A DNA stretch of 64,000 nucleotides from Pseudomonas sivasensis (GTDB lineage: Bacteria > Pseudomonadota > Gammaproteobacteria > Pseudomonadales > Pseudomonadaceae). The stretch spans positions 496,001 through 560,000 of the forward strand of contig NZ_JAAOWU010000003.1 in NCBI RefSeq assembly GCF_013778505.1, given 5' to 3'. The position numbers were made by a program, and so were the translations under genes. Each line of letters starts with the position of its first letter. Position 1 is the stretch's first letter. The notes under the pieces were generated by a model. That model was given only the letters and a program-made list of their open reading frames with translations, was not told the origin of the DNA and ran no database searches. Below are positions 1 through 64,000 of this stretch, in pieces.

Positions 1-95
1 ACGGGCTCGGCTCAACCTCACGATCGACCGATTCTGGTCGGTCACCGCCAATTTTCACTGGCTGTATTGGGGCGATTTCGGTCAGTCGTGAGAGG

Positions 96-114
96 CAGAA
101 TCGGCCAGAAGCGG
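96..114. repeat. 19 bp sequence, inverted partner at 6109-6127
   Basis: The 19 bases here are the reverse complement of 6109-6127 with 2 mismatches. The pair therefore brackets the whole 0.1-6.1 kb catabolic block, and the right copy lies about 70 bp before an IS1182-type transposase stub. It could be an insertion-sequence flank or a dispersed intergenic repeat. Bases 1-166 otherwise hold nothing I recognise. Confidence 0.4.
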
Positions 115-166
115 ACGTAGAGTGATCACCCTACAACCTCGGCGCTCTGTATCAGCCACCGGAGCA

Positions 167-961
167 TTAACGCAGAGAGGAAAAATACTGAGTAGGCGGT
201 TTACCCAGTGCTTTCTTGAACATCGTGATGAATGCATTAACTGAGTCATATCCCAGGATGCCCGCCACACGTTGAACGGATACCCCCTCCGCCAAATGAC
301 TCAGTGCGATCATCAAATGCAATTGTTGACGCCAGCGTCCGAAGCTCAGCCCGGTCGTGCTTTCTACAAGCCTGGCCAGCGTTCGTTCACTGGTTGCAAG
401 CCGAGTGGCCCACTCGCGCAACGTGGTTCGGTCGCCTGGATCGGAGAAGAGCGTATCGGCGATTTGTTTGATCTTGGGGTGGTCTGATATCGGCAAATGC
501 AGCTCTTTCAGCGGGGCATCGGAAAGCTGCTCAAGCAGCACTGCAACCAGTCGCGCTGTCTTGCTCTCGTCACGGTAAGCAGGTTCCTGTTCAGCGAGAT
601 GCAGAATCATCTCCCGTACCAGGGGAGTGATGGCAACAGTACAACACGCTTCAGGCATGGCTGCCGCGCCTGGCTCAACAAACAGAAAGCAGGTACGGGC
701 GCTCTCGGTTACGCGGCAGCTGTGCGGCGTGCCGCCTGGGATCCATACCGCATGTTGAGGAGGCACAAGCCAAAGTGCATCTTGTACCTCACAGCTAACC
801 GCACCGTGCAAAGACAGGATCAACTGACCTTTACGGTGGTCATGCGAGCTGACACCTGAGTAACTCAATTCGGGCGCAATCTTTAGGGCAATCGCTGCCT
901 GAGCGAAAAGATCTGAATCGAAATCTTCCGGCGAGGTAACGACATTTTTTGAGATTGGCAT
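167..961 (-). CDS. AraC family transcriptional regulator (NimR-like)
   Basis: A 264 aa regulator with the usual two-part AraC layout. An N-terminal cupin-like sensor carries the H-D-H-R-K-G and V-W-I-P stretches, and the C-terminal third is a double helix-turn-helix with the SERTLARL and LGYDSVNAF motifs. It is transcribed away from the MFS gene starting at 1051. This AraC/CynX-NimT-type MFS divergent pair matches the known E. coli nimR/nimT (yeaM/yeaN) arrangement, so it probably controls that transporter from the 89 bp shared intergenic region. The inducer cannot be told from sequence. No clear ribosome binding site precedes the ATG. Confidence 0.85.
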   Translation of the reverse strand: MPISKNVVTSPEDFDSDLFAQAAIALKIAPELSYSGVSSHDHRKGQLILSLHGAVSCEVQDALWLVPPQHAVWIPGGTPHSCRVTESARTCFLFVEPGAAAMPEACCTVAITPLVREMILHLAEQEPAYRDESKTARLVAVLLEQLSDAPLKELHLPISDHPKIKQIADTLFSDPGDRTTLREWATRLATSERTLARLVESTTGLSFGRWRQQLHLMIALSHLAEGVSVQRVAGILGYDSVNAFITMFKKALGKPPTQYFSSLR

Positions 962-1050
962 AATTTAGATGTCGGGTGTCTTAATGTCTATATTATACGG
1001 TTCTGAAGTTCTCTACAGTTGTCTTCTTTATAAGAGGACAGATAAAGAAT

Positions 1051-2298
1051 ATGTCAGACACAAAAAACAAGTGGCATGCCATCGCGCTCGTCGCAGGCAT
1101 TCTGCTTATCGCCGTGAACCTGCGCGTTCCCTTTACCAGCATCGCGCCCGTTTTGCCGCTGATCCAGAATGCTTTTGGCTTGAGCGCCTCAGCTCTAGGC
1201 CTGCTTACGTCACTTCCATTATTTGCCTTCGCCGCCTTCTCTCCGCTCAGCGCGTCGGTCGCCCGCAGGTACGGAATCGAGCGCACGCTTTTTGGTGCAC
1301 TGTTGGTCATTTCATCGGGCATCCTGCTCCGCTCCGCAGGCAGTGCCTGGGCGTTGTACGCCGGTACGATATTGATAGGCACCGGGATCGCACTGGGCAA
1401 CGTGCTGCTGCCCGGCCTGATCAAACGCGACTTCTCAACGAAAATGGCGTCCATGACCGGCGCTTACTCCATCACGATGGGCGCAGCAGGCGCTGTCGGT
1501 TCAGCCGTGATAATTCCGCTGACCCAATCATGGGGATGGCCGATTGCACTGAGTTTGTTGGTCGCAGCCCCGTTGTTGGCGCTGGTGGTGTGGCTGCCGC
1601 AGTTGAAAAAACACAAACACGTAAATCTGTCCGGTTCGAAAGAAGCGCCAACCGTGGCCGTCTGGCGTTCGCCGCTGGCATGGCAGGTCACGCTGTTCAT
1701 GGGGCTAAACGCGATGCCTTTTTATGTCGCTGTCGGCTGGCTGCCGACCATTTTGATAGACCATGGAATATCCCCCGAGCAAGCAGGTACGGTACACGGC
1801 ACGCTTCAACTGACCACGGCCATTCCCGGCTTGATTCTGGCGGCCACACTTCGCCGTCTCAAAGACCAGAGACTGGCAGCCGCTACCGTCAGCCTGTTAA
1901 CCGCCTTATCCCTGATCGGGCTCATTTATGCGCCAGGCTACGCCATTTTGTGGGCCGCGCTCCTGGGCTTCGGCTCTGGCGCCAGCATGATGCTCGGCCT
2001 GACCTTCATCGGCTTGCGCACAAAAAATGCCGGTGACACGGCGGCACTTTCAGGAATGGCGCAGTGCGTCGGCTACCTGATGGCAGCCGCAGGCCCCTTG
2101 CTGCTGGGCCAACTGCACGACTGGATTGGTGGCTGGACAGCACCGCTGCTGATCACAGCCGCAATCTCCGTAGCCGGCGCATTCACCGGCATGCTGGCCG
2201 GGCGCAACGTTCAACTTGAACCTGCTGAATCATCGTCGCGAACAAACCCAGCAATCCAGTCAGCGAATGCGCTCACAGCTGGCGATAGAAAGCGCTGA
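1051..2298 (+). CDS. MFS transporter, CynX/NimT family
   Basis: A 415 aa, very hydrophobic protein with about 12 membrane segments, the usual MFS length. The N-terminal part (residues about 15-110) resembles the CynX/NimT branch, which contains cyanate and 2-nitroimidazole exporters. It sits in the inner membrane and likely exports or imports a small organic molecule; the substrate is unknown. The last 88 bp overlap the 3' end of the convergent LysR gene, so the C-terminal tail past about residue 385 is read from both strands. The divergent AraC gene is the probable regulator. Confidence 0.85.
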   Translation: MSDTKNKWHAIALVAGILLIAVNLRVPFTSIAPVLPLIQNAFGLSASALGLLTSLPLFAFAAFSPLSASVARRYGIERTLFGALLVISSGILLRSAGSAWALYAGTILIGTGIALGNVLLPGLIKRDFSTKMASMTGAYSITMGAAGAVGSAVIIPLTQSWGWPIALSLLVAAPLLALVVWLPQLKKHKHVNLSGSKEAPTVAVWRSPLAWQVTLFMGLNAMPFYVAVGWLPTILIDHGISPEQAGTVHGTLQLTTAIPGLILAATLRRLKDQRLAAATVSLLTALSLIGLIYAPGYAILWAALLGFGSGASMMLGLTFIGLRTKNAGDTAALSGMAQCVGYLMAAAGPLLLGQLHDWIGGWTAPLLITAAISVAGAFTGMLAGRNVQLEPAESSSRTNPAIQSANALTAGDRKR

Positions 2299-3122
2299 TG
2301 CGGGTATAGCAGGTGCACAGGAACCGATGCGGGCTGCCAGTCAGCAAGCACTTCGATCAGCCGCCCTTCTCGTAGATGCTCGCTGACCACGTTCTCAGCG
2401 AGCTGTACCAGCCCGAAGCCTTCAAGGCACATTTTGATGTAAAGCCCAGTCTCGTTGACAGCCGCTGTGCCGTTCACCGGGACTGAGATCTTTTCGGTGC
2501 CACGGGCGAAGCGCATTTCACCTGCTTGTCTTGCGCGGCCCGAGAAGTAATGGATGGCCCGGTGGTGAGACAAATCTTGCGGTGTTTGCGGAATACCGTT
2601 TTTTTCGAGATAGGCTACAGACGCACAGGTCACCCAGCGAAACCGGCCGAGTGGGCGCGCAACGAGCGTTGAGTCATCGAGCTCGCCTGTACGAATAACG
2701 CAATCGACACCCTCTTGAACCAGATCAACCTGCCGATCGTTGACGCCTATCATCAGGTAGATATCCGGGTAGCGCCTGTAAAAGTCTTGCAGGTTTGGCA
2801 TGACGATGAAGTGTGCAATGCCACCCGGTATATCGACCCGCAAACGCCCCTGCGGTCGTTTTACGGAATCCGACAGACTGGTTTCCGTGTGTTCGATTAG
2901 CTCCAATATTTCCCGACATTGCGCCAGATATTGTGACCCCTCAGACGTCAGGCTGACTCGCCGAGTGGTTCTGTTCAGCAGGCGCACCTGCAGGTACTTC
3001 TCAAGATTCTTAACGCTGCTGGTAACTGTCGAGGCTGGCAAAGAGAGCGTCTGCGCCGCTTGGATGAAGCTTGCAGCCTCAGCCACACGGACGAAAATCT
3101 GCATTGATTGAATACGATCCAT
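2211..3122 (-). CDS. LysR family transcriptional regulator
   Basis: A typical LysR regulator of about 303 aa. The N-terminal winged HTH begins MDRIQSMQIFVRV and is followed by a LysR substrate-binding domain. I chose the ATG at 3122 rather than the upstream in-frame ATG at 3164 because LysR proteins of this subgroup begin with this motif. It is divergent from the amidohydrolase operon at 3266, which it probably controls. Its 3' end overlaps the MFS gene convergently by 88 bp. Confidence 0.85.
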   Translation of the reverse strand: MDRIQSMQIFVRVAEAASFIQAAQTLSLPASTVTSSVKNLEKYLQVRLLNRTTRRVSLTSEGSQYLAQCREILELIEHTETSLSDSVKRPQGRLRVDIPGGIAHFIVMPNLQDFYRRYPDIYLMIGVNDRQVDLVQEGVDCVIRTGELDDSTLVARPLGRFRWVTCASVAYLEKNGIPQTPQDLSHHRAIHYFSGRARQAGEMRFARGTEKISVPVNGTAAVNETGLYIKMCLEGFGLVQLAENVVSEHLREGRLIEVLADWQPASVPVHLLYPHQRFLSPAVSAFADWIAGFVRDDDSAGSS

Positions 3123-3265
3123 GACTGTCATCGACCTCAAAGCAGTGATTGGGAAAGGCTTCATTATTCGTATAAATTGAACAATAAAAACAGTTTTACC
3201 ATCTTTTTCCCGCAGTATCGTCTTGCGTACAGTTCTTCCAACGAAATTTGAAGAGGTGTACCGAA

Positions 3266-4663
3266 ATGGCTGAATACAACCGCAGCATCGTGCAGGCCCT
3301 GGCCGCTCCGGCCGCTAGCACACTTATTCGCAACGCCACTGTGCTGAGCATGGACGGCGATATCGGTAATCTGGCGCGCGGCGATATCCTTATAGAAGGA
3401 AGCACCATCACGGCCATAGGTGAAAACCTCGAGGCCGGCGACGCTATGGTTATCGAGGCATCCGGCATGATTGCCATGCCGGGCATGGTCGATACGCACC
3501 GTCACTCTTGGGAAGGGCAACTGCGTCGAATCAATCCGAATGCCGAAACCCTGGAAGACTACTGCAACGCTACGCACTTCTCTTTCGCCAAATACTATCG
3601 CCCGGCTGACATGTATATCGGCAACCTGCTGACTGCGTTGGGTTGCATCGATGCCGGTATCACCACCGTGGTCGATAACTCGCACAACAGCCGCACCGGC
3701 GCGCACTCCGATGCTGCCGTAGAGGCGCTACTTGATGCTGGTATCCGATCTGTACACGCCTCCGGTGCGCCAGTTTCCGGTGAGTGGGACAAAGCCCACT
3801 GGCCCGGCAACCTGGAGCGCCTGAAGGAAAAATACGTCAAGAACGGCGACAACCCACTGCTCTCGCTGGCAGTGATGGCGCAGCTGGAGCCTGAGCTATG
3901 GGCTGAAGCCCGGCGTCTGGGGCTGCCGATCATCACCGAATTTTTTGGCGGGGACATGGCAACTGAGTTGGAGGGTTTGCATCGCGAGGGCCTGCTGCGC
4001 CCCGATAACATCTTCAACCACTGCACAGCGCTGCCGGACGCCGGCTGGAAAATCCTTCGCGAGGCTGGCGTTCGGGTCAACGTATGCCCGCGTTCAGATG
4101 CCCACTACGGTATTGAAGATGGAATGTTCGCCATGCAGTCGGCCCAGCGCCACGGCATCAGCCCGGGGCTGAGTGTCGATAACGAAACCTCCTACAGCGG
4201 TGACATGTTCATGGAGATGCGGGTGGCGTTCTACCTGCAGCGCGTCATGGGCATGCACCAGCAGCGCTGCTGCGGCGCAGAACATCATCCGGTGACCCTA
4301 CCTGCTCATGGCCTGCTCAAAGCCGCCACTCTCGACGGCGCTACCTGTGCCGGATTGCAGGACAAAGTCGGCAGCCTGGCCCCCGGCAAACAGGCCGACC
4401 TGATCCTTATAAACGCGCAGGACATCAACCTTTACCCGTCAGGCAACGCATTCGGCACCGTTGTACACGCGGCCGAACGCAGCAATGTCGACACGGTCAT
4501 CATTGGCGGTCGCATCGTCAAGCGCGGCGGCAAGGTGCTGGGCGTGGACAGCGAAAGGCTGCGTGCAGCAATCGACGAATCCCGTGAGCATCTGTTTGCT
4601 GCCGCAGGCTACCAGCCGGATATTTTTGCCGAGACATTCATGCCGCTTGAGTCAGCCAAGTAA
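3266..4663 (+). CDS. Amidohydrolase family protein (cytosine deaminase/TrzN-like)
   Basis: A 465 aa metal-dependent hydrolase of the amidohydrolase superfamily. The strand-1 metal motif D-T-H-R-H is at residues 76-80, followed by further histidines and a candidate catalytic Asp near residue 305 (S-V-D-N-E-T). The C-terminal end has the beta-sandwich segment G-S-L-A-P-G-K-Q-A-D-L. Family members deaminate or dechlorinate purines, pyrimidines and triazines; the substrate here is not readable. The ATG at 3266 has a good ribosome site (AAGAGG, about 9 bp upstream) and is preferred to the in-frame TTG at 3248. It heads an operon with a YdcZ-type carrier (11 bp gap) and an SMP-30 hydrolase, with a LysR gene divergent. 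Confidence 0.85.
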   Translation: MAEYNRSIVQALAAPAASTLIRNATVLSMDGDIGNLARGDILIEGSTITAIGENLEAGDAMVIEASGMIAMPGMVDTHRHSWEGQLRRINPNAETLEDYCNATHFSFAKYYRPADMYIGNLLTALGCIDAGITTVVDNSHNSRTGAHSDAAVEALLDAGIRSVHASGAPVSGEWDKAHWPGNLERLKEKYVKNGDNPLLSLAVMAQLEPELWAEARRLGLPIITEFFGGDMATELEGLHREGLLRPDNIFNHCTALPDAGWKILREAGVRVNVCPRSDAHYGIEDGMFAMQSAQRHGISPGLSVDNETSYSGDMFMEMRVAFYLQRVMGMHQQRCCGAEHHPVTLPAHGLLKAATLDGATCAGLQDKVGSLAPGKQADLILINAQDINLYPSGNAFGTVVHAAERSNVDTVIIGGRIVKRGGKVLGVDSERLRAAIDESREHLFAAAGYQPDIFAETFMPLESAK

Positions 4664-4674
4664 GGAGGCGCGAA

Positions 4675-5148
4675 ATGAACGCAGCTTACTACCTGCTGGC
4701 CGTCTTCGCGGGACTTGGCATAACCCTGCAGACCACGCTGAATGGGCAACTCGCTACAGGTGTGGGTGGAGATTCCGTAGCGGCGGCGCTGTTCTCATTT
4801 ACTGCCGGAGCGGTATGCCTGGGCGTATTTTCATTGATGCGTGGCGGGATAGTGGCCTCACTGGCGGCTATACCTGCCCAGCCCTGGTGGAGCCTGCTGG
4901 GCGGTCTGCTGGGTGCCGGTGCCTTGCTTAGTTATGTGGTGCTTGCGCCAAAAATCGGTCTATCAGCCCTGCTGGGCCTCGCTATCGCAGGGCAGATTAT
5001 TTCGTCACTGGTTATCGATCATTTCGGATTGATGGGGGCATCGGAAAGGCCGGTATCTCTCGTCAAGTTGGCCGGGTCGATGGTGATGCTCACAGGCCTG
5101 GTCATCGCCCTGTTCGGTGACAGGTGGTCAGCGCTTTTCTCCAACTGA
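4675..5148 (+). CDS. DMT family transporter, YdcZ/DUF606 type
   Basis: A 157 aa membrane protein with about five hydrophobic helices, the length of the DUF606 (YdcZ) half-size members of the drug/metabolite transporter superfamily. These usually act as dimers in the inner membrane. It follows the amidohydrolase by 11 bp with a GGAGG ribosome site. It likely moves that enzyme's substrate or product, which is inferred from position only. Confidence 0.8.
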   Translation: MNAAYYLLAVFAGLGITLQTTLNGQLATGVGGDSVAAALFSFTAGAVCLGVFSLMRGGIVASLAAIPAQPWWSLLGGLLGAGALLSYVVLAPKIGLSALLGLAIAGQIISSLVIDHFGLMGASERPVSLVKLAGSMVMLTGLVIALFGDRWSALFSN

Positions 5149-5187
5149 CTGCCTTGTTTACCCCATCCTTTTTCGTAGGACGCCACC

Positions 5188-6048
5188 ATGTTTAAAACCC
5201 TAACCAACACCACCAGCCTTCTTGGCGAGTGCCCTGTCTGGTGTGAAAGAACGGAGCGTCTGTTCTGGACTGACATCCCGGCCTGCGAGTTGCTTGCTCT
5301 GGATCCCGTAAACGACGAAGTGCAACGCTGGCCACAGCCGGAGCCATTGGGGTCATTTGCCCTCACGGCAGATGAAGACGTATTGCTGATGGGGCTGGCA
5401 TCCTGCCTGGGCTACTACAACCTGATTACCTGTCATTTCACTAAAATTACGGCCACGCCTGGAGTGGCCGCAACCCGGATCAATGATGGCCGCTGCGATC
5501 GTATGGGCAACTTTGTATTCAGCACAATGGACGCCGGTGAGCAGGTGCAAACCATAGGCAGATTTCATCGGCTCAACGCGGCAGCGCTCGAGACAGAAAC
5601 TCTAGACCTTCCCGCAGTGGCGATCCCGAACAGCATCTGTTTCAGCCCGGACGGTTCCACCATGTATTACGCGGACTCCCTGCAAGGATGCATTTTCTGC
5701 TGCGATTACCCGTCGCTAGAAAACCAGCGTGTATTCACTACAGTCAATGGTCAGGGTGCTCCAGACGGCTCTTGTATTGATGCGCAGGGTTTTCTCTGGA
5801 ATGCGGAATGGGGCGGTAGCCGACTGGTTCGTTACGCACCCGACGGAAAAATTGACCGCGTGATCGACTCCCCATGCGTACAGACCACTTGCCCGATTTT
5901 AGCGGGCCCCGGTTATGAAACGCTTTACAGCACCAGCGCCCGGGTGGGGATGGATAAGCCGACAGATTCCGATGGTGCGCTGATAAAAGCCGAAGCCGTA
6001 GTCGCTGCGGGGCTTCCAGAGGAGCGATTTACTGGGCGACTGAACTGA
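5188..6048 (+). CDS. SMP-30/gluconolactonase family hydrolase
   Basis: A 286 aa six-bladed beta-propeller of the SMP-30/gluconolactonase/LRE family. The early metal-binding glutamate lies in L-L-G-E-C-P-V-W, and later blades contain N-D-G-R-C-D, P-N-S-I-C-F-S-P-D and A-P-D-G-S motifs. Members open sugar lactones using a divalent metal. It is the third gene of the LysR-controlled operon, so the block may degrade a heterocyclic or sugar-acid compound. The coding region ends shortly before an IS1182 relic. Confidence 0.8.
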   Translation: MFKTLTNTTSLLGECPVWCERTERLFWTDIPACELLALDPVNDEVQRWPQPEPLGSFALTADEDVLLMGLASCLGYYNLITCHFTKITATPGVAATRINDGRCDRMGNFVFSTMDAGEQVQTIGRFHRLNAAALETETLDLPAVAIPNSICFSPDGSTMYYADSLQGCIFCCDYPSLENQRVFTTVNGQGAPDGSCIDAQGFLWNAEWGGSRLVRYAPDGKIDRVIDSPCVQTTCPILAGPGYETLYSTSARVGMDKPTDSDGALIKAEAVVAAGLPEERFTGRLN

Positions 6049-6196
6049 ATAGCGAGTTCTGACCTGTAGGGCCTTTCTAATGCCAATTTGGTAGACTTCA
6101 GTGAATGACCGCGTTTGGCCGATTCTGTTGTAAAAGTAGCTCCCCTGTTTGACCTGCGGCAAAATTGCTTCATTGGTCGGCGGGGGATCACATAGC

Positions 6197-6337
6197 ATGA
6201 TGGAACAGTTATCGAGTGGGCAGGAGCGACTGTTTTACTCGTTCAACCTTGAAGATCACATCCCAGCCAATCATCTTCTGCGCAGCATTGATCAGTGTCT
6301 CGATCTGAGTGACCTGCGCCATTGGGCATCTACTTAG
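6197..6337 (+). pseudogene. IS1182-family transposase, N-terminal stub
   Basis: The reading frame encodes the first ~46 residues typical of IS1182-type transposases (MMEQLSSGQERLFYSF, then D-H-I-P-A-N-H-L-L-R). It then hits a stop where the family runs on for over 400 residues. No further transposase sequence follows before the histidine kinase gene. It marks an old insertion/deletion boundary between the catabolic block and the signalling genes. Confidence 0.75.
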
Positions 6338-6436
6338 AGCGCATGCTAAATGACTGAATCGGTGGTCTAATCCTGCCCATGCTGTTTCATTTCCGTTTTC
6401 GAGCTCGACTACGAATTTACAATCAGGATCATCGGC

Positions 6437-7567
6437 ATGCGCTTGTCAGACTTCATAATTAAAAACCTGGAGCCCATTCTGCAGTCTTGGGAAGACTTCG
6501 CCAGAACCATTGAGGTGCCAGGCCAAGAATTGGACTCAAAGGGTCTGCGTGATCACGCAGAACAGATGTTGCGCGCAATTGCCCTAGACCTTCGCACAAC
6601 CCCGCCCCCGCAAGAGCGAATTTCCCAATCCCAAGACAATGATCCTGTGGAGCAGTTGGAAACGGCTGCCGAAGTCCATGCGGTAACGCGCTTACTGGTA
6701 GGTTTCACACTGGATCAGATGGTATCGGAGTATCGGGCCTTGAGGGCTAGCGTGCTCAGTCAATGGCTGGGGCAGATGAGGGCTGGAACGTTTTTGGATG
6801 TGGACGATATGATCCGCTTCAACGGAGCAATTGATCAAGCGCTGGCCGAGTCTATCGCTAGTTATTCGCGTGCAGTGGAAGCCTCTCGTAACGTTTTTTT
6901 AGGCATTCTGGGACACGATTTGCGTACCCCACTGGGAGCTATTTTACTGGGAGCAGACGTGTTGCGGCGCTCGAAAAATTTTGAGGGGCGAGAGGCTAAA
7001 GTTGCACTGGGAATATTCACCAGCGTAAAGCGAGCCAGCCGAATTGTTAGCGACTTGTTGGATCTAACACGTTGCCAAATGGGCCCTGGAATTCCTGTCA
7101 AGAAGGTCGAGATTGACTTAAAGCCGCTATGCATACGCATAGTAGAAGAGATCCGCACCTTTCACCCAAGCGCGGACATCATATTTAAAGCAGAAGCGTC
7201 AGCTCTAGGTGAGTTTGATGGCGCTCGAATGGAGCAAGTTTTTTCCAACCTACTAAGCAATGCTGTGCAACATGGCGACCATGAATTTCCTATCAAAGTA
7301 TCGCTCGATAGTTCTGATGGGAGCGTTGTATTCGTCGTCCACAATCGCGGCGAACCAATACCAGAGCATGTTTTACCGTTTATCTTCAGTCCCATGGGCC
7401 GCTTTTCTCAGAAAACTACGTTTGATGCCCGCCATAGCGCTGGCTTGGGATTGGGACTCTACATCGCTTCCGAAATCGTTGCCGCACACTCCGGCTCTAT
7501 AGATGTGACCTCCGACAAACTGCACGGAACCACTTTTCTGGTAAAAGTACCTGCCGGTAAACGCTGA
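6437..7567 (+). CDS. Sensor histidine kinase with RsbRD-like N-terminus
   Basis: A soluble 376 aa kinase. Residues 1-145 are helical and resemble the RsbRD (RsbT co-antagonist N-terminal) sensory region. The H-box G-H-D-L-R-T-P-L has His160 as the likely phosphorylated residue. The HATPase domain shows the N-box N-L-L-S-N-A-V-Q-H and the G-L-G-L-G-L-Y-I box near the end. No membrane segment is seen, so it senses an internal cue or a partner. It precedes a KaiC-like remnant and a receiver gene, the three-gene arrangement seen around KaiC-like ATPases. The ribosome site is AGGA before the ATG. Confidence 0.85.
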   Translation: MRLSDFIIKNLEPILQSWEDFARTIEVPGQELDSKGLRDHAEQMLRAIALDLRTTPPPQERISQSQDNDPVEQLETAAEVHAVTRLLVGFTLDQMVSEYRALRASVLSQWLGQMRAGTFLDVDDMIRFNGAIDQALAESIASYSRAVEASRNVFLGILGHDLRTPLGAILLGADVLRRSKNFEGREAKVALGIFTSVKRASRIVSDLLDLTRCQMGPGIPVKKVEIDLKPLCIRIVEEIRTFHPSADIIFKAEASALGEFDGARMEQVFSNLLSNAVQHGDHEFPIKVSLDSSDGSVVFVVHNRGEPIPEHVLPFIFSPMGRFSQKTTFDARHSAGLGLGLYIASEIVAAHSGSIDVTSDKLHGTTFLVKVPAGKR

Positions 7568-7571
7568 ATTT

Positions 7572-7982
7572 GTGTTTGGTAGCCAGGCTTCACTATGGCT
7601 GCTCATCGATAGACTTCGCGGTATGACACGAGTCTCGACAAATCCGGCGCGCATTACTGACTTCTTCAGAGCTCTGATGAACGAGCTGCGATCCAGGGGC
7701 GTTACGGTATTTGCATCCTGGGAAATGCGCGATCTGTTTGGTTCAGAAGTCAGCGCACCAAACTCTGACCTGTCCAGCATCGTCGACAACCTGATGCTGA
7801 TGCGATTCTATGAGAATCACTCTGAACTAAGCAGGACGCTTTCCATTCTTAAAGTACGAGACAGCTCTTACGACCCTTCGCGTTTTGAGGTCGTCATCCG
7901 TGATCAAGATGTTTTCCTGAAAAAGGCTTCAAGACATGAACCTTCAGTCCCGACTGAGACATCGCCCGGTTCAAAATCTTAA
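7572..7982 (+). pseudogene. KaiC-like ATPase, C-terminal remnant
   Basis: An open frame of 136 codons matches only the end of a KaiC-family RecA-like ATPase. It shows L-L-I-D-R-L, an E-L-R-S-R-G-V-T-V segment, the L-S-S-I-V-D-N-L-M-L-M-R-F-Y stretch and L-S-I-L-K-V-R-D-S-S-Y-D. The Walker A and Walker B motifs and the whole first part are missing. The frame opens with GTG 4 bp after the kinase stop with no ribosome site, as expected for an internal deletion that fused the intergenic region to the middle of the gene. It is most likely non-functional, though a short protein could still be made by coupling. Confidence 0.7.
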
Positions 7983-8006
7983 GCCTTTGTGCGGGTTGAA
8001 TTTAAC

Positions 8007-8369
8007 ATGACCACCATCCTGGTCGTCGACGACGAGTATTTGATCGCTGATATTCTCAGTTTCGCGCTGGAGGACGAGGGGTTCATGGTGGTGACGGCCA
8101 TCAACGGTCAGAAAGGGCTCGAGGTGCTGGATAGAGAGCGGCCTGCCTTGATCATTACTGACTTTATGATGCCGGTCATGGACGGCCTTGAGTTCGCCAC
8201 TGCCGTTCGAGCGCTGCCTTCGGCGAATCAATTGCCGATAATCCTGATGAGCGGAGCTCAGGCCCACATCGGTATGGAGAGATCGGATCTGTTTGATGCA
8301 GTTTTGGCAAAGCCATTCAACATCGACTTGATCATTGCCGAAGTTAAAAAACTACTAGCCTCTGATTAG
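8007..8369 (+). CDS. Single-domain response regulator
   Basis: A 120 aa CheY-like receiver with the acidic pair D8-D9, the phospho-acceptor Asp52 (I-I-T-D-F-M-M-P) and the conserved Lys in L-A-K-P-F. It has no output domain. I start at the ATG at 8007 (MTTILVVDDE) instead of the upstream GTG at 7989. It is the likely partner of the kinase at 6437. With the KaiC-like gene broken, the remaining pair may have lost its original output. Confidence 0.85.
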   Translation: MTTILVVDDEYLIADILSFALEDEGFMVVTAINGQKGLEVLDRERPALIITDFMMPVMDGLEFATAVRALPSANQLPIILMSGAQAHIGMERSDLFDAVLAKPFNIDLIIAEVKKLLASD

Positions 8370-8404
8370 TAAGTGCCCCATGTGCATACCCATAGCAATC
8401 TCAA

Positions 8405-8427
8405 GCCGGGCTCCCCTCTAGCCCGGC
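8405..8427 (+). terminator. Hairpin after response regulator gene
   Basis: A perfect 8 bp stem (GCCGGGCT / AGCCCGGC) with a 7 nt loop lies 35 bp after the receiver stop. There is no T-run, so it may act as a weak or Rho-assisted terminator or an mRNA end protector. Confidence 0.5.
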
Positions 8428-8573
8428 GGCAGCTTAGCGACTGGGATGAGCGCAATAGCTCATCTGCAACATAAGCGGCGTGAGTGTGATGGTGCGACCG
8501 TCAAACGATTTAGATACCCGCAGCGTTGAAGCCACTTATAAGAGCCTTGGAGGGAGTGCGAACCTGGGCGTGG

Positions 8574-8906
8574 CTACATCGACTTTACCGAGACTACGTC
8601 CACATACTTGTACTTCTTCCTAGCGGCTTTCACGGCCTCTTGCTCAGCAAGCAACGAGCTCAACGTATCAGCCTCGTGAATCAACTCGTGCATTTTTCCC
8701 TCAAATTCGTTTCCAACCCTGAGAGTGACCTTCAGCCTAGGCGTAAAAGCTTTTTCCGCTTTCTTCTTCACCTGGGGAGGTGCTGGCTTTGTAGGCAATA
8801 CTTCTGGCACATGCTCCTGTACTTGAGGGGCAGACACATGCTCTTCGGGCTGAGGCGTCCCGAATAGAGCACGACGCATTTCTTCTTCAGTTAATTCAGA
8901 GTTCAT
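8574..8906 (-). CDS. Hypothetical protein, paralog of 14078-14413
   Basis: A 110 aa protein of unknown function starting MNSELTEEEMRRALFG. The Pro/Gln-rich linker (residues about 20-45) is followed by a basic stretch, a possible beta segment (P-R-L-K-V-T-L-R-V-G-N-E-F-E-G-K) and a C-terminal helix ending K-K-Y-K-Y-V-D-V-V-S-V-K-S-M. The paralog 5.5 kb away is almost identical in both ends and differs mainly in the linker. The ATG at 8906 is preferred because homology between the two copies begins there. Orthology cannot be judged here. Confidence 0.65.
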   Translation of the reverse strand: MNSELTEEEMRRALFGTPQPEEHVSAPQVQEHVPEVLPTKPAPPQVKKKAEKAFTPRLKVTLRVGNEFEGKMHELIHEADTLSSLLAEQEAVKAARKKYKYVDVVSVKSM

Positions 8907-8989
8907 AGAACATCTCAAAGGGACGCATTTCGCTGGGCAAGTTCTAATAGGATTGTTGCTGACCGGTGTTCGGGGAGCCTGCTGGGACG

Positions 8990-9355
8990 TCAAATCCCCA
9001 ATTCGATTTCAATACAAGAGCCTCGCAAGGCTCGCGAAAGCTGTGCCTTTGGCAGCAGTGTAATGATTCCATCAACTAAGTTGCTAGCGTGACGAGCGTG
9101 CAGCGTGACTGTGCCTGCATCAGGCGTTCGACCTGGCACGATGGCACCTACCCGCTGCTGGGCAATTTTCAGTATGCTCAAGACGTCCTGACTCACCTCA
9201 TTGGTGGACAGGTGTTCAACCAGTGGTCTGGGTGGAGGGGCGGCGCGGCTCCACATTTCTATGACCGCTTGGAGGAGTCCGTCTGAGCCAAGATGCTCAA
9301 GGGCCATTTCCCATAGCTGCCCCTCCTGCGCCATATTCGAGCGAGCCCTAGTCAT
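8990..9355 (-). CDS. Hypothetical protein
   Basis: A 121 aa open frame without a recognisable domain. It is mainly helical with a central P-P-P-R-P-L-V-E-H stretch. Starts at 9355 or at the next in-frame ATG (9334, MAQEGQ) are both possible. It lies 83 bp upstream of the MNSELTEEE gene on the same strand, so the two may be co-transcribed, and it is divergent from the exonuclease gene. Function unknown. Confidence 0.5.
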   Translation of the reverse strand: MTRARSNMAQEGQLWEMALEHLGSDGLLQAVIEMWSRAAPPPRPLVEHLSTNEVSQDVLSILKIAQQRVGAIVPGRTPDAGTVTLHARHASNLVDGIITLLPKAQLSRALRGSCIEIELGI

Positions 9356-9372
9356 TACGGAGTTCTAACAAG

Positions 9373-9837
9373 GTGAGGGTCTTTCTTGATTGCGAGTTTA
9401 CCAAGCTCTCAGCAGCAGCGGAGCTGATATCACTCGCATTGGTGGCCGAGGACGGGCGCGAATTCTACGTCGAATTGCTCGATACTTGGCAAGAAGAAGA
9501 CTGCAGTGATTTCGTAAAGAAAATCGTGCTTACGCAGTTGTGGGGTGGGAGCTACGCATTGCCCATTGTTGAAGCCAGGATGTCGCTGCTCAGGTTTCTG
9601 ACGTTATTCGAAGAGGAGGTCGAGATCGTCACGGATGCTCCCCAGTACGACTGGGAGCTTTTTTGCGATCTGGTATATGAGGACGGACGATGGCCCAGAA
9701 TCGTTCGCAATTTTCCCGCTGACGCGACGACACTTGCTCCGACTAGCGAGGGTGACGAGCTGCCTCATCACGCGTTGCTCGACGCTAGGATTATCGCCGG
9801 CATGTTCAGGTCATTGAGCCGAGGGAATCCCGGTTAA
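9373..9837 (+). CDS. 3'-5' exoribonuclease-like protein (DEDDh fold)
   Basis: A 154 aa protein with an RNase-T-like DEDDh exonuclease signature. D6-x-E8 are in F-L-D-C-E-F-T, a mid-chain Asp lies in T-D-A-P-Q-Y-D-W, and the final H-H-A-L-L-D-A-R gives the His and last Asp. It resembles small stand-alone 3'-5' exoribonucleases of the Rv2179c type. The start is GTG with an AAGG site just before it. The divergent gene starts only 17 bp away, so the promoters must overlap. Confidence 0.7.
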   Translation: MRVFLDCEFTKLSAAAELISLALVAEDGREFYVELLDTWQEEDCSDFVKKIVLTQLWGGSYALPIVEARMSLLRFLTLFEEEVEIVTDAPQYDWELFCDLVYEDGRWPRIVRNFPADATTLAPTSEGDELPHHALLDARIIAGMFRSLSRGNPG

Positions 9838-10467
9838 GCCTGGGCGGGTTAGACGGAATTATACCTCTTGCTGATTCGCTGGATTTTCTTGATCTCTTAT
9901 CACACCAACTCTCGTATAACCCACAAAAAAGTAGGATTAAATACTTGGTTTTTGATGGCAACAACGAGCCGGGCCTACGGCCCCAAATTGACGAGCAGGA
10001 TACAAGGTGCGGAGTGGCATCCATAAGCGATGGTATTTGCTTGAGAGTGAGCTTAAAAAGCTGTCATATCAAAAGGGTCAGATAAAAACAGCGGCCAGCG
10101 AACCAGCCTCATTTCCAAAATGAAAAATGTGCCGTTGCAGGCAACCCTGCTTTTCTTTTGAGTTCAAAATATAGATCTCCGGTTTTGAAAAACGAATTCA
10201 AGGGCAGAGATTTCATAATGTCGAAAAAAAGACATTAATGTCGCATTTGTGTAAATTCTGAATCAGGATCTGGCACCATCGCTTATGGAGGTTCTCGTGC
10301 GCAGGGGGCTATGGATTAAGCCGGAAATAAGGTTATCCAGTGATCGAAGCCACTTGGCGGCAAACCGATCTTTCCGCTCGGCCTCGCGTTGTCGTGTAAG
10401 CCAAGCTCAATCTCAACGCACGGCCCCGAGCCCTTTGAGAGCACGTGCGTCAATCCAGCATTGTCCT
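9838..10467. other. 630 bp without a supported gene
   Basis: This stretch contains the 270 bp inverted-repeat-bounded element described separately (10020-10289). From 10290 to 10467 there are short open fragments on the minus strand (one reads R-Q-R-E-A-E-R-K-D-R-F-A-A-K-W-L) but they are broken by stops. I read it as decayed coding sequence without a recognisable source. Confidence 0.5.
10020..10289. repeat. MITE-like element with 15 bp terminal inverted repeats
   Basis: Bases 10020-10034 are the perfect reverse complement of 10275-10289 (15 bp, core CCATAAGCGATGGT). The 240 bp interior is AT-rich relative to its flanks and has no open frame. It holds a 7 bp stem (TAATGTC / GACATTA, 10216-10237) overlapping a 12 bp palindrome GACATTAATGTC (10231-10242). 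I see no target-site duplication at the ends. It may be a non-autonomous mobile element or a structured regulatory region. The terminal match is seen directly; mobility is inferred. Confidence 0.5.
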
Positions 10468-10965
10468 CTAACAATCAGCTCTAGATTCGGTAGCGTTAAT
10501 CCTCTTCCAATATCGATGCACAGTCGATAGAGCCAGCCCCGTCTCCCGCGCAATCTGCGATTGATTCATTCCAGCAGTCTTAAGCTCGCGAACGACGCTT
10601 TCGCTTCCCTTGTTCTGAGGCTTTCCAGGCTTACGGGGGGCAACCCCTCCATCAGTGAGCTGTTCAGCAAGAATTCCAAGACCTCCTTCTTTCTCAAACG
10701 CTTGCAGCTGCTTCAGGGCAGCATCCATGAGGACAGGGTAAGGGGTGTCTTGCTGTTGGGACATACATAGAGCTAGGAGGGCCAGAGGGTTTATTCGAAG
10801 GCCCTCAGCAAGGCTCTCGAACTTCTCAAGAGTAATGCTTGTTTCGCCTCGCTCGAGGGCGCTGAGTTTAGATTTCACGGAGGCGTCAGAAAGGTCTTCG
10901 TGCCGAAGTTGACGCTGCTTACGCAGTGCTCGGATGGCGCCTGCGAGTGCGATTCTAAGCTGCAT
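10468..10965 (-). CDS. XRE-type regulator with a second C-terminal HTH
   Basis: A 165 aa DNA-binding protein. Residues 1-65 form a Cro/C1-type HTH (K-L-S-A-L-E-R-G-E-T-S-I-T-L-E-K-F). A helical middle follows, then a short HTH at the C-terminus of the recombinase/transposase type (N-Q-S-Q-I-A-R-E-T-G-L-A-L-S-T-V-H-R-Y). The gene at 40584-41051 has the same layout and similar length. Upstream, a partly symmetric sequence (AATACC...GGTAGTATT, 11013-11034) could be its operator. The target is unknown. Confidence 0.75.
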   Translation of the reverse strand: MQLRIALAGAIRALRKQRQLRHEDLSDASVKSKLSALERGETSITLEKFESLAEGLRINPLALLALCMSQQQDTPYPVLMDAALKQLQAFEKEGGLGILAEQLTDGGVAPRKPGKPQNKGSESVVRELKTAGMNQSQIARETGLALSTVHRYWKRINATESRADC

Positions 10966-11204
10966 GGCTCACTCAAAAGTCAGGATATAGCCACACAGGA
11001 GGGTTTCCGTTAAATACCAAAATGAGGTAGTATTGCGCATATCGCGATCAAGACGGCTCATAGCGAAGCTTCCGTAAGCTCGTTTTGGCAATTTATGGAA
11101 ATTAGGTGAGAGCGTTTTGCTGCCCGTGAAGACCAGCGCGCGGACTTTCCAGCAAGCCTCTGGTGAGCAGGCGTACTACTCGTAAATGATTTCGGAGGCA
11201 GCAC

Positions 11205-11600
11205 ATGGTTAGAGTGATCGATGCGGGCCTTTTGGGAGACCCGGGAGCCTCTCTAGTTGGCTCAGAACTTAGCCTCGAAGACGCGATGTCTGCAGCCAGA
11301 AAGCGCTACAAATGGATGCCCCTCTGCGCCGTCGAGGAATGGATCATCCTAGACGCCATCGTCACCGACGAAGAGCGAGCGAAAGTTACCGCCGCAGGCT
11401 TCCAGCCAATCTTTCTTTTTGCCCACAAAGTTGTGCACGACGAGCAGCGGCGTTTCGAACCAGGCCATTGGGTGCGCTCAAGCATGGGCACCGCTTTCAA
11501 AGAAGGCTACCTATTCGAAACACGCAACACGGTCTACGTCTTGCTTGGCCCAGGCCATCGTAAGTCTGCTTCTATCGAAGCGATATTTTCCCTTTTCTGA
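11205..11600 (+). CDS. DUF6957-like hypothetical protein
   Basis: A 131 aa protein with a GGAGG-type ribosome site before the ATG. The order of motifs (A-R-K-R-Y-K-W-M-P, W-I-I-L-D-A-I-V, F-E-P-G-H-W-V-R-S, L-F-E-T-R-N-T-V-Y-V-L-L-G) recalls the DUF6957 family of small Pseudomonas proteins. The family name is from memory and should be confirmed. No catalytic motif is visible. It is the first of three small plus-strand genes of unknown role. Confidence 0.6.
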   Translation: MVRVIDAGLLGDPGASLVGSELSLEDAMSAARKRYKWMPLCAVEEWIILDAIVTDEERAKVTAAGFQPIFLFAHKVVHDEQRRFEPGHWVRSSMGTAFKEGYLFETRNTVYVLLGPGHRKSASIEAIFSLF

Positions 11601-11654
11601 TTACCAACCGGTTCTGCTGGGCAACTGACGTGCTCCAGCAGCTTGAGGCGACAC

Positions 11655-12101
11655 ATGTTCAGAACCTTAGACAGCGACCTGATAGGCGTCCCAGGAATGT
11701 TCGGGGAGGGCGTGTCCCATTGGCGCGGAGTCTCAAGGCTGCTCCGAACGGCTTGGTACCACTTAACCCTTAGCGTCGAAAACGAGGGTCGGTTCAGCGA
11801 GTGCGCGATGATGATTGACGACACCCATCAGCTTCAAAAAATGTTGGTAAGCCAAGGTGCGGATTTAGTTATTACCGAGATTATGGCTGTGACGCCATCT
11901 TGGATGAATAAGTCCGGGAGCTGGCAGATGGAGCGGTTAACCAAAGTGTCCGTTGGGGAGGACGGGTCTGGTTCTGAGGTTTGCTTGCTGGAAGTGGCTA
12001 AGGGAGCTGTGTATCACACCTCACACCAGCGAGACTTCAAGATTGAGGCGCTGGCTAACCTGAGGCCCGTCTTTCTCTCAAGCATGATTCGATCAGCCTG
12101 A
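11655..12101 (+). CDS. Hypothetical protein
   Basis: A 148 aa protein, unrecognised. I take the ATG at 11655 because GAGG lies 6 bp before it; a TTG at 11643 is in frame. It is rich in beta-type segments and lacks a signal peptide or membrane helix. The gene lies 54 bp after the DUF6957-like gene on the same strand, so co-transcription is plausible. Confidence 0.6.
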   Translation: MFRTLDSDLIGVPGMFGEGVSHWRGVSRLLRTAWYHLTLSVENEGRFSECAMMIDDTHQLQKMLVSQGADLVITEIMAVTPSWMNKSGSWQMERLTKVSVGEDGSGSEVCLLEVAKGAVYHTSHQRDFKIEALANLRPVFLSSMIRSA

Positions 12102-12191
12102 AATTTACCAGTAATCACCCACGATACCAGCGCTCCTGGTTGCGTGTGCAATTCTTGATAACTCCCTACAGATCGCAACCGGAGCGCAGTG

Positions 12192-12575
12192 ATGCTCGAC
12201 ACCATAGATGTAAATTTCCACGGAAAACGCCATACAGATTTCGATCTCAAACGAATCATTAAAGCCCAGGAGCAAGGCTTTGATGTGCCAGTGACCGCGT
12301 ACCTCTGCGGTGTTTCCATCAGGTCACGGGCAGGTATCGGCGTAGTTTTTGGCCACAAGCGGAAAGACCAGTATGGTCGGTTTGCTGACGGCCATCTGAT
12401 TCGGACTTCTGACGTTCTGAAAATTGAACGTGAGGGGCGGTTCTGGGTAATGACAACGGAGAACTCCAGGTACGTGCTCACCACGTTCCAGCGTGAAAAC
12501 GGACGTGCCAGCCTTCGCAAATTCCTGCGTCTTTCACAAGGGCAGCATCACCTAACCCCACGAGTGCTGCAGTGA
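12192..12575 (+). CDS. Hypothetical protein
   Basis: A 127 aa protein of unknown function. It is basic with alternating short strands (V-P-V-T-A-Y-L-C-G-V-S-I, then G-V-V-F-G-H-K-R-K-D-Q-Y-G-R-F-A-D-G). The start is ATG at 12192, with an alternative GTG directly before it. It is the third of three consecutive small plus-strand genes. Confidence 0.55.
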   Translation: MLDTIDVNFHGKRHTDFDLKRIIKAQEQGFDVPVTAYLCGVSIRSRAGIGVVFGHKRKDQYGRFADGHLIRTSDVLKIEREGRFWVMTTENSRYVLTTFQRENGRASLRKFLRLSQGQHHLTPRVLQ

Positions 12576-12653
12576 CTTGGAGTGAACAGCTAAGATGCTT
12601 TTCGTAGGGGAGGGTATACCCGCAGGAGAACGAGGGAAGCCCAACCCGCAGCA

Positions 12654-13319
12654 TTATTCCGACTGCATTCTCCTGTCCCAGCCAAAGGTATCAGCGCAGG
12701 GCGCCAACCACTGCTGGATTTTTGCATTGCGTGCTAGCTCATTGGGCTTCAGTAAGCGTGCGCCCAAATCGACATGGCGAAGGAATTGAATCTCGAGACA
12801 CTGTTCCAACTGCTCTGCCAGCAGTGGAAAGTCCATAAGCCTCTGCATGCGTGGCCACCTGACGAGCTTATGGTAGCGTAGCTGCTGAGACTCAATACGC
12901 AGATCATCATTCGGGCGCCACTGGACATTGAATAGATCGTCATGACGTGACAGGTCGACGCGCCAGTTACCACTGGATGGGATACACAGATCGAGCTTAA
13001 GGCTGTCAGGCCGCAATTTGTTGCGCTTGAAAACCCAATGCTCAGGTGGTTCAGTCATCAGATCGATAGAGCAGACGCTGTATGACACCTCAGCTATGTC
13101 GAATCGAGAGAACCATTCGGCGATTTCGGGACAGACCGGATGATCGAACACACTTGACCTCTTCCTGAGTAGTTGTCGGATGGCCGGGCAGCTTACTCGC
13201 TTGAGCCCTTGGGGGGCATTCAACGTTGTCCTGGCATGTACGATCAGAAGGTGACTGATCGAGCCCAGGAAACAAAGATTTGGACACCATTGTCGTGGCC
13301 TGACATAAATTAAGGACAA
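12654..13319 (-). CDS. Hypothetical protein
   Basis: A long open frame (221 codons from a TTG at 13319). Its upstream part would collide with the ribosome site of the divergent lipoprotein gene starting at 13323. An internal TTG at 13223, preceded by AGGA, is a more likely start and gives about 189 aa. The protein is Trp- and Arg-rich (W-R-V-D-L-S-R-H-D-D-L-F-N-V-Q-W-R-P) with no recognised domain. Codon use looks coding, but the function is unknown. Confidence 0.5.
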   Translation of the reverse strand: MSLIYVRPRQWCPNLCFLGSISHLLIVHARTTLNAPQGLKRVSCPAIRQLLRKRSSVFDHPVCPEIAEWFSRFDIAEVSYSVCSIDLMTEPPEHWVFKRNKLRPDSLKLDLCIPSSGNWRVDLSRHDDLFNVQWRPNDDLRIESQQLRYHKLVRWPRMQRLMDFPLLAEQLEQCLEIQFLRHVDLGARLLKPNELARNAKIQQWLAPCADTFGWDRRMQSE

Positions 13320-13322
13320 AAT

Positions 13323-13982
13323 ATGTTCAGCAAATCTCAGATCATTACCATCCCAGTCCTGATCTCATCGGTACTTTTACTCACCGGCTGCCCCCCATCA
13401 CCGGAATTCACCCGATGGCAGCGTACTTCGACCTCTGTAGATGGTGTAAGAGCCGCAATGGCAGAATGTGGCGACCCTATGGCAGGGCCACAAAACCATT
13501 TCCCAATAAACGAACAGATAATTCACTTTCAGTGTATGCAGCGCCTCGGCTTTACCCGTAAAGACGGCTTTGAATACTGTGAAATAATGGAGAATATGCC
13601 AGCCTGCGTCGAAGAAAGGCAGGGTCGTCCGCTCAGTTTGTCGCAGCTCGAAGCGTTGCCGTTTGTAGAGGATGAAGCATTTCACCCAATCAAGCCTAAT
13701 TCTGGTCGGGATGAACGTATGCAGGTCTCATGGCGTAAAGCGGGAGCATCACGCCATTTCGAATTCAAGGTAGTCAATGATAGTGAAGCCTTGCCGGTAA
13801 TGTATGCGTGCGGCTATGCAAAACCACTAGGGTCAAATGTAGATGTCGCAAGCATCGGGCGCACTGCTGAAGTGCAGCGTTGCATGATTGATCATGGCTT
13901 TGAGCCCAAAAATAAAATTATGCTGGTTTGCCAGACTTACCCCCAAGTGACGGGCTGTTCGTCGAAAATGCCACCGAGTTGA
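13323..13982 (+). CDS. Lipoprotein of unknown function
   Basis: A 219 aa predicted lipoprotein. A hydrophobic signal ends in the lipobox L-L-T-G-C (Cys at residue 22), so the mature protein should be anchored in the cell envelope. Eight or more further cysteines occur in the mature part, suggesting disulfides in the periplasm. A TAAGGA ribosome site precedes the ATG. No enzyme motif is visible. Confidence 0.7.
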   Translation: MFSKSQIITIPVLISSVLLLTGCPPSPEFTRWQRTSTSVDGVRAAMAECGDPMAGPQNHFPINEQIIHFQCMQRLGFTRKDGFEYCEIMENMPACVEERQGRPLSLSQLEALPFVEDEAFHPIKPNSGRDERMQVSWRKAGASRHFEFKVVNDSEALPVMYACGYAKPLGSNVDVASIGRTAEVQRCMIDHGFEPKNKIMLVCQTYPQVTGCSSKMPPS

Positions 13983-14077
13983 TGCAGATAGAGCAGAGAG
14001 TATAGGGGCTTGAGTGTGAGCGATAAGAGATCTTCCTAAGTGCACGATTTTCTACCTCATGAGCCCAGTTGCGTCGT

Positions 14078-14413
14078 TTACATCGATTTAACCGATACCA
14101 CGTCCACGTACTTGTACTTTTTCTTGGCAGCCTTCACAGCCTCCTGTTCAGCAAGCAACGTGCTCAACGTATCAGCCTCGTGAATCAACTCGATCATTTT
14201 CCCCTCAAACTCGTTTCCAACGCGTAGCGTGACTCTCAGTCTAGGAGTAAAAGCTTTTGCCGCTTTCTTCTTCACTTGGGGAGCTACTGCTGGTTTTTTA
14301 GGCACTAACTCTGACGCATGCTCCTGTACTTGAGGCGCAGACACCTGGTCTTCGGGCTGAGGCGTACCGAATAGGGCACGACGCATTTCTTCTTCAGTTA
14401 GTTCAGAGTTCAT
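14078..14413 (-). CDS. Hypothetical protein, paralog of 8574-8906
   Basis: A 111 aa protein starting MNSELTEEEMRRALFG, strongly similar over its whole length to the 8574-8906 product, with differences concentrated in the Pro-rich linker. The ATG at 14413 is where similarity to the paralog starts. Both copies are on the minus strand in comparable settings of small genes. Function unknown. Confidence 0.65.
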   Translation of the reverse strand: MNSELTEEEMRRALFGTPQPEDQVSAPQVQEHASELVPKKPAVAPQVKKKAAKAFTPRLRVTLRVGNEFEGKMIELIHEADTLSTLLAEQEAVKAAKKKYKYVDVVSVKSM

Positions 14414-14561
14414 AGAAATCTCAAAGGGGGCGGTAATCAGCTCGACGAATTTACTAGGATGGCTGCTCCAACGTGTATCGGGAAGCATGTGTGCCACTGT
14501 GAATTCTGGCTACGTGGAAAAATCGTCTGGCTCAATTAGGCGCGACCAAAGGGGACTGACA

Positions 14562-14744
14562 ATGGCTAAAGAAATTGAAAACCCCTGCATCTCGACTTGC
14601 CAGCTGAGTGGTGATCTCTGTGTGAGTTGCGGGCGCAGCAAGGAAGACATTAGAAAGTGGAAACGCATGAAACGGCCTGAAAAAATGGCCGCTGTACAAA
14701 GGGCGAATGTGCGATTGAAAGGACTGAAGAAAGCTGACGTATAG
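14562..14744 (+). CDS. DUF1289 domain-containing protein
   Basis: A 60 aa protein with the DUF1289 signature. N-P-C-I-S-T-C, then L-C-V-S-C-G-R-S supply four cysteines that may bind metal, and W-K-R-M-K-R-P-E-K completes the motif. The ATG at 14562 gives the usual family start. Family members are small and widespread in proteobacteria; the role is unknown. Confidence 0.85.
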   Translation: MAKEIENPCISTCQLSGDLCVSCGRSKEDIRKWKRMKRPEKMAAVQRANVRLKGLKKADV

Positions 14745-14781
14745 TCACTTGCACTGGATGACCGCTGTGGGACGTTAACGC

Positions 14782-14931
14782 GTGCGCTGTGGTCAAGTAA
14801 CTTTCGGTTTGAAAGCGCCGCTGGAGGCCTATCCAGACTCACCGTTCCCGACCTTGAAAGAGTATAGTCACATCGAGTCTATGGTCGACCTGGCCGTGAA
14901 GTACAGGAAAAGCAGCCAAGGATGGTTTTAG
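14782..14931 (+). CDS. Possible 49 aa small protein
   Basis: A GTG-started frame with coding-like composition (L-K-A-P-L-E-A-Y-P-D-S-P-F-P-T-L and V-D-L-A-V-K-Y-R-K-S-S). There is no strong ribosome site, and the piece may be the tail of a lost gene. It is listed because it is the only content of the 14745-15041 gap. Confidence 0.3.
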   Translation: MRCGQVTFGLKAPLEAYPDSPFPTLKEYSHIESMVDLAVKYRKSSQGWF

Positions 14932-15041
14932 AGCGAGATCAATTCTGATCGTTGACTGTGCTTTCCGTAGATGAGACTCGAGTGAATTTTTTGTTGTACT
15001 AAGCTAAGGTCACTTGTGTGTATTTCCTTCAAGAGGGATCT

Positions 15042-15236
15042 ATGAATAATTTCAGATTTGTCGCTGTCCCTGCGGTACCGACCGAGACAGGATCCTTACG
15101 CACCGCAAAGCGTGCTATCGCTAAGATTTCGGCTTTAGGATTTAACATCTACGACAATGAAGATAAAATGCGTTTGAAAACAAACTACTTGACCAGAGTT
15201 GAAGCTGAGCGCGAGTGTGAACGACTGAATATTTAG
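15042..15236 (+). CDS. Small hypothetical protein
   Basis: A 64 aa protein. The ATG at 15042 has an AAGAGGG ribosome site, preferred over the upstream in-frame ATG at 15018. Its C-terminal part (T-R-V-E-A-E-R-E-C-E-R-L-N) looks helical. Unrecognised. Confidence 0.55.
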   Translation: MNNFRFVAVPAVPTETGSLRTAKRAIAKISALGFNIYDNEDKMRLKTNYLTRVEAERECERLNI

Positions 15237-15634
15237 TTTCATAGAGGTCATCTTCTTTCAGACGATGTGTCTGCCCTCCTAAAGCGCTTTGAGCAATACA
15301 ACACCTCTTCTCAATATCGCTCCCATTTCTTGCGCCATGCGATGGGGGCGCGCAGGTCATGCAGTTTTTGAAAGGAAGCTCACTATTTATCAAAATGCCC
15401 ATTAGTTGGGTTAACGACGTATTCCGAAGGCGTGACAACGGTCACCAGCGGTGATACTGATTCAAAAGGTTGCCATTGCAACCATAAAACCAACGACTAC
15501 CACTGCCACTAAACGGCAAAAGCCCAGCGCAAGGCTGGGCTTCGTTTCGAGCTGGTCTCTATACAGTGAGGAGGCCAGTAGGGTGGTCTTGCGAGCTCTA
15601 TGCCCGCCCAAGATCGTTAACCGGTTCGTACTTT
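15237..15634. other. 398 bp without a firm gene; Thr-rich frame plus terminator
   Basis: The left part shows nothing. From the GTG at 15451 a plus-strand frame encodes a Thr-rich peptide (K-P-T-T-T-T-A-T-K) that runs straight into the hairpin at 15520-15542, an arrangement like an amino-acid attenuator. No plus-strand gene follows; the next gene is the convergent chrA relic. I could not see a ribosome site. Confidence 0.35.
15520..15542 (+). terminator. Intrinsic terminator
   Basis: A perfect 9 bp stem (AAGCCCAGC / GCTGGGCTT) with a GCAAG loop, preceded by an A-rich and followed by a T-rich stretch. It could end transcription from either side. It lies between the small plus-strand genes and the convergent chrA. 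Confidence 0.75.
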
Positions 15635-16992
15635 CTAGCGCAGAAAATGTACTGCCAAGCCGAATAGCGCGCAGGCCATCAGCACCTGAATGACGCCCCG
15701 TTTAAAACGGAATAAGGCAATTGCGGCAGCAATCGCGATCAGTGCGGATGGCCAGTCGAGGTTGCCGCTGAAGCCTTTCGGCCAAAGCACGTGATAGCCA
15801 AAGAAACACGCCAGATTTAGGATCACTCCAACGACGGCGGCAGTGATGGTAGTCAGCGGCGCAGTGAACTTCAGTTCGTTGTGAGTCGACTCCACCAGCG
15901 GGCCGCCCGCGAGGATGAAAAAAAACGAAGGCAGGAAGGTAAACCAGGTCACCAGGGATGCGGCGATGGCTCCGACCAGAAATACCTGATCAGCCCCGAA
16001 CACTTGGAATACATAGGCCCCAACAAAGCCCACGAAAGCCACCACCATGATCAGTGGCTCTGGCGTGGTCTCACCCAGCGCCAGGCCATCAATCATTTGT
16101 GTCGGGGTCAGCCAGCCATGGTGACCGACCGCGCCTTGGTAGACATAAGGCAACACAGCGTAGGCCCCACCAAAGGTCAGTAACGCCGCTTTGGTAAAGA
16201 ACCAGCTCATTTGGGTTAGGGTTCCTTCCCGGCCAAAGAGCGCGGTCAAAATCCTCATTGGTAAAGCCCATAACACGGCGCCGATAAGTGCGAGTGATGC
16301 CAGTTTCAACCAACTGAACCGTGCATGTTCCGGGGACGGAGTGTCGTCATCGATCAATGCTGGGCCGAAGTTTTTTTTGGCGGCGCTATGCCCCCCGGCT
16401 CTGAATTTCTCGGGGGCCAAACGCCCTCCAAAATAGCCGATTAACGCTGCCCCAAGACTATCAGCGGGAAAGGAACATTGAATGCAAAAATCGCGGCAAA
16501 TGACGCAGCCGCTATCGCCCACAGCCAATTGTTCTTCAGTGCCCGAGAGCCGATCCTATGCGCCGCTTGTAACACTATGGCCGTCACGGCAGGCTTAATT
16601 CCATAGAAGAGTCCGGCTACCACGGGTACTTCACCGAACGCGATGTACATCCACGACAGCGCGATCAGAATGAACAGTGAGGGCAGCACAAAAAGCACAC
16701 CGGCGATGATGCCTCCCCAGGTTCGATGCATCAGCCAGCCAATATAGGTCGCCAGTTGCTGCGCCTCTGGCCCAGGCAACAACATGCAGTAATTGAGGGC
16801 ATGCAGAAATCTGCGTTCGGAAATCCAACGCCGTCGCTCCACCAACTCCTGGTGCATGATCGAGATCTGGCCCGCAGGCCCGCCAAAGCTGATGAAGCCG
16901 AGCTTCAACCAGAACAAGAACGCCTCACGCAGGCTGATCGCTTCCGGTCTCGACAGCTCTTCTCCAGCCATTGGTGCCAATATCTTACTCAT
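15635..16992 (-). pseudogene. chrA: chrA chromate transporter, frameshifted
   Basis: Together the two minus-strand frames make a full-length ChrA of about 452 aa with two CHR domains. The N-terminal half ([19 protein letters not shown], with [11 protein letters not shown]) ends at 16441. The C-terminal half ([11 protein letters not shown], with A-L-L-T-F-G-G-A-Y-A-V-L-P) resumes in another frame. Homology crosses at the CCCC run 16450-16453, where a single extra base would restore V-L-G-A-A-L-I-G. ChrA exports chromate across the inner membrane. A recent 1 bp deletion, a slippery-run sequencing error or frameshifting could each explain it. Confidence 0.8.
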
Positions 16993-17430
16993 TGGGTTGT
17001 TCCTCTTTCACAAACCCGGCGAGCAGTACGTCGAAAATAGCGCTCGCAGCAGCCAGCAAATGGTCGTCGTCGGTATCTCCTAAGGACGAATACCTGGCCT
17101 GGCTGTTGGCAGATCGGTGTGGGCAAATGTCATCCTGCAGAGGTTCACTACGTTAGCTACCGCAGCGCTTGCCCCTACAAAGCTCTATTGAAGCAGTGAT
17201 GGCTCGGCGACATCACCGCTCTCAAGGCGTTCCAAACTTGTACAAAAATAAATATATGTACAACTTTTCATAAAGTTATCAATCTGAATGCCGACAGGAT
17301 GACTGAAACGTTTAATTACATAAAACGTGATTAGCCGAATGAGCCAGACAGAGCCCGGCATTCGAGAAAATGGAGCGTTCTCAACAAAAAACCAACTACA
17401 AACCGTCCCATTCCGGGCTGTGAGAACTCT
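16993..17430. other. 438 bp intergenic between divergent chrA and chemoreceptor
   Basis: No gene is supported. Bases 17235-17300 are AT-rich (ACAAAAATAAATATATG and neighbours) and could carry promoters for the chemoreceptor gene. The plus-strand open frames here are shadows of nothing recognisable. Confidence 0.5.
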
Positions 17431-19455
17431 ATGAATATCCTTGCTCCTGCCGTAAGCCTAGCTAATCGATTACGCTTCCCCGCGAAATTTGGTGTGCTCG
17501 CAATCATTGTCTTCATCCCTCTGGTTCTACTCGGTACGCGCGTCATCCATCAGATAAACGAGAGCCTTGAGGTTATTCGCTCGGAACAATTGGGCCAGCG
17601 CTATCTTTTGGATGTCACACCTGTACTGCGCTTATCAATGTTGCAACGCGCGCTGACGAACCGATTTCTCAGCGGTGACAGAACCGCTCAAGCCGATCTA
17701 TCGGCCAACCAGACGAAGCTGGAGGACGCGTTTTCGAAACTGGCCGCCACCGACAGGCAATTCAACACGCAGCTGGAAACCGGTGATCGCGTGCAGCGTC
17801 TGCACACGGCGGCACAGCGTTTGATTGAGCAGGCAAAGGCCGATGCCAACCAAAGCGAGATGTTCGACAACTGGAACGATCAACTCACCGAGACATTGAA
17901 CTTCGTGTACTACGTATCGGCCACGTCGGGCATGGTGTTGGATGAAGATTACGCATCGCTTTTCATGATCGACCAGAGCACCCTGAGGCTGCCACGGCAA
18001 ATCAACATCGTCGGGCAATTGCGCGGTCTTGCCAGCGGACTGCATGACGGACAAACGTTGAGTTCGGGTGCGCGCAGCGTTATCAAGTCGATGCTCAAAA
18101 ATGAGTTACTCATCCACAAAGAACTTCAACAAAGCCTGGCCCTGTTGCGCCGCAGAGAACCTGCCCTCGCCGATAGTATTCAGGCACCGATCACCAGTGC
18201 TTTTGTGAGCCTGGACAGTTTCCGTGCCGACCTTGAAGTATTGATTGGCGCACCAAGCGATACCATCACCGGTGTTCAGAATCTGCCAGCCAAAGGCAAT
18301 GCGGTGGTGGCTGAGTTGTACAAGGCGCAAGACACGCTGCAAGAAGCACTGCTGAATGCGCTTGAACGGCGAGTTCAGGAAAAAACTTCGGAACGGCTAT
18401 TCATTCTAGGCATGTTTGTCGTTCTTGGCCTGCTGCTGGTTTATGTGTTCAGCGGCATCTACAGCGCCATGCGTCGCACTATCTACGATGTTTTGATCGC
18501 CACCCAACTCATTGCTAAGGGCGACCTCAGCGTGCGCATTCAAGTGCGCGGCAAAGATGAAATGGCCGACGTGGGCAATGGCCTTAACCATATGGTGCAA
18601 GCCTTTAGCTCCTCGCTGGCGCAGGTCGAACGTAGTTCACAATCGGTCTCCGATGCGGCGGAGCGCATTGGGGTGTCGATTGACCGGGCTAAACGCTCGA
18701 TGAGCACCCAGCAAAGCGAAACCGAACAAGTCGCTACGGCTATCAACGAGATGACCGCCAGCGTTGCGGACGTGGCACAAAACACCGAGGGCGCCGCCCA
18801 CGCTGCTGAGCAAGCCAGCCAGTCCTCCAACACCGGCCTGGCGAAGATGCAGGAAACCCGCATGACTATTGAAGCCTTGGCCGATGAGGTGGAACGCTGT
18901 GCGCAAAAGGTTTCGGCGCTTGCGCAACATAGCCAGCAGATCGGCGGTGTTATTGAGGTGATCCGTAACATTGCTGATCAAACGAACTTGCTGGCGTTGA
19001 ACGCGGCCATTGAGGCGGCCCGCGCAGGTGAGCAGGGTCGAGGATTCGCGGTTGTAGCCGACGAGGTCAGAACGCTGGCCTCGCGCACACAAAACTCCAC
19101 TGAAGAGATACGCCGGATTATCCAAGAGCTGCAACTGGCAACAGGCGACGCCGTCGAGCAAATGAAAGCGGGAAAACTGCGCGCGCAGGAGTGCATCGAG
19201 TCCGCTGATCAGGCCTCGACCAGCCTAGATGCAATCAATGACGGCGTTGAGCAAATCGTAGGAATGAACACCCAGATAGCCAGCGCGGCGGTTCAGCAAC
19301 ACGCCGTCTCGGAGGATATAAATCGCAATGTGACCGAGATTCGTAACGGTAGCCTTGCATTGATGGAGGGGATAGAGGACAACGCTGTGACTGCGGAAGA
19401 ACTCTCGCTGCTGGCTGTGGAACTGCGTACTGTCGTTTCGCGTTTCAAGCTGTAA
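17431..19455 (+). CDS. Methyl-accepting chemotaxis protein
   Basis: A 674 aa membrane chemoreceptor. There is a transmembrane helix at about residues 18-42, then a long periplasmic sensor of about 280 residues (helical, of the larger bimodular type). A second transmembrane helix is at about 325-348, followed by a HAMP domain (A-K-G-D-L-S-V-R). The signalling domain contains the invariant hairpin tip near 510-540 ([20 protein letters not shown]). It signals to CheA/CheW at the cell pole. The ligand is unknown. The protein ends V-S-R-F-K-L without a CheR-tethering pentapeptide. Confidence 0.9.
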
Positions 19456-19643
19456 CGTGACAGAAAGGGAGCCCAATTTGTTGCCTCCCCCAGCTTTTGC
19501 TTACGCGCCTACGGATACCGCGTTGATTCAATCGTAAGCGAAGGACACCCAGCATTTTATAGGGTCTAAGAGTTGAGTCTTCTCCTTCCTGCGAGTGTCT
19601 ATTCTCTCGTAACGTGACAATATTAATTACTCAGGAAACTCCC

Positions 19644-20009
19644 ATGTCCAAACTCGCAGAATTCCGCCAACTCGAAAAACACCTTGCTGAACAACTCCAG
19701 GCGCTCGAAGCTCTCAAGGGCGATGCTGGCTTCAAGCAAGAAATAGAATTTGAAACGAAGCTGCGCGATTTGCTTGAAAAATATGGCTACAGCCTCAAAG
19801 ACGTAGTCAACCTACTTGATCCAGATGCTAGTCGTCGCGCTCCAGTTTCTGAGCTAAAACCCGGCACACGCAAAGCCCGCAAGGTGAAGGTTTACAAGAA
19901 CCCGCACACAGGTGAAACCATCGAAACGAAAGGTGGTAACCACAGAGGCTTGAAACAGTGGAAAAGTGAGCACGGCGCAGCGACTGTAGAGTCTTGGCTA
20001 GCCAAGTAA
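19644..20009 (+). CDS. mvaU: MvaT/MvaU family H-NS-like protein
   Basis: A 121 aa nucleoid protein. The N-terminal coiled-coil oligomerisation region (MSKLAEFRQLEKHLAEQL) is followed by a linker and the C-terminal AT-hook-like DNA-binding domain with the family motif Y-K-N-P-H-T-G-E-T-I-E-T-K-G-G-N-H. The MSKLAEFRQLEK start matches MvaU rather than MvaT, which begins MSLINEYR in P. aeruginosa. It silences AT-rich, foreign DNA, fitting its place in an accessory-rich region. The ATG at 19644 has an AGGAAA site. A strong terminator follows. Confidence 0.85.
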   Translation: MSKLAEFRQLEKHLAEQLQALEALKGDAGFKQEIEFETKLRDLLEKYGYSLKDVVNLLDPDASRRAPVSELKPGTRKARKVKVYKNPHTGETIETKGGNHRGLKQWKSEHGAATVESWLAK

Positions 20010-20023
20010 TCTCTGTCGAGTAC

Positions 20024-20049
20024 AAAGGGCCCATTAGGGGCCCTTTTTT
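20024..20049 (+). terminator. Intrinsic terminator of mvaU-like gene
   Basis: A 9 bp stem (AAAGGGCCC / GGGCCCTTT) with an ATTAG loop, followed by TTTTTT. It begins 14 bp after the stop codon and can also serve the convergent DUF2256 gene. Confidence 0.9.
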
Positions 20050-20053
20050 GGGC

Positions 20054-20197
20054 TCAACTTTTCGTGCGCCGGCAGCGCTCCGAACAGTAACGAACCTCCT
20101 CCCAGCAGCGAGCCCATTTTTTCCTCCAAGTGAAAGGAAGGCCGCACGTAAGGCACTTTTTTACCGGAAGCTCGCTCTTTTTCACAGCCGCGCCCAT
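20054..20197 (-). CDS. DUF2256 domain-containing protein
   Basis: A 47 aa protein carrying the complete DUF2256 motif: [16 protein letters not shown], then R-Y-C-S-E-R-C-R-R, with two Cys pairs likely to bind zinc. The family's normal length is about 45-60 aa, supporting the ATG at 20197 over longer starts up to 20236. Role unknown; in some genomes it neighbours cryptochrome/photolyase genes, which are not seen here. Confidence 0.8.
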
Positions 20198-20420
20198 GTT
20201 GATTGGTGAGCAGGTTACTTCGACATACGTTATCAATTTTCAAAACAGAATCATTGAGAGTTCCGTATTTGAAGTGCTTTTCCCGGCCGTATAATGGTGC
20301 CGTACAGCTATGTCGATGCCAATCCTGAGCTTCGAAGCTTTCAGGGCTTAGGCGTAGCACTCGATCATTTCGGCTAAACTCGCCTATAAGAGGTGCTAGT
20401 GCAAGCGCCAGGTGAACCCC

Positions 20421-21614
20421 ATGATCGCTGACACTCCTACTCTTTTCGCCTGTGTCGCTTTAGTAGCGATGATTATGGCGTTTTGTTTAATTCTTGTCGG
20501 AGAGTTCAACCAGCGTGACGGCCTTCTAACGATAGGCTTCGGTTTGTCAGCTCATGCATTAGCCTACATCGGCTATACGTTCTATGGTCACGCACCGTTG
20601 TGGTTGACCTACGGCGCCGCCAACACACTGCTGGCAGTAGCACTGGCTTTTTATGGAGTCAGTGTTTTTCGGATTGTCGAGCTTCCTGTCGCCTGGTGGC
20701 GAGTGTTTGCTCCAGCGGCATTGATGCTGGTGTTGATGGTCAGCTTGATCGATACGCTAGAACCGCGAATGCTCGCCGCTACGCTACTGTTGATGCTGCA
20801 GTGTTCATTGATCATTTACTGGACGCGCCGGCACATTCCCGCCCAGGGGCGTGCACGCATGTTGTTGATCATCGGATCGAGTATTAGCCTGATCGGTTTG
20901 GGTATGCGGGTTGTCGCGGTGCTTGGCGGAGGTGCTGCGGAAATGCGTTACGACGTAAGTAACCTTAAGCAAACGATCTCGGTCAGCATTGGTACCTTCA
21001 CCGCGATGATGATCTCCCTGGGCTTGGTACTGCTGTCCAAAGAGCGGAGTGAGTCCTTGCTTCAACACATGGCGTTGCGAGATGTGTTGACCGGGATTCT
21101 AAATCGTCGAGCCATCCTCGATCAGTTCTCGACTGAGTTGGAGCGTGCGCGCCGAGACAGCTCCAGCCTGGCAGTAGCTATGGTAGATATCGATTACTTC
21201 AAACAGATCAACGACAGGTATGGCCATCTGGCAGGAGACGAGGTGATTAGCCACTGCGCCAATCATCTAACCCAACGAATTCGTCATTCCGACAGTATTG
21301 GTCGTTATGGAGGTGAGGAGTTTTTGATTTTGCTGCCGAGCACTAATCCCGAAGGGGCCGTAGCTGTGCTAGATGAGCTCCGCGCTTCTTTGGCCGAGTC
21401 GCCAGCTCAATATGATAAGACAAAAATTTCGCTTCGCATCAGTATCGGTGTTTGCTGTGTGGTACCCACTGAAGGCGACACCATAGCCAGCCTGCTTACC
21501 AGCGCAGATTCGGCACTTTATGAAGCGAAGGGCGCCGGTCGGAATACTTTGCGGTTTGCACCATCGCTTTTCCAACCGAGCGAAACACTAGCCGTTGCAG
21601 TCTTAGAGATCTAA
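20421..21614 (+). CDS. Membrane diguanylate cyclase (GGDEF)
   Basis: A 397 aa protein with about six to seven hydrophobic helices in residues 5-205 and a GGDEF domain after that. The active-site loop reads G-G-E-E-F at residues 297-301, and a canonical RxxD inhibitory site (R-H-S-D) lies five residues before it. It should make c-di-GMP and be product-inhibited. The ATG at 20421 has an AGGTGA site. It stands alone, and the signal sensed by its membrane part is unknown. Confidence 0.9.
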   Translation: MIADTPTLFACVALVAMIMAFCLILVGEFNQRDGLLTIGFGLSAHALAYIGYTFYGHAPLWLTYGAANTLLAVALAFYGVSVFRIVELPVAWWRVFAPAALMLVLMVSLIDTLEPRMLAATLLLMLQCSLIIYWTRRHIPAQGRARMLLIIGSSISLIGLGMRVVAVLGGGAAEMRYDVSNLKQTISVSIGTFTAMMISLGLVLLSKERSESLLQHMALRDVLTGILNRRAILDQFSTELERARRDSSSLAVAMVDIDYFKQINDRYGHLAGDEVISHCANHLTQRIRHSDSIGRYGGEEFLILLPSTNPEGAVAVLDELRASLAESPAQYDKTKISLRISIGVCCVVPTEGDTIASLLTSADSALYEAKGAGRNTLRFAPSLFQPSETLAVAVLEI

Positions 21615-21799
21615 ATATAAAGGTTTGTAGTGGTCTATACGCAGCGTATTTACTCCAACTCCAAGGAATTTCTGATTACGTTCTGTTTGACGCGCATGAG
21701 AGGCTTGGTGGAAAGGTGCTATCTGTAGGACTTGCGAGTACAGGCGAAGCCGCGCCAGATCAGACCAATCGATTCGATCTGGGGCCCTCCTTGTTCTGA

Positions 21800-22025
21800 C
21801 CCGTCCCTCAATCAATTAGCACTCGGACTCACGAGCAGCTTGGTAGGCTCTGCCCGGCACACGCCAAATTGGCGTTCATTCGTGGCTCCTCACGGGCTGG
21901 CCGGCTTACTCTCCAACCGGCTTAGTAGGGATCTTTCGAAAACAGGCACTCACCACAATTGGGCTCGTGGTTCGCGATTTCATCCTCACGCCAGGCCATC
22001 ATAGATCCACTATCAACGCCGAGCG
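21800..22025 (-). pseudogene. Histidine phosphatase relic (paralog of 39291-40433)
   Basis: On the minus strand this region encodes pieces alignable to the middle of the intact phosphatase at 39291-40433: M-A-W-R-E-D-E-I-A-N-H-E-P-N-C-G (versus M-A-E-W-R-E-Y-E-I-T-N-H-V-P-N-C), then R-V-P-G-R-A-Y-Q-A-A-R-E. Stops and frame changes separate them and the catalytic N-terminus is gone. The rest of the 21615-22191 gap has no supported gene. Confidence 0.7.
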
Positions 22026-22143
22026 GCTTGCGCTCAGGTCTCTTAAAAGTGCGTATCATCGCTTGCATCTTCACAGAAGGGGCCGAATGCACAGGAATGC
22101 GACGCTCTACCCGTAACGCTAAATGAGTCAAACATTCAAGAAC

Positions 22144-22170
22144 CAAAAAGCCAGAGATACCTCTGACTTT
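22144..22170 (-). terminator. Intrinsic terminator of TonB receptor gene
   Basis: Read on the minus strand, a 10 bp stem (AAAGTCAGAG / CTCTGGCTTT, one G-T pair) with a 4 nt loop is followed by TTTTTGG. It lies about 20 bp after the receptor stop codon. Confidence 0.75.
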
Positions 22171-22191
22171 GCTCTCTTTGATAACACAGTG

Positions 22192-24252
22192 TTAAAGCTT
22201 CATGTTGAGCGAGACATAAGCCGAACGGCCTGGTGCTGGTGAAAACATCGCCTGGTCGTCGCCACCCCAGAAGAAGTTGTCGTACCAGACGTACTCATAG
22301 TCTCGGTCGGTCAGGTTCTTAACCTGAAGGTCGATACTGGTCGCTTCGCTCAAGCGATAGCTGACATTGGCATCTAGGACGGCGAAACCACCATATTTCC
22401 CGGCTTCATTAGCCGTGTCGATGTAGTAATCACCTTGAGCTCGGGCCTGCATGCCGAAGCGCCAGTCATCGTTCATGCGGTAATCGACGCCCAGATTGCT
22501 GATATATCTCGGCGTTGAGAAGACTTCCTTGCCCGCCAAGGATTTGCCGTTGGCATCAAAAGCCTTAACCACCTTGGCCTCTTGGATTGCATGCGAGCCC
22601 CATATCGTCCATTGGTCATTAAGCTGGCTAGTGAACTGCATATCGACACCTCGACGACGAGTTTCACCGAGTCCAACTGTCGTGCCTGTCGCTGGCATGT
22701 TCGACACTTCATCGGTTGCGTCTTGTTGCCATACTGCAACTCGCGTCTCTGTACCGGCGAATGGGCGGTATTTTATGCCTACTTCCTTACCGGTATTGAT
22801 TGACGGATCGTAGTGCGAAGCCCCGTTGATTAGATAACCTGGATCGGCGTTCCCGGTGAGTATCTGGAAGGTGCGCCCCCAGTTGGCATAGACGTCAATA
22901 TCTTGATTGATGCTATAGACCACGCTGAGCTTGGGCTGCTCGATCCAACCGTAATCCTGCAAAGATCCCTTTGCAATTGAAGTGCCGTTGAACGCCTTGG
23001 TACTACCGCTAAACCTGTCCACACGCATAGCGGGGATGATCTTGAGGGAGTCGGTCGGCTGGATAATCGCTTGAACGTAGCCACCCACGTTATACAACGT
23101 ATAGTGATCGTCATTCTGAATACGCGCTGGTGGCGCATCGAAATCGGTCGGCACCCCATACGCAAAACGTCTGCGTTCGTATGAGTTGTTCTGCTCCTCA
23201 TAGTTTATGCCGCCATCGAGCGTAAGCCAGTCGTTGGCGCGCCAAGTCAGGTTGTTCAGCATCCCAAGCTGTTGTTCGTCCCAGAAACGACGCTGGCGCG
23301 GAGCATTACCAGGCTGATAACTGGTGAAGGTGATCGAGCGGTCATCGTTGTAGCTGTTGTAGTACAGCTTGCTGCTCAGGTTCAGATCGTCATTTGGCTG
23401 CCAGTCCATGTGCAGGCTCAAGTGCTTCATGTCGCGGTCACTACGGTCATTGTCGTTCTTTTCCGGCGAATTCTTACGGCTGGCGTGCAGCTCTTCGCGA
23501 GTGAGGAACCCGCCTTCGTCAGCCTGATGGTGATAGAGACGTGCGATGGCGCCGATCCGGAAGGTTTGATCGTCGTTGCTGAGAAACCACTTGCCACCCA
23601 AGGCATATTTATTCGAGTTGCTATGATCGCGGGATCCGTCCGAATCCTGTTTGGCCAGTAGGTAGTTCTGCGCGAAGTTACCGTCTTCGTGGCCGATAGC
23701 TAGTTGTACTTCACGGGTATTAAAGCTGCCGTAGGTCAGGCGGCTATCGGTGTAGTTTCCGCCCTGGCGGGTGGCATAATTGATATTGCCGCCAATGTTG
23801 TGCAAGCCGTAGCGCGGATCATTAGTCCCACGTACCACTTCGATATGGTCGATATCGAGTGGGAAGATCATGTCGACAAAGCGTTGGTTGCCGCTGTTGA
23901 CGTTGCTCGGAATACCGTCGATCAGCACCTTGATGCCGTTGATGTAGCCCTCGCCATTGAACGCACGAAAAGTAGCCTTGCCGGACTCGGCGCCTTGACC
24001 AGTCTCGGTCAGCTGTATACCGGGCATCTGTCCCAGCAACTGCCAGCTGTTCATTACGTTCTTGTCTTCTACCTGATCGCCGCCTAGGACATCGACAGAA
24101 GTTAGTATGTTCTCGGTGCGCAAAGCGGTACTTTCCTGCTGCGAAATGCGTACCTCTCCCAGAGTGATCGTTGAATTTCCAGACTCGGCAGCATGGAGGA
24201 CGGTTGAGGCCAGCGCTGTTAGGACAGCGAATGAGGCCGGGGCGGATTTCAT
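22192..24252 (-). CDS. TonB-dependent outer-membrane receptor
   Basis: A 686 aa receptor starting at the ATG at 24252. That start gives a clean signal peptide (MKSAPASFAVLTALASTVLHA); the longer frame to 24357 has none. The plug domain (about residues 40-150) contains L-L-G-Q-M-P-G-I-Q-L and H-I-E-V-V-R-G-T-N-D-P-R-Y-G, and the 22-strand barrel follows to the end. Its ligand is not readable. The upstream DUF2946 gene is a partner seen next to metal (often copper) TonB receptors, so a metal complex is a reasonable guess. It would depend on TonB-ExbBD encoded elsewhere. Confidence 0.85.
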   Translation of the reverse strand: MKSAPASFAVLTALASTVLHAAESGNSTITLGEVRISQQESTALRTENILTSVDVLGGDQVEDKNVMNSWQLLGQMPGIQLTETGQGAESGKATFRAFNGEGYINGIKVLIDGIPSNVNSGNQRFVDMIFPLDIDHIEVVRGTNDPRYGLHNIGGNINYATRQGGNYTDSRLTYGSFNTREVQLAIGHEDGNFAQNYLLAKQDSDGSRDHSNSNKYALGGKWFLSNDDQTFRIGAIARLYHHQADEGGFLTREELHASRKNSPEKNDNDRSDRDMKHLSLHMDWQPNDDLNLSSKLYYNSYNDDRSITFTSYQPGNAPRQRRFWDEQQLGMLNNLTWRANDWLTLDGGINYEEQNNSYERRRFAYGVPTDFDAPPARIQNDDHYTLYNVGGYVQAIIQPTDSLKIIPAMRVDRFSGSTKAFNGTSIAKGSLQDYGWIEQPKLSVVYSINQDIDVYANWGRTFQILTGNADPGYLINGASHYDPSINTGKEVGIKYRPFAGTETRVAVWQQDATDEVSNMPATGTTVGLGETRRRGVDMQFTSQLNDQWTIWGSHAIQEAKVVKAFDANGKSLAGKEVFSTPRYISNLGVDYRMNDDWRFGMQARAQGDYYIDTANEAGKYGGFAVLDANVSYRLSEATSIDLQVKNLTDRDYEYVWYDNFFWGGDDQAMFSPAPGRSAYVSLNMKL

Positions 24253-24304
24253 GGTATCTCCGAAACTACAGATCGCAGTGATTAAGGGAAACTGGCTGGC
24301 GGCG

Positions 24305-24688
24305 TTAGCCAATATCGCGGAAGCAGCGATCGAGAGCGTGCTGACGTCCGGAGCCAAACGGCCAGCACATTAGTTTGTTATAACGTAACGATTCCACTGG
24401 ATTTTGTAACCTAATGTTAACTTCCTCTAAGCGATCAACCGCCCATAGGGCCTGCAACGTTGCGCTCCAATTGTGGTAATGCGCGTTGGGAATACTTGGA
24501 GTGTGGAAGAACAACGAGCAATAGCCGCACGCATCTAGCAGGTGTTCAAGGTGGGCGCCTTGAAGGCGGTACGAATCATTCTGCATCGTCATGCAGTGAT
24601 CGTCCGCCGATCCCGCATGCTTCATCCAAACAGTACCCTGACCAATCAAGGGGCCGAGCAACATCATCAGCACGGCAAATGACGCCAA
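24305..24688 (-). CDS. DUF2946 family protein, start uncertain
   Basis: A small protein with a hydrophobic N-terminus (S-F-A-V-L-M-M-L-L-G-P-L-I-G-Q) and the DUF2946 hallmark A-C-G-Y-C-S-L-F-F-H near residue 52. The only start in frame is a TTG at 24688. The coding frame continues upstream as R-R-L-A-S-W-L to a TGA, and a GTG in another frame lies nearby, so the N-terminus may be frameshifted. It precedes the TonB receptor by 52 bp on the same strand, and the two are probably one transcript. The C-terminal 40 residues are unlike the family. Confidence 0.6.
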   Translation of the reverse strand: MASFAVLMMLLGPLIGQGTVWMKHAGSADDHCMTMQNDSYRLQGAHLEHLLDACGYCSLFFHTPSIPNAHYHNWSATLQALWAVDRLEEVNIRLQNPVESLRYNKLMCWPFGSGRQHALDRCFRDIG

Positions 24689-25480
24689 CCAAGATGCTAG
24701 TCGGCGGTCTGTCGTGCAGGTGCCGCTATCGGTTTGAGGTCACGCGCGACTAGCTCTTCAAATTTCGTGCAACTGTCCAATTGCTGATGATTTTGTTTGC
24801 TCACAACGTAGCCGAATACAGTCAAGGCCTGTTTGAGAGAAGGGCTGGGTTCACTCATCCAAGACTGTGGCTCGTTCAAATTAACTCGTCTGGCTCATAC
24901 GGCGCGTCTGCGTTGAGCCAATACCGAGATCCTGCGACTGGGTAGCCGGGTGGTGAAGCATCCATCCTACAACAGCTTTCTTTTTCTGAGCCTAGAGTTG
25001 ACCCCACACAGCTTTGTCGTTGCTGCGGCCAGTATTGCGGACATATCGCAGGCCGAAAAAATGTTTACGCCGACTCGGTTTATGCTAAGTGAGAGGAGCA
25101 TGAAAAACCTGCATGGGGGAGCAAAATAGCTTCAATCTAGCTATGCACAATTGCGCTTGCGTGGGTTGTCTAAGAGCATGAAGCAGACGGTGAAGGTCGC
25201 TCAACGGAGCTTTGTAAGAAAATGCCGGCTTTGTTGGCAGGCGCGATAGGTATTCTATAATAACCAGGCGGTTATAAAGCTTGTAAAAAAAGCTAAATCG
25301 CTTATTATTTTCAGGGTGATATCAATGAGCCATCTTTGCCAGTTAGAAACTTAATATCACTGAGCGGGGAGCACTGCGTGAAATAAGGGTTTTGAGCTAG
25401 TACACCGCTTCCAAAATCCAGCGGAGTCTATGCCCTAATATAAAGGCTAAAGGTGGCAATTAAAATATGTCGGTGACAAT
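24689..25480. other. 790 bp region without a firm gene
   Basis: A minus-strand frame 24697-24858 (MSEPSPSLKQALTVFGYVV) is possible but has no ribosome site and no recognised family. Bases 24900-25250 hold no supported gene. From about 25250 the sequence becomes AT-rich, matching the following HD-GYP gene and suggesting that the gene and its promoter region arrived together. Confidence 0.45.
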
Positions 25481-26545
25481 ATGAGCTCTCAACTTCTAGC
25501 GGAAAGTGAAATTGTAATTATTGATGATGTGTTAACTAATTTGTTAATTATTAGCTCCTATTTAAAGGTGGTTGGATTTTCTAGGGTTCATGTTTTTTCT
25601 GATTCTACAGAAGGCTTGGAGTGGTTGTTAAATAATAAATGGGATTTGGCTCTGTTGGATTTGAATATGCCGTTTCCTAACGGCTTCGATATTCTTGAGC
25701 AGCTTCAGGAAAGAGATCGGGCAGAGCAACCTATAATCATAGTCACCGCGCTTAATGACCCTGCAAGCCGCAGAAAAGGGTTAGAAAAGGGTGCCAATGA
25801 ATTTGTTTCAAAACCAATGGATTTTCCAGAGCTTTTACTCCGCGTGCAAGGTTGCTTGAAGTTATCCGACGCGTCGCGTAAGTTGCGAAGCAACAATATT
25901 GAGCTTGCGCGGCAGGTTGAGGAGCGAACGGAGCAACTGCAAAATAGCTATAAGGCTGTCATTAGCAGTTTAAGTAAAGCTGCGAGTTATAGGGATGAAG
26001 AGACAGGCTCACATATCAGGCGTATCGGACAGTCAGCTGCCATCGTGGCGAACGCCCTCAATATGCCTTCGCCATGGTGTGACTTAATTCGTTTAGCTGC
26101 TCCAATGCATGACGTTGGTAAAATAGGCGTTGATGATTGTATTTTGCGTAAACCTGGAGCTCTTACAGATGAGGAGCGTAATGCCATGCAACAACACACT
26201 CGTATTGGATATGAGATTTTATCAAATTCTAACGGTGCCGCAGTAACTGAAATGGCAGCAGAAATAGCTTTGTCACATCATGAGCGTTGGGACGGGCACG
26301 GCTATCCAGATGGTTTAAAGGGAGAATCGATTCCTCTCAGTGCGCGGATAGTTGCAATATGTGACGTTTATGACGCGTTGCGAATGAATCGTCCTTATAA
26401 AAAAGCATGGGCGAAGGAACGAGCACAAAGTTACATTTTTGATCAAAGTGGCAAACATTTCGATCCTCGAATTGCTGATGTGTTTTGCTCATTGTTTGAT
26501 GAAATTGAAGAGTTGCGTGATGCCGACGAGTTACCAGGGTTGTAG
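25481..26545 (+). CDS. Response regulator with HD-GYP phosphodiesterase domain
   Basis: A 354 aa two-domain protein. The receiver has D15-D16, phospho-acceptor Asp60 (A-L-L-D-L-N-M-P) and the Lys of S-K-P-M-D. A helical linker leads to an HD-GYP domain with the H-D dyad at 210-211 (M-H-D-V-G-K-I-G), H-H-E-R-W-D-G-H-G-Y-P-D-G near 265-278 and the D-V-Y-D-A-L block. It should hydrolyse c-di-GMP when phosphorylated. No partner kinase gene is adjacent. The DNA is clearly richer in A/T than the neighbours, consistent with transfer and with silencing by MvaT/MvaU. Confidence 0.9.
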   Translation: MSSQLLAESEIVIIDDVLTNLLIISSYLKVVGFSRVHVFSDSTEGLEWLLNNKWDLALLDLNMPFPNGFDILEQLQERDRAEQPIIIVTALNDPASRRKGLEKGANEFVSKPMDFPELLLRVQGCLKLSDASRKLRSNNIELARQVEERTEQLQNSYKAVISSLSKAASYRDEETGSHIRRIGQSAAIVANALNMPSPWCDLIRLAAPMHDVGKIGVDDCILRKPGALTDEERNAMQQHTRIGYEILSNSNGAAVTEMAAEIALSHHERWDGHGYPDGLKGESIPLSARIVAICDVYDALRMNRPYKKAWAKERAQSYIFDQSGKHFDPRIADVFCSLFDEIEELRDADELPGL

Positions 26546-26717
26546 TTGTGTGATTTGTACTGATTTTTTGGGTTTTTGTGTTTGAATACTCAGGGTTTTG
26601 AGGTTGAATTTCGAGCCATGTGTCATTTCAACGTTTTTCTCAGTTGTTAGTATGATTTTTTACGTGGATTTTCAATGCTGTTTCGCGTGAACCCCGCAAG
26701 CGGCATCAGATGATCGC

Positions 26718-27266
26718 TCAAACGCCGTACCGTTTGTTACCTCCAGAGGTAATGCAGTATCGACCACCCCGAGGCCCGATACACACATTCCCAGAGGAAC
26801 AAAGGCAGGATGAACCGTAAGCTGGAGTCTGTTGGCGAACAGGATTTGGAAGCTGGGCCGCTGGTCTGGGCTTCGACGGAACGTAGCAGCCAGACCCGAT
26901 GCACAGGCTTTTTAACGAAAGCCACTTCGGTGATTGACCATCAATGCTGATGCGTGCCCAATCGTTGCGCGTCTCGAAAACCTGAACCTTTTCCCCGCGC
27001 CTCAGTTTGGAGATGACCTTTCCACCTGGTTGATCCCTGACATTGAGATTATTGACACTCACAAAGTGTTCAGTTGCGGAATCAGGAGCCGGGGCTGGCG
27101 GTGAGGCCGGAGAAATCGACGCTAGCGTATTCGGCGTGCTAAGAGCGTGTGGCTGTACCGGGGCTGGAGGCGTGTCTTTCTTCCCCATTGCCCACAGGAC
27201 GGCAAAAAGAATCAGGAGCGGGACAAACCATGACGGGGACTTCTTGCGCATATCCATTGCTCTCAT
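26718..27266 (-). CDS. Membrane-anchored SH3b domain protein
   Basis: A 182 aa protein. A basic start and one membrane helix (W-F-V-P-L-L-I-L-F-A-V-L-W-A) lead to a Pro/Ala-rich spacer. A bacterial SH3 domain follows at about residues 66-120 (L-N-V-R-D-Q-P-G-G-K-V-I, then W-L-S-L-K-S-L). The Cys/Gly-rich tail contains C-I-G-P-R-G-G-R-Y-C-I-T-S-G-G-N-K-R-Y-G, a PBCV-type basic adaptor-like repeat. It may bind cell wall or membrane structures in the periplasm. Start codons at 27266 and 27257 are both possible. A decayed paralog lies at 36183-36715. Confidence 0.7.
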   Translation of the reverse strand: MRAMDMRKKSPSWFVPLLILFAVLWAMGKKDTPPAPVQPHALSTPNTLASISPASPPAPAPDSATEHFVSVNNLNVRDQPGGKVISKLRRGEKVQVFETRNDWARISIDGQSPKWLSLKSLCIGSGCYVPSKPRPAAQLPNPVRQQTPAYGSSCLCSSGNVCIGPRGGRYCITSGGNKRYGV

Positions 27267-27316
27267 TCAGCATGTATTACAACGGCTGTTTTCCTGACCA
27301 ACCTGACGTCATTCAC

Positions 27317-27793
27317 CTACTGCGAGCTTAGCCAAACTTCCATTTTTTGCAGCTTGTCGGGATCTAAAAGTTTGCGCCTTCCCGAATTCAGGATTTCAAA
27401 AAAACGCTGCTTCGTTTCGGAAGAGGGAAACCAATCAGCGACCTCGACGTTGCAGTGCTTAGAATCACTTAGCACCCATTTCATCACCATGTCAGCTGCC
27501 GCTCTGTAGTGATCTGCCATGAACAGCCGTTTGCCGTCTTCTGACCAGCCTCGCATCGCAAGATCGTCGGTTACGTCGATGACTCCAGCGTCTCCAAAGA
27601 AATCGGTGGTATCTGGGTAGTGGACGCCTGCCAAGGACACTTTCGCTACGCCCGAATCGCGGTCGAAGTAGGACAGGAAATGCCACCCACCTGTAGTGCT
27701 TCCAGCGTGCGGAAAGTTGATCGCAGCCTTGCCAGTGATGTAGTGCGTGCGGGATACGCGTTTGAGATCAAAATCAAAAAGCGGCTGGGTCAT
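27317..27793 (-). CDS. Hypothetical protein, three-copy family (copy A)
   Basis: A 158 aa protein beginning M-T-Q-P-L-F-D-F-D-L-K-R. The conserved core across the three copies in this window includes Y-I-T-G-K-A-A-I-N-F-P-H, G-S-T-T-G-G-W-H-F-L-S-Y-F-D-R, S-L-A-G-(V/I)-H-Y-P-D-T-T and F-M-A-D-H-Y-R-A. I do not recognise the family. Its start overlaps the end of the 74 aa gene by 20 bp, implying translational coupling. A 78 bp stretch (27677-27754) is identical to copy B while its flanks differ, suggesting gene conversion. Confidence 0.7.
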   Translation of the reverse strand: MTQPLFDFDLKRVSRTHYITGKAAINFPHAGSTTGGWHFLSYFDRDSGVAKVSLAGVHYPDTTDFFGDAGVIDVTDDLAMRGWSEDGKRLFMADHYRAAADMVMKWVLSDSKHCNVEVADWFPSSETKQRFFEILNSGRRKLLDPDKLQKMEVWLSSQ

Positions 27794-27998
27794 GGGAGCT
27801 TTTGAGCCGGGCTAGCCCCTGTTTGATATGACCAGCGTTCTCACCAATTGTGTAAAGCGCACCACGGACGTTGTCGCCGACTTCCGGATGTCCTTGCGCT
27901 TCCACCTGGAGGGTCAGCTCCATGAGCGCGGCTTCGAGAGCGAGCTGATTTTGGTACATCCTTTCCAGCACATCCGACAACGAGTATTCCTTTGGCAT
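27774..27998 (-). CDS. Hypothetical small protein (copy A)
   Basis: A 74 aa, mostly helical protein (Y-S-L-S-D-V-L-E-R-M-Y-Q-N-Q-L-A-L-E-A-A-L-M), probably a coiled coil. It overlaps the downstream 158 aa gene by 20 bp. The paralog at 37247-37456 is in the same position relative to copy B. The fixed pairing suggests that the two products act together. Function unknown. Confidence 0.7.
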   Translation of the reverse strand: MPKEYSLSDVLERMYQNQLALEAALMELTLQVEAQGHPEVGDNVRGALYTIGENAGHIKQGLARLKSSHDPAAF

Positions 27999-28163
27999 TG
28001 ATGTGGCCTCCTTCAGGGAAACTCAGCATAGCGCAGCACAAGAAATGAATACGTATCTAGACAAGGCGAGCTGTCAGACTACTAGCAGTGGATGGGCAAA
28101 TGGCCTTAGAAAATATGGGTAGAGCCACGATAGCCTAGAAAGCTATCGCGGTTGTTCTGCGTT

Positions 28164-29090
28164 TTAGCGGTTAGCGTCGGCCAAGCCAGCCTCGATGAAG
28201 CGAACGGAGCTCTCCATAGCCTGCTGAGCTTCAGGCAGCATGGTGGCGTAGAAGTGCCAGGCGTGGAACATCGCTGGCCATACTTCCAGATTCACGCGAA
28301 CGCGGTTATCAGCCAGGTGAGTTGCAAGGCGCATTGCATCACTCAACATCAGCTCGTTCTCGCCGATCTGCACCAAGATCGGTGGAAGACCGGTGACGTC
28401 CGCGAACACAGGTGAGGCCAGAGGATGATTGGCCAATGTGTCGCCTAGGAATGCTCTGGCGAGGATGTCCAAGACAGGCTTGGAGTTCAGAGGATCCAGG
28501 CCTTCACGGTTGCTCATGGAAGCACCGGTGTGTTCAAGGTTCGCCCATGGTGAGATGGAGGAGCCAACCGCAGGCAATGGAAGCCCTTTCGATTTAGCCG
28601 CGACCATGACGCTGACAACCATTGCGCCGCCAGCCGACTCGCCAGAGAACGCAATTTTGTTAGCCGGGATTTTCTGCTCAAGCAACCATTCGTAAGCGCG
28701 CAATGTGTCGTCAATAGATGCTGGAAACTTGTGCTCAGGAGCGAGGCGGTAGTCCGGCATGTATACACGAGCACCGAGCATTTTCGCGTAGTTGCCGCCG
28801 ATACCGTGGTAGCCGTCTGGACGTCCTACAATGTACGCGCCGCCGTGGATGTACATCACGACCGCGTCCGTTTTGATCTCGTCCGGAGTAACCAATGTGC
28901 CGGGTACGCCACCCATGTCGACTGCTTCGAATTTAACGCCAGCTGGCGCTGGATTTTGCGCGAGCATTTTTGCGTAAGAGTCGCGGATGTCACTCATTTT
29001 TGTGGTGGTATCGATTCCCTTAAGAACGGGTACCAGATCGCTAAGGCTATTGGCCCAGGTTTGGACGGCTGCTTGGACTTTGGTGTTCAT
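28164..29090 (-). CDS. Alpha/beta hydrolase (HSL-type esterase)
   Basis: A 308 aa esterase/lipase of the hormone-sensitive lipase group. The oxyanion-hole motif H-G-G is at 82-84 (Y-I-H-G-G-A-Y), and the nucleophile elbow G-E-S-A-G-G at 150-155 has Ser152. The candidate Asp is in N-E-L-M-L-S-D, and the His lies in F-H-A-W-H near residue 284. It is cytoplasmic, with no signal peptide. It is divergent from a LysR regulator across a palindrome-rich intergenic region. Together the pair occupies DNA absent from the otherwise parallel copy B module. Confidence 0.9.
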   Translation of the reverse strand: MNTKVQAAVQTWANSLSDLVPVLKGIDTTTKMSDIRDSYAKMLAQNPAPAGVKFEAVDMGGVPGTLVTPDEIKTDAVVMYIHGGAYIVGRPDGYHGIGGNYAKMLGARVYMPDYRLAPEHKFPASIDDTLRAYEWLLEQKIPANKIAFSGESAGGAMVVSVMVAAKSKGLPLPAVGSSISPWANLEHTGASMSNREGLDPLNSKPVLDILARAFLGDTLANHPLASPVFADVTGLPPILVQIGENELMLSDAMRLATHLADNRVRVNLEVWPAMFHAWHFYATMLPEAQQAMESSVRFIEAGLADANR

Positions 29091-29132
29091 AATGACCTCA
29101 ATTGATCGTTGGGAGTTTATTAGCTAATTGAG

Positions 29133-29166
29133 ATACTATGCTTAGTATTGGGGAATAGGGTTCCCC
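29133..29166. promoter_or_regulatory. Two adjacent palindromes in divergent promoter region
   Basis: ATACTA-TGCT-TAGTAT (29133-29148) is followed by GGGGAA-TAGGG-TTCCCC (29150-29166). Both are perfect inverted repeats between the hydrolase and LysR starts. The first resembles a LysR-type operator with its T-N(11-12)-A outline. This is the probable binding site of the LysR protein at 29212. Confidence 0.6.
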
Positions 29167-29211
29167 ATAACAGGTGCTAAGCCGCCCGAGCGTTGAGACC
29201 ACCGAGGCCGT

Positions 29212-30150
29212 ATGGAACTCCATAATCTGAATGATATCGCCGCGTTTGTAAGCTCGGTAAACGCGGGAAGCTTCACTGCGGCGGCAAAGCAACTTGGCCT
29301 CACGCGCTCTGCGGTGGGGAAGTCGATAGTCAGGCTTGAGGCTCGTTTACAGATACGTCTACTGAATCGCACTACGCGTAGCTTGAGCATGACGGATGAC
29401 GGCCAGGTTCTGTATGAGCGCTGCGTGGGCGTTCTTCAGGATCTGGATGACGTGGAGGATGCCCTTGCGTTTCGTCGTTCGACACCTAGTGGGCGACTTC
29501 GGATGAGTCTGCCGGTTGCGTTAGGGAGACTTCATGTCCTTCAGCACATTGAATGCTGTCTTAAGGACTGGCCCTCCTTGAGCGTGGATGTCACCTTTTC
29601 TGACAGGCTGGTCGACCTGATTGACGAGGGATTTGATTTGGCCATGCGCATTGGCCCTCCCAAGGAGGACTCTCGGTTGCTCACGCGTACTGTGGCCTAC
29701 CAACAAATGATTACCTGTGCTTCACCCAAATATTTGGCTGAGCATGCCGAGCCTAAAACGCCGGAGGATTTATCCGAGCACCAGTGCCTGCATTTCGTGA
29801 GCGGTGGGAGATTGCTTCCTTGGAATTTTCGCGTGAATGGTAGCGCTGTGTCCGTTACTCATGGTGGAAGGCTACAGATGGACAGTGCTGAGTCATTACA
29901 CCAGTCAGCTGTAGCTGGCCTGGGCATCGCGACTCTTCCTTCCTACGTGGTGAACGACGATTTGAGGAGCGGCAAGCTTGTTCAATTGCTCGCTGGGTAT
30001 GCAGAGGCCGCAGAGCCTATTCGGGTGATCTACCCTAGCAAGCGGCACCTATCTCCGAAAATTCGACTCTTTATCGATAAGCTCGTGGGGGCTTGGTCAC
30101 CATGCCCACCGTGGGAACAGAATTCTGTTGAAGGTATTCGCTTACCTTGA
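29212..30150 (+). CDS. LysR family transcriptional regulator
   Basis: A 312 aa LysR protein with the N-terminal HTH (M-E-L-H-N-L-N-D-I-A-A-F, then S-R-S/T-A-V-G-K-S-I type helix) and a C-terminal effector domain ending in the S-K-R-H-L-S-P-K-I-R-L-F-I-D segment. It is divergent from the esterase gene and probably its activator or repressor. The start is ATG at 29212. Confidence 0.85.
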   Translation: MELHNLNDIAAFVSSVNAGSFTAAAKQLGLTRSAVGKSIVRLEARLQIRLLNRTTRSLSMTDDGQVLYERCVGVLQDLDDVEDALAFRRSTPSGRLRMSLPVALGRLHVLQHIECCLKDWPSLSVDVTFSDRLVDLIDEGFDLAMRIGPPKEDSRLLTRTVAYQQMITCASPKYLAEHAEPKTPEDLSEHQCLHFVSGGRLLPWNFRVNGSAVSVTHGGRLQMDSAESLHQSAVAGLGIATLPSYVVNDDLRSGKLVQLLAGYAEAAEPIRVIYPSKRHLSPKIRLFIDKLVGAWSPCPPWEQNSVEGIRLP

Positions 30151-30312
30151 CCCCTGAGCGAGGCCCAGGCAGCTAGCTGAGAATTCACGAGCCTCATCAA
30201 CTTTGAACTAATCATAACGCCCATGCCCTTAACACTGTGCTGATCGGCACCATTGACACGCGACTGACTTCCTCCATTTAAGGCGTTATGAGCGTTCGCG
30301 CGATTCACATGG

Positions 30313-30750
30313 CTATAGAGCCAGGCGAGCTTTCAAGCTGGCGACTTCCGCTTCAAGTTCACGCACGCGTTCGCTGGCCTCAAATTCGACGCTGACGTCC
30401 TTCTGGATGCCGATGTAATAGGTGAGCTGATCCGCCTCGTTAAAAACCGGAGTAATCGACAGCTCATTCCAGAAGGCACTACCGTCCTTACGATAGTTGC
30501 GAATGATTTGCCGGCAGGGCTCATGCATCTTTATCGCCTCTCGGATAACAGCCAAGCCCGTTTGGTCTCGGTCATCACCCTGCAGGAAGCGGCAGTCCTG
30601 ATAAAGAATTTCGTCAACGCTGTATCCCGTCAGGCGCTGGAAGGCAGGGTTAGCGTAGATCAGGATGTTTTCATCGCCTTCCTGCTCCGCAATTACAATG
30701 CCATCATTGGAGGTTTCAACCATCAATTTCAGCAGTTCTGCGTCGATCAT
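30313..30750 (-). CDS. Short LOV blue-light photoreceptor (copy A)
   Basis: A 145 aa PAS/LOV protein of the short-LOV type. The photoactive cysteine is Cys53 in Y-Q-D-C-R-F-L-Q-G, with flavin-contacting N-Y-R-K-D-G-S-A-F-W-N-E-L and Q-K-D-V near the end. The numbering and the Y-Q-D-C motif match PpSB1-LOV of P. putida. After the LOV core there is only a C-terminal helix (coiled-coil-like E-L-E-A-E-V-A-S-L-K-A-R), no effector domain. Light-dependent dimer changes presumably regulate a partner. A copy differing at 6 of 145 residues lies at 37608-38045. Confidence 0.9.
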   Translation of the reverse strand: MIDAELLKLMVETSNDGIVIAEQEGDENILIYANPAFQRLTGYSVDEILYQDCRFLQGDDRDQTGLAVIREAIKMHEPCRQIIRNYRKDGSAFWNELSITPVFNEADQLTYYIGIQKDVSVEFEASERVRELEAEVASLKARLAL

Positions 30751-30987
30751 TTTCAGAGCTCGGTGAATTTCACATCATTCTAGGACAACGTGGGGGTTAT
30801 GAGCGTTTTCGAGATCATTTGAAAATATCTATATGACTTACCAAGGTATTGCCAACGACCCGATGCGCTCTTCACATGAATTACAAATCTCATCATCGAC
30901 CCACTGCTGCACAAGAGCGCAGTGAAATGGTGGAGGGGGACAGTAATAAACCAGTCAGCGGCTGCAGATTCAATCTTAATTACCTGC

Positions 30988-31265
30988 CTACCAAGGAAGG
31001 CTTTCTCCGTTATAAGAGAAGAAATTACCACTGTCGGTAGGCTCTAATCGGTCGATAAGCGATAGTAGTTCACAGGCGGCCACCTGTGCCGGCTTGGCGG
31101 CAGATACACCCCGAAAGTGTTGCGACAGTGCTGATACAACTGTACCCGGGTGAAGGCTCAGCAGTCGGCTCTGAGGTCGAGTTCTTGCCAGCTCGATGGC
31201 CGCCATTTTAATTAGCATGTTCAGTGCTGCCTTGGAGGCACGATAGACGTACCACGCTAATGAAC
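30988..31265 (-). pseudogene. Short-chain dehydrogenase, C-terminal remnant
   Basis: The minus-strand frame contains the SDR active-site signature Y-V-Y-R-A-S-K-A-A-L-N-M and continues M-A-A-I-E-L-A-R, then L-H-P-G-T-V to a stop. The Rossmann fold upstream is missing, replaced by a stop (TAA) about 25 bp before the tyrosine. Only the last third of the enzyme remains. Confidence 0.75.
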
Positions 31266-31682
31266 GCAGCTTGTGTTAGGGCTCGGGACACAGCCGGCGT
31301 CTGGTAATTTGCAAATTGGAGTTATTAAGGACGCCAGCTTACCGAGGCCACCGCGCGGCTAGAGCGCAGGCGTTCGGGTATCACGCCTTGCCTGACTAAA
31401 CCAGCTGCCAGCTATGCGGCAGCAAATGACTGATTTCACTCGCCCGCTGTGCCGCTAGCGCGCATGAGAACGTCCTTCATACAGGCGTAAGGATCATGCC
31501 TATCTAGCCGTGCAAACTGGATCCAGCGCATGATCGCTTTCGCACGTTTTCCGCTGCGTAAAGACCATGCGAAAAGTCCATGTTAGCGGTCAAGAGAGTC
31601 GTCCGCAGCGCTGAAGACAATACCCGCGACTGAGATTGCTGCATACGCGGTATCAGACGGCCAAATTATCTTGCAGGTGATT
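31266..31682. other. Gene-free stretch with IS relic
   Basis: Apart from the IS66 transposase remnant (31400-31582) I see nothing coding. The last 100 bp must hold the promoter of the diguanylate cyclase gene at 31683. Confidence 0.5.
31400..31582 (-). pseudogene. IS66-family transposase, C-terminal remnant
   Basis: Minus-strand translation gives L-F-A-W-S-L-R-S-G-K-R-A-K-A-I-M, then A-R-L-D-R-H-D-P-Y-A-C-M-K-D-V-L. After a frameshift it gives A-S-E-I-S-H-L-L-P-H-S-W. This is the standard C-terminal end of IS66 TnpC transposases. No other IS66 genes or ends are visible. Confidence 0.75.
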
Positions 31683-33248
31683 ATGAATCCAGCACCATCA
31701 AGCAGTACCACAAGTAAGTCTTTCATGGGTGTTTCATTTTATCTGGCACTGATATTGACCACCGTGATGGTGTCGGTTTCGCTGTACGACCAGGCCCTGA
31801 CCAACGGTTACGCAGAACTGGCAGTGGTTATTCAAGCGCTTATTCTGGGCGTGCTTTTTTTCTCAACACGCCGCCAGCAAAAGCAGTCAAAGATGCAGCT
31901 GAATGAATTGGTTGAGAGGAAAAAACAGATCGGCTCTTTGAACGAGCGCCTCACTAATCTGATAAATGCCGCGACGCAGGTGGCTGTCATCACAACCGAC
32001 TCGCAAGGCCAAATAAAGCTTTTCAGTCAGGGGGCGGAGGCATTGTTTGGCTTCACACGTGAGGAAATGTTAGGGCGAAATAACGTCGAAATGCTCTATA
32101 TCAAGGAAGACATAGATAGCCGTCGTGCCTCCTGCGTCCCGGCGTTTCAGGCGTTGACCGACAAGCAACTGATCGGCCAGCTCGCTTTTGATGACACAGG
32201 ATCAAAAAAAGCCATGGAGTGGCGGTATCAGCGTAAAGACGGTACCCAATTCACGGGCGAACTGCGCCACGCTCGGTTCAGCGACCCCCTGAGCAACGAG
32301 GTCGAACACATCAGCGTGATTATTGACATCAGCGAGCGTATCGAACTGCTCGACCGGATAAATGAAAGCAAAGCAATGTTGACGCAGCTGACCCAGCGTA
32401 TCCCCAACGTACTGTACCAATACCACTTGCTGGCACCTGGCAACGGCTTCTTTACATTTTGCAGTGATAGCATAGAAGAGATTTTGGAGCTAAAAGCCGA
32501 AGCGGTCGTAGGTGCGAATTTCAACGATAACCCACTCTTCGAGCGCATTCATCCCGACGATCTCCCATTGATTAGACTGGCGACCGCGAGGTCGGCAGAA
32601 ACCGGCGTGGGGTGGACAGAGGATTTTCGGATGTTACTGCCCGTCAAAGGTTTGCGCTGGTTTCGGGTAGCGTCCTACGCTGAGCGCCAGTCGGATCAAA
32701 CATGCGTCTGGTATGGCTCTTTCAGTGACATTACCGTACTCAAGGATCGCGAAGAAAAACTGCGAAACCAGGCTGTCACCGATGAATTGACCGGCATCTA
32801 TAATCGCCGCTATTTCATGAGTTCGCTGGAGCAATTGGTGCAACACGGTAAAAGGTACACTGTAGGTTTTTCGCTGATCATGCTCGATCTCGATCACTTC
32901 AAATCCATCAATGACCGGTTCGGCCATGAGGTGGGTGACACGGTGCTGAAGCAAACGTGCAAAGTCATCCGCAAGCGCTTACGCGCCAGTGATGTGTTTT
33001 GCCGAATAGGCGGGGAGGAGCTGGCTATCCTTTGCCCACTCACTTCGTTGGAAAACGCCGAAGAATTGGCCAACCTGCTTTGCCACCTCCTCGCCAATCA
33101 TGAAGTCGACGTCGCAGGCAGCGTCACAGCAAGCTTCGGTGTCGCGACCTGGACAGCCGACCTTAGCACCGAAGAGTTGCTGCGCCGCGCTGATCAGGCC
33201 AGTTACAACGCAAAAAACATGGGCCGTAATCGAGTTGTCACGGCTTAG
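31683..33248 (+). CDS. PAS-PAS-GGDEF diguanylate cyclase
   Basis: A 521 aa membrane-bound sensor cyclase. Two hydrophobic helices (residues about 12-60) are followed by a short coiled coil, a PAS domain at about 85-220 and a second PAS at about 225-355. The GGDEF domain has G-G-E-E-L at 443-447 and an RxxD inhibitory site (R-A-S-D) five residues before. It should synthesise c-di-GMP in response to a signal sensed by the PAS domains. The ATG at 31683 (AGGTGA site) is preferred to the TTG at 31671. Confidence 0.9.
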   Translation: MNPAPSSSTTSKSFMGVSFYLALILTTVMVSVSLYDQALTNGYAELAVVIQALILGVLFFSTRRQQKQSKMQLNELVERKKQIGSLNERLTNLINAATQVAVITTDSQGQIKLFSQGAEALFGFTREEMLGRNNVEMLYIKEDIDSRRASCVPAFQALTDKQLIGQLAFDDTGSKKAMEWRYQRKDGTQFTGELRHARFSDPLSNEVEHISVIIDISERIELLDRINESKAMLTQLTQRIPNVLYQYHLLAPGNGFFTFCSDSIEEILELKAEAVVGANFNDNPLFERIHPDDLPLIRLATARSAETGVGWTEDFRMLLPVKGLRWFRVASYAERQSDQTCVWYGSFSDITVLKDREEKLRNQAVTDELTGIYNRRYFMSSLEQLVQHGKRYTVGFSLIMLDLDHFKSINDRFGHEVGDTVLKQTCKVIRKRLRASDVFCRIGGEELAILCPLTSLENAEELANLLCHLLANHEVDVAGSVTASFGVATWTADLSTEELLRRADQASYNAKNMGRNRVVTA

Positions 33249-33648
33249 AACTGTTGATCCGTCCGTTTATTAGGCGCCTGGATATCACGCGATTGCTAAT
33301 GAGACACTTTGACGAAAGTTGTGCGGTGCTGATTGCACCTGGTGCTTCAAAAATAGAGTTGATCGGTAAGCGTGCGACGAACACACCTTCAGAATCCTCC
33401 AATCAAAGTACAGCGTCATAGACCAATTCGTTTTCTTGTACGCGGATTGCACGACTGTATGACTCTTTTACAAGATATGCTGAAATAAACAGACTGACAA
33501 TAGGCACTATTCTGTAGATGCGCGAGGTACTCTCACTGCCAGCTTCGTAAAAGGATCGTCTATCTCTTCGGCATCGGGCTTCGAGAGCATGAGCTATACG
33601 AAGGCGTTCACGAGATTGCAATGTGTGTAGAACCCAGGGCGATTCAGT
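33249..33648. other. 400 bp intergenic, nothing supported
   Basis: Convergent space between the cyclase and the DUF190 gene. A minus-strand frame here (33403-33621) lacks a ribosome site or recognisable sequence. I see no clear terminator. Confidence 0.5.
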
Positions 33649-34002
33649 TCATAGCTCCGAAGTTTTGGAAGGGGCTGCGCTGGAAGGCGTTTTTCCAAGA
33701 GTGCCCATCTCGATTGGCGTCTTAGTGAAAAACACCGATATTTCCTCGGAGTCCAGTCGTGTGAATAACCGTTCTGCCTCATCTTCCGTGATTGCCAAGC
33801 GAATCTCCGTGGGTTGATCCGCCAGCTCAAAAAAGTGTGATGAATGCAGTTTTCCTGTGTGCCCAAACCCTTCGATTCCGGTGCAGAGCGTGGCGCCTCG
33901 CAACCCCATTTCTTTAGCCACGTCGACGATCCATTCGCCTAGCATCTTTCCCTGATAACGACGGTTTTGTTGGGTGAAGAAAACGATCATATAGCCTTTC
34001 AT
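33649..34002 (-). CDS. DUF190 domain-containing protein
   Basis: A 117 aa protein with the DUF190 pattern: M-K-G-Y-M-I-V-F-F-T-Q-Q-N-R-R, G-A-T-L-C-T-G-I-E-G-F-G-H, H-F-F-E-L-A-D-Q-P and K-T-P-I-E-M-G-T-L-G. The fold is PII-like. The family is usually encoded beside the fluoride channel gene crcB, but none is adjacent here. The ATG at 34002 has a strong GAGGAGA site. Confidence 0.85.
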   Translation of the reverse strand: MKGYMIVFFTQQNRRYQGKMLGEWIVDVAKEMGLRGATLCTGIEGFGHTGKLHSSHFFELADQPTEIRLAITEDEAERLFTRLDSEEISVFFTKTPIEMGTLGKTPSSAAPSKTSEL

Positions 34003-34445
34003 TTCTATCTCCTCAGCGAGTACCAATCATTTGGTAGGACAGAAGCCCGGCAGCGGTCATTGCTAACGAGCCTAAGACATGCAACGAAATTGAGCCGAGC
34101 GCGCAAACGTGAGCATAGATCCAGCACTACAGCCAAGTAATGCTCTTTCCCCTGGGCCTAGATGTAGGTGATGTCTCCGCACCGTCCCTGGCTGTATGCC
34201 GGAACAGCGAACTCCCGAAGATGTTCGAGATAGCTGATCAGAAATGCCCTATTCAACTCACAAGGGCGACTGCGGAAACTGCACACCGCCATGATAGCTA
34301 TACGCTATCATGGCGGTGTTTATTGCTAACTGGATGACCTTCCTATGTCGAGGTATGGTCAAGGCATCAGCGTGATGGGCTGTTATCACCGCTCGCGTCT
34401 TCCAAATCAACAGAGGCCTATACAGGTCATATTTTCGAGCTCGCC
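34003..34445. other. 443 bp divergent intergenic region
   Basis: No supported gene. It contains a 16 bp perfect inverted repeat (34283-34319). The rest should carry promoters for the DUF190 and chemoreceptor genes. Confidence 0.5.
34283..34319. repeat. Perfect 16 bp inverted repeat
   Basis: ACACCGCCATGATAGC, a 5 nt loop (TATAC), then its exact reverse complement, followed by TTTATTGC. The very stable hairpin may terminate leftover upstream transcription or be an operator or an mRNA leader structure 126 bp before the chemoreceptor start. Confidence 0.7.
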
Positions 34446-36086
34446 ATGAAGAAACCGCTTACGTTGGCCACACGCATAGGGCTTAGTTTCGCAGCCATCC
34501 TGGTGTTGCTCATATTGATAACCGCCATCGGCATTCACCGCGTTGCATTCATTGATTCCACCTTGGGCGACGTCAGCGAAAATGCTGCAAAGGTGCAGCG
34601 CTATGCGATCAACTTCCGAGGCAGTGTTCATAACCGAGCCATCGCTATTCGGGATGCTGTGCTGGTGACGACTGATACGGATTTGGCAAAACACTTATCG
34701 GAGGTCACAGCCCTGGAAAATGCCTACTCCGACTCGGCGGTTCCCATGGATCAGTTGTTCAAGGGCGCAAGGGTAACAGGGGAGGAGGTTCGATTACTGA
34801 GCGCTATCAAGGACATCGAACAACAAACCCTTAACTCCACCAGGGCGGTAATCTCCCTGCGCCAAGCGGGTGACATACCTGGCGCTCAGGCGCTGCTGAT
34901 GCGTCAAACGTCGTTGGATTACAGTGAGTGGCTGAAACGCGTCAACGCACTGATCGACTACGAGGAAGCATCAATCAAGGCAAAGCTGGGTGCAGTGCAG
35001 GCAACCGCCAGCCAGTTCAGTACGCTGATGCTTATCGCGACAGGTATTGCTTTGCTGCTGAGCGTAACGTTGACGTCTATAATTATTCGTTTCGTTAAAT
35101 CCACGCTGGGTGCGGAGCCCACTGATGTTGCATTAGCCATCGAGCGATTGGCAGCGGGTGATCTGAATCAGAAGATTTCCACAGATTATCCCAGCAGTGT
35201 GATGGGCGTCCTGAAAAACGCGCTAGGCCATCTCGGAGAGACTATTCAGCAAGTACGTAAGGCGGCCCAAGAGGTCGATCACTCGTCCACACAGTTGTCT
35301 GCCGCATCATCGGCTAACAATGAGCAGACCAGCTTACAAACCCGCGAAGCCGAGAAGGTGGCCGCCGCCATGATGCAAATGGCGGCGACGGTTAATGAAG
35401 TGTCTGGATATGCAGCGCAGGCAGCTGACGCCTCCCGATTGGCTGATACTGAAGTGGAAGGTGGGAATAAACTGGTTGCAAGCACCACGCTTGCTATTGA
35501 ACAGCTCGCACTAACTCTCGAACAAACCACTGCTACCGTGAACCAGGTGTCCAAACACAGTGAAAATATCGCGTCAGTGATCGACGTGATCAACGCTATC
35601 GCCTCGCAAACCAATTTGCTTGCCTTGAACGCTGCCATTGAAGCAGCGAGAGCGGGGGAACACGGGCGTGGGTTTGCGGTGGTGGCTGACGAAGTACGAT
35701 CTTTAGCCAATCGTACACACCAGTCGACCGAAGAAATTCGGGAGATGATCAGTACGCTGCAATTGGGTACCGAAACGGCATCCCAAACTATGCGCGACAG
35801 TTGCGAGCGAGCAAGCCAAACTGTCACACAAACGCGCAGTGCGCAGAATGCATTGGCAAGGATCAGCGAGCAGGTTGCCGCAATAAGTCATATGAACGCC
35901 CAAATCGCGAGCGCGTCCGTACAGCAGAGTAGCGTGACCGATGAGGTCTCTGAAAATATCAACCGCATTCATAGCTCGACTGTTGAATCTGCCAACGGCG
36001 CGCGCCAAGTGGCGGCAGCTAGCATCGAGCTATCAGGTCTGGCGGATCGCCTTACGGCTAAAGTGGCGTTCTTCTCTGCGGCTTAG
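34446..36086 (+). CDS. Methyl-accepting chemotaxis protein (4-helix-bundle sensor)
   Basis: A 546 aa chemoreceptor. Its first transmembrane helix is at about 12-32, a periplasmic four-helix-bundle-sized sensor of about 155 residues follows, the second transmembrane helix is at about 195-215, then HAMP ([11 protein letters not shown]). The signalling domain has the tip motif [18 protein letters not shown] near residues 380-405. The short sensor suggests direct binding of a small ligand such as an organic acid or amino acid. It lies between the two duplicated modules. Confidence 0.9.
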
Positions 36087-36182
36087 TGGGTTCAGGGCAG
36101 CGTTCCACTGCCACACTGAGGTTTATGCGCGACTGCTGGGCCACTCAGAAGGATGCTTCGACAAGCAGTAATAAATATTCCA

Positions 36183-36715
36183 TCTAACGCCATAGCGTTT
36201 GTTTCCCCCGGAGGTAATGCAATATCTACCGTCCCTTGGCCCTACACATACGGTGCCGGACGAACAAAGGCAGGAGGATCCATAAGGCGGCTGACGTGGG
36301 ATAGGCAGCAGAGCAGGTTTCGGCTAATGGACTGGTTCCGGATTGGAAGTTGCGTAGCAGCTCGCTCCGCCAAAAAAGGCTTTTGGACGATAGCCATTTG
36401 GCTGGCTGGGCGTCCATGCAAATGCGAACCCAGCCATTTTTCTTTTCGAATACTTGTACCCTGTCGCCGCGCTTCAGGGGCGAGATAACCTTCCCTCCCG
36501 GCTGGCTCCGCACGTTCGGCTTCTCCGCGCTTGCGATCTACTGGAGGGATTTGTGCTGGCGGGGCTACGGGTAATGGAGCAGAAGCTAACGTGTTCGGCG
36601 TGGTCTGTTGGCTAAGCGGTGCTGTAGCCTGGAGCGTGTCTTTTTTCCCTATGACCCAGAGGGCGGCGAACAGAATGAGGAGCGGGATAAACCATGACTG
36701 AGATTTTTAAGCAAA
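36183..36715 (-). pseudogene. SH3b membrane protein, decayed paralog (copy B)
   Basis: All parts of the 26718-27266 product can be found in order but in different frames: a start M-D-L-L-K followed by an indel and then S-W-F-I-P-L-L-I-L, the SH3 core (S-Q-P-G-G-K-V-I-S-P-L-K-R-G-D-R-V-Q-V-F-E) and the tail C-V-G-P-R-D-G-R-Y-C-I-T-S-G-G-N. At least two frameshifts make it non-functional. Confidence 0.8.
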
Positions 36716-36774
36716 TCCATTGCGCTCGTTGAGCTCGCCCCAGGGCGGCTTTTTTCCATAGTGCGGTAGTGTCG

Positions 36775-37250
36775 CTACTGCGAGCTTAGCCAAACCTTAA
36801 ATTTGTGCAGCCTGCCAACCTTGAAGAGCTGGGGCTTTGCCGCTTCCAGTATCTCGAGTAGTCGTTGTTTCTCTGATGGGGATGGGAACCACTCATTAAT
36901 CACAACATTGCTGTGCTCGGACTCGCTCAGTGTCCACTTCGCGATCATGTCGGAGGTGGCTCGATAGTGATCCGCCATGTAAAGCTGCCGACCTTCTACA
37001 GACCAGCCAAGCCTCGCAATATGCTCAGTGACGTCGACGATGCCTTCGTCGCTGAAAAACTGGTAGTGTCAGGATAGTGGATGCCCGCCAGCGACACCTT
37101 GACGACCCTAGCCTCTCGATCAAAGTACGACAAGAAATGCCACCCACCTGTAGTGCTTCCAGCGTGCGGAAAGTTGATCGCAGCCTTGCCAGTGATGTAG
37201 TGCGTGCGGGAAACGCGTTTGAGATAAAAATCGAAAAGCGGCTGGGTCAT
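36775..37250 (-). pseudogene. 158 aa-family gene, frameshifted (copy B)
   Basis: The N-terminal part (M-T-Q-P-L-F-D-F-Y-L-K-R to H-Y-P-D-T-T, 36996-37250) and the C-terminal part (M-A-D-H-Y-R-A-T-S-D-M to L-S-S-Q, 36775-36978) lie in different frames, with the break near 37055-37065. Bases 37134-37211 are identical to 27677-27754 of copy A. Confidence 0.8.
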
Positions 37251-37456
37251 GGGAGCTTTTTGAGCCGGGCTAGACCTTGCTTGATGTGGCCAGAGTTCTC
37301 GCCGATTGTCTCGAGGGCACCTCGGACATTATTCCCAACATCTGCATGACCGTGAGCTTCGACGTGGAGTGTCAACTCCATCAGGGCTGCCTCTAGGGAA
37401 AGCTGGTTTTCGTACATTCTTTCCAAGATGTCTGAGAGAGAGTATTCACCGTGCAT
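37247..37456 (-). CDS. Hypothetical small protein (copy B)
   Basis: A 69 aa helical protein clearly paralogous to 27774-27998 (Y-S-L-S-D-I-L-E-R-M-Y-E-N-Q-L-S-L-E-A-A-L-M). It ends 4 bp inside the following 158 aa-family pseudogene. A one-base insertion in a T run relative to copy A (TTTTT versus TTTT near 37257) shortens its C-terminus. It may still be expressed although its partner is broken. Confidence 0.65.
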   Translation of the reverse strand: MHGEYSLSDILERMYENQLSLEAALMELTLHVEAHGHADVGNNVRGALETIGENSGHIKQGLARLKKLP

Positions 37457-37607
37457 TTTTCAACTCCTTGTTGGGGAAACGACAGAATAGCAGGAGGAGA
37501 AAGCGATATTGCAATGAGCTCTTCGCACTCGCTTTCAGCGGAGTCGTTGACACGCCAACTGACTTTCTCCATTTAAGGCGCTATCAGCGTTCGCGTGATT
37601 CACATGG

Positions 37608-38045
37608 CTATTGAGCCAGGCGAGCTTTCAAGCTGGCGACTTCTGCTTCAAGTTCACGCACTCGTTCGCGGGCCTCAAATTCAACGCTGACGTCCTTCTG
37701 GATGCCGATGTAATAGGTGAGCTGATCCGCCTCGTTAAAAGCCGGAGTAATCGACAGCTCATTCCAGAAGGCACTACCGTCCTTACGATAGTTGCGAATG
37801 ATTTGCCGGCAGGGCTCATGCATTTTTATCGCCTCTCGGATAACAGCCAAGCCCGCTTGGTCTCGGTCTTCACCCTGCAGGAAGCGGCAGTCCTGATACA
37901 GAATTTCGTCAACGCTGTATCCCGTCAGGCGCTGAAAGGCAGGATTAGCGTAGATCAGGATGTTCTCATCGCCTTCTTGCTCGGCAATTACAATGCCATC
38001 ATTCGAAGTTTCAACCATCAGTTTCATCAGTTCTGCGTCGATCAT
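37608..38045 (-). CDS. Short LOV blue-light photoreceptor (copy B)
   Basis: A 145 aa short LOV protein with Cys53 in Y-Q-D-C-R-F-L-Q-G, as in copy A, from which it differs at six residues (6 Leu/Met-type and surface changes such as D to E and T to A after the Cys motif). DNA identity continues into both flanks (about 37545-38200 versus 30250-30960), so the duplication includes the promoter. Both copies keep the full flavin-binding set, so both are probably functional. Confidence 0.9.
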   Translation of the reverse strand: MIDAELMKLMVETSNDGIVIAEQEGDENILIYANPAFQRLTGYSVDEILYQDCRFLQGEDRDQAGLAVIREAIKMHEPCRQIIRNYRKDGSAFWNELSITPAFNEADQLTYYIGIQKDVSVEFEARERVRELEAEVASLKARLAQ

Positions 38046-38351
38046 TTTCAGATCCCGGTGAATTTCACATCATTCTAGGATAACTTGCGGGTTATGAGCG
38101 TTTTCGAGATCTTTTGAAAATATCTCTATGACTACCACGGACGCACTGCCGCATAAGAGCGCATGGAAATGGTGGGGGCGCTGCAAGAACCAAGTAGATG
38201 ATTGATGGAGCGAAGGTGCACAGGCTTCGCTACAACGTCCCGTTCAACAGGTCAGCGCTGCAGTCATTTAGTCCACGTTGCCATCAATATCTCGCCCAAG
38301 CGGGGCTTTTGGGCCTACAGTCTTGAGTCTCGCTCACTGCAAGGAATACAA

Positions 38352-38813
38352 ATGAACGTGTTGCCTTCAACCTCTCCGCCAAAGCACGTCAGCCTGCTGG
38401 GTTATGGCGGTCTGTTGCCGTTTATTTTTCTGGCGCTGCTGATCCCGTTCTCTCTCGACTATCGGACGTTGTTTGAGAATGCGCTTGTCAACTATGGCGC
38501 AGTCATCCTGAGCTTCGTTGGAGCCTTGCACTGGGGCTTCGCTATGACCGTAGACATGAGTGCCAAGCAGTGTCGTGACCGGTTTATCTGGAGTGTCATT
38601 CCTGCGCTTATTGCTTGGATTGCCACATTACTACCAATGCCATTGGGTTGCTTGCTGTTGGTCATCGGCTTAGTTGCCCAACTCCGGCAGGATAGGCAAC
38701 TGTTGCGGGTTGTGAGCTTGCCCGCCTGGTACCTGCCGATGCGCTTACGGCTTACCCTCGTGGCGAGCGCTTGCTTGATGCTTGCCGCGATGGTTGAGGT
38801 GCTTAATTCATGA
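38352..38813 (+). CDS. DUF3429 domain-containing membrane protein
   Basis: A 153 aa inner-membrane protein with four to five hydrophobic helices and the family features L-L-G-Y-G-G-L-L-P-F and Y-G-A-V-I-L-S-F-V-G-A-L-H-W-G. I use the ATG at 38352, which has an AAGGA site; the frame is open further upstream but without family similarity. Function unknown. Confidence 0.85.
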   Translation: MNVLPSTSPPKHVSLLGYGGLLPFIFLALLIPFSLDYRTLFENALVNYGAVILSFVGALHWGFAMTVDMSAKQCRDRFIWSVIPALIAWIATLLPMPLGCLLLVIGLVAQLRQDRQLLRVVSLPAWYLPMRLRLTLVASACLMLAAMVEVLNS

Positions 38814-39290
38814 AGCCTCTTGTGCCCCGCTCGTTGCCCCTGACTTTGCGACGTCTAACCTGGCCGTACGCCGGTGTGATACCGATTGGTAACTAAGTGC
38901 CGACCGCGACTTCTGGCGTACGCCACCTGTGAATTTACTGTTGCTGCATCTTAAGGCAGGGAAGTTTGTATCTGTTGAACGAGAAGCTGAAGATGCGCGT
39001 GAAGAAGTGTTTTACAGCTACAGAGGATAAATCTGCACTCATGCTAGCGCGGAGGTGCAGATATCTGCTGCTGAGGCAAGCGGAGCGCGCAGGCGTGATG
39101 GATGGAAGCCCGGTAGGGCCGAGACACGAAGTGGCTCGGTGCACGACAGCCGTCCCCAGCGGGGCACGTCCAAGAACTACCTGTCCGGCTATAGGTATAG
39201 GCCTACAACATTCGATGTAGGTTCTGATGCCCCCACGTAGAGAGGAGAGCAATAGGATCAGCACCGTAGCGGCCATAAAGCGGTCGCTAA
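38814..39290. other. 477 bp intergenic with structured element copy 1
   Basis: Contains the structured element at 39076-39170. Otherwise nothing is supported between the converging DUF3429 and phosphatase genes. Confidence 0.5.
39076..39170 (+). ncRNA. Structured repeat element, copy 1
   Basis: First of three copies sharing GCAAGCGGAGCGCGCAG at the 5' end and ACGACAGCC near the 3' end. Hairpins: GCCC/GGGC (39108-39119); CCGAG-A-CAC with GTG-G-CTCGG (39119-39139); CGT-CCCC with GGGG-C-ACG (39151-39168). The strand is assigned from the shared orientation only. Whether it is transcribed is unknown; it could equally act as a DNA hairpin. Confidence 0.55.
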
Positions 39291-40433
39291 TCACAACTCC
39301 TTCAACATCCGCTCTAGTGTCTGATGCTCCCATGTGCTGAGCAGTGCAACTGGATCAGTGCCAAAGCGATCCCCGGAGTCAAACGACCAGTGTCGCCCAT
39401 CTGGACTGACGCATTGTTCACAGTAGTCGAGCTGATCGCAGTCGTTGTAAATCGATATCTCCCAACCGTCTACATTGATCTGGAAGTGGCCGGCATAAAT
39501 CTCGTCCCACGATTCATGACCCACCTTACTCATGACGGTTCGACCGAAAATCACCTCCCTAAGTACGTTGGATACCTCTCTTGCTGAGAGCTCAGCCGCA
39601 GTGTTTTCGCTAACGCTACCTACCTGGGATGAACGAGCTGCCGCTCTGGCCTCTTTCAGCCTTTGCTCAGCGTACATAGCCGGATCATCGTCTGGCAGCG
39701 GGTAGCCTGCAGCCGATAGGGCCTGGGCCCGCTCCTCAATCACCAGGCGCTCGGGATCGCGAACCGCTTGGTAGGATCTGCCTGGTACGCGTTGAGTTAC
39801 GCCAATTCGCAACTCCCCAGGACTTACTCTCCAGCCGGCATCGTCTGGGTGCTTGGTAAGGTTGTAACCAGAGCAGTTAGGCACGTGATTAGTGATCTCG
39901 TACTCTCGCCATTCGGCCATAGCTTGACCGTCAATCTTCTGTGGCCTGCACTCAATCAGCCAAGCCACCGCATTGATGAGTTGCCCGTGTGAAAACACGG
40001 CGACCTCCTGGGCAGGATGCTCTGCAATTCTATCTAAAAAAGACTGAGCTCTAGATATAAAGTCCAGGAATGACTCGGCGCCTTCACCATCCGTGAACGC
40101 TGGGTCTGACTTAGCCCAGTATTCCTCCACCCAAGCTCGTCTCTGGGCAACGGTGGTGTTGATACACCGTGCAGGTTCAAGGTAGGTGAACTCGTGAATG
40201 GGCCATATTTCAAACGGCACTGAAGGAAAAGCAGCCACTGTCTGCATTGCAGTTGCTTGCGCTCGGGAGAACGGCGAGGCAACGATCAGATCTGGGGCCT
40301 GGGCGAATGCCACGGCCACCAAGTGCGCTTGTTCAACACCCTTTGGCGTTAGGGGGATGCTCGCATGATCCGAACTGGCTTCTCCAGCGTTCGCGGCGCT
40401 TTCCCCGTGGCGAATCAGTCTGACGTGCTTCAC
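39291..40433 (-). CDS. Histidine phosphatase with C-terminal extra domain
   Basis: A 380 aa protein. Residues 1-200 are a phosphoglycerate-mutase-type histidine phosphatase with catalytic R-H-G-E (His9) and the second histidine in F-S-H-G-Q-L. After a linker, residues about 285-380 form a second domain (A-R-E-V-S-N-V-L-R-E-V, W-E-I-S-I-Y-N-D-C-D-Q-L-D-Y-C) that I believe occurs alone in other Pseudomonas proteins (DUF7693, from memory). A truncated relative is at 21800-22025. The substrate is unknown; such fusions are frequent in accessory regions. Confidence 0.8.
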   Translation of the reverse strand: MKHVRLIRHGESAANAGEASSDHASIPLTPKGVEQAHLVAVAFAQAPDLIVASPFSRAQATAMQTVAAFPSVPFEIWPIHEFTYLEPARCINTTVAQRRAWVEEYWAKSDPAFTDGEGAESFLDFISRAQSFLDRIAEHPAQEVAVFSHGQLINAVAWLIECRPQKIDGQAMAEWREYEITNHVPNCSGYNLTKHPDDAGWRVSPGELRIGVTQRVPGRSYQAVRDPERLVIEERAQALSAAGYPLPDDDPAMYAEQRLKEARAAARSSQVGSVSENTAAELSAREVSNVLREVIFGRTVMSKVGHESWDEIYAGHFQINVDGWEISIYNDCDQLDYCEQCVSPDGRHWSFDSGDRFGTDPVALLSTWEHQTLERMLKEL

Positions 40434-40583
40434 CGACCAAATACCCCCACTATTAGAGCCATCCGAACCTGCTCTCTACGCTATGGGCAACACCACAAGT
40501 GCCTCCCTTCCCCAAGGATACACCGCAGCCATGAGCACGAAAGACATCACGTAGAGAAAGAGGGATCGCGATAACCTCGAGGT

Positions 40584-41051
40584 TTATGTATTCCAATATT
40601 TCTGAACGGTAGTCCGTGCGATTCCGAGTTTTTCAGCGATTGTTTTCCGGTCAAAACCTTGCGCTTTCAAGGCTCGAATGTATTCCGCATTAAGCGGCTG
40701 CTTTGGCTTTCCCTGGGAACGCTTGATGAGCTTTCCATCACTGAATTGCTCCTCTACTAACTGCCACCCTCCGGACATCTCGAATTCCCTGATTCGCAAC
40801 GCAGTACGTTGCAAAGCCTCAGATGGAAGTTCTTCACCCTGCGCAGCGATGGCAAGAGTGACCATAGTCAAAAGGTCGAGGCCTAAGTAGTCAGCGATCT
40901 CGTCCAGTTTCTCCAGCGTCGGCGTCGTCCTGGCCTGTTCAAGCTTCCCTACATTCGTTCTATGCGTTGCTCCCGCCAGATCCTCGTAACTCAACCCTTG
41001 GTGTGCACGGGCTCCGCGTAATGCCCCCGCCAGCGCTTCCTTCAGATTCAT
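40584..41051 (-). CDS. XRE-type regulator with a second C-terminal HTH
   Basis: A 155 aa regulator. The N-terminal Cro/C1 HTH (Y-E-D-L-A-G-A-T-H-R-T-N-V-G-K-L-E) and a C-terminal recombinase-like HTH (F-D-R-K-T-I-A-E-K-L-G-I-A-R-T-T-V-Q-K-Y) give the same plan as the 10468-10965 product. I chose the ATG at 41051 (M-N-L-K-E-A-L-A-G-A), the position where the two relatives align. The upstream region near 41105-41125 has AT-rich partial symmetry and may be an operator. Confidence 0.75.
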   Translation of the reverse strand: MNLKEALAGALRGARAHQGLSYEDLAGATHRTNVGKLEQARTTPTLEKLDEIADYLGLDLLTMVTLAIAAQGEELPSEALQRTALRIREFEMSGGWQLVEEQFSDGKLIKRSQGKPKQPLNAEYIRALKAQGFDRKTIAEKLGIARTTVQKYWNT

Positions 41052-41348
41052 GAGTCGGATCCCCAAAAGCGAGGATAGAGCCACGGGGAGCATGTTTCGA
41101 TAAACAGATCATAGTGATATTATCGTGTCATTAGGCTCGTCAGGCAGTGGTGATCAAGGCGTCACGGCGTCAGGAGCGATGGTTTGATCAGGAGAGCGGG
41201 CTGGTGGGACATGGCTCGGTGGCCTTGACGCGAGCCGCTCCATAGAGCGTGCATTGAATGGCCTCCGCGTGCCTACCTGCAACCATCATTGAAGGCTTCC
41301 TGGCATGAACCGAATGCGTTTTTTAAGCGAAGGCAGGGATAGGTAGTA

Positions 41349-41906
41349 ATGAAATTTGATTGCGTGAAGTTTTCTGGGAAAGTCGATTACGTTCGGCATA
41401 CAGATCGTATAAGTGGAGGTTATAAGGCTAATGTCAGTATTGATGGGGCCGTGATACCAAAACTACAGCTGACGAATAAGTTCTACGAAGAGCTGGAGGC
41501 TGGCGAAAATGTGACGTTGTACGGCGTTTTTAAAAACAAAAGAAAAAAAGAAGAAAACGACGGCTTTATATATGGACTTCAGAAAGAGAGTGGCGAAAAA
41601 ATGTTCGCGACTCATTATAGATATCAAGTTCCTATTTTTATGGCATTTACGGCTGCTATAGCTTTTTGTCTGACATTCGTTGCAGGCTGGTTTGCATCGA
41701 TATTTCCAGTGCTGATGCTCTTTGGCAAAGATGATCCGAATTACATGTATAACACTACTGTATTTGCGACAATTGAAGCGACTATGGTCGCTGCTTTTTT
41801 TCTGTGGCGGGCTTGGCTAATGTTCAGCGTTACGGCGGATCCAGAAAGCTGGGAAACCATTGAGCCAGCAACTCTTTCGAGCCGCTTCAGTAAGTTTTAT
41901 AAGTAA
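41349..41906 (+). CDS. Membrane protein of unknown function
   Basis: A 185 aa protein. A soluble beta-rich N-terminal part (residues 1-95, OB-like by eye: V-T-L-Y-G-V-F-K-N-K) is followed by two membrane helices (about 98-122 and 138-158) and a short tail. The gene is A/T-rich compared with its neighbours, which points to transfer. Unrecognised. Confidence 0.65.
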   Translation: MKFDCVKFSGKVDYVRHTDRISGGYKANVSIDGAVIPKLQLTNKFYEELEAGENVTLYGVFKNKRKKEENDGFIYGLQKESGEKMFATHYRYQVPIFMAFTAAIAFCLTFVAGWFASIFPVLMLFGKDDPNYMYNTTVFATIEATMVAAFFLWRAWLMFSVTADPESWETIEPATLSSRFSKFYK

Positions 41907-42014
41907 AAAGGATTGCAGTGGGTGGGGTATGCGCCACGCTTGCCCCCTTGCTAGAGAGCGCAGTCAGAATCAAGTCTTGCTGCGCAGGACTATTCTTACC
42001 GTGCAGTTCAGAAG

Positions 42015-42113
42015 GCAAGCGGAGCGCGCAGGCGTGTGGGATGGACGCCCGAAGGGCCGAGACGTGCTTGTTACGGCTCGGTTCACGACAGCCCCCGCCG
42101 AAGGCGGCACGCC
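42015..42113 (+). ncRNA. Structured repeat element, copy 2
   Basis: Second copy. The central helix is CCGAG-A-CGT / ACG-G-CTCGG (42057-42081) with a 7 nt loop, and the 3' helix is CCGCC / GGCGG around a GAA loop (about 42095-42106). The inner pairs differ from copy 1 but still pair, so they covary. It lies directly upstream of the gene at 42146 and its ribosome-site hairpin. Confidence 0.55.
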
Positions 42114-42122
42114 AAAACACCG

Positions 42123-42139
42123 CTCCTTGTCAAAAGGAG
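42123..42139 (+). promoter_or_regulatory. Hairpin masking a Shine-Dalgarno sequence
   Basis: CTCCTT (42123-42128), loop GTCAA, AAGGAG (42134-42139). The right arm is the unusually strong ribosome site AAGGAGG of the gene at 42146, 5 nt before its ATG. In the mRNA this would hide the ribosome site unless opened. Its position just after structured element copy 2 suggests coupled regulation. Confidence 0.55.
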
Positions 42140-42145
42140 GTTTAA

Positions 42146-42553
42146 ATGACCTGCGATTTACTTCGCGAGCGTGAAAGAACCAGGAGAAGGGTTCTGTGGG
42201 CCCTTGCATGCCTCCGTCCTGGCGATCCCACTGCATCCGAGCTCCTTGCCACCCTTGATGAGCTCGACGACCTAGATCTAAACCCTACGTCCTCTACTCA
42301 GAAGCCTCTCGAACTCATTGAGGTTCGTAATTCTGTCTCGGTGGAGCGTCATCACTCCGGAATCGACATCATCTTGGAACATACCATTCCGCAACCCTGG
42401 AGGGAGCGTTTCCATCAGGCAAGCATCGGGTCGACCAGGTTGGTCGATGGGCCATACGCCTCAGGCTGGGATAAATTCCTGGCGAGTTGGGAAGCAGAGA
42501 TGCGACACCTGGAGCAGCACCGGGCCGCAAGAAATAAATCTAAAAAAGACTGA
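42146..42553 (+). CDS. Hypothetical protein
   Basis: A 135 aa protein, charged and helical (R-E-R-E-R-T-R-R-R-V-L-W-A-L-A-C-L at the start; W-E-A-E-M-R-H-L-E-Q-H-R near the end). No family recognised. It has a near-consensus AAGGAGG site that lies in a hairpin. The next gene starts 12 bp after its stop, so the two form an operon. Confidence 0.6.
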   Translation: MTCDLLRERERTRRRVLWALACLRPGDPTASELLATLDELDDLDLNPTSSTQKPLELIEVRNSVSVERHHSGIDIILEHTIPQPWRERFHQASIGSTRLVDGPYASGWDKFLASWEAEMRHLEQHRAARNKSKKD

Positions 42554-42565
42554 GCGGGTGAGGGC

Positions 42566-42778
42566 ATGGGACAAGACGATGACAAGGTGTACTGCGATAT
42601 CCAGATGCCGCTAGCCCAAGGGCGAGAGCTTCTGGAGTTAGTGAATGCACTGCGAGAATCGAAAGCTCATCCGCGTCTCGAAAAAGTCTTCGAGCACATG
42701 CAAGACGAACTCAGTACATCCATCGATTTCGTTGAAAACCCACCAACCAGGGACTTGTTTTGGCCGACGCACCACTGA
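42566..42778 (+). CDS. Small hypothetical protein
   Basis: A 70 aa acidic protein (M-G-Q-D-D-D-K-V-Y-C-D-I, then R-E-L-L-E-L-V-N-A-L-R) immediately downstream of the 135 aa gene, with GGGTGAGGG before its ATG. Unrecognised. It could be an antitoxin- or adaptor-like partner of its neighbour, but nothing in the sequence shows that. Confidence 0.55.
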   Translation: MGQDDDKVYCDIQMPLAQGRELLELVNALRESKAHPRLEKVFEHMQDELSTSIDFVENPPTRDLFWPTHH

Positions 42779-42811
42779 ACATCGGCACTAGAGCATCAAG
42801 GGGGATAGATG

Positions 42812-43501
42812 CTAAGGCCAGCGTACTAGCTGAAGCTCCTTGATTCGAATCGCCATCGCAATATCCGAAACCCCAAATTGAACCGAAAGTGGAATTAAAT
42901 TACGGTTATTGAACCGGGCACACCTTGCCAGCGAAATCTCTCGATCAAGCGAATCCCTTTCTGCGTTCAGAAGCGACCATGGATCTGAAGGGTTGAGGTG
43001 GTAACAGGTGGTATCGGTGAAAGGGAAGGGGCCCTTCATTTGAAATTGAGCAGCAAAAGCATCCAGTAGAAGTCGGGCTGGTATCAAAAAACACGCCGCA
43101 AAGTAATCAGCCTCCCTTTCCTTGGGAGGGCGTTGTCCTCGTGCCGATCCGTCCAAAGGCTTGTCACGATGCATCACCTCATCTTCATGAAGCAAAAAGT
43201 GACCGACCTCATGAGCGCCGGTGAACCGGATCACATTTAGTGGGAATTCGGTGGAAACTGCTATGCGTCGAATCGAGCGATTCATTAAACCAGCAGCCTT
43301 GAAGCGCTCTCCCTCTCGCCCGAACAGTGGAGAGCCCAGGTCAGGAAGGAGCTGGTAATCAAGTCCTAAAATATGGGCCGCGACCTCAGGTGCCAGCATC
43401 TGAAATGGCGTCAGGTGTCGGTTTGGCCATAAGCGTTCTTGGTTGTCCCAAATTTCCTTATGAAGACGATGGGCTGCTTGCTGAATGCTTTCACGGTTCA
43501 T
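42812..43501 (-). CDS. ImmA/IrrE family metallo-endopeptidase
   Basis: A 229 aa protein with the zinc-protease motif H-E-V-G-H (in G-A-H-E-V-G-H-F-L-L-H-E-D-E) and the downstream E-R-E-A-D-Y-F-A-A-C-F-L segment that supplies the third ligand. Family members cleave repressors of mobile elements or stress regulons. It ends in a small extra helical domain of about 70 residues. No cognate XRE gene is adjacent. An alternative start is the ATG at 43516, which overlaps the operator repeat; I prefer 43501. Confidence 0.85.
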   Translation of the reverse strand: MNRESIQQAAHRLHKEIWDNQERLWPNRHLTPFQMLAPEVAAHILGLDYQLLPDLGSPLFGREGERFKAAGLMNRSIRRIAVSTEFPLNVIRFTGAHEVGHFLLHEDEVMHRDKPLDGSARGQRPPKEREADYFAACFLIPARLLLDAFAAQFQMKGPFPFTDTTCYHLNPSDPWSLLNAERDSLDREISLARCARFNNRNLIPLSVQFGVSDIAMAIRIKELQLVRWP

Positions 43502-43508
43502 AGCTTTG

Positions 43509-43551
43509 TGCACCATATGATGTGCTATTTTAGCATCCTATGCACCATATG
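43509..43551 (-). promoter_or_regulatory. Direct repeats flanking the ImmA/IrrE promoter
   Basis: TGCACCATATG occurs exactly twice (43509-43519 and 43541-43551), 32 bp apart or about three helical turns, each containing the palindrome CATATG. Between them, on the minus strand, TAAAAT can serve as a -10 box. This looks like a paired repressor site for the ImmA/IrrE gene. Confidence 0.6.
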
Positions 43552-43690
43552 TAGTGTTGTCAACGACCTGTAATGCCAGGGTAATGTCGGGGTAAAGAGG
43601 CGAGTGGGCTCCCGGTACTCGTGCGCTGGTTACTCCAGCCCAGAACCCATTCCGGTGCCTTTTCTGTTGCGATCCAGACTAGCGACTACC

Positions 43691-44176
43691 CTAGCTCAAG
43701 GTTTGCGTTCGCAGCCACGCTTTCACTTTTTGCCATCGGCCCACCTCGGAAAGCTTTGACCTTCCTGTATCTAGAATCTCAAGCAGTCGCTGTCTCTCCG
43801 CACGAGAGGGAAACCAATCATCAATCTCGACGCTGCAGTGGATAGACTCGCTCAGTGCCCATTTCACGATCATGTCCGCAGCGGCTCTGTAGTGATCTGC
43901 CATGAACAGACGATAGCCATCCACAGACCAGCCGCGCTCCGCCAGCTCATCGGTCATGTCGATGATGCCCATGTCGCCAAAGTAGCCGGTAGTGTCAGGA
44001 TAATGGATCCCCGCCAACGACACCTTGGCCACCCCTGATTCTCGATCAAAATAGGAAAGGAAATGCCATCCACCGGTGGTGCTTCCAGGATGTGGAAAAT
44101 TGATGGCGGCCTTGCCTGTTATGTAGTTTTCGCGGGATGCGCGTTTGAGGTCAAAGTCGAAGAGTGGCCTGTTCAT
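43691..44176 (-). CDS. Hypothetical protein, three-copy family (copy C)
   Basis: A 161 aa intact relative of the 27317-27793 product (M-N-R-P-L-F-D-F-D-L-K-R, then G-S-T-T-G-G-W-H-F-L-S-Y-F-D-R-E). It stands alone, without the ~70 aa partner or the SH3 gene. The start at 44176 is chosen by alignment with copy A; a GTG at 44194 is also in frame with GGAGG inside the extension. Function unknown. Confidence 0.65.
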   Translation of the reverse strand: MNRPLFDFDLKRASRENYITGKAAINFPHPGSTTGGWHFLSYFDRESGVAKVSLAGIHYPDTTGYFGDMGIIDMTDELAERGWSVDGYRLFMADHYRAAADMIVKWALSESIHCSVEIDDWFPSRAERQRLLEILDTGRSKLSEVGRWQKVKAWLRTQTLS

Positions 44177-44484
44177 GGGCAAGCTTGCCTCCACGGGTAA
44201 GCTAAAAAACGTCAGACATGCCTCTCCACGTCAAAAGTAATTAGCGGTATTAGCTGCGACGATACCTGAAGTATCGATAGATTCTTTGTCCAGCGGACAA
44301 TGACGACGATTCAGGCACGGTAGCCACATCCTATTTAGTAGGTGTGTGCAAGAGGCAAGAGTGACCAAAGGCTCATTACGCGGCTGACGAGACGCGCTAT
44401 CATCGCGCCATTAGCTCAATCGGGGCTCCCTTGACCTGGCATTCGCCTGCACCCCCATGGGCACTGAGACAAGGATGTTTGCGC

Positions 44485-47400
44485 GTGGACGAACTCGTTC
44501 AGCATGTCACCTTACCAGCAGAACCGAAGCTGAAAGAGCTCAAGATCCTCGCTACGCTGGTGTCAAAGCTCAACCTGGCAGACTTCCAGAACGCAATCCC
44601 AGTGATCCATGAGCTGCGTCTCGCGAATGAAACTGGCGAGTGCTATCTCAATGCTACGTTGACTCTGACATCCTCGCCCGAAGTGTTGAAGCGGAAGAGC
44701 TGGCGTATTGAGGAGATTGCAACAGAGTCGTTTCGAACCCTTCCTGGTCTCGATCTTGTGCTGGATGGGCCCTTGCTCAGCAGGTTGACTGAAGCTGAAA
44801 TGTCTACGTTCCTCTTCGTCCTTGAAGCCGATTGCAAGGAGGCTGAAGGAGGGCACAAAGTTATTGCGCAACTGGAGCAAGTCGTTGAGCTGCTACCTCG
44901 GAACCAGTGGGGTGGATTGCGTCATATCCCGGAAATGACGGCTGCGTTCGTTCAACCAAACGATCCAGCGGTAGAGCGTGTTCTCAAGCAGGCTGCCGAG
45001 TTGCTTCGTTTGAGCGAAAAATCTCCTGCACTGGATGGTTATGCCGGTGGCCCTAAGCGAGCATGGCAGCTTGCTTCAGCCGCGTGGGGTGCTGTTGCTC
45101 GGATGAAACTTGACTACTCATTGCCGCCGGCCAGTTTCGAACAGTTCGGTCAGAAAGTGCGAAGCCCTAGCCAGATTGCCGATTCTGGCCTAGCAACCTG
45201 TATGGATTTGACCCTATTCCTGTGTGCAGCGCTGGAGCAGATCGGCCTTAACCCTGTCATCGTGTTTACTAAAGGCCATGCGTATGCAGGGGTTTGGCTG
45301 AAGCCTGAAGAGTTCACCACTACACTCATCGACGATGTCACGACAGTGCGTAAAAGAGTGAAGCTCAAAGAGCTAGCTCTGTTTGAAACTACGTTGCTTA
45401 CTCAGCCATCAATCCCGTCGTTTGGATATGCAGTCGAACGTGGAGCCAAGCAGATTGACGAGGATGCTGAGGCCGAGTTCGAGATGCTGCTTGATGTTCG
45501 ACGTGCTCGACTTCAACGTATCAAGCCCTTGGCCAGCTCCGAGGCTCAGATTGCCCGGGTTGTAACAGGCGAGTCGAGCGAGGCGCCTTTTCTTCTAATT
45601 GATGATGGTGACGATATTCCCGACGAAATGGTGAATATCGAAATCGAAGACATCGCTAAGCTCAATCCAAAAGATAGGTTGGAGCGATGGCAGCGCAAGC
45701 TGCTTGATCTCTCGCTACGTAACAACCTGCTCAATTTCAAATATGGCAAGAGAGCTCTCAAGCTTGAGGCGCCGGATCCTGGAGCACTCGAAGATATTCT
45801 CGCCAGCGGGCAGTCTCTGAAGCTTTTGACCCGCCCAGACCTCATGGATGGGGCAGACCCGCGTGAGAAAGAAATTTACGAGCAGCGTGAGCGTGAGGAT
45901 GTTCGCCGGCGTCACGCTGAGGATGCCCTGAAGCGTCGAGAGGTTTTTGTCGCTCTAACCTCTCGCGAGATGGATGCGCGCTTGACCGAGCTCTATCGCG
46001 GCGCTCGTACCGCTTTGCAAGAGGGCGGAGCTAACATATTGTTTCTCGCTGTTGGCTTTTTGAGGTGGACGCGCGAAGACAAAGGGGGACAGAAATACAG
46101 CGCACCTCTGTTGCTCATCCCTGTCAGCCTTGAGCGTAAAAGTGCACGTTCAGGTTTTTCAATTGTGCTCCATGATGAGGAGCCTTGCTTCAATCCAACT
46201 CTCATCGAAATGCTTCGGCAGGATTTCCAGTTAGGCTTAGGGACATTGGAAAGTGAGCTTCCTCGAGATGAATCGGGGTTGGATATTGTCGGGATTTGGC
46301 GGCGAGTAGGTCACGCTATTAAAGACATTTCAGGATGGGAGTTATCTGAAGAAGTTACCCTAGCCATGTTCTCGTTTGCCAAGTATCTAATGTGGAAAGA
46401 CCTGTCAGAAAACGCTAGCCACTTGCGGCAGAGTCCAGTCGTCCAGCATCTTCTCGACACCCCAAGGGATTCCTTTGCATCTGATACGCCTTTCCCGGAT
46501 GCCAGATTCCTTGATCGTGAATACGGCCCAGCAGATGTGTTCTGCCCGTTGCCGTCAGACTCCTCCCAGCTCGCCGCCGTGATGGCTGCGTCCAAGGGAA
46601 AAGATTTTGTGCTTATCGGCCCACCCGGTACCGGTAAAAGCCAGACAATTTCTAACATGATCGCCCAGTCAATTGCTCAGGGTCGACGCGTATTGTTTGT
46701 CTCCGAGAAGATCGCTGCCCTGGACGTTGTCTACAGACGGCTCCGTGAGATCGGTCTTGGAGAGTTCTGTCTCGAGATTCACTCCAGCAAAGCGCGCAAA
46801 GCGGACGTACTAGCCCAACTGCAATCAGCTTGGGAAGCCAAGGGAGAGATTGACACGCAAGCTTGGGAGGTTGAGGCGCAGAGGCTCGCTTCTATCAGAG
46901 ATAGTTTGAATATCTACGTTGAGCGATTGCACAACCGGTATCGCAATGGGTACACCGTGTTTGACGCGATCGGTACGGTCACCTCCGGTACTGACGAGCC
47001 GGTAGCTCCATTGAGTTGGATATCTCCTGAAATCCATGACCAGAAGGCAATGCTGGAAATTCGCGAGATTGGTGACCGCCTAGAGGTCAACGCTCAAGAG
47101 GTGGGGTATGAACACCTAGGCAAGCATTCACTTTCCGGAATCGGGCAGTCGGAATGGTCGCCCCATTGGACGCAACAGTTTTTGCAGGCTTCTCGTGATG
47201 TTCTGCCTGCGGTTCTTGATGCCCAAAAAGCTGCTGACGGGTTTATTGAGTTTGCAGGGTTGCCAGCAGTTCCTCATACACCTTCGGCTCTTCAAGGGTT
47301 GTCAGCTCTATCTTTGGTGCTTCCGACTGCTGCCGGCCATGACTGGCGCTTCGCCTTGCTGCCAAGCGCCCGATCGATCGCGCAGCGTCTAACCGATGGG

Positions 47401-50400
47401 TGTAATTGGATTGAGGAGCACCGTGATCTGACGAGCAGTTTGTCGCAGATCTGGCCGACTCGGGTTGTGGGAGAAGCCAAGAGTGCAATGGATCTTTTGC
47501 AACAGCGAAGGACGACATTAGATTCCATGAGTCCTGCTTGGTCTTCTGCCGTGATCGACACGATCCAAGATGGACTCGCCAAGTTTGCAAAAATCAAGGA
47601 GCTGACAGATCAGCTTTTGGTAACCTACACCGACGCGGTCGAAACGCTCGATGTTGAACAACTTCACCAAGAGTGGGTAAAGGCTGATGAGGCCATTTGG
47701 CCTAAATCTTGGCTTGGCAAGCGTCGTGTTAATGCCACCCTCGCTGCAGTTCAGGCAGTAGCTGGAGAAGCTGATGTTGCAAGGGATCTTTCGACTTGGA
47801 TTGAGATTCGTGGTCAGCGGAAACTCATTGACGAACTCCAGCCTGGAGCCCAGTGCGGAGACGTTTGGAACGGATCTAAATCTAATCCTAGCCACCTAAC
47901 CAGCTCCCTAGCTCTTCAGTTCGCCTTGGCGAATCAGATGAACAACTCTGAGTGGCACGACGAAGGATTTGATGTCGTTGAACAGGGGCATTTAGGCGAG
48001 GCTCTAAAGGCCCAGCTCTCGCGCATGCGCGCTATTGTTCGTCTCGACAGTGAGTTGGCTAAATTCGATGAGCTTGGTTGTCATACCTCCGGCCTGTGGA
48101 GAGGGCTTGCTACAGAGTGCGAATTACTTACGGCGGCATTGCAGTTTCAGGCTGAGCGGCGAGAAATAGAAGTGCGTGGTCGCCTAACCGATGACCATCC
48201 TCATGTGGAGGAGGGGCGTTGTGGCCAAACCCTGAAAGATGACTACATCCTACTCAAGAAGCGCGGCATTCTTGAGCGACAGTTGGCTGACCTTGCTGAT
48301 CTTCGTGAAACTGTGCCCTTTTGGAGTGACCTGAAGACAAAGGTGGATGACGCACGTCAGGCAGTGCTGTTCCAAGGTCAAATTGCGGTCGCCTTGGCTA
48401 AGCTAGCCCAAAACCCCGAGCAAATCGCAGGGTTTAAGGGGCCATTGAGTGTGCTGCTCGGAGAGGGTAACGCTCTGCTGGAACCTGAGGGCGCTATCCA
48501 CCAGTCTGGGATCGCCCTCCGTGAAAAACTTCAACAGTTGGAAGTCCGGTCAGCACATTTGACCGCTGTGGGTCAGTTCACTGAGCAGGCAGTAGCCATA
48601 AATTCAGAGCTGTCTCTTGATGAATTGAGGCAAAATTGTGAGTTGATGATCGTGTCTGAGCCTCGTCTGAGAGCTTGGTGCGCTTGGCGTAAAATCCGTG
48701 ATGAGGCTTTTGCGGTTGGCCTGGCTCCGATTGTGGAAGCTATGGAGAAAGGAGCAATTGCTCTCGGCAATGTGCGTCGAGTGCTTGAAGTGAACTACGC
48801 ACGGTGGTGGTTGAATGCGACCGTCGATAACGAAGCTGTAATTCGAACGTTCGTCAGCGCCGAACACGAACAGCGCATCCGTGATTTCCGAGCTCTGGAT
48901 GATAAATTCACTTCGTTGACTCGTGACTGGTTACGGGCGCGCCTGTGTTCAGAGCTTCCTAGCCAGGAAAGCGTAAGTCGCTCTTCTGAGTGGGGTTTAC
49001 TGCGTCACGAGATGAGTAAAAAAACCAGGCATATGCCGTTGAGGGAGCTGATGAGTCAGGCACCGGGTGCGCTGACAAAGCTCACCCCTTGCTTGTTGAT
49101 GAGTCCGCTGTCGATTGCTCAGTATCTGCCATCAGGTACTACTCCGTTCGACTTGGTGATTTTTGATGAGGCCTCTCAAATTCCTGTCTGGGATGCGATT
49201 GGCGCGATGGCTCGTGGGCGCCAGGTTGTCATGGTTGGTGACCCCAAACAGCTACCGCCAACATCCTTTTTCGGGCGCGCAGAGTCTGGATCTGACGATG
49301 AGGACACCGAAGCTGACCTGGAAAGCATTCTGGATGAGTGCATCAGTGCCAACCTCCCGACTCGAAAGCTCAGTTGGCACTATCGTAGCCGCCATGAAAG
49401 TCTCATCGCGTTCTCGAACCAACGCTATTACCAGTCTGAGCTGGTTACCTTTCCGTCGCCATTCACTGCGGATAAAGCTGTCACGCTTCATCCCGTCGCC
49501 GGTGTGTATGACAGGGGTGGATCGCGAACAAATCGCATCGAGGCCCAGGCACTCGTCGCGCATCTCGTTGCCCGTCTGAGGTCGCCGACGTTCAGGCAGT
49601 CGGGACATACCGTAGGAGTGGTTACCTTCAACAGCGAACAACAAAAGCTGATTGAAGATTTACTCGATGAGGCGTGCAGGAAGGATCCGTCGTTGGATAG
49701 CTATTTCTCGGAGTCGCTACTGGAGCCCGTTTTCGTCAAAAACCTGGAGAGCGTTCAAGGTGATGAACGAGACATCATCTATTTCTCCATTACGTTCGGT
49801 AAGGATGCAGCAGGCCACACATCGATGAGCTTTGGCCCGATGAACGAGCAGGGTGGCGAGCGTCGTTTGAACGTGGCGATAACTCGAGCGCGTCAAGAGC
49901 TTGTGGTGTTCTCCACTACGCGTCCTGAACATATGGATCTCTCCCGAACCAAGAATGAGGGCGTACGAGACCTGAAGCACTTCCTTGAATTCGCCGAGCG
50001 TGGCCCTCGTGCTCTGGTGGAAGCAGATTTTGGAAGTGTCGGAGGCTTCGATAGCCCCTTCGAGAAAGCAGTCGCCGCCGCGCTGTCCAAAAAGGGATGG
50101 CAAGTCCACACACAGATCGGCGTATCGTCCTTCCGAATTGACCTGGGCGTAGTTCACCCCGACGCACCTGGTCGATTTCTCGCGGGCGTCGAATGTGATG
50201 GCGCTACTTACCACCGCAGCGCTACTGCTCGAGACAGGGACAAACTTCGTGAATTTGTGCTGCGCGGGTTGGGCTGGGAAATCGTCAGAATTTGGTCGAC
50301 CGATTGGTGGATCGATGCTTTAGGGACGGCGGACAAGGTTCATCAGAAGCTCACTGCATTATTGGAGGCTTCGCGTGCGAAACAGGCGGAAATTGATGCG

Positions 50401-51111
50401 GTGGAGGAAGCTGAACGGCTCAAGGCTGACGCAGCAGTAGCCGAGGTGATCGAAATAGCTGAGCAGGTCGGCCAAGTAGTATTAGGCGAGGAGGGTACTC
50501 CCGTTGCCAATGATCCTGCGCTGGGCATGCCAGAACTGAAGTACGCGAGAGCGGCTGATATAGAGGGCACGAACAAGTACGTGGCTTACGAGCCCGTGAG
50601 CTATCTAGTTTATCGAGAAACAGATCCTGCCCAGGCTGTAGACAATGTGAACCCAGATCTCTTCTTTGAAACAGAGTACACGCCGCTTCTGCAGAGCATG
50701 ATCGCGCACGTCGTGAACGAAGAAGGCCCAATTTTGAATACAGTTCTGGCGAGGCGTATTGCCAGGGCACACGGCTGGGTACGCACTGGAGCACGTATCC
50801 GGGATCGCGTGGATCAAGTTGCTCTCGCGCATTTCAGATCTCACGAGGAGGAGCTTGGTACCTTCTTTTGGCCGATTCATTTGCAGTCAGACTCAACTTC
50901 ATTTCGCCGCCCTGGTGATGATGACTCTACGCGCAGCCTCAGCGAAATTTGCCTTCAGGAGCTATCTGCGCTTGTAGGGGAGATGGAAAGCAAAGGGCAT
51001 GAGGCTGAAGCGCTGATTTACGCCGTCGCTAAGGAAGCAGGTGTCACGAAGCTTGCTCACGCTGGCCGCTTGCGTATAGAGAAAGCCATAAAACATCGCA
51101 GAGATGTTTAG
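44485..51111 (+). CDS. DUF4011-helicase-Vsr-DUF3320 giant protein (Hhe-type defense)
   Basis: A 2208 aa protein. Order of parts: a transglutaminase-like segment (A-T-C-M-D-L-T near 237, G-H-A-Y near 264, D-D near 282); DUF4011 near 395-425 (W-Q-R-K-L-L-D-L-S-L-R-N-N-L-L-N-F); SF1 helicase with Walker A G-P-P-G-T-G-K-S near 712 and Walker B F-D-E-A-S near 1560; helicase motifs Q-G-D-E-R-D and A-I-T-R-A-R further on; a Vsr/DUF559-like nuclease near 1855-1960 (V-E-C-D-G-A-T-Y-H); and DUF3320 near 2065-2200. This matches the single-gene Hhe anti-phage type (DUF4011-helicase-Vsr). The GTG at 44485 with AAGGA is preferred to the TTG at 44431. Confidence 0.8.
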   Translation: MDELVQHVTLPAEPKLKELKILATLVSKLNLADFQNAIPVIHELRLANETGECYLNATLTLTSSPEVLKRKSWRIEEIATESFRTLPGLDLVLDGPLLSRLTEAEMSTFLFVLEADCKEAEGGHKVIAQLEQVVELLPRNQWGGLRHIPEMTAAFVQPNDPAVERVLKQAAELLRLSEKSPALDGYAGGPKRAWQLASAAWGAVARMKLDYSLPPASFEQFGQKVRSPSQIADSGLATCMDLTLFLCAALEQIGLNPVIVFTKGHAYAGVWLKPEEFTTTLIDDVTTVRKRVKLKELALFETTLLTQPSIPSFGYAVERGAKQIDEDAEAEFEMLLDVRRARLQRIKPLASSEAQIARVVTGESSEAPFLLIDDGDDIPDEMVNIEIEDIAKLNPKDRLERWQRKLLDLSLRNNLLNFKYGKRALKLEAPDPGALEDILASGQSLKLLTRPDLMDGADPREKEIYEQREREDVRRRHAEDALKRREVFVALTSREMDARLTELYRGARTALQEGGANILFLAVGFLRWTREDKGGQKYSAPLLLIPVSLERKSARSGFSIVLHDEEPCFNPTLIEMLRQDFQLGLGTLESELPRDESGLDIVGIWRRVGHAIKDISGWELSEEVTLAMFSFAKYLMWKDLSENASHLRQSPVVQHLLDTPRDSFASDTPFPDARFLDREYGPADVFCPLPSDSSQLAAVMAASKGKDFVLIGPPGTGKSQTISNMIAQSIAQGRRVLFVSEKIAALDVVYRRLREIGLGEFCLEIHSSKARKADVLAQLQSAWEAKGEIDTQAWEVEAQRLASIRDSLNIYVERLHNRYRNGYTVFDAIGTVTSGTDEPVAPLSWISPEIHDQKAMLEIREIGDRLEVNAQEVGYEHLGKHSLSGIGQSEWSPHWTQQFLQASRDVLPAVLDAQKAADGFIEFAGLPAVPHTPSALQGLSALSLVLPTAAGHDWRFALLPSARSIAQRLTDGCNWIEEHRDLTSSLSQIWPTRVVGEAKSAMDLLQQRRTTLDSMSPAWSSAVIDTIQDGLAKFAKIKELTDQLLVTYTDAVETLDVEQLHQEWVKADEAIWPKSWLGKRRVNATLAAVQAVAGEADVARDLSTWIEIRGQRKLIDELQPGAQCGDVWNGSKSNPSHLTSSLALQFALANQMNNSEWHDEGFDVVEQGHLGEALKAQLSRMRAIVRLDSELAKFDELGCHTSGLWRGLATECELLTAALQFQAERREIEVRGRLTDDHPHVEEGRCGQTLKDDYILLKKRGILERQLADLADLRETVPFWSDLKTKVDDARQAVLFQGQIAVALAKLAQNPEQIAGFKGPLSVLLGEGNALLEPEGAIHQSGIALREKLQQLEVRSAHLTAVGQFTEQAVAINSELSLDELRQNCELMIVSEPRLRAWCAWRKIRDEAFAVGLAPIVEAMEKGAIALGNVRRVLEVNYARWWLNATVDNEAVIRTFVSAEHEQRIRDFRALDDKFTSLTRDWLRARLCSELPSQESVSRSSEWGLLRHEMSKKTRHMPLRELMSQAPGALTKLTPCLLMSPLSIAQYLPSGTTPFDLVIFDEASQIPVWDAIGAMARGRQVVMVGDPKQLPPTSFFGRAESGSDDEDTEADLESILDECISANLPTRKLSWHYRSRHESLIAFSNQRYYQSELVTFPSPFTADKAVTLHPVAGVYDRGGSRTNRIEAQALVAHLVARLRSPTFRQSGHTVGVVTFNSEQQKLIEDLLDEACRKDPSLDSYFSESLLEPVFVKNLESVQGDERDIIYFSITFGKDAAGHTSMSFGPMNEQGGERRLNVAITRARQELVVFSTTRPEHMDLSRTKNEGVRDLKHFLEFAERGPRALVEADFGSVGGFDSPFEKAVAAALSKKGWQVHTQIGVSSFRIDLGVVHPDAPGRFLAGVECDGATYHRSATARDRDKLREFVLRGLGWEIVRIWSTDWWIDALGTADKVHQKLTALLEASRAKQAEIDAVEEAERLKADAAVAEVIEIAEQVGQVVLGEEGTPVANDPALGMPELKYARAADIEGTNKYVAYEPVSYLVYRETDPAQAVDNVNPDLFFETEYTPLLQSMIAHVVNEEGPILNTVLARRIARAHGWVRTGARIRDRVDQVALAHFRSHEEELGTFFWPIHLQSDSTSFRRPGDDDSTRSLSEICLQELSALVGEMESKGHEAEALIYAVAKEAGVTKLAHAGRLRIEKAIKHRRDV

Positions 51112-51209
51112 TTGTCGACAGTAGCGAGTGGAATGGGTAGCCGCTTGGGGCGGCTCGCCCGATGAAATTCAACCTTAACCACGAGTCTGCTATAAGAGCC
51201 TGCACCACG

Positions 51210-52013
51210 TTACTGAGCGTACTTTGTTTGGAGTGCGGTTAGCCTCGTTGCATCACGCTCGGTGAATGAGCCTGCGTCGAATAAAGGCTTATCATCAGCA
51301 CCATCAAGCCGTTCGACGGTAACGGTGAAGATGGCATCCTTTGGTGGTTCGACCTTGCCCCAGTCCGAGAACTGATTAGGTGCGAGATTCCAGGATTGAG
51401 ATTCGCCAGGTTCCAAACCACCGCTGATTGAGTAATTGAACGTTTCGACAAGCCAAGGCACTGAGCGTCCAGGAGACGCGATGGTGCCTTTGAAATACGC
51501 CCGTGACACGGCGCTGGCAGTCCCGTTATTCACCGTTATTTCGATGATAGGTTGGTTACCAAGGCCATACTCTTTAACCCTTTGATAGAAGCGAGACTTT
51601 GAAACTTGGAAGCGGGCTAATTCTTCTTTTGCAGCTCCGGATTTTTTTTGCTTTTCGACCAGCTCCTGAATTTCCGTTAACGCCTGTTGCCGCTCTTTTT
51701 CCGCACGCTCTGTCCGGATGCGGTTTGCTTCATCGGTAACCTGCTGAGCAGTCTTCCCGTTAAGCGCAACAAGCATTTCTGCGGACGCACCGTCGGCATT
51801 TTTCTTGCCCTGTAGAACCTGAGAAATATCGAGTCCCTGAAATGCAAGCACCATCACATCAGATGCGAACTGCTTGCGCTTGTCCTCAGGCAAACTCGCA
51901 GCAACCTTCGCTGCAGAGTCTTTGAAAGCCTGTTGGGAGCTACCGTCCAGCTTCGGCTCGCCACAGCCAGCTAGCATCCCTGCCATCAGCGTTATGCACA
52001 TAACTCGACGCAT
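51210..52013 (-). CDS. DUF6694-like lipoprotein
   Basis: A 267 aa predicted lipoprotein with lipobox L-A-G-C at about residues 14-17, then an acidic helical region with Lys/Glu-rich coiled coil (about 90-145) and a beta-rich C-terminal part. The N-terminal third (A-F-K-D-S-A-A-K-V, then G-K-T-A-Q-Q-V-T-D-E-A) recalls the DUF6694 lipoprotein family (from memory). The ATG at 52013 has GAGAGGG at proper distance; the ATG at 52019 is too close to it. Confidence 0.7.
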   Translation of the reverse strand: MRRVMCITLMAGMLAGCGEPKLDGSSQQAFKDSAAKVAASLPEDKRKQFASDVMVLAFQGLDISQVLQGKKNADGASAEMLVALNGKTAQQVTDEANRIRTERAEKERQQALTEIQELVEKQKKSGAAKEELARFQVSKSRFYQRVKEYGLGNQPIIEITVNNGTASAVSRAYFKGTIASPGRSVPWLVETFNYSISGGLEPGESQSWNLAPNQFSDWGKVEPPKDAIFTVTVERLDGADDKPLFDAGSFTERDATRLTALQTKYAQ

Positions 52014-52258
52014 CTGCATTCCCTCTCAGAAAATTCAGGGCAGCATATCAAAATGATGTCGGAATGCGATCTGTACAGGTAGGTGGGGCTCCTTTGACAG
52101 TGAGTCTAAAGTTTTATAGTCCTTCGCTCGGCAGCGATTTTTTAGAACCATACCAGTCACCTGAAAAATTTCAGACTCGTCATGTATGATCCGCTGATCC
52201 GCTGATGTCTGGTCTGCGACTATGGCGATGATCCGATTTGGTTGGCCTTTCGGTATCG

Positions 52259-52450
52259 CTATTTTTTAACCAGGTCTTTGTATAACTCACGGGCCGCAAG
52301 GATCTGATCCCTGAGTTCCTCGGGGTCAATGCGCATGCCACCGCGAGGCGTTACCTGAAGCGTCTTTAGGCGGTTCGCAGCTTTAATGAATTCCTGTTCT
52401 TCTGCCTGAACCCACGCGGGGCGCTTGTCTTTCCAAAAGAGCCAACCCAT
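52259..52450 (-). CDS. Hypothetical protein
   Basis: A 63 aa charged, helical protein (M-G-W-L-F-W-K-D-K-R-P-A-W). I take the ATG at 52450, with GAGG 8 bp upstream. The frame is open to 52534, where it would run into structured element copy 3. Unrecognised. Confidence 0.5.
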   Translation of the reverse strand: MGWLFWKDKRPAWVQAEEQEFIKAANRLKTLQVTPRGGMRIDPEELRDQILAARELYKDLVKK

Positions 52451-52537
52451 TTGCCCGGCCTCATCTTTGATCGGATGCTCAGCAGTATGTGGGAGCGGTA
52501 GCCAATGTCCAAGCAAGAAGGTGAGTCGGATCACTCT

Positions 52538-52653
52538 GCAAGCGGAGCGCGCAGACCAGGAGGGTCGAAGAGCATGAGGATGGAAGCCCGAAGGGCCAAG
52601 ACCAGTCCACGACTGGGCTTGGTTAACGACAGCCGTCCCTGAAAGGGCATGCC
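52538..52653 (+). ncRNA. Structured repeat element, copy 3
   Basis: Third copy, longer by an insertion after the GCGGAGCGCGCAG block that itself can fold (GACC/GGTC). The central helix is CCAAG-A-CCAGTC / GACTGG-G-CTTGG (52596-52622). Compared with copy 1, the third pair of CCGAG/CTCGG changed from G-C to A-T on both sides. The 3' helix is CCCT/AGGG around GAA with the same bulged C as copy 1. Confidence 0.55.
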
Positions 52654-52675
52654 ACGATAACCGCAGCGTCGATGA

Positions 52676-53278
52676 CTACCGAAAGGTGCGCTGATCAAAT
52701 GATCGGGACACAACTCCCTGTGCGCAAAGATCATACGTTTTGCGCAACGCTACTTCTTCGCCAGAAGACACCCTCGCATGAGCGAAAATAGTCGACAAAA
52801 AACGCCTCCGCTCGCCATTGCCGAGTTCTGACCAGATCCTTGGCTGACCTTGTGCATCAGGAATCGCCAACCGGTCGAGGAGATACTCTTCCAGGCTGTG
52901 AAGGCGTTGCTGGCCATCAATCAAGATTTCACTGTTTTCGGCTAATGCCCTGCTACCGATCACTGGCTCGTACCAGTCATTCGTGAGGTAGCTCCCCAGG
53001 TCTGCCCCTGACCAAACAGCGGTAATGAAACGAGCCTTCTGGCCTAGGCTCCACTCCACGCCTCGCGCCCAAATTGGTACGGGCATGCCCATGACAAAGT
53101 GCGCAGCCCACGGAAAGCAATCACGAGCGGAGGAGGGGTCTACCAGATACTTTTCCCAATGGCCGACTAAGACCTCGAGGGGACAATGACTGACGGTCGT
53201 GGGCAGAACACGCTGCGGCATACGGATGTGCAGGTCTGATGTTCCGACGTCGGCGTATCGTTTAAAAAAGGCAGTCAT
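52676..53278 (-). CDS. DUF262 (ParB/sulfiredoxin-like) protein
   Basis: A 200 aa protein containing the DUF262 core I-L-I-D-G-Q-Q-R-L-H-S-L, the NTP-binding-like D-G-Q-Q-R motif shared with GmrS/GmrD-type restriction proteins. It lacks the DUF1524 HNH domain usually fused to it. The ATG at 53278 overlaps the stop of the upstream gene (ATGA), so the two genes are translationally coupled. The longer open frame to 53557 is in another gene's shadow. The C-terminus (S-L-E-E-Y-L-L-D-R and onward) is short compared with full GmrSD. Confidence 0.75.
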   Translation of the reverse strand: MTAFFKRYADVGTSDLHIRMPQRVLPTTVSHCPLEVLVGHWEKYLVDPSSARDCFPWAAHFVMGMPVPIWARGVEWSLGQKARFITAVWSGADLGSYLTNDWYEPVIGSRALAENSEILIDGQQRLHSLEEYLLDRLAIPDAQGQPRIWSELGNGERRRFLSTIFAHARVSSGEEVALRKTYDLCAQGVVSRSFDQRTFR

Positions 53279-53586
53279 GGTTTTCCTGGGTAGCTCAGGT
53301 TGGTCGAAGTATTCAGGTAAGTACGCGCGCATCGCCACGCGTCCAACGTTGCAATGATCAGCAGATCCCGATCTGTGGAGATATCGATCTGCCCGCTGTC
53401 GGCACAAGCATGTGCATAGCCCTCGGCATAGGCTGCCGCTTTGTTGAATTCGGATGTGCAGGTTGCGGATTCGATGTAGCCGATCAGCCGCTCCCATGTG
53501 CGCCGCTGGCGGTTGCCGAGAATCGTGAGGGGGAACGACAAGGCGCCGCTCAGGCACTGTGCGAAGTCATGTGTAGAGAGGGTCAA
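53275..53586 (-). CDS. Hypothetical protein coupled to DUF262 gene
   Basis: A 103 aa helical protein (W-E-R-L-I-G-Y-I-E-S-A-T, A-A-A-Y-A-E-G-Y-A-H-A-C-A-D) whose stop overlaps the DUF262 start. The overlap suggests a two-component unit. No family recognised. Confidence 0.65.
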   Translation of the reverse strand: MTLSTHDFAQCLSGALSFPLTILGNRQRRTWERLIGYIESATCTSEFNKAAAYAEGYAHACADSGQIDISTDRDLLIIATLDAWRCARTYLNTSTNLSYPGKP

Positions 53587-53907
53587 AGCTGTCGCTCAAA
53601 AAGGGTACTTAACTATGACAAACGGTTTCTTTCAGAAAACCTTGAGCCTGAAGTGAGTTTTTTCTGAAGATATACAAGTTTGCCCAAGCACGGCAGCTGG
53701 TACTGATGTGTTACTGGACTGTCACGTCAGGCAGGAAGCCAGGAACAAGCGTCTGTACCAATGGGATGATTTTCGTTGCGAGATCTTCCATAGCCTGTCT
53801 TTCTTACCTCATTAGTCGGAGGTCTGAATCATCCGTTGGCTTAAAGCCGGTGCTTACACCGCTATCGTTCTTAACCATGGCCGAAAGAGCGGGCATGTCA
53901 TTTCTTA
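53587..53907. other. 320 bp with two very small minus-strand frames
   Basis: Directly after the beta-flower gene are a 30 codon frame (53804-53896, MPALSAMVKNDSGVSTGF) and a 26 codon frame (53711-53791, MEDLATKIIPLVQTLVPGFL). The second looks like the hydrophobic start of a larger membrane protein that has been cut off. Neither can be called a gene from sequence alone. Confidence 0.35.
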
Positions 53908-54261
53908 TCAAGAGAAAAATTCATCCCCAGGTATCTTTGATTGAAAGAGACGCATCAGAGCATAAAATTTCGGACGCCTTCGACATTTGAGATATCGCAT
54001 TTGCTTGGGGCCCTTATTTGGAGGGGGTAGGAGCCACATCTTCATTGAGCCACCGCCTGACTCTGGTGTGCGTAGCACTATGTGGCCGTGATTATCGCGA
54101 ATGTAGCCATTCGCTATAAATCCTAGATGTAAGCCTGGATAGGAGTAGACCGAACCTTCGTGAAAGTAGGCGAGTGGACGGCCACAGTATGTATATAAGT
54201 GCTCGTCGTCATCTGTATACGCGATCAGCTTGTGTTGCATATCATAGAAATCTAGGCTCAT
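53908..54261 (-). CDS. 4-fold beta flower-like protein
   Basis: A 117 aa protein with repeated Y-D-x-x-x-K-x-I-A-Y / x-L-Y-T-Y-C-G-R-P-L-A-Y / V-Y-S-Y-P-G-L-H-L-G-F / I-R-D-N-H-G-H-I-V units of about 20 residues. This is the pattern of the small 4-fold beta flower domain (assignment from memory). The basic C-terminal tail is unlike the domain. The ATG at 54261 has GAAGAG upstream and is preferred to 54297. Role unknown. Confidence 0.6.
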   Translation of the reverse strand: MSLDFYDMQHKLIAYTDDDEHLYTYCGRPLAYFHEGSVYSYPGLHLGFIANGYIRDNHGHIVLRTPESGGGSMKMWLLPPPNKGPKQMRYLKCRRRPKFYALMRLFQSKIPGDEFFS

Positions 54262-54329
54262 GAGGCTCTTCATTGCAGCGATGGGAGAACAGGGCACTTG
54301 TGTGCCCCGAGCTCTGTTAAGCAGCCAAA

Positions 54330-54476
54330 TTACTTGGCTGCTTTAGGGCGAATCACGATACGAAACGGCTGACCGTTTGCACGTCGAATCACCTTCCCGG
54401 TTTTGGTGGTGATGGTCATGCGATAGATGACCTCACCCTCCGCGTCGGGTTTTTCGAACATCTCAATCTGGGACAT
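54330..54476 (-). CDS. Small conserved-looking protein, 48 aa
   Basis: A short gene with a strong AGGAGA ribosome site before its ATG. The product is basic at the end (M-S-Q-I-E-M-F-E-K-P-D-A-E-G, then T-T-K-T-G-K-V-I-R-R-A-N-G-Q). Its last codons and stop lie inside an inverted repeat (54320-54328 with 54334-54342), probably its terminator. Unrecognised, but the regular features make it a likely real gene. Confidence 0.6.
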   Translation of the reverse strand: MSQIEMFEKPDAEGEVIYRMTITTKTGKVIRRANGQPFRIVIRPKAAK

Positions 54477-54611
54477 AAAATGTCTCCTGCTGAGGTAGGC
54501 TCAAACACAGAACTCGCTCCCTTGCGAAAGGAGCCGACAGGGGCTACCATCGCAAAGCTTTCTTCAACGAAGCGCGAGAGACATCTGGAGTCTGTTCAGA
54601 CGTCTTTTCCC

Positions 54612-54646
54612 AAAGGCCGGTCAAGGTGCGAACTTGATCGGCTTTT
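54612..54646 (+). terminator. Intrinsic terminator
   Basis: A stem GCCGGTCAAG / CTTGATCGGC (one G-T pair) with a 7 nt loop, followed by TTTTTTG. There is no obvious plus-strand gene before it, so it may end a small untranslated RNA or insulate the WYL regulator from upstream transcription. Confidence 0.7.
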
Positions 54647-54745
54647 TTGTTTCTGGCTTTCCACCATCTAGTCCAATGCAGGCTCAGAAGCCTCCTCGTA
54701 GCGCTAGTGATGAATATGTATCGGTGTCATTTGCAAAGCCTATCA

Positions 54746-54765
54746 TCATCATTTTGATGACGTCA
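54746..54765 (+). promoter_or_regulatory. Overlapping palindromes before the WYL gene
   Basis: TCATCA-TTT-TGATGA (54746-54760) overlaps TGACGTCA (54758-54765). They sit about 70-90 bp before the WYL start, near a possible -10 box (TTATGCT, 54778-54784). WYL regulators of the BrxR/CapW group bind inverted repeats in their own promoter, so this is the likely autoregulatory site. Confidence 0.5.
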
Positions 54766-54833
54766 ACTGCTCATGTGTTATGCTGGGTGAAAGGTGACGG
54801 GCTTGACCGACTTTTAGATTCGATGGAGATGAC

Positions 54834-55712
54834 ATGATTGATTTGAGCGAGTACAGCCAAGCGCAACGGGAGCGCCTGGTGTACATCGATTTCCGCCTCT
54901 ACTTCACAGGCGCCGTCTCACGTGCGGATCTCATGGATAGGTTTGGCGTAGGCGCCGCTGCTGCCACCCGTGATTTCGCTCAGTACAAGGATGTTGCCCC
55001 CCAGAACACGGAACTCGACACGGTAACGAAGCAGTATGTGATGCGCGAAACATTCTCCCCTTTGATCGCACATGCGTCTGAGCGAGTTCTCACTGCGCTT
55101 TCGCAGGGGTTCGGCTATGGCTTGGATTCATATGAAAAGCCGCTGATCCCCCACGAGTCGGTTTCGTTGCTCAGCAAACCTAAGGTGGAGGTTTTAGCGC
55201 CCATCACCAGGGCAATTCACCTCAAACGGGTCGTTAAAATCAGCTACACCTCCGGTTCAGGTCAGTCAGAGCGAACCATCGTACCGTTCGCTATTGGTTG
55301 TGACGGTCTTCGCTGGCACGTCCGGGCGTTTGATCGGAAACGTAAAAAGTTTGCAGACTTCGTTCTAACTCGAGTGGGGCATGCTGAGCTTCAGATGGGG
55401 GAGAAAGCAGGAGACGAAGAAACGCCGAAACACGACGATCAGTGGAATCGGATGCTTGAGTTACCTATTGTCCCGCATCCCGATAAAGACTCTACAGAGA
55501 TCGTGAAGCGTGACTACGACATGCTTGATGGCGTGCTCAAACTACGAGTTCGCGCCGCCATGGCGGGCTACGTACTGCAGCAGTACCACGTAGATTGTTC
55601 TCCAGATCACAGCATCGCGGACAAGGCTTACCGTTTATGGCTCCAGGATCCCCTAGCTCTTTATGGGGTAGAGAGCTCCATGTTTGCGCCTGGGTACAAA
55701 AGTCCTAAATGA
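54834..55712 (+). CDS. WYL-domain transcriptional regulator (BrxR/CapW-like)
   Basis: A 292 aa protein. An N-terminal winged helix (residues 8-70: F-T-G-A-V-S-R-A-D-L-M-D-R-F-G-V) is followed by a WYL domain (about 120-200, with I-K/H-L-K-R-V-V-K-I-S-Y, I-V-P-F-A-I-G, R-W-H-V-R-A-F-D). A C-terminal WCX-like domain ends the chain. Length and plan match the BrxR/CapW repressors that sit at the head of BREX, CBASS and other defense loci and are thought to sense a nucleotide ligand. It precedes the STAND-like ATPase gene by 479 bp on the same strand and probably controls it. Confidence 0.85.
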   Translation: MIDLSEYSQAQRERLVYIDFRLYFTGAVSRADLMDRFGVGAAAATRDFAQYKDVAPQNTELDTVTKQYVMRETFSPLIAHASERVLTALSQGFGYGLDSYEKPLIPHESVSLLSKPKVEVLAPITRAIHLKRVVKISYTSGSGQSERTIVPFAIGCDGLRWHVRAFDRKRKKFADFVLTRVGHAELQMGEKAGDEETPKHDDQWNRMLELPIVPHPDKDSTEIVKRDYDMLDGVLKLRVRAAMAGYVLQQYHVDCSPDHSIADKAYRLWLQDPLALYGVESSMFAPGYKSPK

Positions 55713-56191
55713 CCTATAACCAGCGCACTGTTCTATAACTCGATGCCATCCTTAACCGGGCTGGTTGCAGGAGGGGGCTGTGAGTGAGCATGACTCGCCA
55801 GGTTCGTTAGGGCAATTTTCATCGTCGTGTTCAGCTCCTTTCTGTATTAAGGCTTAACGGAACGGCAGCTGAGAAATTCGCCCAGCCTGTGCAGGTGGCC
55901 GATTATCGCTAGATTTCTTCATAGACCTTTGCTCTTGTATCTGCACTATCACTGGCTTGGGTTCAGGGCTAATCATTCGGCGCGCGGAGCGCTCAGCGTC
56001 AGCGGCTAGCAGCCGTCCAAGCGCCGACCTGATCAAGGAAGTGTAGCTACTTGAGTGGCAATGCGACATCGGTGTGGGTGCCGCATATCTGAGTTGAACT
56101 ACCGCAGACGATTCAGATTTTATTTCGGTTAGGATGGTAGAGCCTCGGCAGGCGATGTTGGGGCTGCACTTGAACTGCTTTGAGGCTCGAT
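55713..56191. other. 479 bp between WYL regulator and STAND ATPase genes
   Basis: A minus-strand frame at 55854-56069 (up to 71 aa, S-S-Y-T-S-L-I-R-S-A-L-G-R-L-L) is possible but has no family and no strong start. I see no clear terminator or operator. The promoter of the large ATPase gene should be in the right half. Confidence 0.4.
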
Positions 56192-59100
56192 ATGACCATG
56201 CACTCGGACGACTTCATCGATCTTGATCGCACCTTCTCAAAAATCCCTCTAAATGCTGATCTGTCCGATGATGTTGATCTGAGTGGTAGGCATCAGAGTC
56301 GTGGGGAGCTTCACTGGACAGACTTGCTCAATCATCACCGAGTGATACTTCTATCCGAGGCTGGTTCAGGAAAAACGGCCGAAATCCAAAATGTCACTCG
56401 ACAGCTTCGGAGCGCAGGAAAAAACGCCTTTTTTCTCCGGATTGAAAATGTCTATCCAGATCTGGAGGACGCTATTGAAGAAGGCACTTTCGATGAGTTT
56501 AAGAGCTGGCTTGATTCTGGTACGGAAGGCTGGCTGTTTATGGACTCGGTTGATGAGGCTCGGTTAAAAGATCCTAGAGATTTCGAGCGTGCAATCCGAA
56601 AATTAGGACGTTTAACCAAGAGTAGTGGAGCCCAAGCGCACATACTCATCACAGGTCGTAGCACAGCCTGGCGCCCTAGTACCGATTTAGCTATCTGCAA
56701 AACAGCTTTCGAGTTTGAGGCAAAAGCTCGTCGAGCTGTTCCCATACAAACTGATGCTCTTGAAAGCGCCGTACAAACGACGACAACCGAGGCCGAGCCA
56801 GATACTTCGTTTCTCGTAGTCACTCTGGACGACATCCATGACGCCCAGATTGATCGCTTTCTAAAGGCCACTGGCGTTCAAGACGTCAAGGCGTTTCTCA
56901 CCGCAGTTGAGCGCAAAGAAGCCTGGTCGCTAACCACGCGTCCTCTGGATTTCATGGAGCTCGTGGGTTTTTGGCATAAGCACCAGAGAATAGGCACACG
57001 ACTGGAGTTGATGAAAAGCAGCATTGACCGCCGCCTTGAAGAACGCGACCAGAACCGTGCAGAGTTCAGCCCCATTGCTCCAGAGAAACTGCGTGAAGGA
57101 GCGCGTCTCATCGCTGCCGCAGCAACGTTTGGTCAGATATCTGTAATCTCCGTTCCTGATGGCGACGCTAGTAAAAAGGGAATTCCTATTCGCGCAGTGT
57201 TGAGAGATTGGGATGACGCTGACGCTGGTGCCTTACTGGCCCGCCCCATTTTCGAACCCGGCATTTATGGAACGGTTCGGTTCCATCATCGGACTGTCCG
57301 AGAGTACCTAACTGCAGAGTGGCTCCACGAACTAATCCGAGGTGCAGGCTCGCGAGTCAGGATCGAGAATTTGTTCTTCCGTACACAATATGGTCTGGAG
57401 GTCATCAATCCTTCGATGCGTCCAGTTTTGCCTTGGCTCGCCCTGTTGGACGAGCGCATTTGTAAGCGGCTAGAAAAGGTTGCTCCGGAGGTGTTCTTTG
57501 AGGGCGGTGATCCTGGGCAGCTCCCCCTGAGCACACGCCGACGCGTGTTGCGCAAGGCTTGTGAACATCTGGCGCAGCCGGCTCACAGTTGGACGATGAC
57601 CGACTATTCAGCCGTACAGCGATTCGCGCACCACGATCTCACTGAAGACATCAAAGAATTACTGACCCTTTACCGTACCAACGATGATATCGCCTGGTTT
57701 CTTTTAAGAATGGTATGGCAGGGAGAGGTAGTGGGGGCACTTGCAGAGACTAAGCAATTTGCCCTCAATGCTCAGCACAAACACACTCGTTTGGCTGCAA
57801 TCCGAGCTGTTACCGACTTGGGTACAGCCCAAGACGTAGCCGATGTGCGCCTAGCGCTGCTGGCAGGAAAGTTAAAGGTTAACAGGGAATGGTTAGCTGA
57901 GCTGCTTGATGGATTTACGCTCGATACCCAATGGCTGCCCTGGCTGCTGCAGGCGATCGAGAAAAGTGCGAAGAAAGAGCGCTACAGCGGTAGGGATGCC
58001 CTAGCGTTGAAACTTTCCGCCCTTGCTACGGTTTGTTCGCTGGAAAACCTGCCCGCTCTCATTTGCGGGCTCAGAGTGCTTTTAGACAAGCCTCCTATGG
58101 AAGATCACGGTTTTAGCGTTATCTCTAAGAAATACAGCTGGTTAGCTGAGATAGCTGGTACGGCGGTGCTCCGTTTGCTTCAGGTAAGAGACCCGTTTGT
58201 GCTTGAAGAACCGGCCCTCGCGATCCTGAGCAAGCTGGCACAAGCGCATATTTATGGCGAGCTCGATACTAGAGAACTCGGAGAAGAACTCCGGGAGATC
58301 GTACCTACTTGGCCTGAGCTCGATTACAAGCTGTTTTGGTATGACGTTGTATTAGCTCGTAACGGCCTAGTGCATCGCGGGGAACCTGTGGTTAACGTTT
58401 GGCAGTTACTTGGTTTCCGGCCATTCTGGTCGCTGAATCGGCAAAATTTTAGCCTCGCCTGCGATCACATCGAAAGCCTCACAAATATGGATGATCGCCT
58501 GATGGCGCTCAGTATGGCTTTCAATATTTACACGCAGTATGAGGAGCCAACCTGTTGGGAGAGTCAGCTTAAGCAGGCAGCCGAGGCCCATGTCGTGCTT
58601 CGCGAGAAGCTTGAAATTTTGTTGAACCCACCGGAGCGGGACGTTGACAAGTGGGAGATCAAGCAAGCTCAGTGGAAAGAAGAGGCAGCCAAGCGAAAAG
58701 CGGAAGAGACAGAACGTCGTCGCTCTTGGCGAGAAGGTCTCGCAGCCGAAGTGACCCTGATAAACAGCCCAAAACCAGGCGTGATGACTCGAAGCCAGTC
58801 TTACCTAATTGAACGGCTGCTTGACGGCTCAACCTCATCTAATACTTGGAGCAGCGGAAATTGGCAATCGCTCATAACTGAGTTCGGCTTGCCAATTGCT
58901 CAAATGTTTCGTTCCGGCGCTGTTAATTTCTGGCGTGGCTATTGCCCAACTCTGCCATCCGAGGGGGCTCCTGCCAATTCTACCCCCTACCAGGTGATTT
59001 TGGGATTGACGGGGCTCGCTATCGAAGCCAGAGAGGAGTCATTGAGCTTCACGCAGATGTCTGCTGATAACGCTGAGTACGCAGCCCGCTATGCGCTGCT

Positions 59101-60535
59101 TGAGCTGAATGGTTTTCCGGAGTGGTTTCCCAATCTTTTCAGGCTATACCCGAGCGTCATCCGAGAAATCGTAATGCGCGAAGTCAACCATGAGCTGGAT
59201 CCGCTACGTTTGGGGTCAGGTGGTAATCGTATTTTACAGAGACTTCGCTGGAGCGGGGACTGGATGTACGGAGAGCTGGTTGCTCCACTCTTAATCCTCT
59301 TGGAACAGCAGATCAGCGATCTTGAGTCGCTTCAGCTTGTGCTAAGCATCGTACAGAACTCATCAGTCCATGATGGCGTCCTGGCAGAGCTCTCCAGAAA
59401 GCGTGCTTTGGAAGAGGCTAATTTGGATATTGCGCCGACTTGGTACGCCGTGTGGATTGGAACAGAGCCGGCGCTTGCTATCCCGGCACTTGCATCTCGC
59501 ATCGACTCACTGTCCTTAGATGAGGAAAAAGCCAAATTTGCCATGCTTTGCCTGATTGCGATTGTTGGAAATCGCACTTCCAGCCGTTGTAGGCAAAACT
59601 ACAAAACAGTTGGGCATGCCAAGAGCCTGTATCTGCTTATGCACACTTATATACGTATTGCAGACGACATTGATCGCGCAGGAACAGGGGTCTATTCCCC
59701 GGGGCTTAGGGACGATGCCCAAGGTGCTCGTGATGGCCTATTAGCTCTTATTCGAGAGACGCCAGGTAAGGAAGCATTCCTTGCATTGCAGGAGATTGCA
59801 CAGGCGCACCCTGCCGAGCCATTACGTCCATGGGGCGCATTTTACGCTCATCAGAAAGCTACAGCCGATTCACAGACGTCACCTTGGGAGCCAGCGAAGG
59901 TCGTCGAATTCCATGAGTCGCTGGAAAGCACGCCGTCTACCCATCGCGAACTCTGGAACCTGGCAATCGATCGTCTTCTGGATTTAAAGCATGATTTAGA
60001 AGATGGCGACTCCAGCTATGCAGAAATTTTGCTGCTGACCAATCAGGAGACTTCCATTCGGAAGTTCATCGGAAAGTGGTTGAGAGATCGCGCAGTAGGA
60101 AGGTACGTCGTTCCTCAGGAAGAGCAGCTTGCCGATGACAAACGCCCGGATTATCGATTCCAGAACAGCCAGACCTACGCGCCCGTACCTGTCGAACTCA
60201 AGCTCTCTCAGAACTGGAGCGGCCCCGAGCATTTTGAACGGATCGAGAACCAGCTCTGCGGCGATTACCTACGCGATGTAAGCTCAAGCTGCGGCATTTT
60301 TTTGCTAGTGAACAATGGGGGGCAGGTTGCGTGGGACTCTCCCAACAATGGACGGATTGGATTTGAGGATCTAGTTATCGCATTGCAGGAGCACTGGTTA
60401 GCCATCGCGTCGAAATTTCCGAATGTCGAAGACATCAAGGTCATTGGCATAGACCTTACTAAGCGAGGAGGAGTGACCGCGACCAAAGCCATCAAAGCTA
60501 ATCAGGCGGAGGCTAGCCAGAGAGGCGAAGGATGA
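56192..60535 (+). CDS. STAND-like ATPase with C-terminal PD-(D/E)XK-like domain
   Basis: A 1447 aa protein, probably cytoplasmic. A P-loop ATPase of NACHT/STAND character lies near the N-terminus: Walker A E-A-G-S-G-K-T at about 56-62, Walker B L-F-M-D-S-V-D-E-A at about 114-122, and I-L-I-T-G-R-S as sensor. A long helical region (about 400-1250), probably repeats, follows. The last 130 residues have D (R-P-D-Y-R-F, about 1319) followed by V-E-L-K near 1335, which fits a PD-(D/E)XK nuclease. The start ATG at 56192 has GAGG 6 bp upstream. Such a sensor-switch-nuclease layout is typical of phage defense. It does not match a named Avs type I can recall, as the nuclease is C-terminal. Confidence 0.65.
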   Translation: MTMHSDDFIDLDRTFSKIPLNADLSDDVDLSGRHQSRGELHWTDLLNHHRVILLSEAGSGKTAEIQNVTRQLRSAGKNAFFLRIENVYPDLEDAIEEGTFDEFKSWLDSGTEGWLFMDSVDEARLKDPRDFERAIRKLGRLTKSSGAQAHILITGRSTAWRPSTDLAICKTAFEFEAKARRAVPIQTDALESAVQTTTTEAEPDTSFLVVTLDDIHDAQIDRFLKATGVQDVKAFLTAVERKEAWSLTTRPLDFMELVGFWHKHQRIGTRLELMKSSIDRRLEERDQNRAEFSPIAPEKLREGARLIAAAATFGQISVISVPDGDASKKGIPIRAVLRDWDDADAGALLARPIFEPGIYGTVRFHHRTVREYLTAEWLHELIRGAGSRVRIENLFFRTQYGLEVINPSMRPVLPWLALLDERICKRLEKVAPEVFFEGGDPGQLPLSTRRRVLRKACEHLAQPAHSWTMTDYSAVQRFAHHDLTEDIKELLTLYRTNDDIAWFLLRMVWQGEVVGALAETKQFALNAQHKHTRLAAIRAVTDLGTAQDVADVRLALLAGKLKVNREWLAELLDGFTLDTQWLPWLLQAIEKSAKKERYSGRDALALKLSALATVCSLENLPALICGLRVLLDKPPMEDHGFSVISKKYSWLAEIAGTAVLRLLQVRDPFVLEEPALAILSKLAQAHIYGELDTRELGEELREIVPTWPELDYKLFWYDVVLARNGLVHRGEPVVNVWQLLGFRPFWSLNRQNFSLACDHIESLTNMDDRLMALSMAFNIYTQYEEPTCWESQLKQAAEAHVVLREKLEILLNPPERDVDKWEIKQAQWKEEAAKRKAEETERRRSWREGLAAEVTLINSPKPGVMTRSQSYLIERLLDGSTSSNTWSSGNWQSLITEFGLPIAQMFRSGAVNFWRGYCPTLPSEGAPANSTPYQVILGLTGLAIEAREESLSFTQMSADNAEYAARYALLELNGFPEWFPNLFRLYPSVIREIVMREVNHELDPLRLGSGGNRILQRLRWSGDWMYGELVAPLLILLEQQISDLESLQLVLSIVQNSSVHDGVLAELSRKRALEEANLDIAPTWYAVWIGTEPALAIPALASRIDSLSLDEEKAKFAMLCLIAIVGNRTSSRCRQNYKTVGHAKSLYLLMHTYIRIADDIDRAGTGVYSPGLRDDAQGARDGLLALIRETPGKEAFLALQEIAQAHPAEPLRPWGAFYAHQKATADSQTSPWEPAKVVEFHESLESTPSTHRELWNLAIDRLLDLKHDLEDGDSSYAEILLLTNQETSIRKFIGKWLRDRAVGRYVVPQEEQLADDKRPDYRFQNSQTYAPVPVELKLSQNWSGPEHFERIENQLCGDYLRDVSSSCGIFLLVNNGGQVAWDSPNNGRIGFEDLVIALQEHWLAIASKFPNVEDIKVIGIDLTKRGGVTATKAIKANQAEASQRGEG

Positions 60536-60848
60536 TATGCGGCGGCTGAGGTTCTTGAAATGGAATGTCAAAGGCAGCGGAGATTTTGTAATTTCTCGAT
60601 TCTGTCGCCTGGAAATTCAGAAGCGATTGCTGGCCTCAGAAGGTAGTTTCGAATCTTTTGGCTAGCGATGGGGGGCGGAATAATCGGGTCAGATATTGAT
60701 GTCGCCGGCGAAAGTGAGTGAGCTGGCAACGAATTTCTGAGTGCTCGAAAGCGAATCTGATCATTAACCAGGATGCGATCATTTTCCGTGATCATGTTAC
60801 TCGGTCTAGGTTAACTGAGAGCTAACCACAGTCTTCGGTAGGATTCTT

Positions 60849-60986
60849 GTGACCGTCGGTCGGCTGCTTTTTCTGTTGTGTGTGTCACTGATATTTTTCC
60901 CCGTGCTCACCGTCGCCACTAGCCAACCGCTCGTAGAGTTACCTAACCTATGGTGGGCTTTGCTGACGGCCATCAACGAGTCGTGA
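60849..60986 (+). CDS. Possible 45 aa membrane peptide
   Basis: A GTG start with AGGA 6 bp upstream. The product is one hydrophobic helix (R-L-L-F-L-L-C-V-S-L-I-F-F-P-V-L-T-V) plus a short tail (L-W-W-A-L-L-T-A-I-N-E-S). It follows the large ATPase gene by 313 bp. Hydrophobic peptides of this size are often toxins or membrane-protein partners, but nothing here proves expression. Confidence 0.4.
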   Translation: MTVGRLLFLLCVSLIFFPVLTVATSQPLVELPNLWWALLTAINES

Positions 60987-61144
60987 TGAGCTGCTTAGCG
61001 CCGGAGCTTGACGTCCCCAGTCGGGCGTATGGGAGAGTAGTCGCAACATTTTTTTGTTGCGTTCCAGTGCGCGCAGGTGCAAGAATCAACTGTAATTAAG
61101 GCCAGCTACGCTTAGCTGTCTGATCACTGAGTGAGGAAAATACG

Positions 61145-61198
61145 ATGACTCTGAACCTTGAATTGATTGCCAAAGAGATTGATCTAGGCTTGGTATGA
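61145..61198 (+). CDS. 17-codon leader frame
   Basis: GAGGAAAA precedes an ATG that opens a 17 aa frame (MTLNLELIAKEIDLGLV) ending 27 bp before a terminator hairpin. Leu, Ile and Glu codons dominate. The position fits a leader peptide controlling the gene at 61269. Confidence 0.4.
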   Translation: MTLNLELIAKEIDLGLV

Positions 61199-61225
61199 TT
61201 TGACGCTTGCGTGACACGGCAACTA

Positions 61226-61257
61226 AGCGCCAACCCAATGGGTGGCGCTTTTTTTTT
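61226..61257 (+). terminator. Strong terminator just before the DUF4760 gene
   Basis: An 11 bp stem (AGCGCCAACCC / GGGTGGCGCT, one mismatch) with a short loop runs into eight Ts. The T run abuts AAGGA, the ribosome site of the gene at 61269. Either it isolates that gene or it is an attenuator that must be read through. Confidence 0.8.
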
Positions 61258-61268
61258 AAGGACGATAA

Positions 61269-62240
61269 ATGCTTTTCAGATTTGTAAACGCCAACAAGCT
61301 CGCTTTGCCTCTGATTTATATTTTTTTCCTAGGATGCTTGGTTGCCGCGCTTGGCTACCTTTTTTATGCCCAAGTCACCTGCCAGGACTGCTCCGTCTCT
61401 TCGATCAATCCGTCGTCCTTTCTGATGCCGATCATCGCGTACCTGAGTATCGGACTGGTGGGCATCACTATTGGGTTCACTCGCAAAACGGCGAGTGAAA
61501 AAAACGCTCTGGAATTCGAAAAGGAAATGTCAGAGCTTGGAGAGCACTTCCAGGTTTTATATACGGTTCGTCAGGGTATGCTTCTCCCTGACGGTAACCT
61601 TAATCGCCGGAAAGCGGTTGCTTACATGCACGAGCTTTATGCACCTGCGAGTTCCTCGACTGCCTCGCCAGGCGCGACCAAAGCAGACCCTTCATTCGAA
61701 AGCGGGGACGATTCTGCGACACAATTCTTTTTTTACTCAAGTTCGACCACAGACGGTGCGGGCACTAAACGAGCTGAGCATGTCTTTTACACGGGCAGAT
61801 TTGCTGCAGCTGGTACGCCAAAAACGTCCAGTGCCGCTAAAAAACCGGCCACTTCCAAAGATGCAGTGAGGGCCTCAGCTTCGGTCATCCTCAACGCAAT
61901 GGAAGGCTGTGCCAACGCGATCCGCTACGGCATCTATGATGAAGATTTCATTTACAACATCTACGGCAGCCAGTTTATTGACCTCTATGAGCTGACCTAT
62001 GGTCTGATCAAGGCCCGGCAAATCAAGAAAGCTCGGCTCTGGGTTAATTTTGAGTGGCTCGCTGTGAAGTGGACTCTGCGTCGGAACATTACTGGTGTTA
62101 TTTCCAAAGAGTCGGTGGAAACCTCTCATATCATCAACCAGTCGCTTGCCGCTCTGAAAGAACACAACAAGATCAGACCAATCACCAAAAAGCTGAAGCA
62201 GTTTGAAGCGAAGCTTGAGCGCAGGAAATTTCCAAGGTAA
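61269..62240 (+). CDS. DUF4760-like membrane protein
   Basis: A 323 aa protein with two N-terminal membrane helices (about 12-33 and 53-70) and a cytoplasmic part. A Ser/Thr/Pro-rich linker (about 125-200) separates them from a helical domain with A-I-R-Y-G-I-Y-D-E-D-F-I-Y-N-I-Y-G-S, characteristic of DUF4760 proteins found in defense-rich regions. Two cysteines flank the first periplasmic loop (V-T-C-Q-D-C). The ATG follows an AAGGA site that touches the terminator T-run. Confidence 0.7.
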   Translation: MLFRFVNANKLALPLIYIFFLGCLVAALGYLFYAQVTCQDCSVSSINPSSFLMPIIAYLSIGLVGITIGFTRKTASEKNALEFEKEMSELGEHFQVLYTVRQGMLLPDGNLNRRKAVAYMHELYAPASSSTASPGATKADPSFESGDDSATQFFFYSSSTTDGAGTKRAEHVFYTGRFAAAGTPKTSSAAKKPATSKDAVRASASVILNAMEGCANAIRYGIYDEDFIYNIYGSQFIDLYELTYGLIKARQIKKARLWVNFEWLAVKWTLRRNITGVISKESVETSHIINQSLAALKEHNKIRPITKKLKQFEAKLERRKFPR

Positions 62241-62841
62241 AGACTGAGGTCAGTCTAGGAAAGGTCTGCGTCATAGTTTTAGAGGTGCCCGATTTCGCGG
62301 AGAAGGGCTAAGTAAGTGCCTTTCGTCGACCAGCCTATCTTGCCGTCCTGGCAAAAATTTTGTCCCAAACGCGCCTAGCAAATTCCACGTAGGCGCTCGG
62401 CACACCTCCAAAGCAGCGCTGCGATACCTTGAGTATGTTGGCTTCCGTCGCGTAGCTGATGTATCTCCGAAATCCGAAATTTGGGAGGAGGCCCATTTGC
62501 GCGATATCGCTAGTGTCTAGGCTGTTTCGAAGTTCTGACTAAGCTTCGGCGTAATAGACGTGGTTCGCCAGCAACCATCGGCAGCGCTTGCGCAGGTGAC
62601 CGCGCAAGCTGGGTATATACATCTCATCAAGCAATGGCTGGGAGTAAGCAAGATCGAGGGTCTGTCCACCCAATATCCGATAATAGAAACTTCAGCAGTA
62701 CGCCGATGGCATCGCAGAGCATGTGGATCTTGGTGGTCAGGCCCCCTGAACGCGTGGTCTTGCGATTCTTCAGGCTCCTGTTTTCCCGGTACCTGAAGTC
62801 GCTCGCTTCAAAGGCTGGTATGCTTCTTCGAGCTGTAGAAA
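62241..62841. other. 600 bp with an IS5-type relic
   Basis: Besides the transposase relic (62700-62790), a 53 codon minus-strand frame (62335-62496, M-G-L-L-P-N-F-G-F-R-R-Y) is present but unrecognised. No regulatory element stands out. Confidence 0.45.
62700..62790 (-). pseudogene. IS5-family transposase fragment
   Basis: The minus strand reads T-R-S-G-G-L-T-T-K-I-H-M-L-C-D-A-I-G, the conserved DDE-domain segment of IS5-type transposases. Only about 30 residues are recognisable; similar-looking decayed sequence extends to about 62560. Confidence 0.7.
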
Positions 62842-63672
62842 CTATAATATGTATGGTCGATAAGAATTAAGGTTTACTTCGGTGTAACTAAATCTTAAGT
62901 GGTTCATTAGCTTTGTATAGCTCTGAATAAAACTATCTCTTTTCTCGCAAATTTCACTTTGTATATCAAGCGATTCTTTGTAAGGGTAAAGTTCCCCTTT
63001 GTTGAATAGTATGGTAAGTGTATTTCCGCGTTGGATTGTGTCTTTGTAGACCGAGATTAGATGCTTTTTCTCATTCTCAAAGTTTGATTTGAGAAGCCAG
63101 GAAAGTTCTCGATACGTTTTTTCAAAGTCGGAAAAATTAAACTCTAAAATTTCATCGTAGAACGGGCGTGCATCTGGCAGGTCAATAGGGAACCCATTTA
63201 ACACTGACCCGACCTCAAAAAGGTCAGAATTAAAGCTGTCAGGTAGGCTTTCGCAGTAGCCACGAATTCGAGTGAAGGCTAAGTTCTCCATCAGCAGACT
63301 TAGCGAGCTTATGTCACGACTGCGTCGGTTGTCAGTGGCTAACGAGTTCTCAACAAATTTTTCAAGTTCGATCTTCTTGCGGTGTAACCAGTCAGGGGGA
63401 AACCGCAGGGGGTTGTCATCTACAGACTTGTGGTGATTAGGGCAAAGTAGTATCAGGTTGTCGTAGTCATCGATGTCCCCGCTAAAGCCATCCTCACCAC
63501 GAGGCCCTTTCTTGCTTCGAGCAATTATGTGGGCTGCTTCTGAAATATTTTTGTTATCAATGTCAATATCGCATACCTGCTCCTTGAATACACTTTCAAA
63601 GCCCGGGCACATAGCACATCGCCCTGCAGCTCTGGCATACAGCTCCTTAAGAGCTTTTGGCTTAACTGCCAT
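62842..63672 (-). CDS. HNH endonuclease family protein
   Basis: A 276 aa protein. The N-terminal 110 residues form an HNH nuclease with C-x2-C (R-C-A-M-C), E-A-A-H-I-I-A-R-S-K-K-G-P-R-G and N-L-I-L-L-C-P-N-H-H-K-S-V-D. The C-terminal 165 residues are a helical domain of unknown kind, distinctly A/T-rich in DNA. The ATG at 63672 has AAGGA upstream and begins the alignable part; the open frame further upstream is unlikely to be translated. It is probably a defense or mobile-element nuclease, standing alone on the minus strand. Confidence 0.8.
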   Translation of the reverse strand: MAVKPKALKELYARAAGRCAMCPGFESVFKEQVCDIDIDNKNISEAAHIIARSKKGPRGEDGFSGDIDDYDNLILLCPNHHKSVDDNPLRFPPDWLHRKKIELEKFVENSLATDNRRSRDISSLSLLMENLAFTRIRGYCESLPDSFNSDLFEVGSVLNGFPIDLPDARPFYDEILEFNFSDFEKTYRELSWLLKSNFENEKKHLISVYKDTIQRGNTLTILFNKGELYPYKESLDIQSEICEKRDSFIQSYTKLMNHLRFSYTEVNLNSYRPYIL

Positions 63673-63920
63673 TTCTTGAGTCCTTGCAAAAATCGGGTAG
63701 ACGAATGAGTGTAAATGCATATTTCCGCTTGCGGCAACTTGCTCGAGCGCGATGAGGGAAATGTGACTACGTATAACACGTAAAAAAGTGCGATTTCGCC
63801 GCCTTTTGTGCATCTTTCTGTCACAGCGAGTGTGCTAGCTTAAGTGCGAATCTGCAGTGTTGGTCGCCTGGCTCGGCGGCGAGGTCAGCAGATTACACCA
63901 CAGTTACCAAGGAGGGATGC

Positions 63921-64000
63921 ATGAACTTTGAGCACACCGGATTTCGAGAGATTTTCAACTTTGAGCACCACCTCAACTCTGAGGGTGGGTTTGTCATAGG
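63921..64000 (+). CDS. Partial gene running off the window
   Basis: An ATG with a strong AAGGAGGG site opens a frame (M-N-F-E-H-T-G-F-R-E-I-F-N-F-E-H-H-L) that continues to the window end. Only 26 residues are visible; not recognised. Confidence 0.6.
   Translation, partial: MNFEHTGFREIFNFEHHLNSEGGFVI

What the first reader, a model, noticed from the sequence alone, without database searches (positions are those of the whole stretch)
39076..52653. Three-copy structured element with covarying helices
Elements at 39076-39170, 42015-42113 and 52538-52653 share the blocks GCAAGCGGAGCGCGCAG, GGATGGAAGCCC-like, and ACGACAGCC, all on the plus strand. The central helix pairs in all three although its bases differ: CCGAG-A-CAC/GTG-G-CTCGG, CCGAG-A-CGT/ACG-G-CTCGG, CCAAG-A-CCAGTC/GACTGG-G-CTTGG. 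The 3' helix also covaries: CCCC/GGGG, CGCC/GGCG, CCCT/AGGG. Two independently covarying helices indicate selection for structure, as RNA or folded single-stranded DNA. I do not recognise it as a named RNA family.
Basis: partly seen in the sequence, partly recalled or inferred. Interest (0 to 1): 0.75.

Follow-up and report, generated by a model that had tools for sequence, protein, structure and literature searches.

The report
Folded single-strand DNA priming site repeats
Three copies of a roughly 100-base element in this window belong to a structure-conserving family, unmatched in Rfam, that recurs in same-strand clusters among shuffled genes of Pseudomonas genomes and also sits on conjugative plasmids and filamentous phages, where it likely folds as single-stranded DNA and would start the copying of incoming mobile DNA into double strands.

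Summary
All three copies are real, and at least 12 copies score in the window's genome. Rfam has no match over them. On a model-fitted alignment of 133 hits, 18 of 21 pairs change on both sides, with 285 such cells against 66 in shuffles. G-T against A-C counts favour folding of the strand that is + in the window.

The family is wider than this island. In 41 of 41 short loci with two or more copies, all copies share a strand. A window copy hits 966 plasmids, 783 typed conjugative. F carries two copies, one in each half of the repeat that holds its Frpo ssDNA promoters, opposite most leading-region genes. Filamentous phages carry relatives on their coding strand. Neighbouring genes differ from locus to locus on one side of the element while the other side is shared.

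Best reading: a folded single-stranded-DNA site that starts second-strand synthesis (ssi type), possibly primosome-loading. This function is inferred, not shown. An integron-like exchange site is the most novel reading not excluded.

The parts
39076..39170 (+). Element copy E1
   Evidence: Exact 17-mer; R2 98.7 bits at 39074-39173. Lies between a DUF3429 gene (38202-38813 +) and a His_Phos/DUF7693 gene (39291-40433 -).
42015..42113 (+). Element copy E2
   Evidence: Exact 17-mer; R2 109.3 bits at 42013-42116. 32 nt before the ATG of a 135-aa ORF (42146-42553 +).
52538..52653 (+). Element copy E3, long form with an extra hairpin after the 17-mer
   Evidence: Exact 17-mer; R2 87.5 bits at 52553-52656. 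22 nt before the stop end of a 293-aa ORF on the - strand (52676-53557) with a sub-threshold GmrSD_N match.
42015..42031 (+). Invariant 5' 17-mer of E2
   Evidence: Seven exact copies in the genome; other own copies read GCAAGCGGAGCGCGCCGG. 12 of 13 bases match phiX174 2356-2368.
42031..42036 (+). Outer helix P1 of E2, 5' strand (pairs with 42108-42113)
   Evidence: A4 helix 1: 6 of 6 pairs with changes on both sides, 94.0% of cells paired.
42108..42113 (+). Outer helix P1 of E2, 3' strand
   Evidence: A4 helix 1.
42047..42057 (+). Hairpin P2 of E2 (GCCC GAA GGGC)
   Evidence: A4 helix 2: 95.7% of cells paired; 1 of 4 pairs with a change on both sides, 3 of 4 vary on one side only.
42058..42080 (+).
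   Evidence: A4 helices 3 and 4: 7 of 7 pairs with changes on both sides, 97.7% and 86.6% of cells paired.
42085..42093 (+). Conserved ACGACAGCC of E2, unpaired in the consensus
   Evidence: Present in 6 of the 7 exact-17-mer own-genome copies.
42095..42107 (+). 3' hairpin P4 of E2 (CCGCC GAA GGCGG)
   Evidence: A4 helix 5: 4 of 4 pairs with changes on both sides, 93.0% of cells paired.

Best explanation
The three window copies belong to a covarying, strand-specific element that recurs in same-strand clusters on Pseudomonas chromosomes and also sits on conjugative plasmids, mostly opposite the leading-region genes, and on the coding strand of filamentous phages; it likely acts as folded single-stranded DNA that would start second-strand synthesis, as an ssi-type, possibly PriA primosome-loading, site. 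Shown: the family, its covariation, the same-strand clusters, its place in plasmids (on F inside each half of the Frpo repeat) and in inoviruses, and loci that share one flank of the element but not the other. Inferred: when a mobile segment is single-stranded (a conjugative T-strand, a packaged phage strand, or possibly a one-strand circle made by a recombinase), the 17-mer and the hairpin cluster fold and recruit the host priming machinery. Inferred: the chromosomal copies are carried or left behind by such segments, and each module keeps its own copy. Untested: which protein binds, and whether the chromosomal arrays ever become single-stranded.
For: Structure: 18 of 21 pairs with changes on both sides (fitted alignment). 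Folding strand: G-T 54 against A-C 13 on 67 non-redundant rows of the fitted alignment; on a structure-naive MAFFT alignment 62 against 35 (p = 0.008) or 56 against 32 (p = 0.014), by reference copy. In 6 of 6 copies folded with DNA parameters the E strand was the more stable one. Orientation: 41 of 41 loci of up to about 14 kb with two or more copies have all on one strand, 54 adjacent pairs (some loci are near-duplicates). Plasmids: the window copy hits 966 records, 783 conjugative. Genes opposite the element in the stretches read: 6 of 7, 7 of 9, 13 of 13, 13 of 13 and 17 of 18 CDS in five IncF-type or MOBF enterobacterial plasmids, 6 of 6 in a Polaromonas plasmid. F: copies at 58089-58189 and 63477-63578 on the - strand, 65.5 and 62.3 bits with R2, which was not trained on them, inside a 559-nt, 89% identical repeat, 58070-58621 and 63458-64011. 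That repeat abuts ssb and the gene I take to be ygeA; the ssDNA promoters Frpo2 and Frpo1 are described upstream of ssb and ygeA (PMC9849209, passages). [quoted passage not shown] Phages: in the inovirus record OM868077, 15 of 16 CDS lie on the element's strand (R2 28.1 bits); in 11 of 11 IMG/VR contigs with the Zot, replication or integrase families those genes run on the element's strand. Resemblance to a known priming region: CAAGCGAAGCGCG at phiX174 2356-2368, F-G intergenic, same strand, 12 of 13 bases, reached in 58 of 20000 shuffles; that the PriA site lies there is recalled. Not promoter-like: G+C median 0.69; best TATAAT match 3 of 6 in 58 of 67 copies.
Against: No binding, priming or transfer was measured. 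The phiX174 comparison was made after recalling AAGCGG as a PAS hexamer and is modest; ColE1, G4, Pf1 and Pf3 give weaker matches to the 17-mer, and R2 finds nothing at E up to 1 in the phiX174 piece, ColE1, G4, Pf1 or Pf3. The window copy has no match in the phage collection at E up to 0.01. Enterobacterial plasmid copies keep GCAAGC but not the rest of the 17-mer, and most plasmid hits cover only about half of the query. One F copy overlaps an annotated hypothetical CDS on its own strand (57807-58163). In F the element lies beside an RNA-polymerase promoter and may only serve it. On pDTG1 4 of 12 CDS lie on the element's strand. Of the 11 inovirus contigs, 8 were tried with R2 and scored 19-45 bits; L021, L026 and L040 have the 17-mer but little of the structure. 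Most of the window was not annotated for transfer genes, so an ICE or plasmid origin is not shown. Swapping of neighbours is not predicted by priming alone.
Confidence: 0.45

Rival explanations
1. An integron-like exchange site: the element is the structured attachment site of gene cassettes, recognised as a folded bottom strand and recombined by tyrosine recombinases encoded at array ends.
For: Same-strand clusters with genes in between. Gene families recur next to the element with changing neighbours: family F3 follows the element directly in 16 of 18 loci while the gene before it varies. Pairs of loci share one flank at 88% identity or more and lack the other: 23 left-only, 25 right-only; the element is more alike in the right-sharing pairs (median 0.87 against 0.71; unrelated pairs 0.54). 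Tyrosine-recombinase ORFs end within about 25-110 nt of an element at own C23, own C54, G004 and G005.
Against: A PF00589 match lies within 10 kb of only 8 of 17 clusters in five genomes, and of none in the window's own cluster; against rotation P = 0.03 and 0.18 on two complete chromosomes. All elements are homologous, so blast cannot place the crossover inside the element. Gene orientation between elements is mixed (189 sites: 69, 43, 42, 35, home-made ORF caller). In the window the DUF7693-HTH junction lacks the element that relative L166 has. Priming sites on plasmids and phages would not need it.
Confidence: 0.22
2. An accessory of single-stranded-DNA promoters (Frpo type): the fold helps RNA polymerase transcribe leading genes from incoming single strands.
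For: Both F copies lie inside the Frpo repeat unit; on enterobacterial plasmids the element lies among leading-region operons.
Against: G+C-rich with no -10-like box on either strand. On the Pseudomonas chromosomes the gene before the element points either way (112 opposite, 77 same of 189), and in the window two of three copies have no gene placed to be read from them.
Confidence: 0.13
3. A transcribed RNA: a small RNA or a 5' leader, dispersed with mobile genes.
For: E2 and its counterpart in L007 precede homologous ORFs by a short leader; G-T over A-C fits RNA as well as DNA.
Against: Neighbouring genes differ in family and direction; relatives sit on the strand opposite the genes on plasmids; no Rfam relative.
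Confidence: 0.12

Closest known systems
ssi sites and Frpo (ssiD) of F
   Same: On F the element is part of the 559-nt repeat that includes the Frpo loci, on the strand opposite most leading genes. Frpo is described as a folded ssDNA site for transcription and priming (PMC7690428, PMC7736820, PMC9849209, passages).
   Different: Frpo makes -10/-35 boxes; the element is G+C-rich and lies at one end of the repeat. It also occurs on chromosomes without an evident Frpo hairpin.
phiX174-type primosome assembly site (recalled)
   Same: The 17-mer matches phiX174 2356-2368 at 12 of 13 bases on the viral strand.
   Different: The hairpin cluster is not found there by R2.
Integron attC cassettes (recalled)
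   Same: Folded site recognised by structure, same-strand clusters, shuffled genes.
   Different: No attC core boxes are evident; no integron integrase was shown; recombinase ORFs adjoin only part of the clusters.
SE, GInt and other multi-recombinase islands (PMC10214605 section 0 part 1 and passages; PMC5385486 passages)
   Same: Multi-gene operons with tyrosine recombinases adjoin some clusters; SEs circularise one strand.
   Different: No srap or gin membership was shown; the element is not described in the passages seen. Gamma-Mobile-Trio is recalled for one operon and was not tested.
STAXI motif (PMC2864571, passages)
   Same: Structured motif near SSB, antirestriction and integrase genes, discussed there as possible ssDNA.
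   Different: A repeated pseudoknot; Rfam gave no match here.

Membership tests
ssi (single-strand initiation) site | Lies on a strand that becomes single-stranded | tested here: met
   Met for plasmids and phages by strand: opposite leading genes and on the inovirus coding strand; pDTG1 mixed. Which strand is transferred or packaged is from the literature and recall. Not shown for the chromosomal arrays.
ssi (single-strand initiation) site | Starts complementary-strand synthesis | not testable with these tools
   Needs a biochemical or genetic assay.
PriA primosome assembly site | Sequence and fold shared with known sites | tested here: inconclusive
   17-mer matches phiX174 at 12 of 13 bases; ColE1 weaker; no R2 hit.
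Frpo ssDNA promoter | -10 and -35 boxes formed by the hairpin | tested here: not met
   Best TATAAT match 3 of 6 in 58 of 67 copies, 5 of 6 in one; G+C median 0.69. -35 not scanned.
Integron attC | Crossover at a fixed place in the site, by an integrase | tested here: inconclusive
   Flanks change at the element, but the place inside it is unresolved; recombinase within 10 kb of 8 of 17 clusters.
Any Rfam family | Match at or above the curated score | tested here: not met
   0 matches in the window.

The most novel reading that the evidence does not exclude
The element is the structured, single-strand-folded exchange site of an unrecognised integron-like system in Pseudomonas: same-strand arrays of gene cassettes, each bounded by a copy, built by multi-gene tyrosine-recombinase operons, with the same folded module reused on conjugative plasmids and filamentous phages as a second-strand start.
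Probability: 0.2. Interest if true: 0.85.

Novelty: new variant of a known kind. Interest (0 to 1): 0.6.

Why it matters
If right, one folded-DNA module links three ways in which DNA travels as a single strand, and it marks where accessory genes are exchanged on chromosomes. It gives a covariance model for finding such segments, and it makes the question of how incoming single strands are converted to double strands testable at a defined site beside the F Frpo promoters.

Tried and rejected
IS end or simple repeat: no transposase seen at the three copies, and covariation is not expected of one. Known RNA family: none. tRNA or tmRNA: none in the window. Cis-regulator of one gene: neighbours vary. 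Replicon-wide strand bias: not supported, since clusters of both strands lie on single contigs. Recombinase platform for every cluster: rejected, 8 of 17. An early belief that blast boundaries at base 0/1 fix the crossover at the 5' end was dropped: the element is homologous in all pairs, so the boundary is only where shared homology ends. Word searches for four sequence strings from the element found only unrelated hits in 6 papers. Two word searches for related literature gave no paper describing it; the PMC library held here lacks most subscription papers.

Full report
The finding. Three + strand copies at 39076-39170, 42015-42113 and 52538-52653 were read directly and are beyond chance. 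Rfam has no match at the gathering scores in the window; at E up to 5 over 38900-53000 the one match lies elsewhere and on the other strand.

More copies. The exact 17-mer occurs 7 times in the window's genome. Model R1, from four short copies, finds 12 copies at E up to 0.001, and so does R2; only 150 candidates were scored each time, and one search shows a further 17-mer-like start in L163, so 12 is a floor. The 17-mer is in 90 of 398 sampled genomes of the same genus, against 1 for the reversed control pattern. That the genus is Pseudomonas is inferred: positions in G114 coincide with named Pseudomonas lundensis locus L054. In a sample of the order only 2 of 145 genomes matched R2 at 1e-5, the own genome and one of its family (stricter filters), so the chromosomal form is largely a matter of this genus. 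A scan of viral contigs gave 35 stretches.

Structure. R1 over 85 sources gave 133 hits. Their alignment has 18 of 21 pairs with changes on both sides and 93.9% of cells paired. It is fitted to the model, and the sample was drawn by the 17-mer. On 67 non-redundant rows G-T exceeds A-C by 54 to 13. Realigned without structure the ratio is 62 to 35 or 56 to 32. This favours folding of the E strand, as RNA or as single-stranded DNA. With DNA parameters the E strand was the more stable in 6 of 6 copies, though single minimum-energy folds do not always show the whole consensus.

Arrays. All 41 loci with two or more copies (of the loci L008 to L157) have them on one strand. Some loci are near-duplicates. 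Longer stretches can switch strand. By eye, in the listed part nine switches within 150 kb run - then + and one runs + then -. This polarity is unexplained.

Exchange. Gene families recur beside the element with changing neighbours. Of pairs with both flanks readable, 72 share only the left flank and 102 only the right, 96 both. At 88% identity or more there are 23 left-only and 25 right-only pairs, with element identity medians 0.71 and 0.87, against 0.54 in 400 pairs that share neither. Pairs are not independent.

Recombinases. PF00589 matches lie close to several clusters. At own C23 and C54 the last ORF of a multi-gene operon ends 36 and 24 nt before an element; at C23 its PF00589 score is below the cut-off. 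In five genomes searched for both, 8 of 17 clusters have a match within 10 kb. The window's cluster has none.

Plasmids. A 501-base query around E1 had already hit E. coli plasmids at the element itself. E2 hits 966 plasmid records, 56 of them over at least 80% of the query. In the stretches read, the element is opposite most genes, mixed on pDTG1; on pNCGM3741 8 of 8 CDS to its right are opposite. F carries two copies on the - strand, within a 559-nt repeat; leading genes there are mostly +. The leading-region literature was seen in passages (PMC9849209; PMC11541004; PMC3817090). PMC3817090 proposes that a 9.7-kb fragment between Frpo repeats may be mobile.

Phages. The window copy has no match in the phage collection. 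A query from an IMG/VR contig (L042) hit two inovirus records; in OM868077 15 of 16 CDS are on the element's strand. R2 scores it at 28.1 bits and eight IMG/VR contigs at 18.7-44.6 bits. Zot was confirmed by Pfam in L020 only; other contigs carry it or its companions by blastp clustering.

Function. The common factor of these contexts is DNA that is single-stranded at some stage, with the element on a fixed strand. The invariant 17-mer matches a stretch of the phiX174 F-G intergenic region, recalled as the site of PriA assembly. The best-supported mechanism is a folded single-stranded-DNA start for second-strand synthesis. Priming is inferred. The exchange of neighbours keeps an integron-like role open.

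Noticed in passing
G000:C23, C54 and relatives: Where element strand switches along a contig, it nearly always runs - then + (nine against one by eye in the listed part). No explanation found.
   Followed up: partly
window 44431-51111: A 2226-aa ORF with DUF4011, AAA_11/12, MTES_1575 nuclease and DUF3320 domains, defence-like, between E2 and E3.
   Followed up: no
L166 7505-11700: A UvrD-like and an OLD/TOPRIM ATPase gene side by side, Gabija-like by recall, between oppositely oriented elements.
   Followed up: no
L161 92-5508 and L163 524-8063: Two multi-gene operons with tyrosine recombinases, each ending just before an element; most of their ORFs have no Pfam or NCBIfam match.
   Followed up: partly
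L069: A 4586-base contig labelled Streptomyces carries a copy; likely contamination or mislabelling.
   Followed up: no
NZ_CP102430.1: The 98-kb plasmid record holds its gene set twice about 49 kb apart, perhaps an assembly dimer.
   Followed up: no
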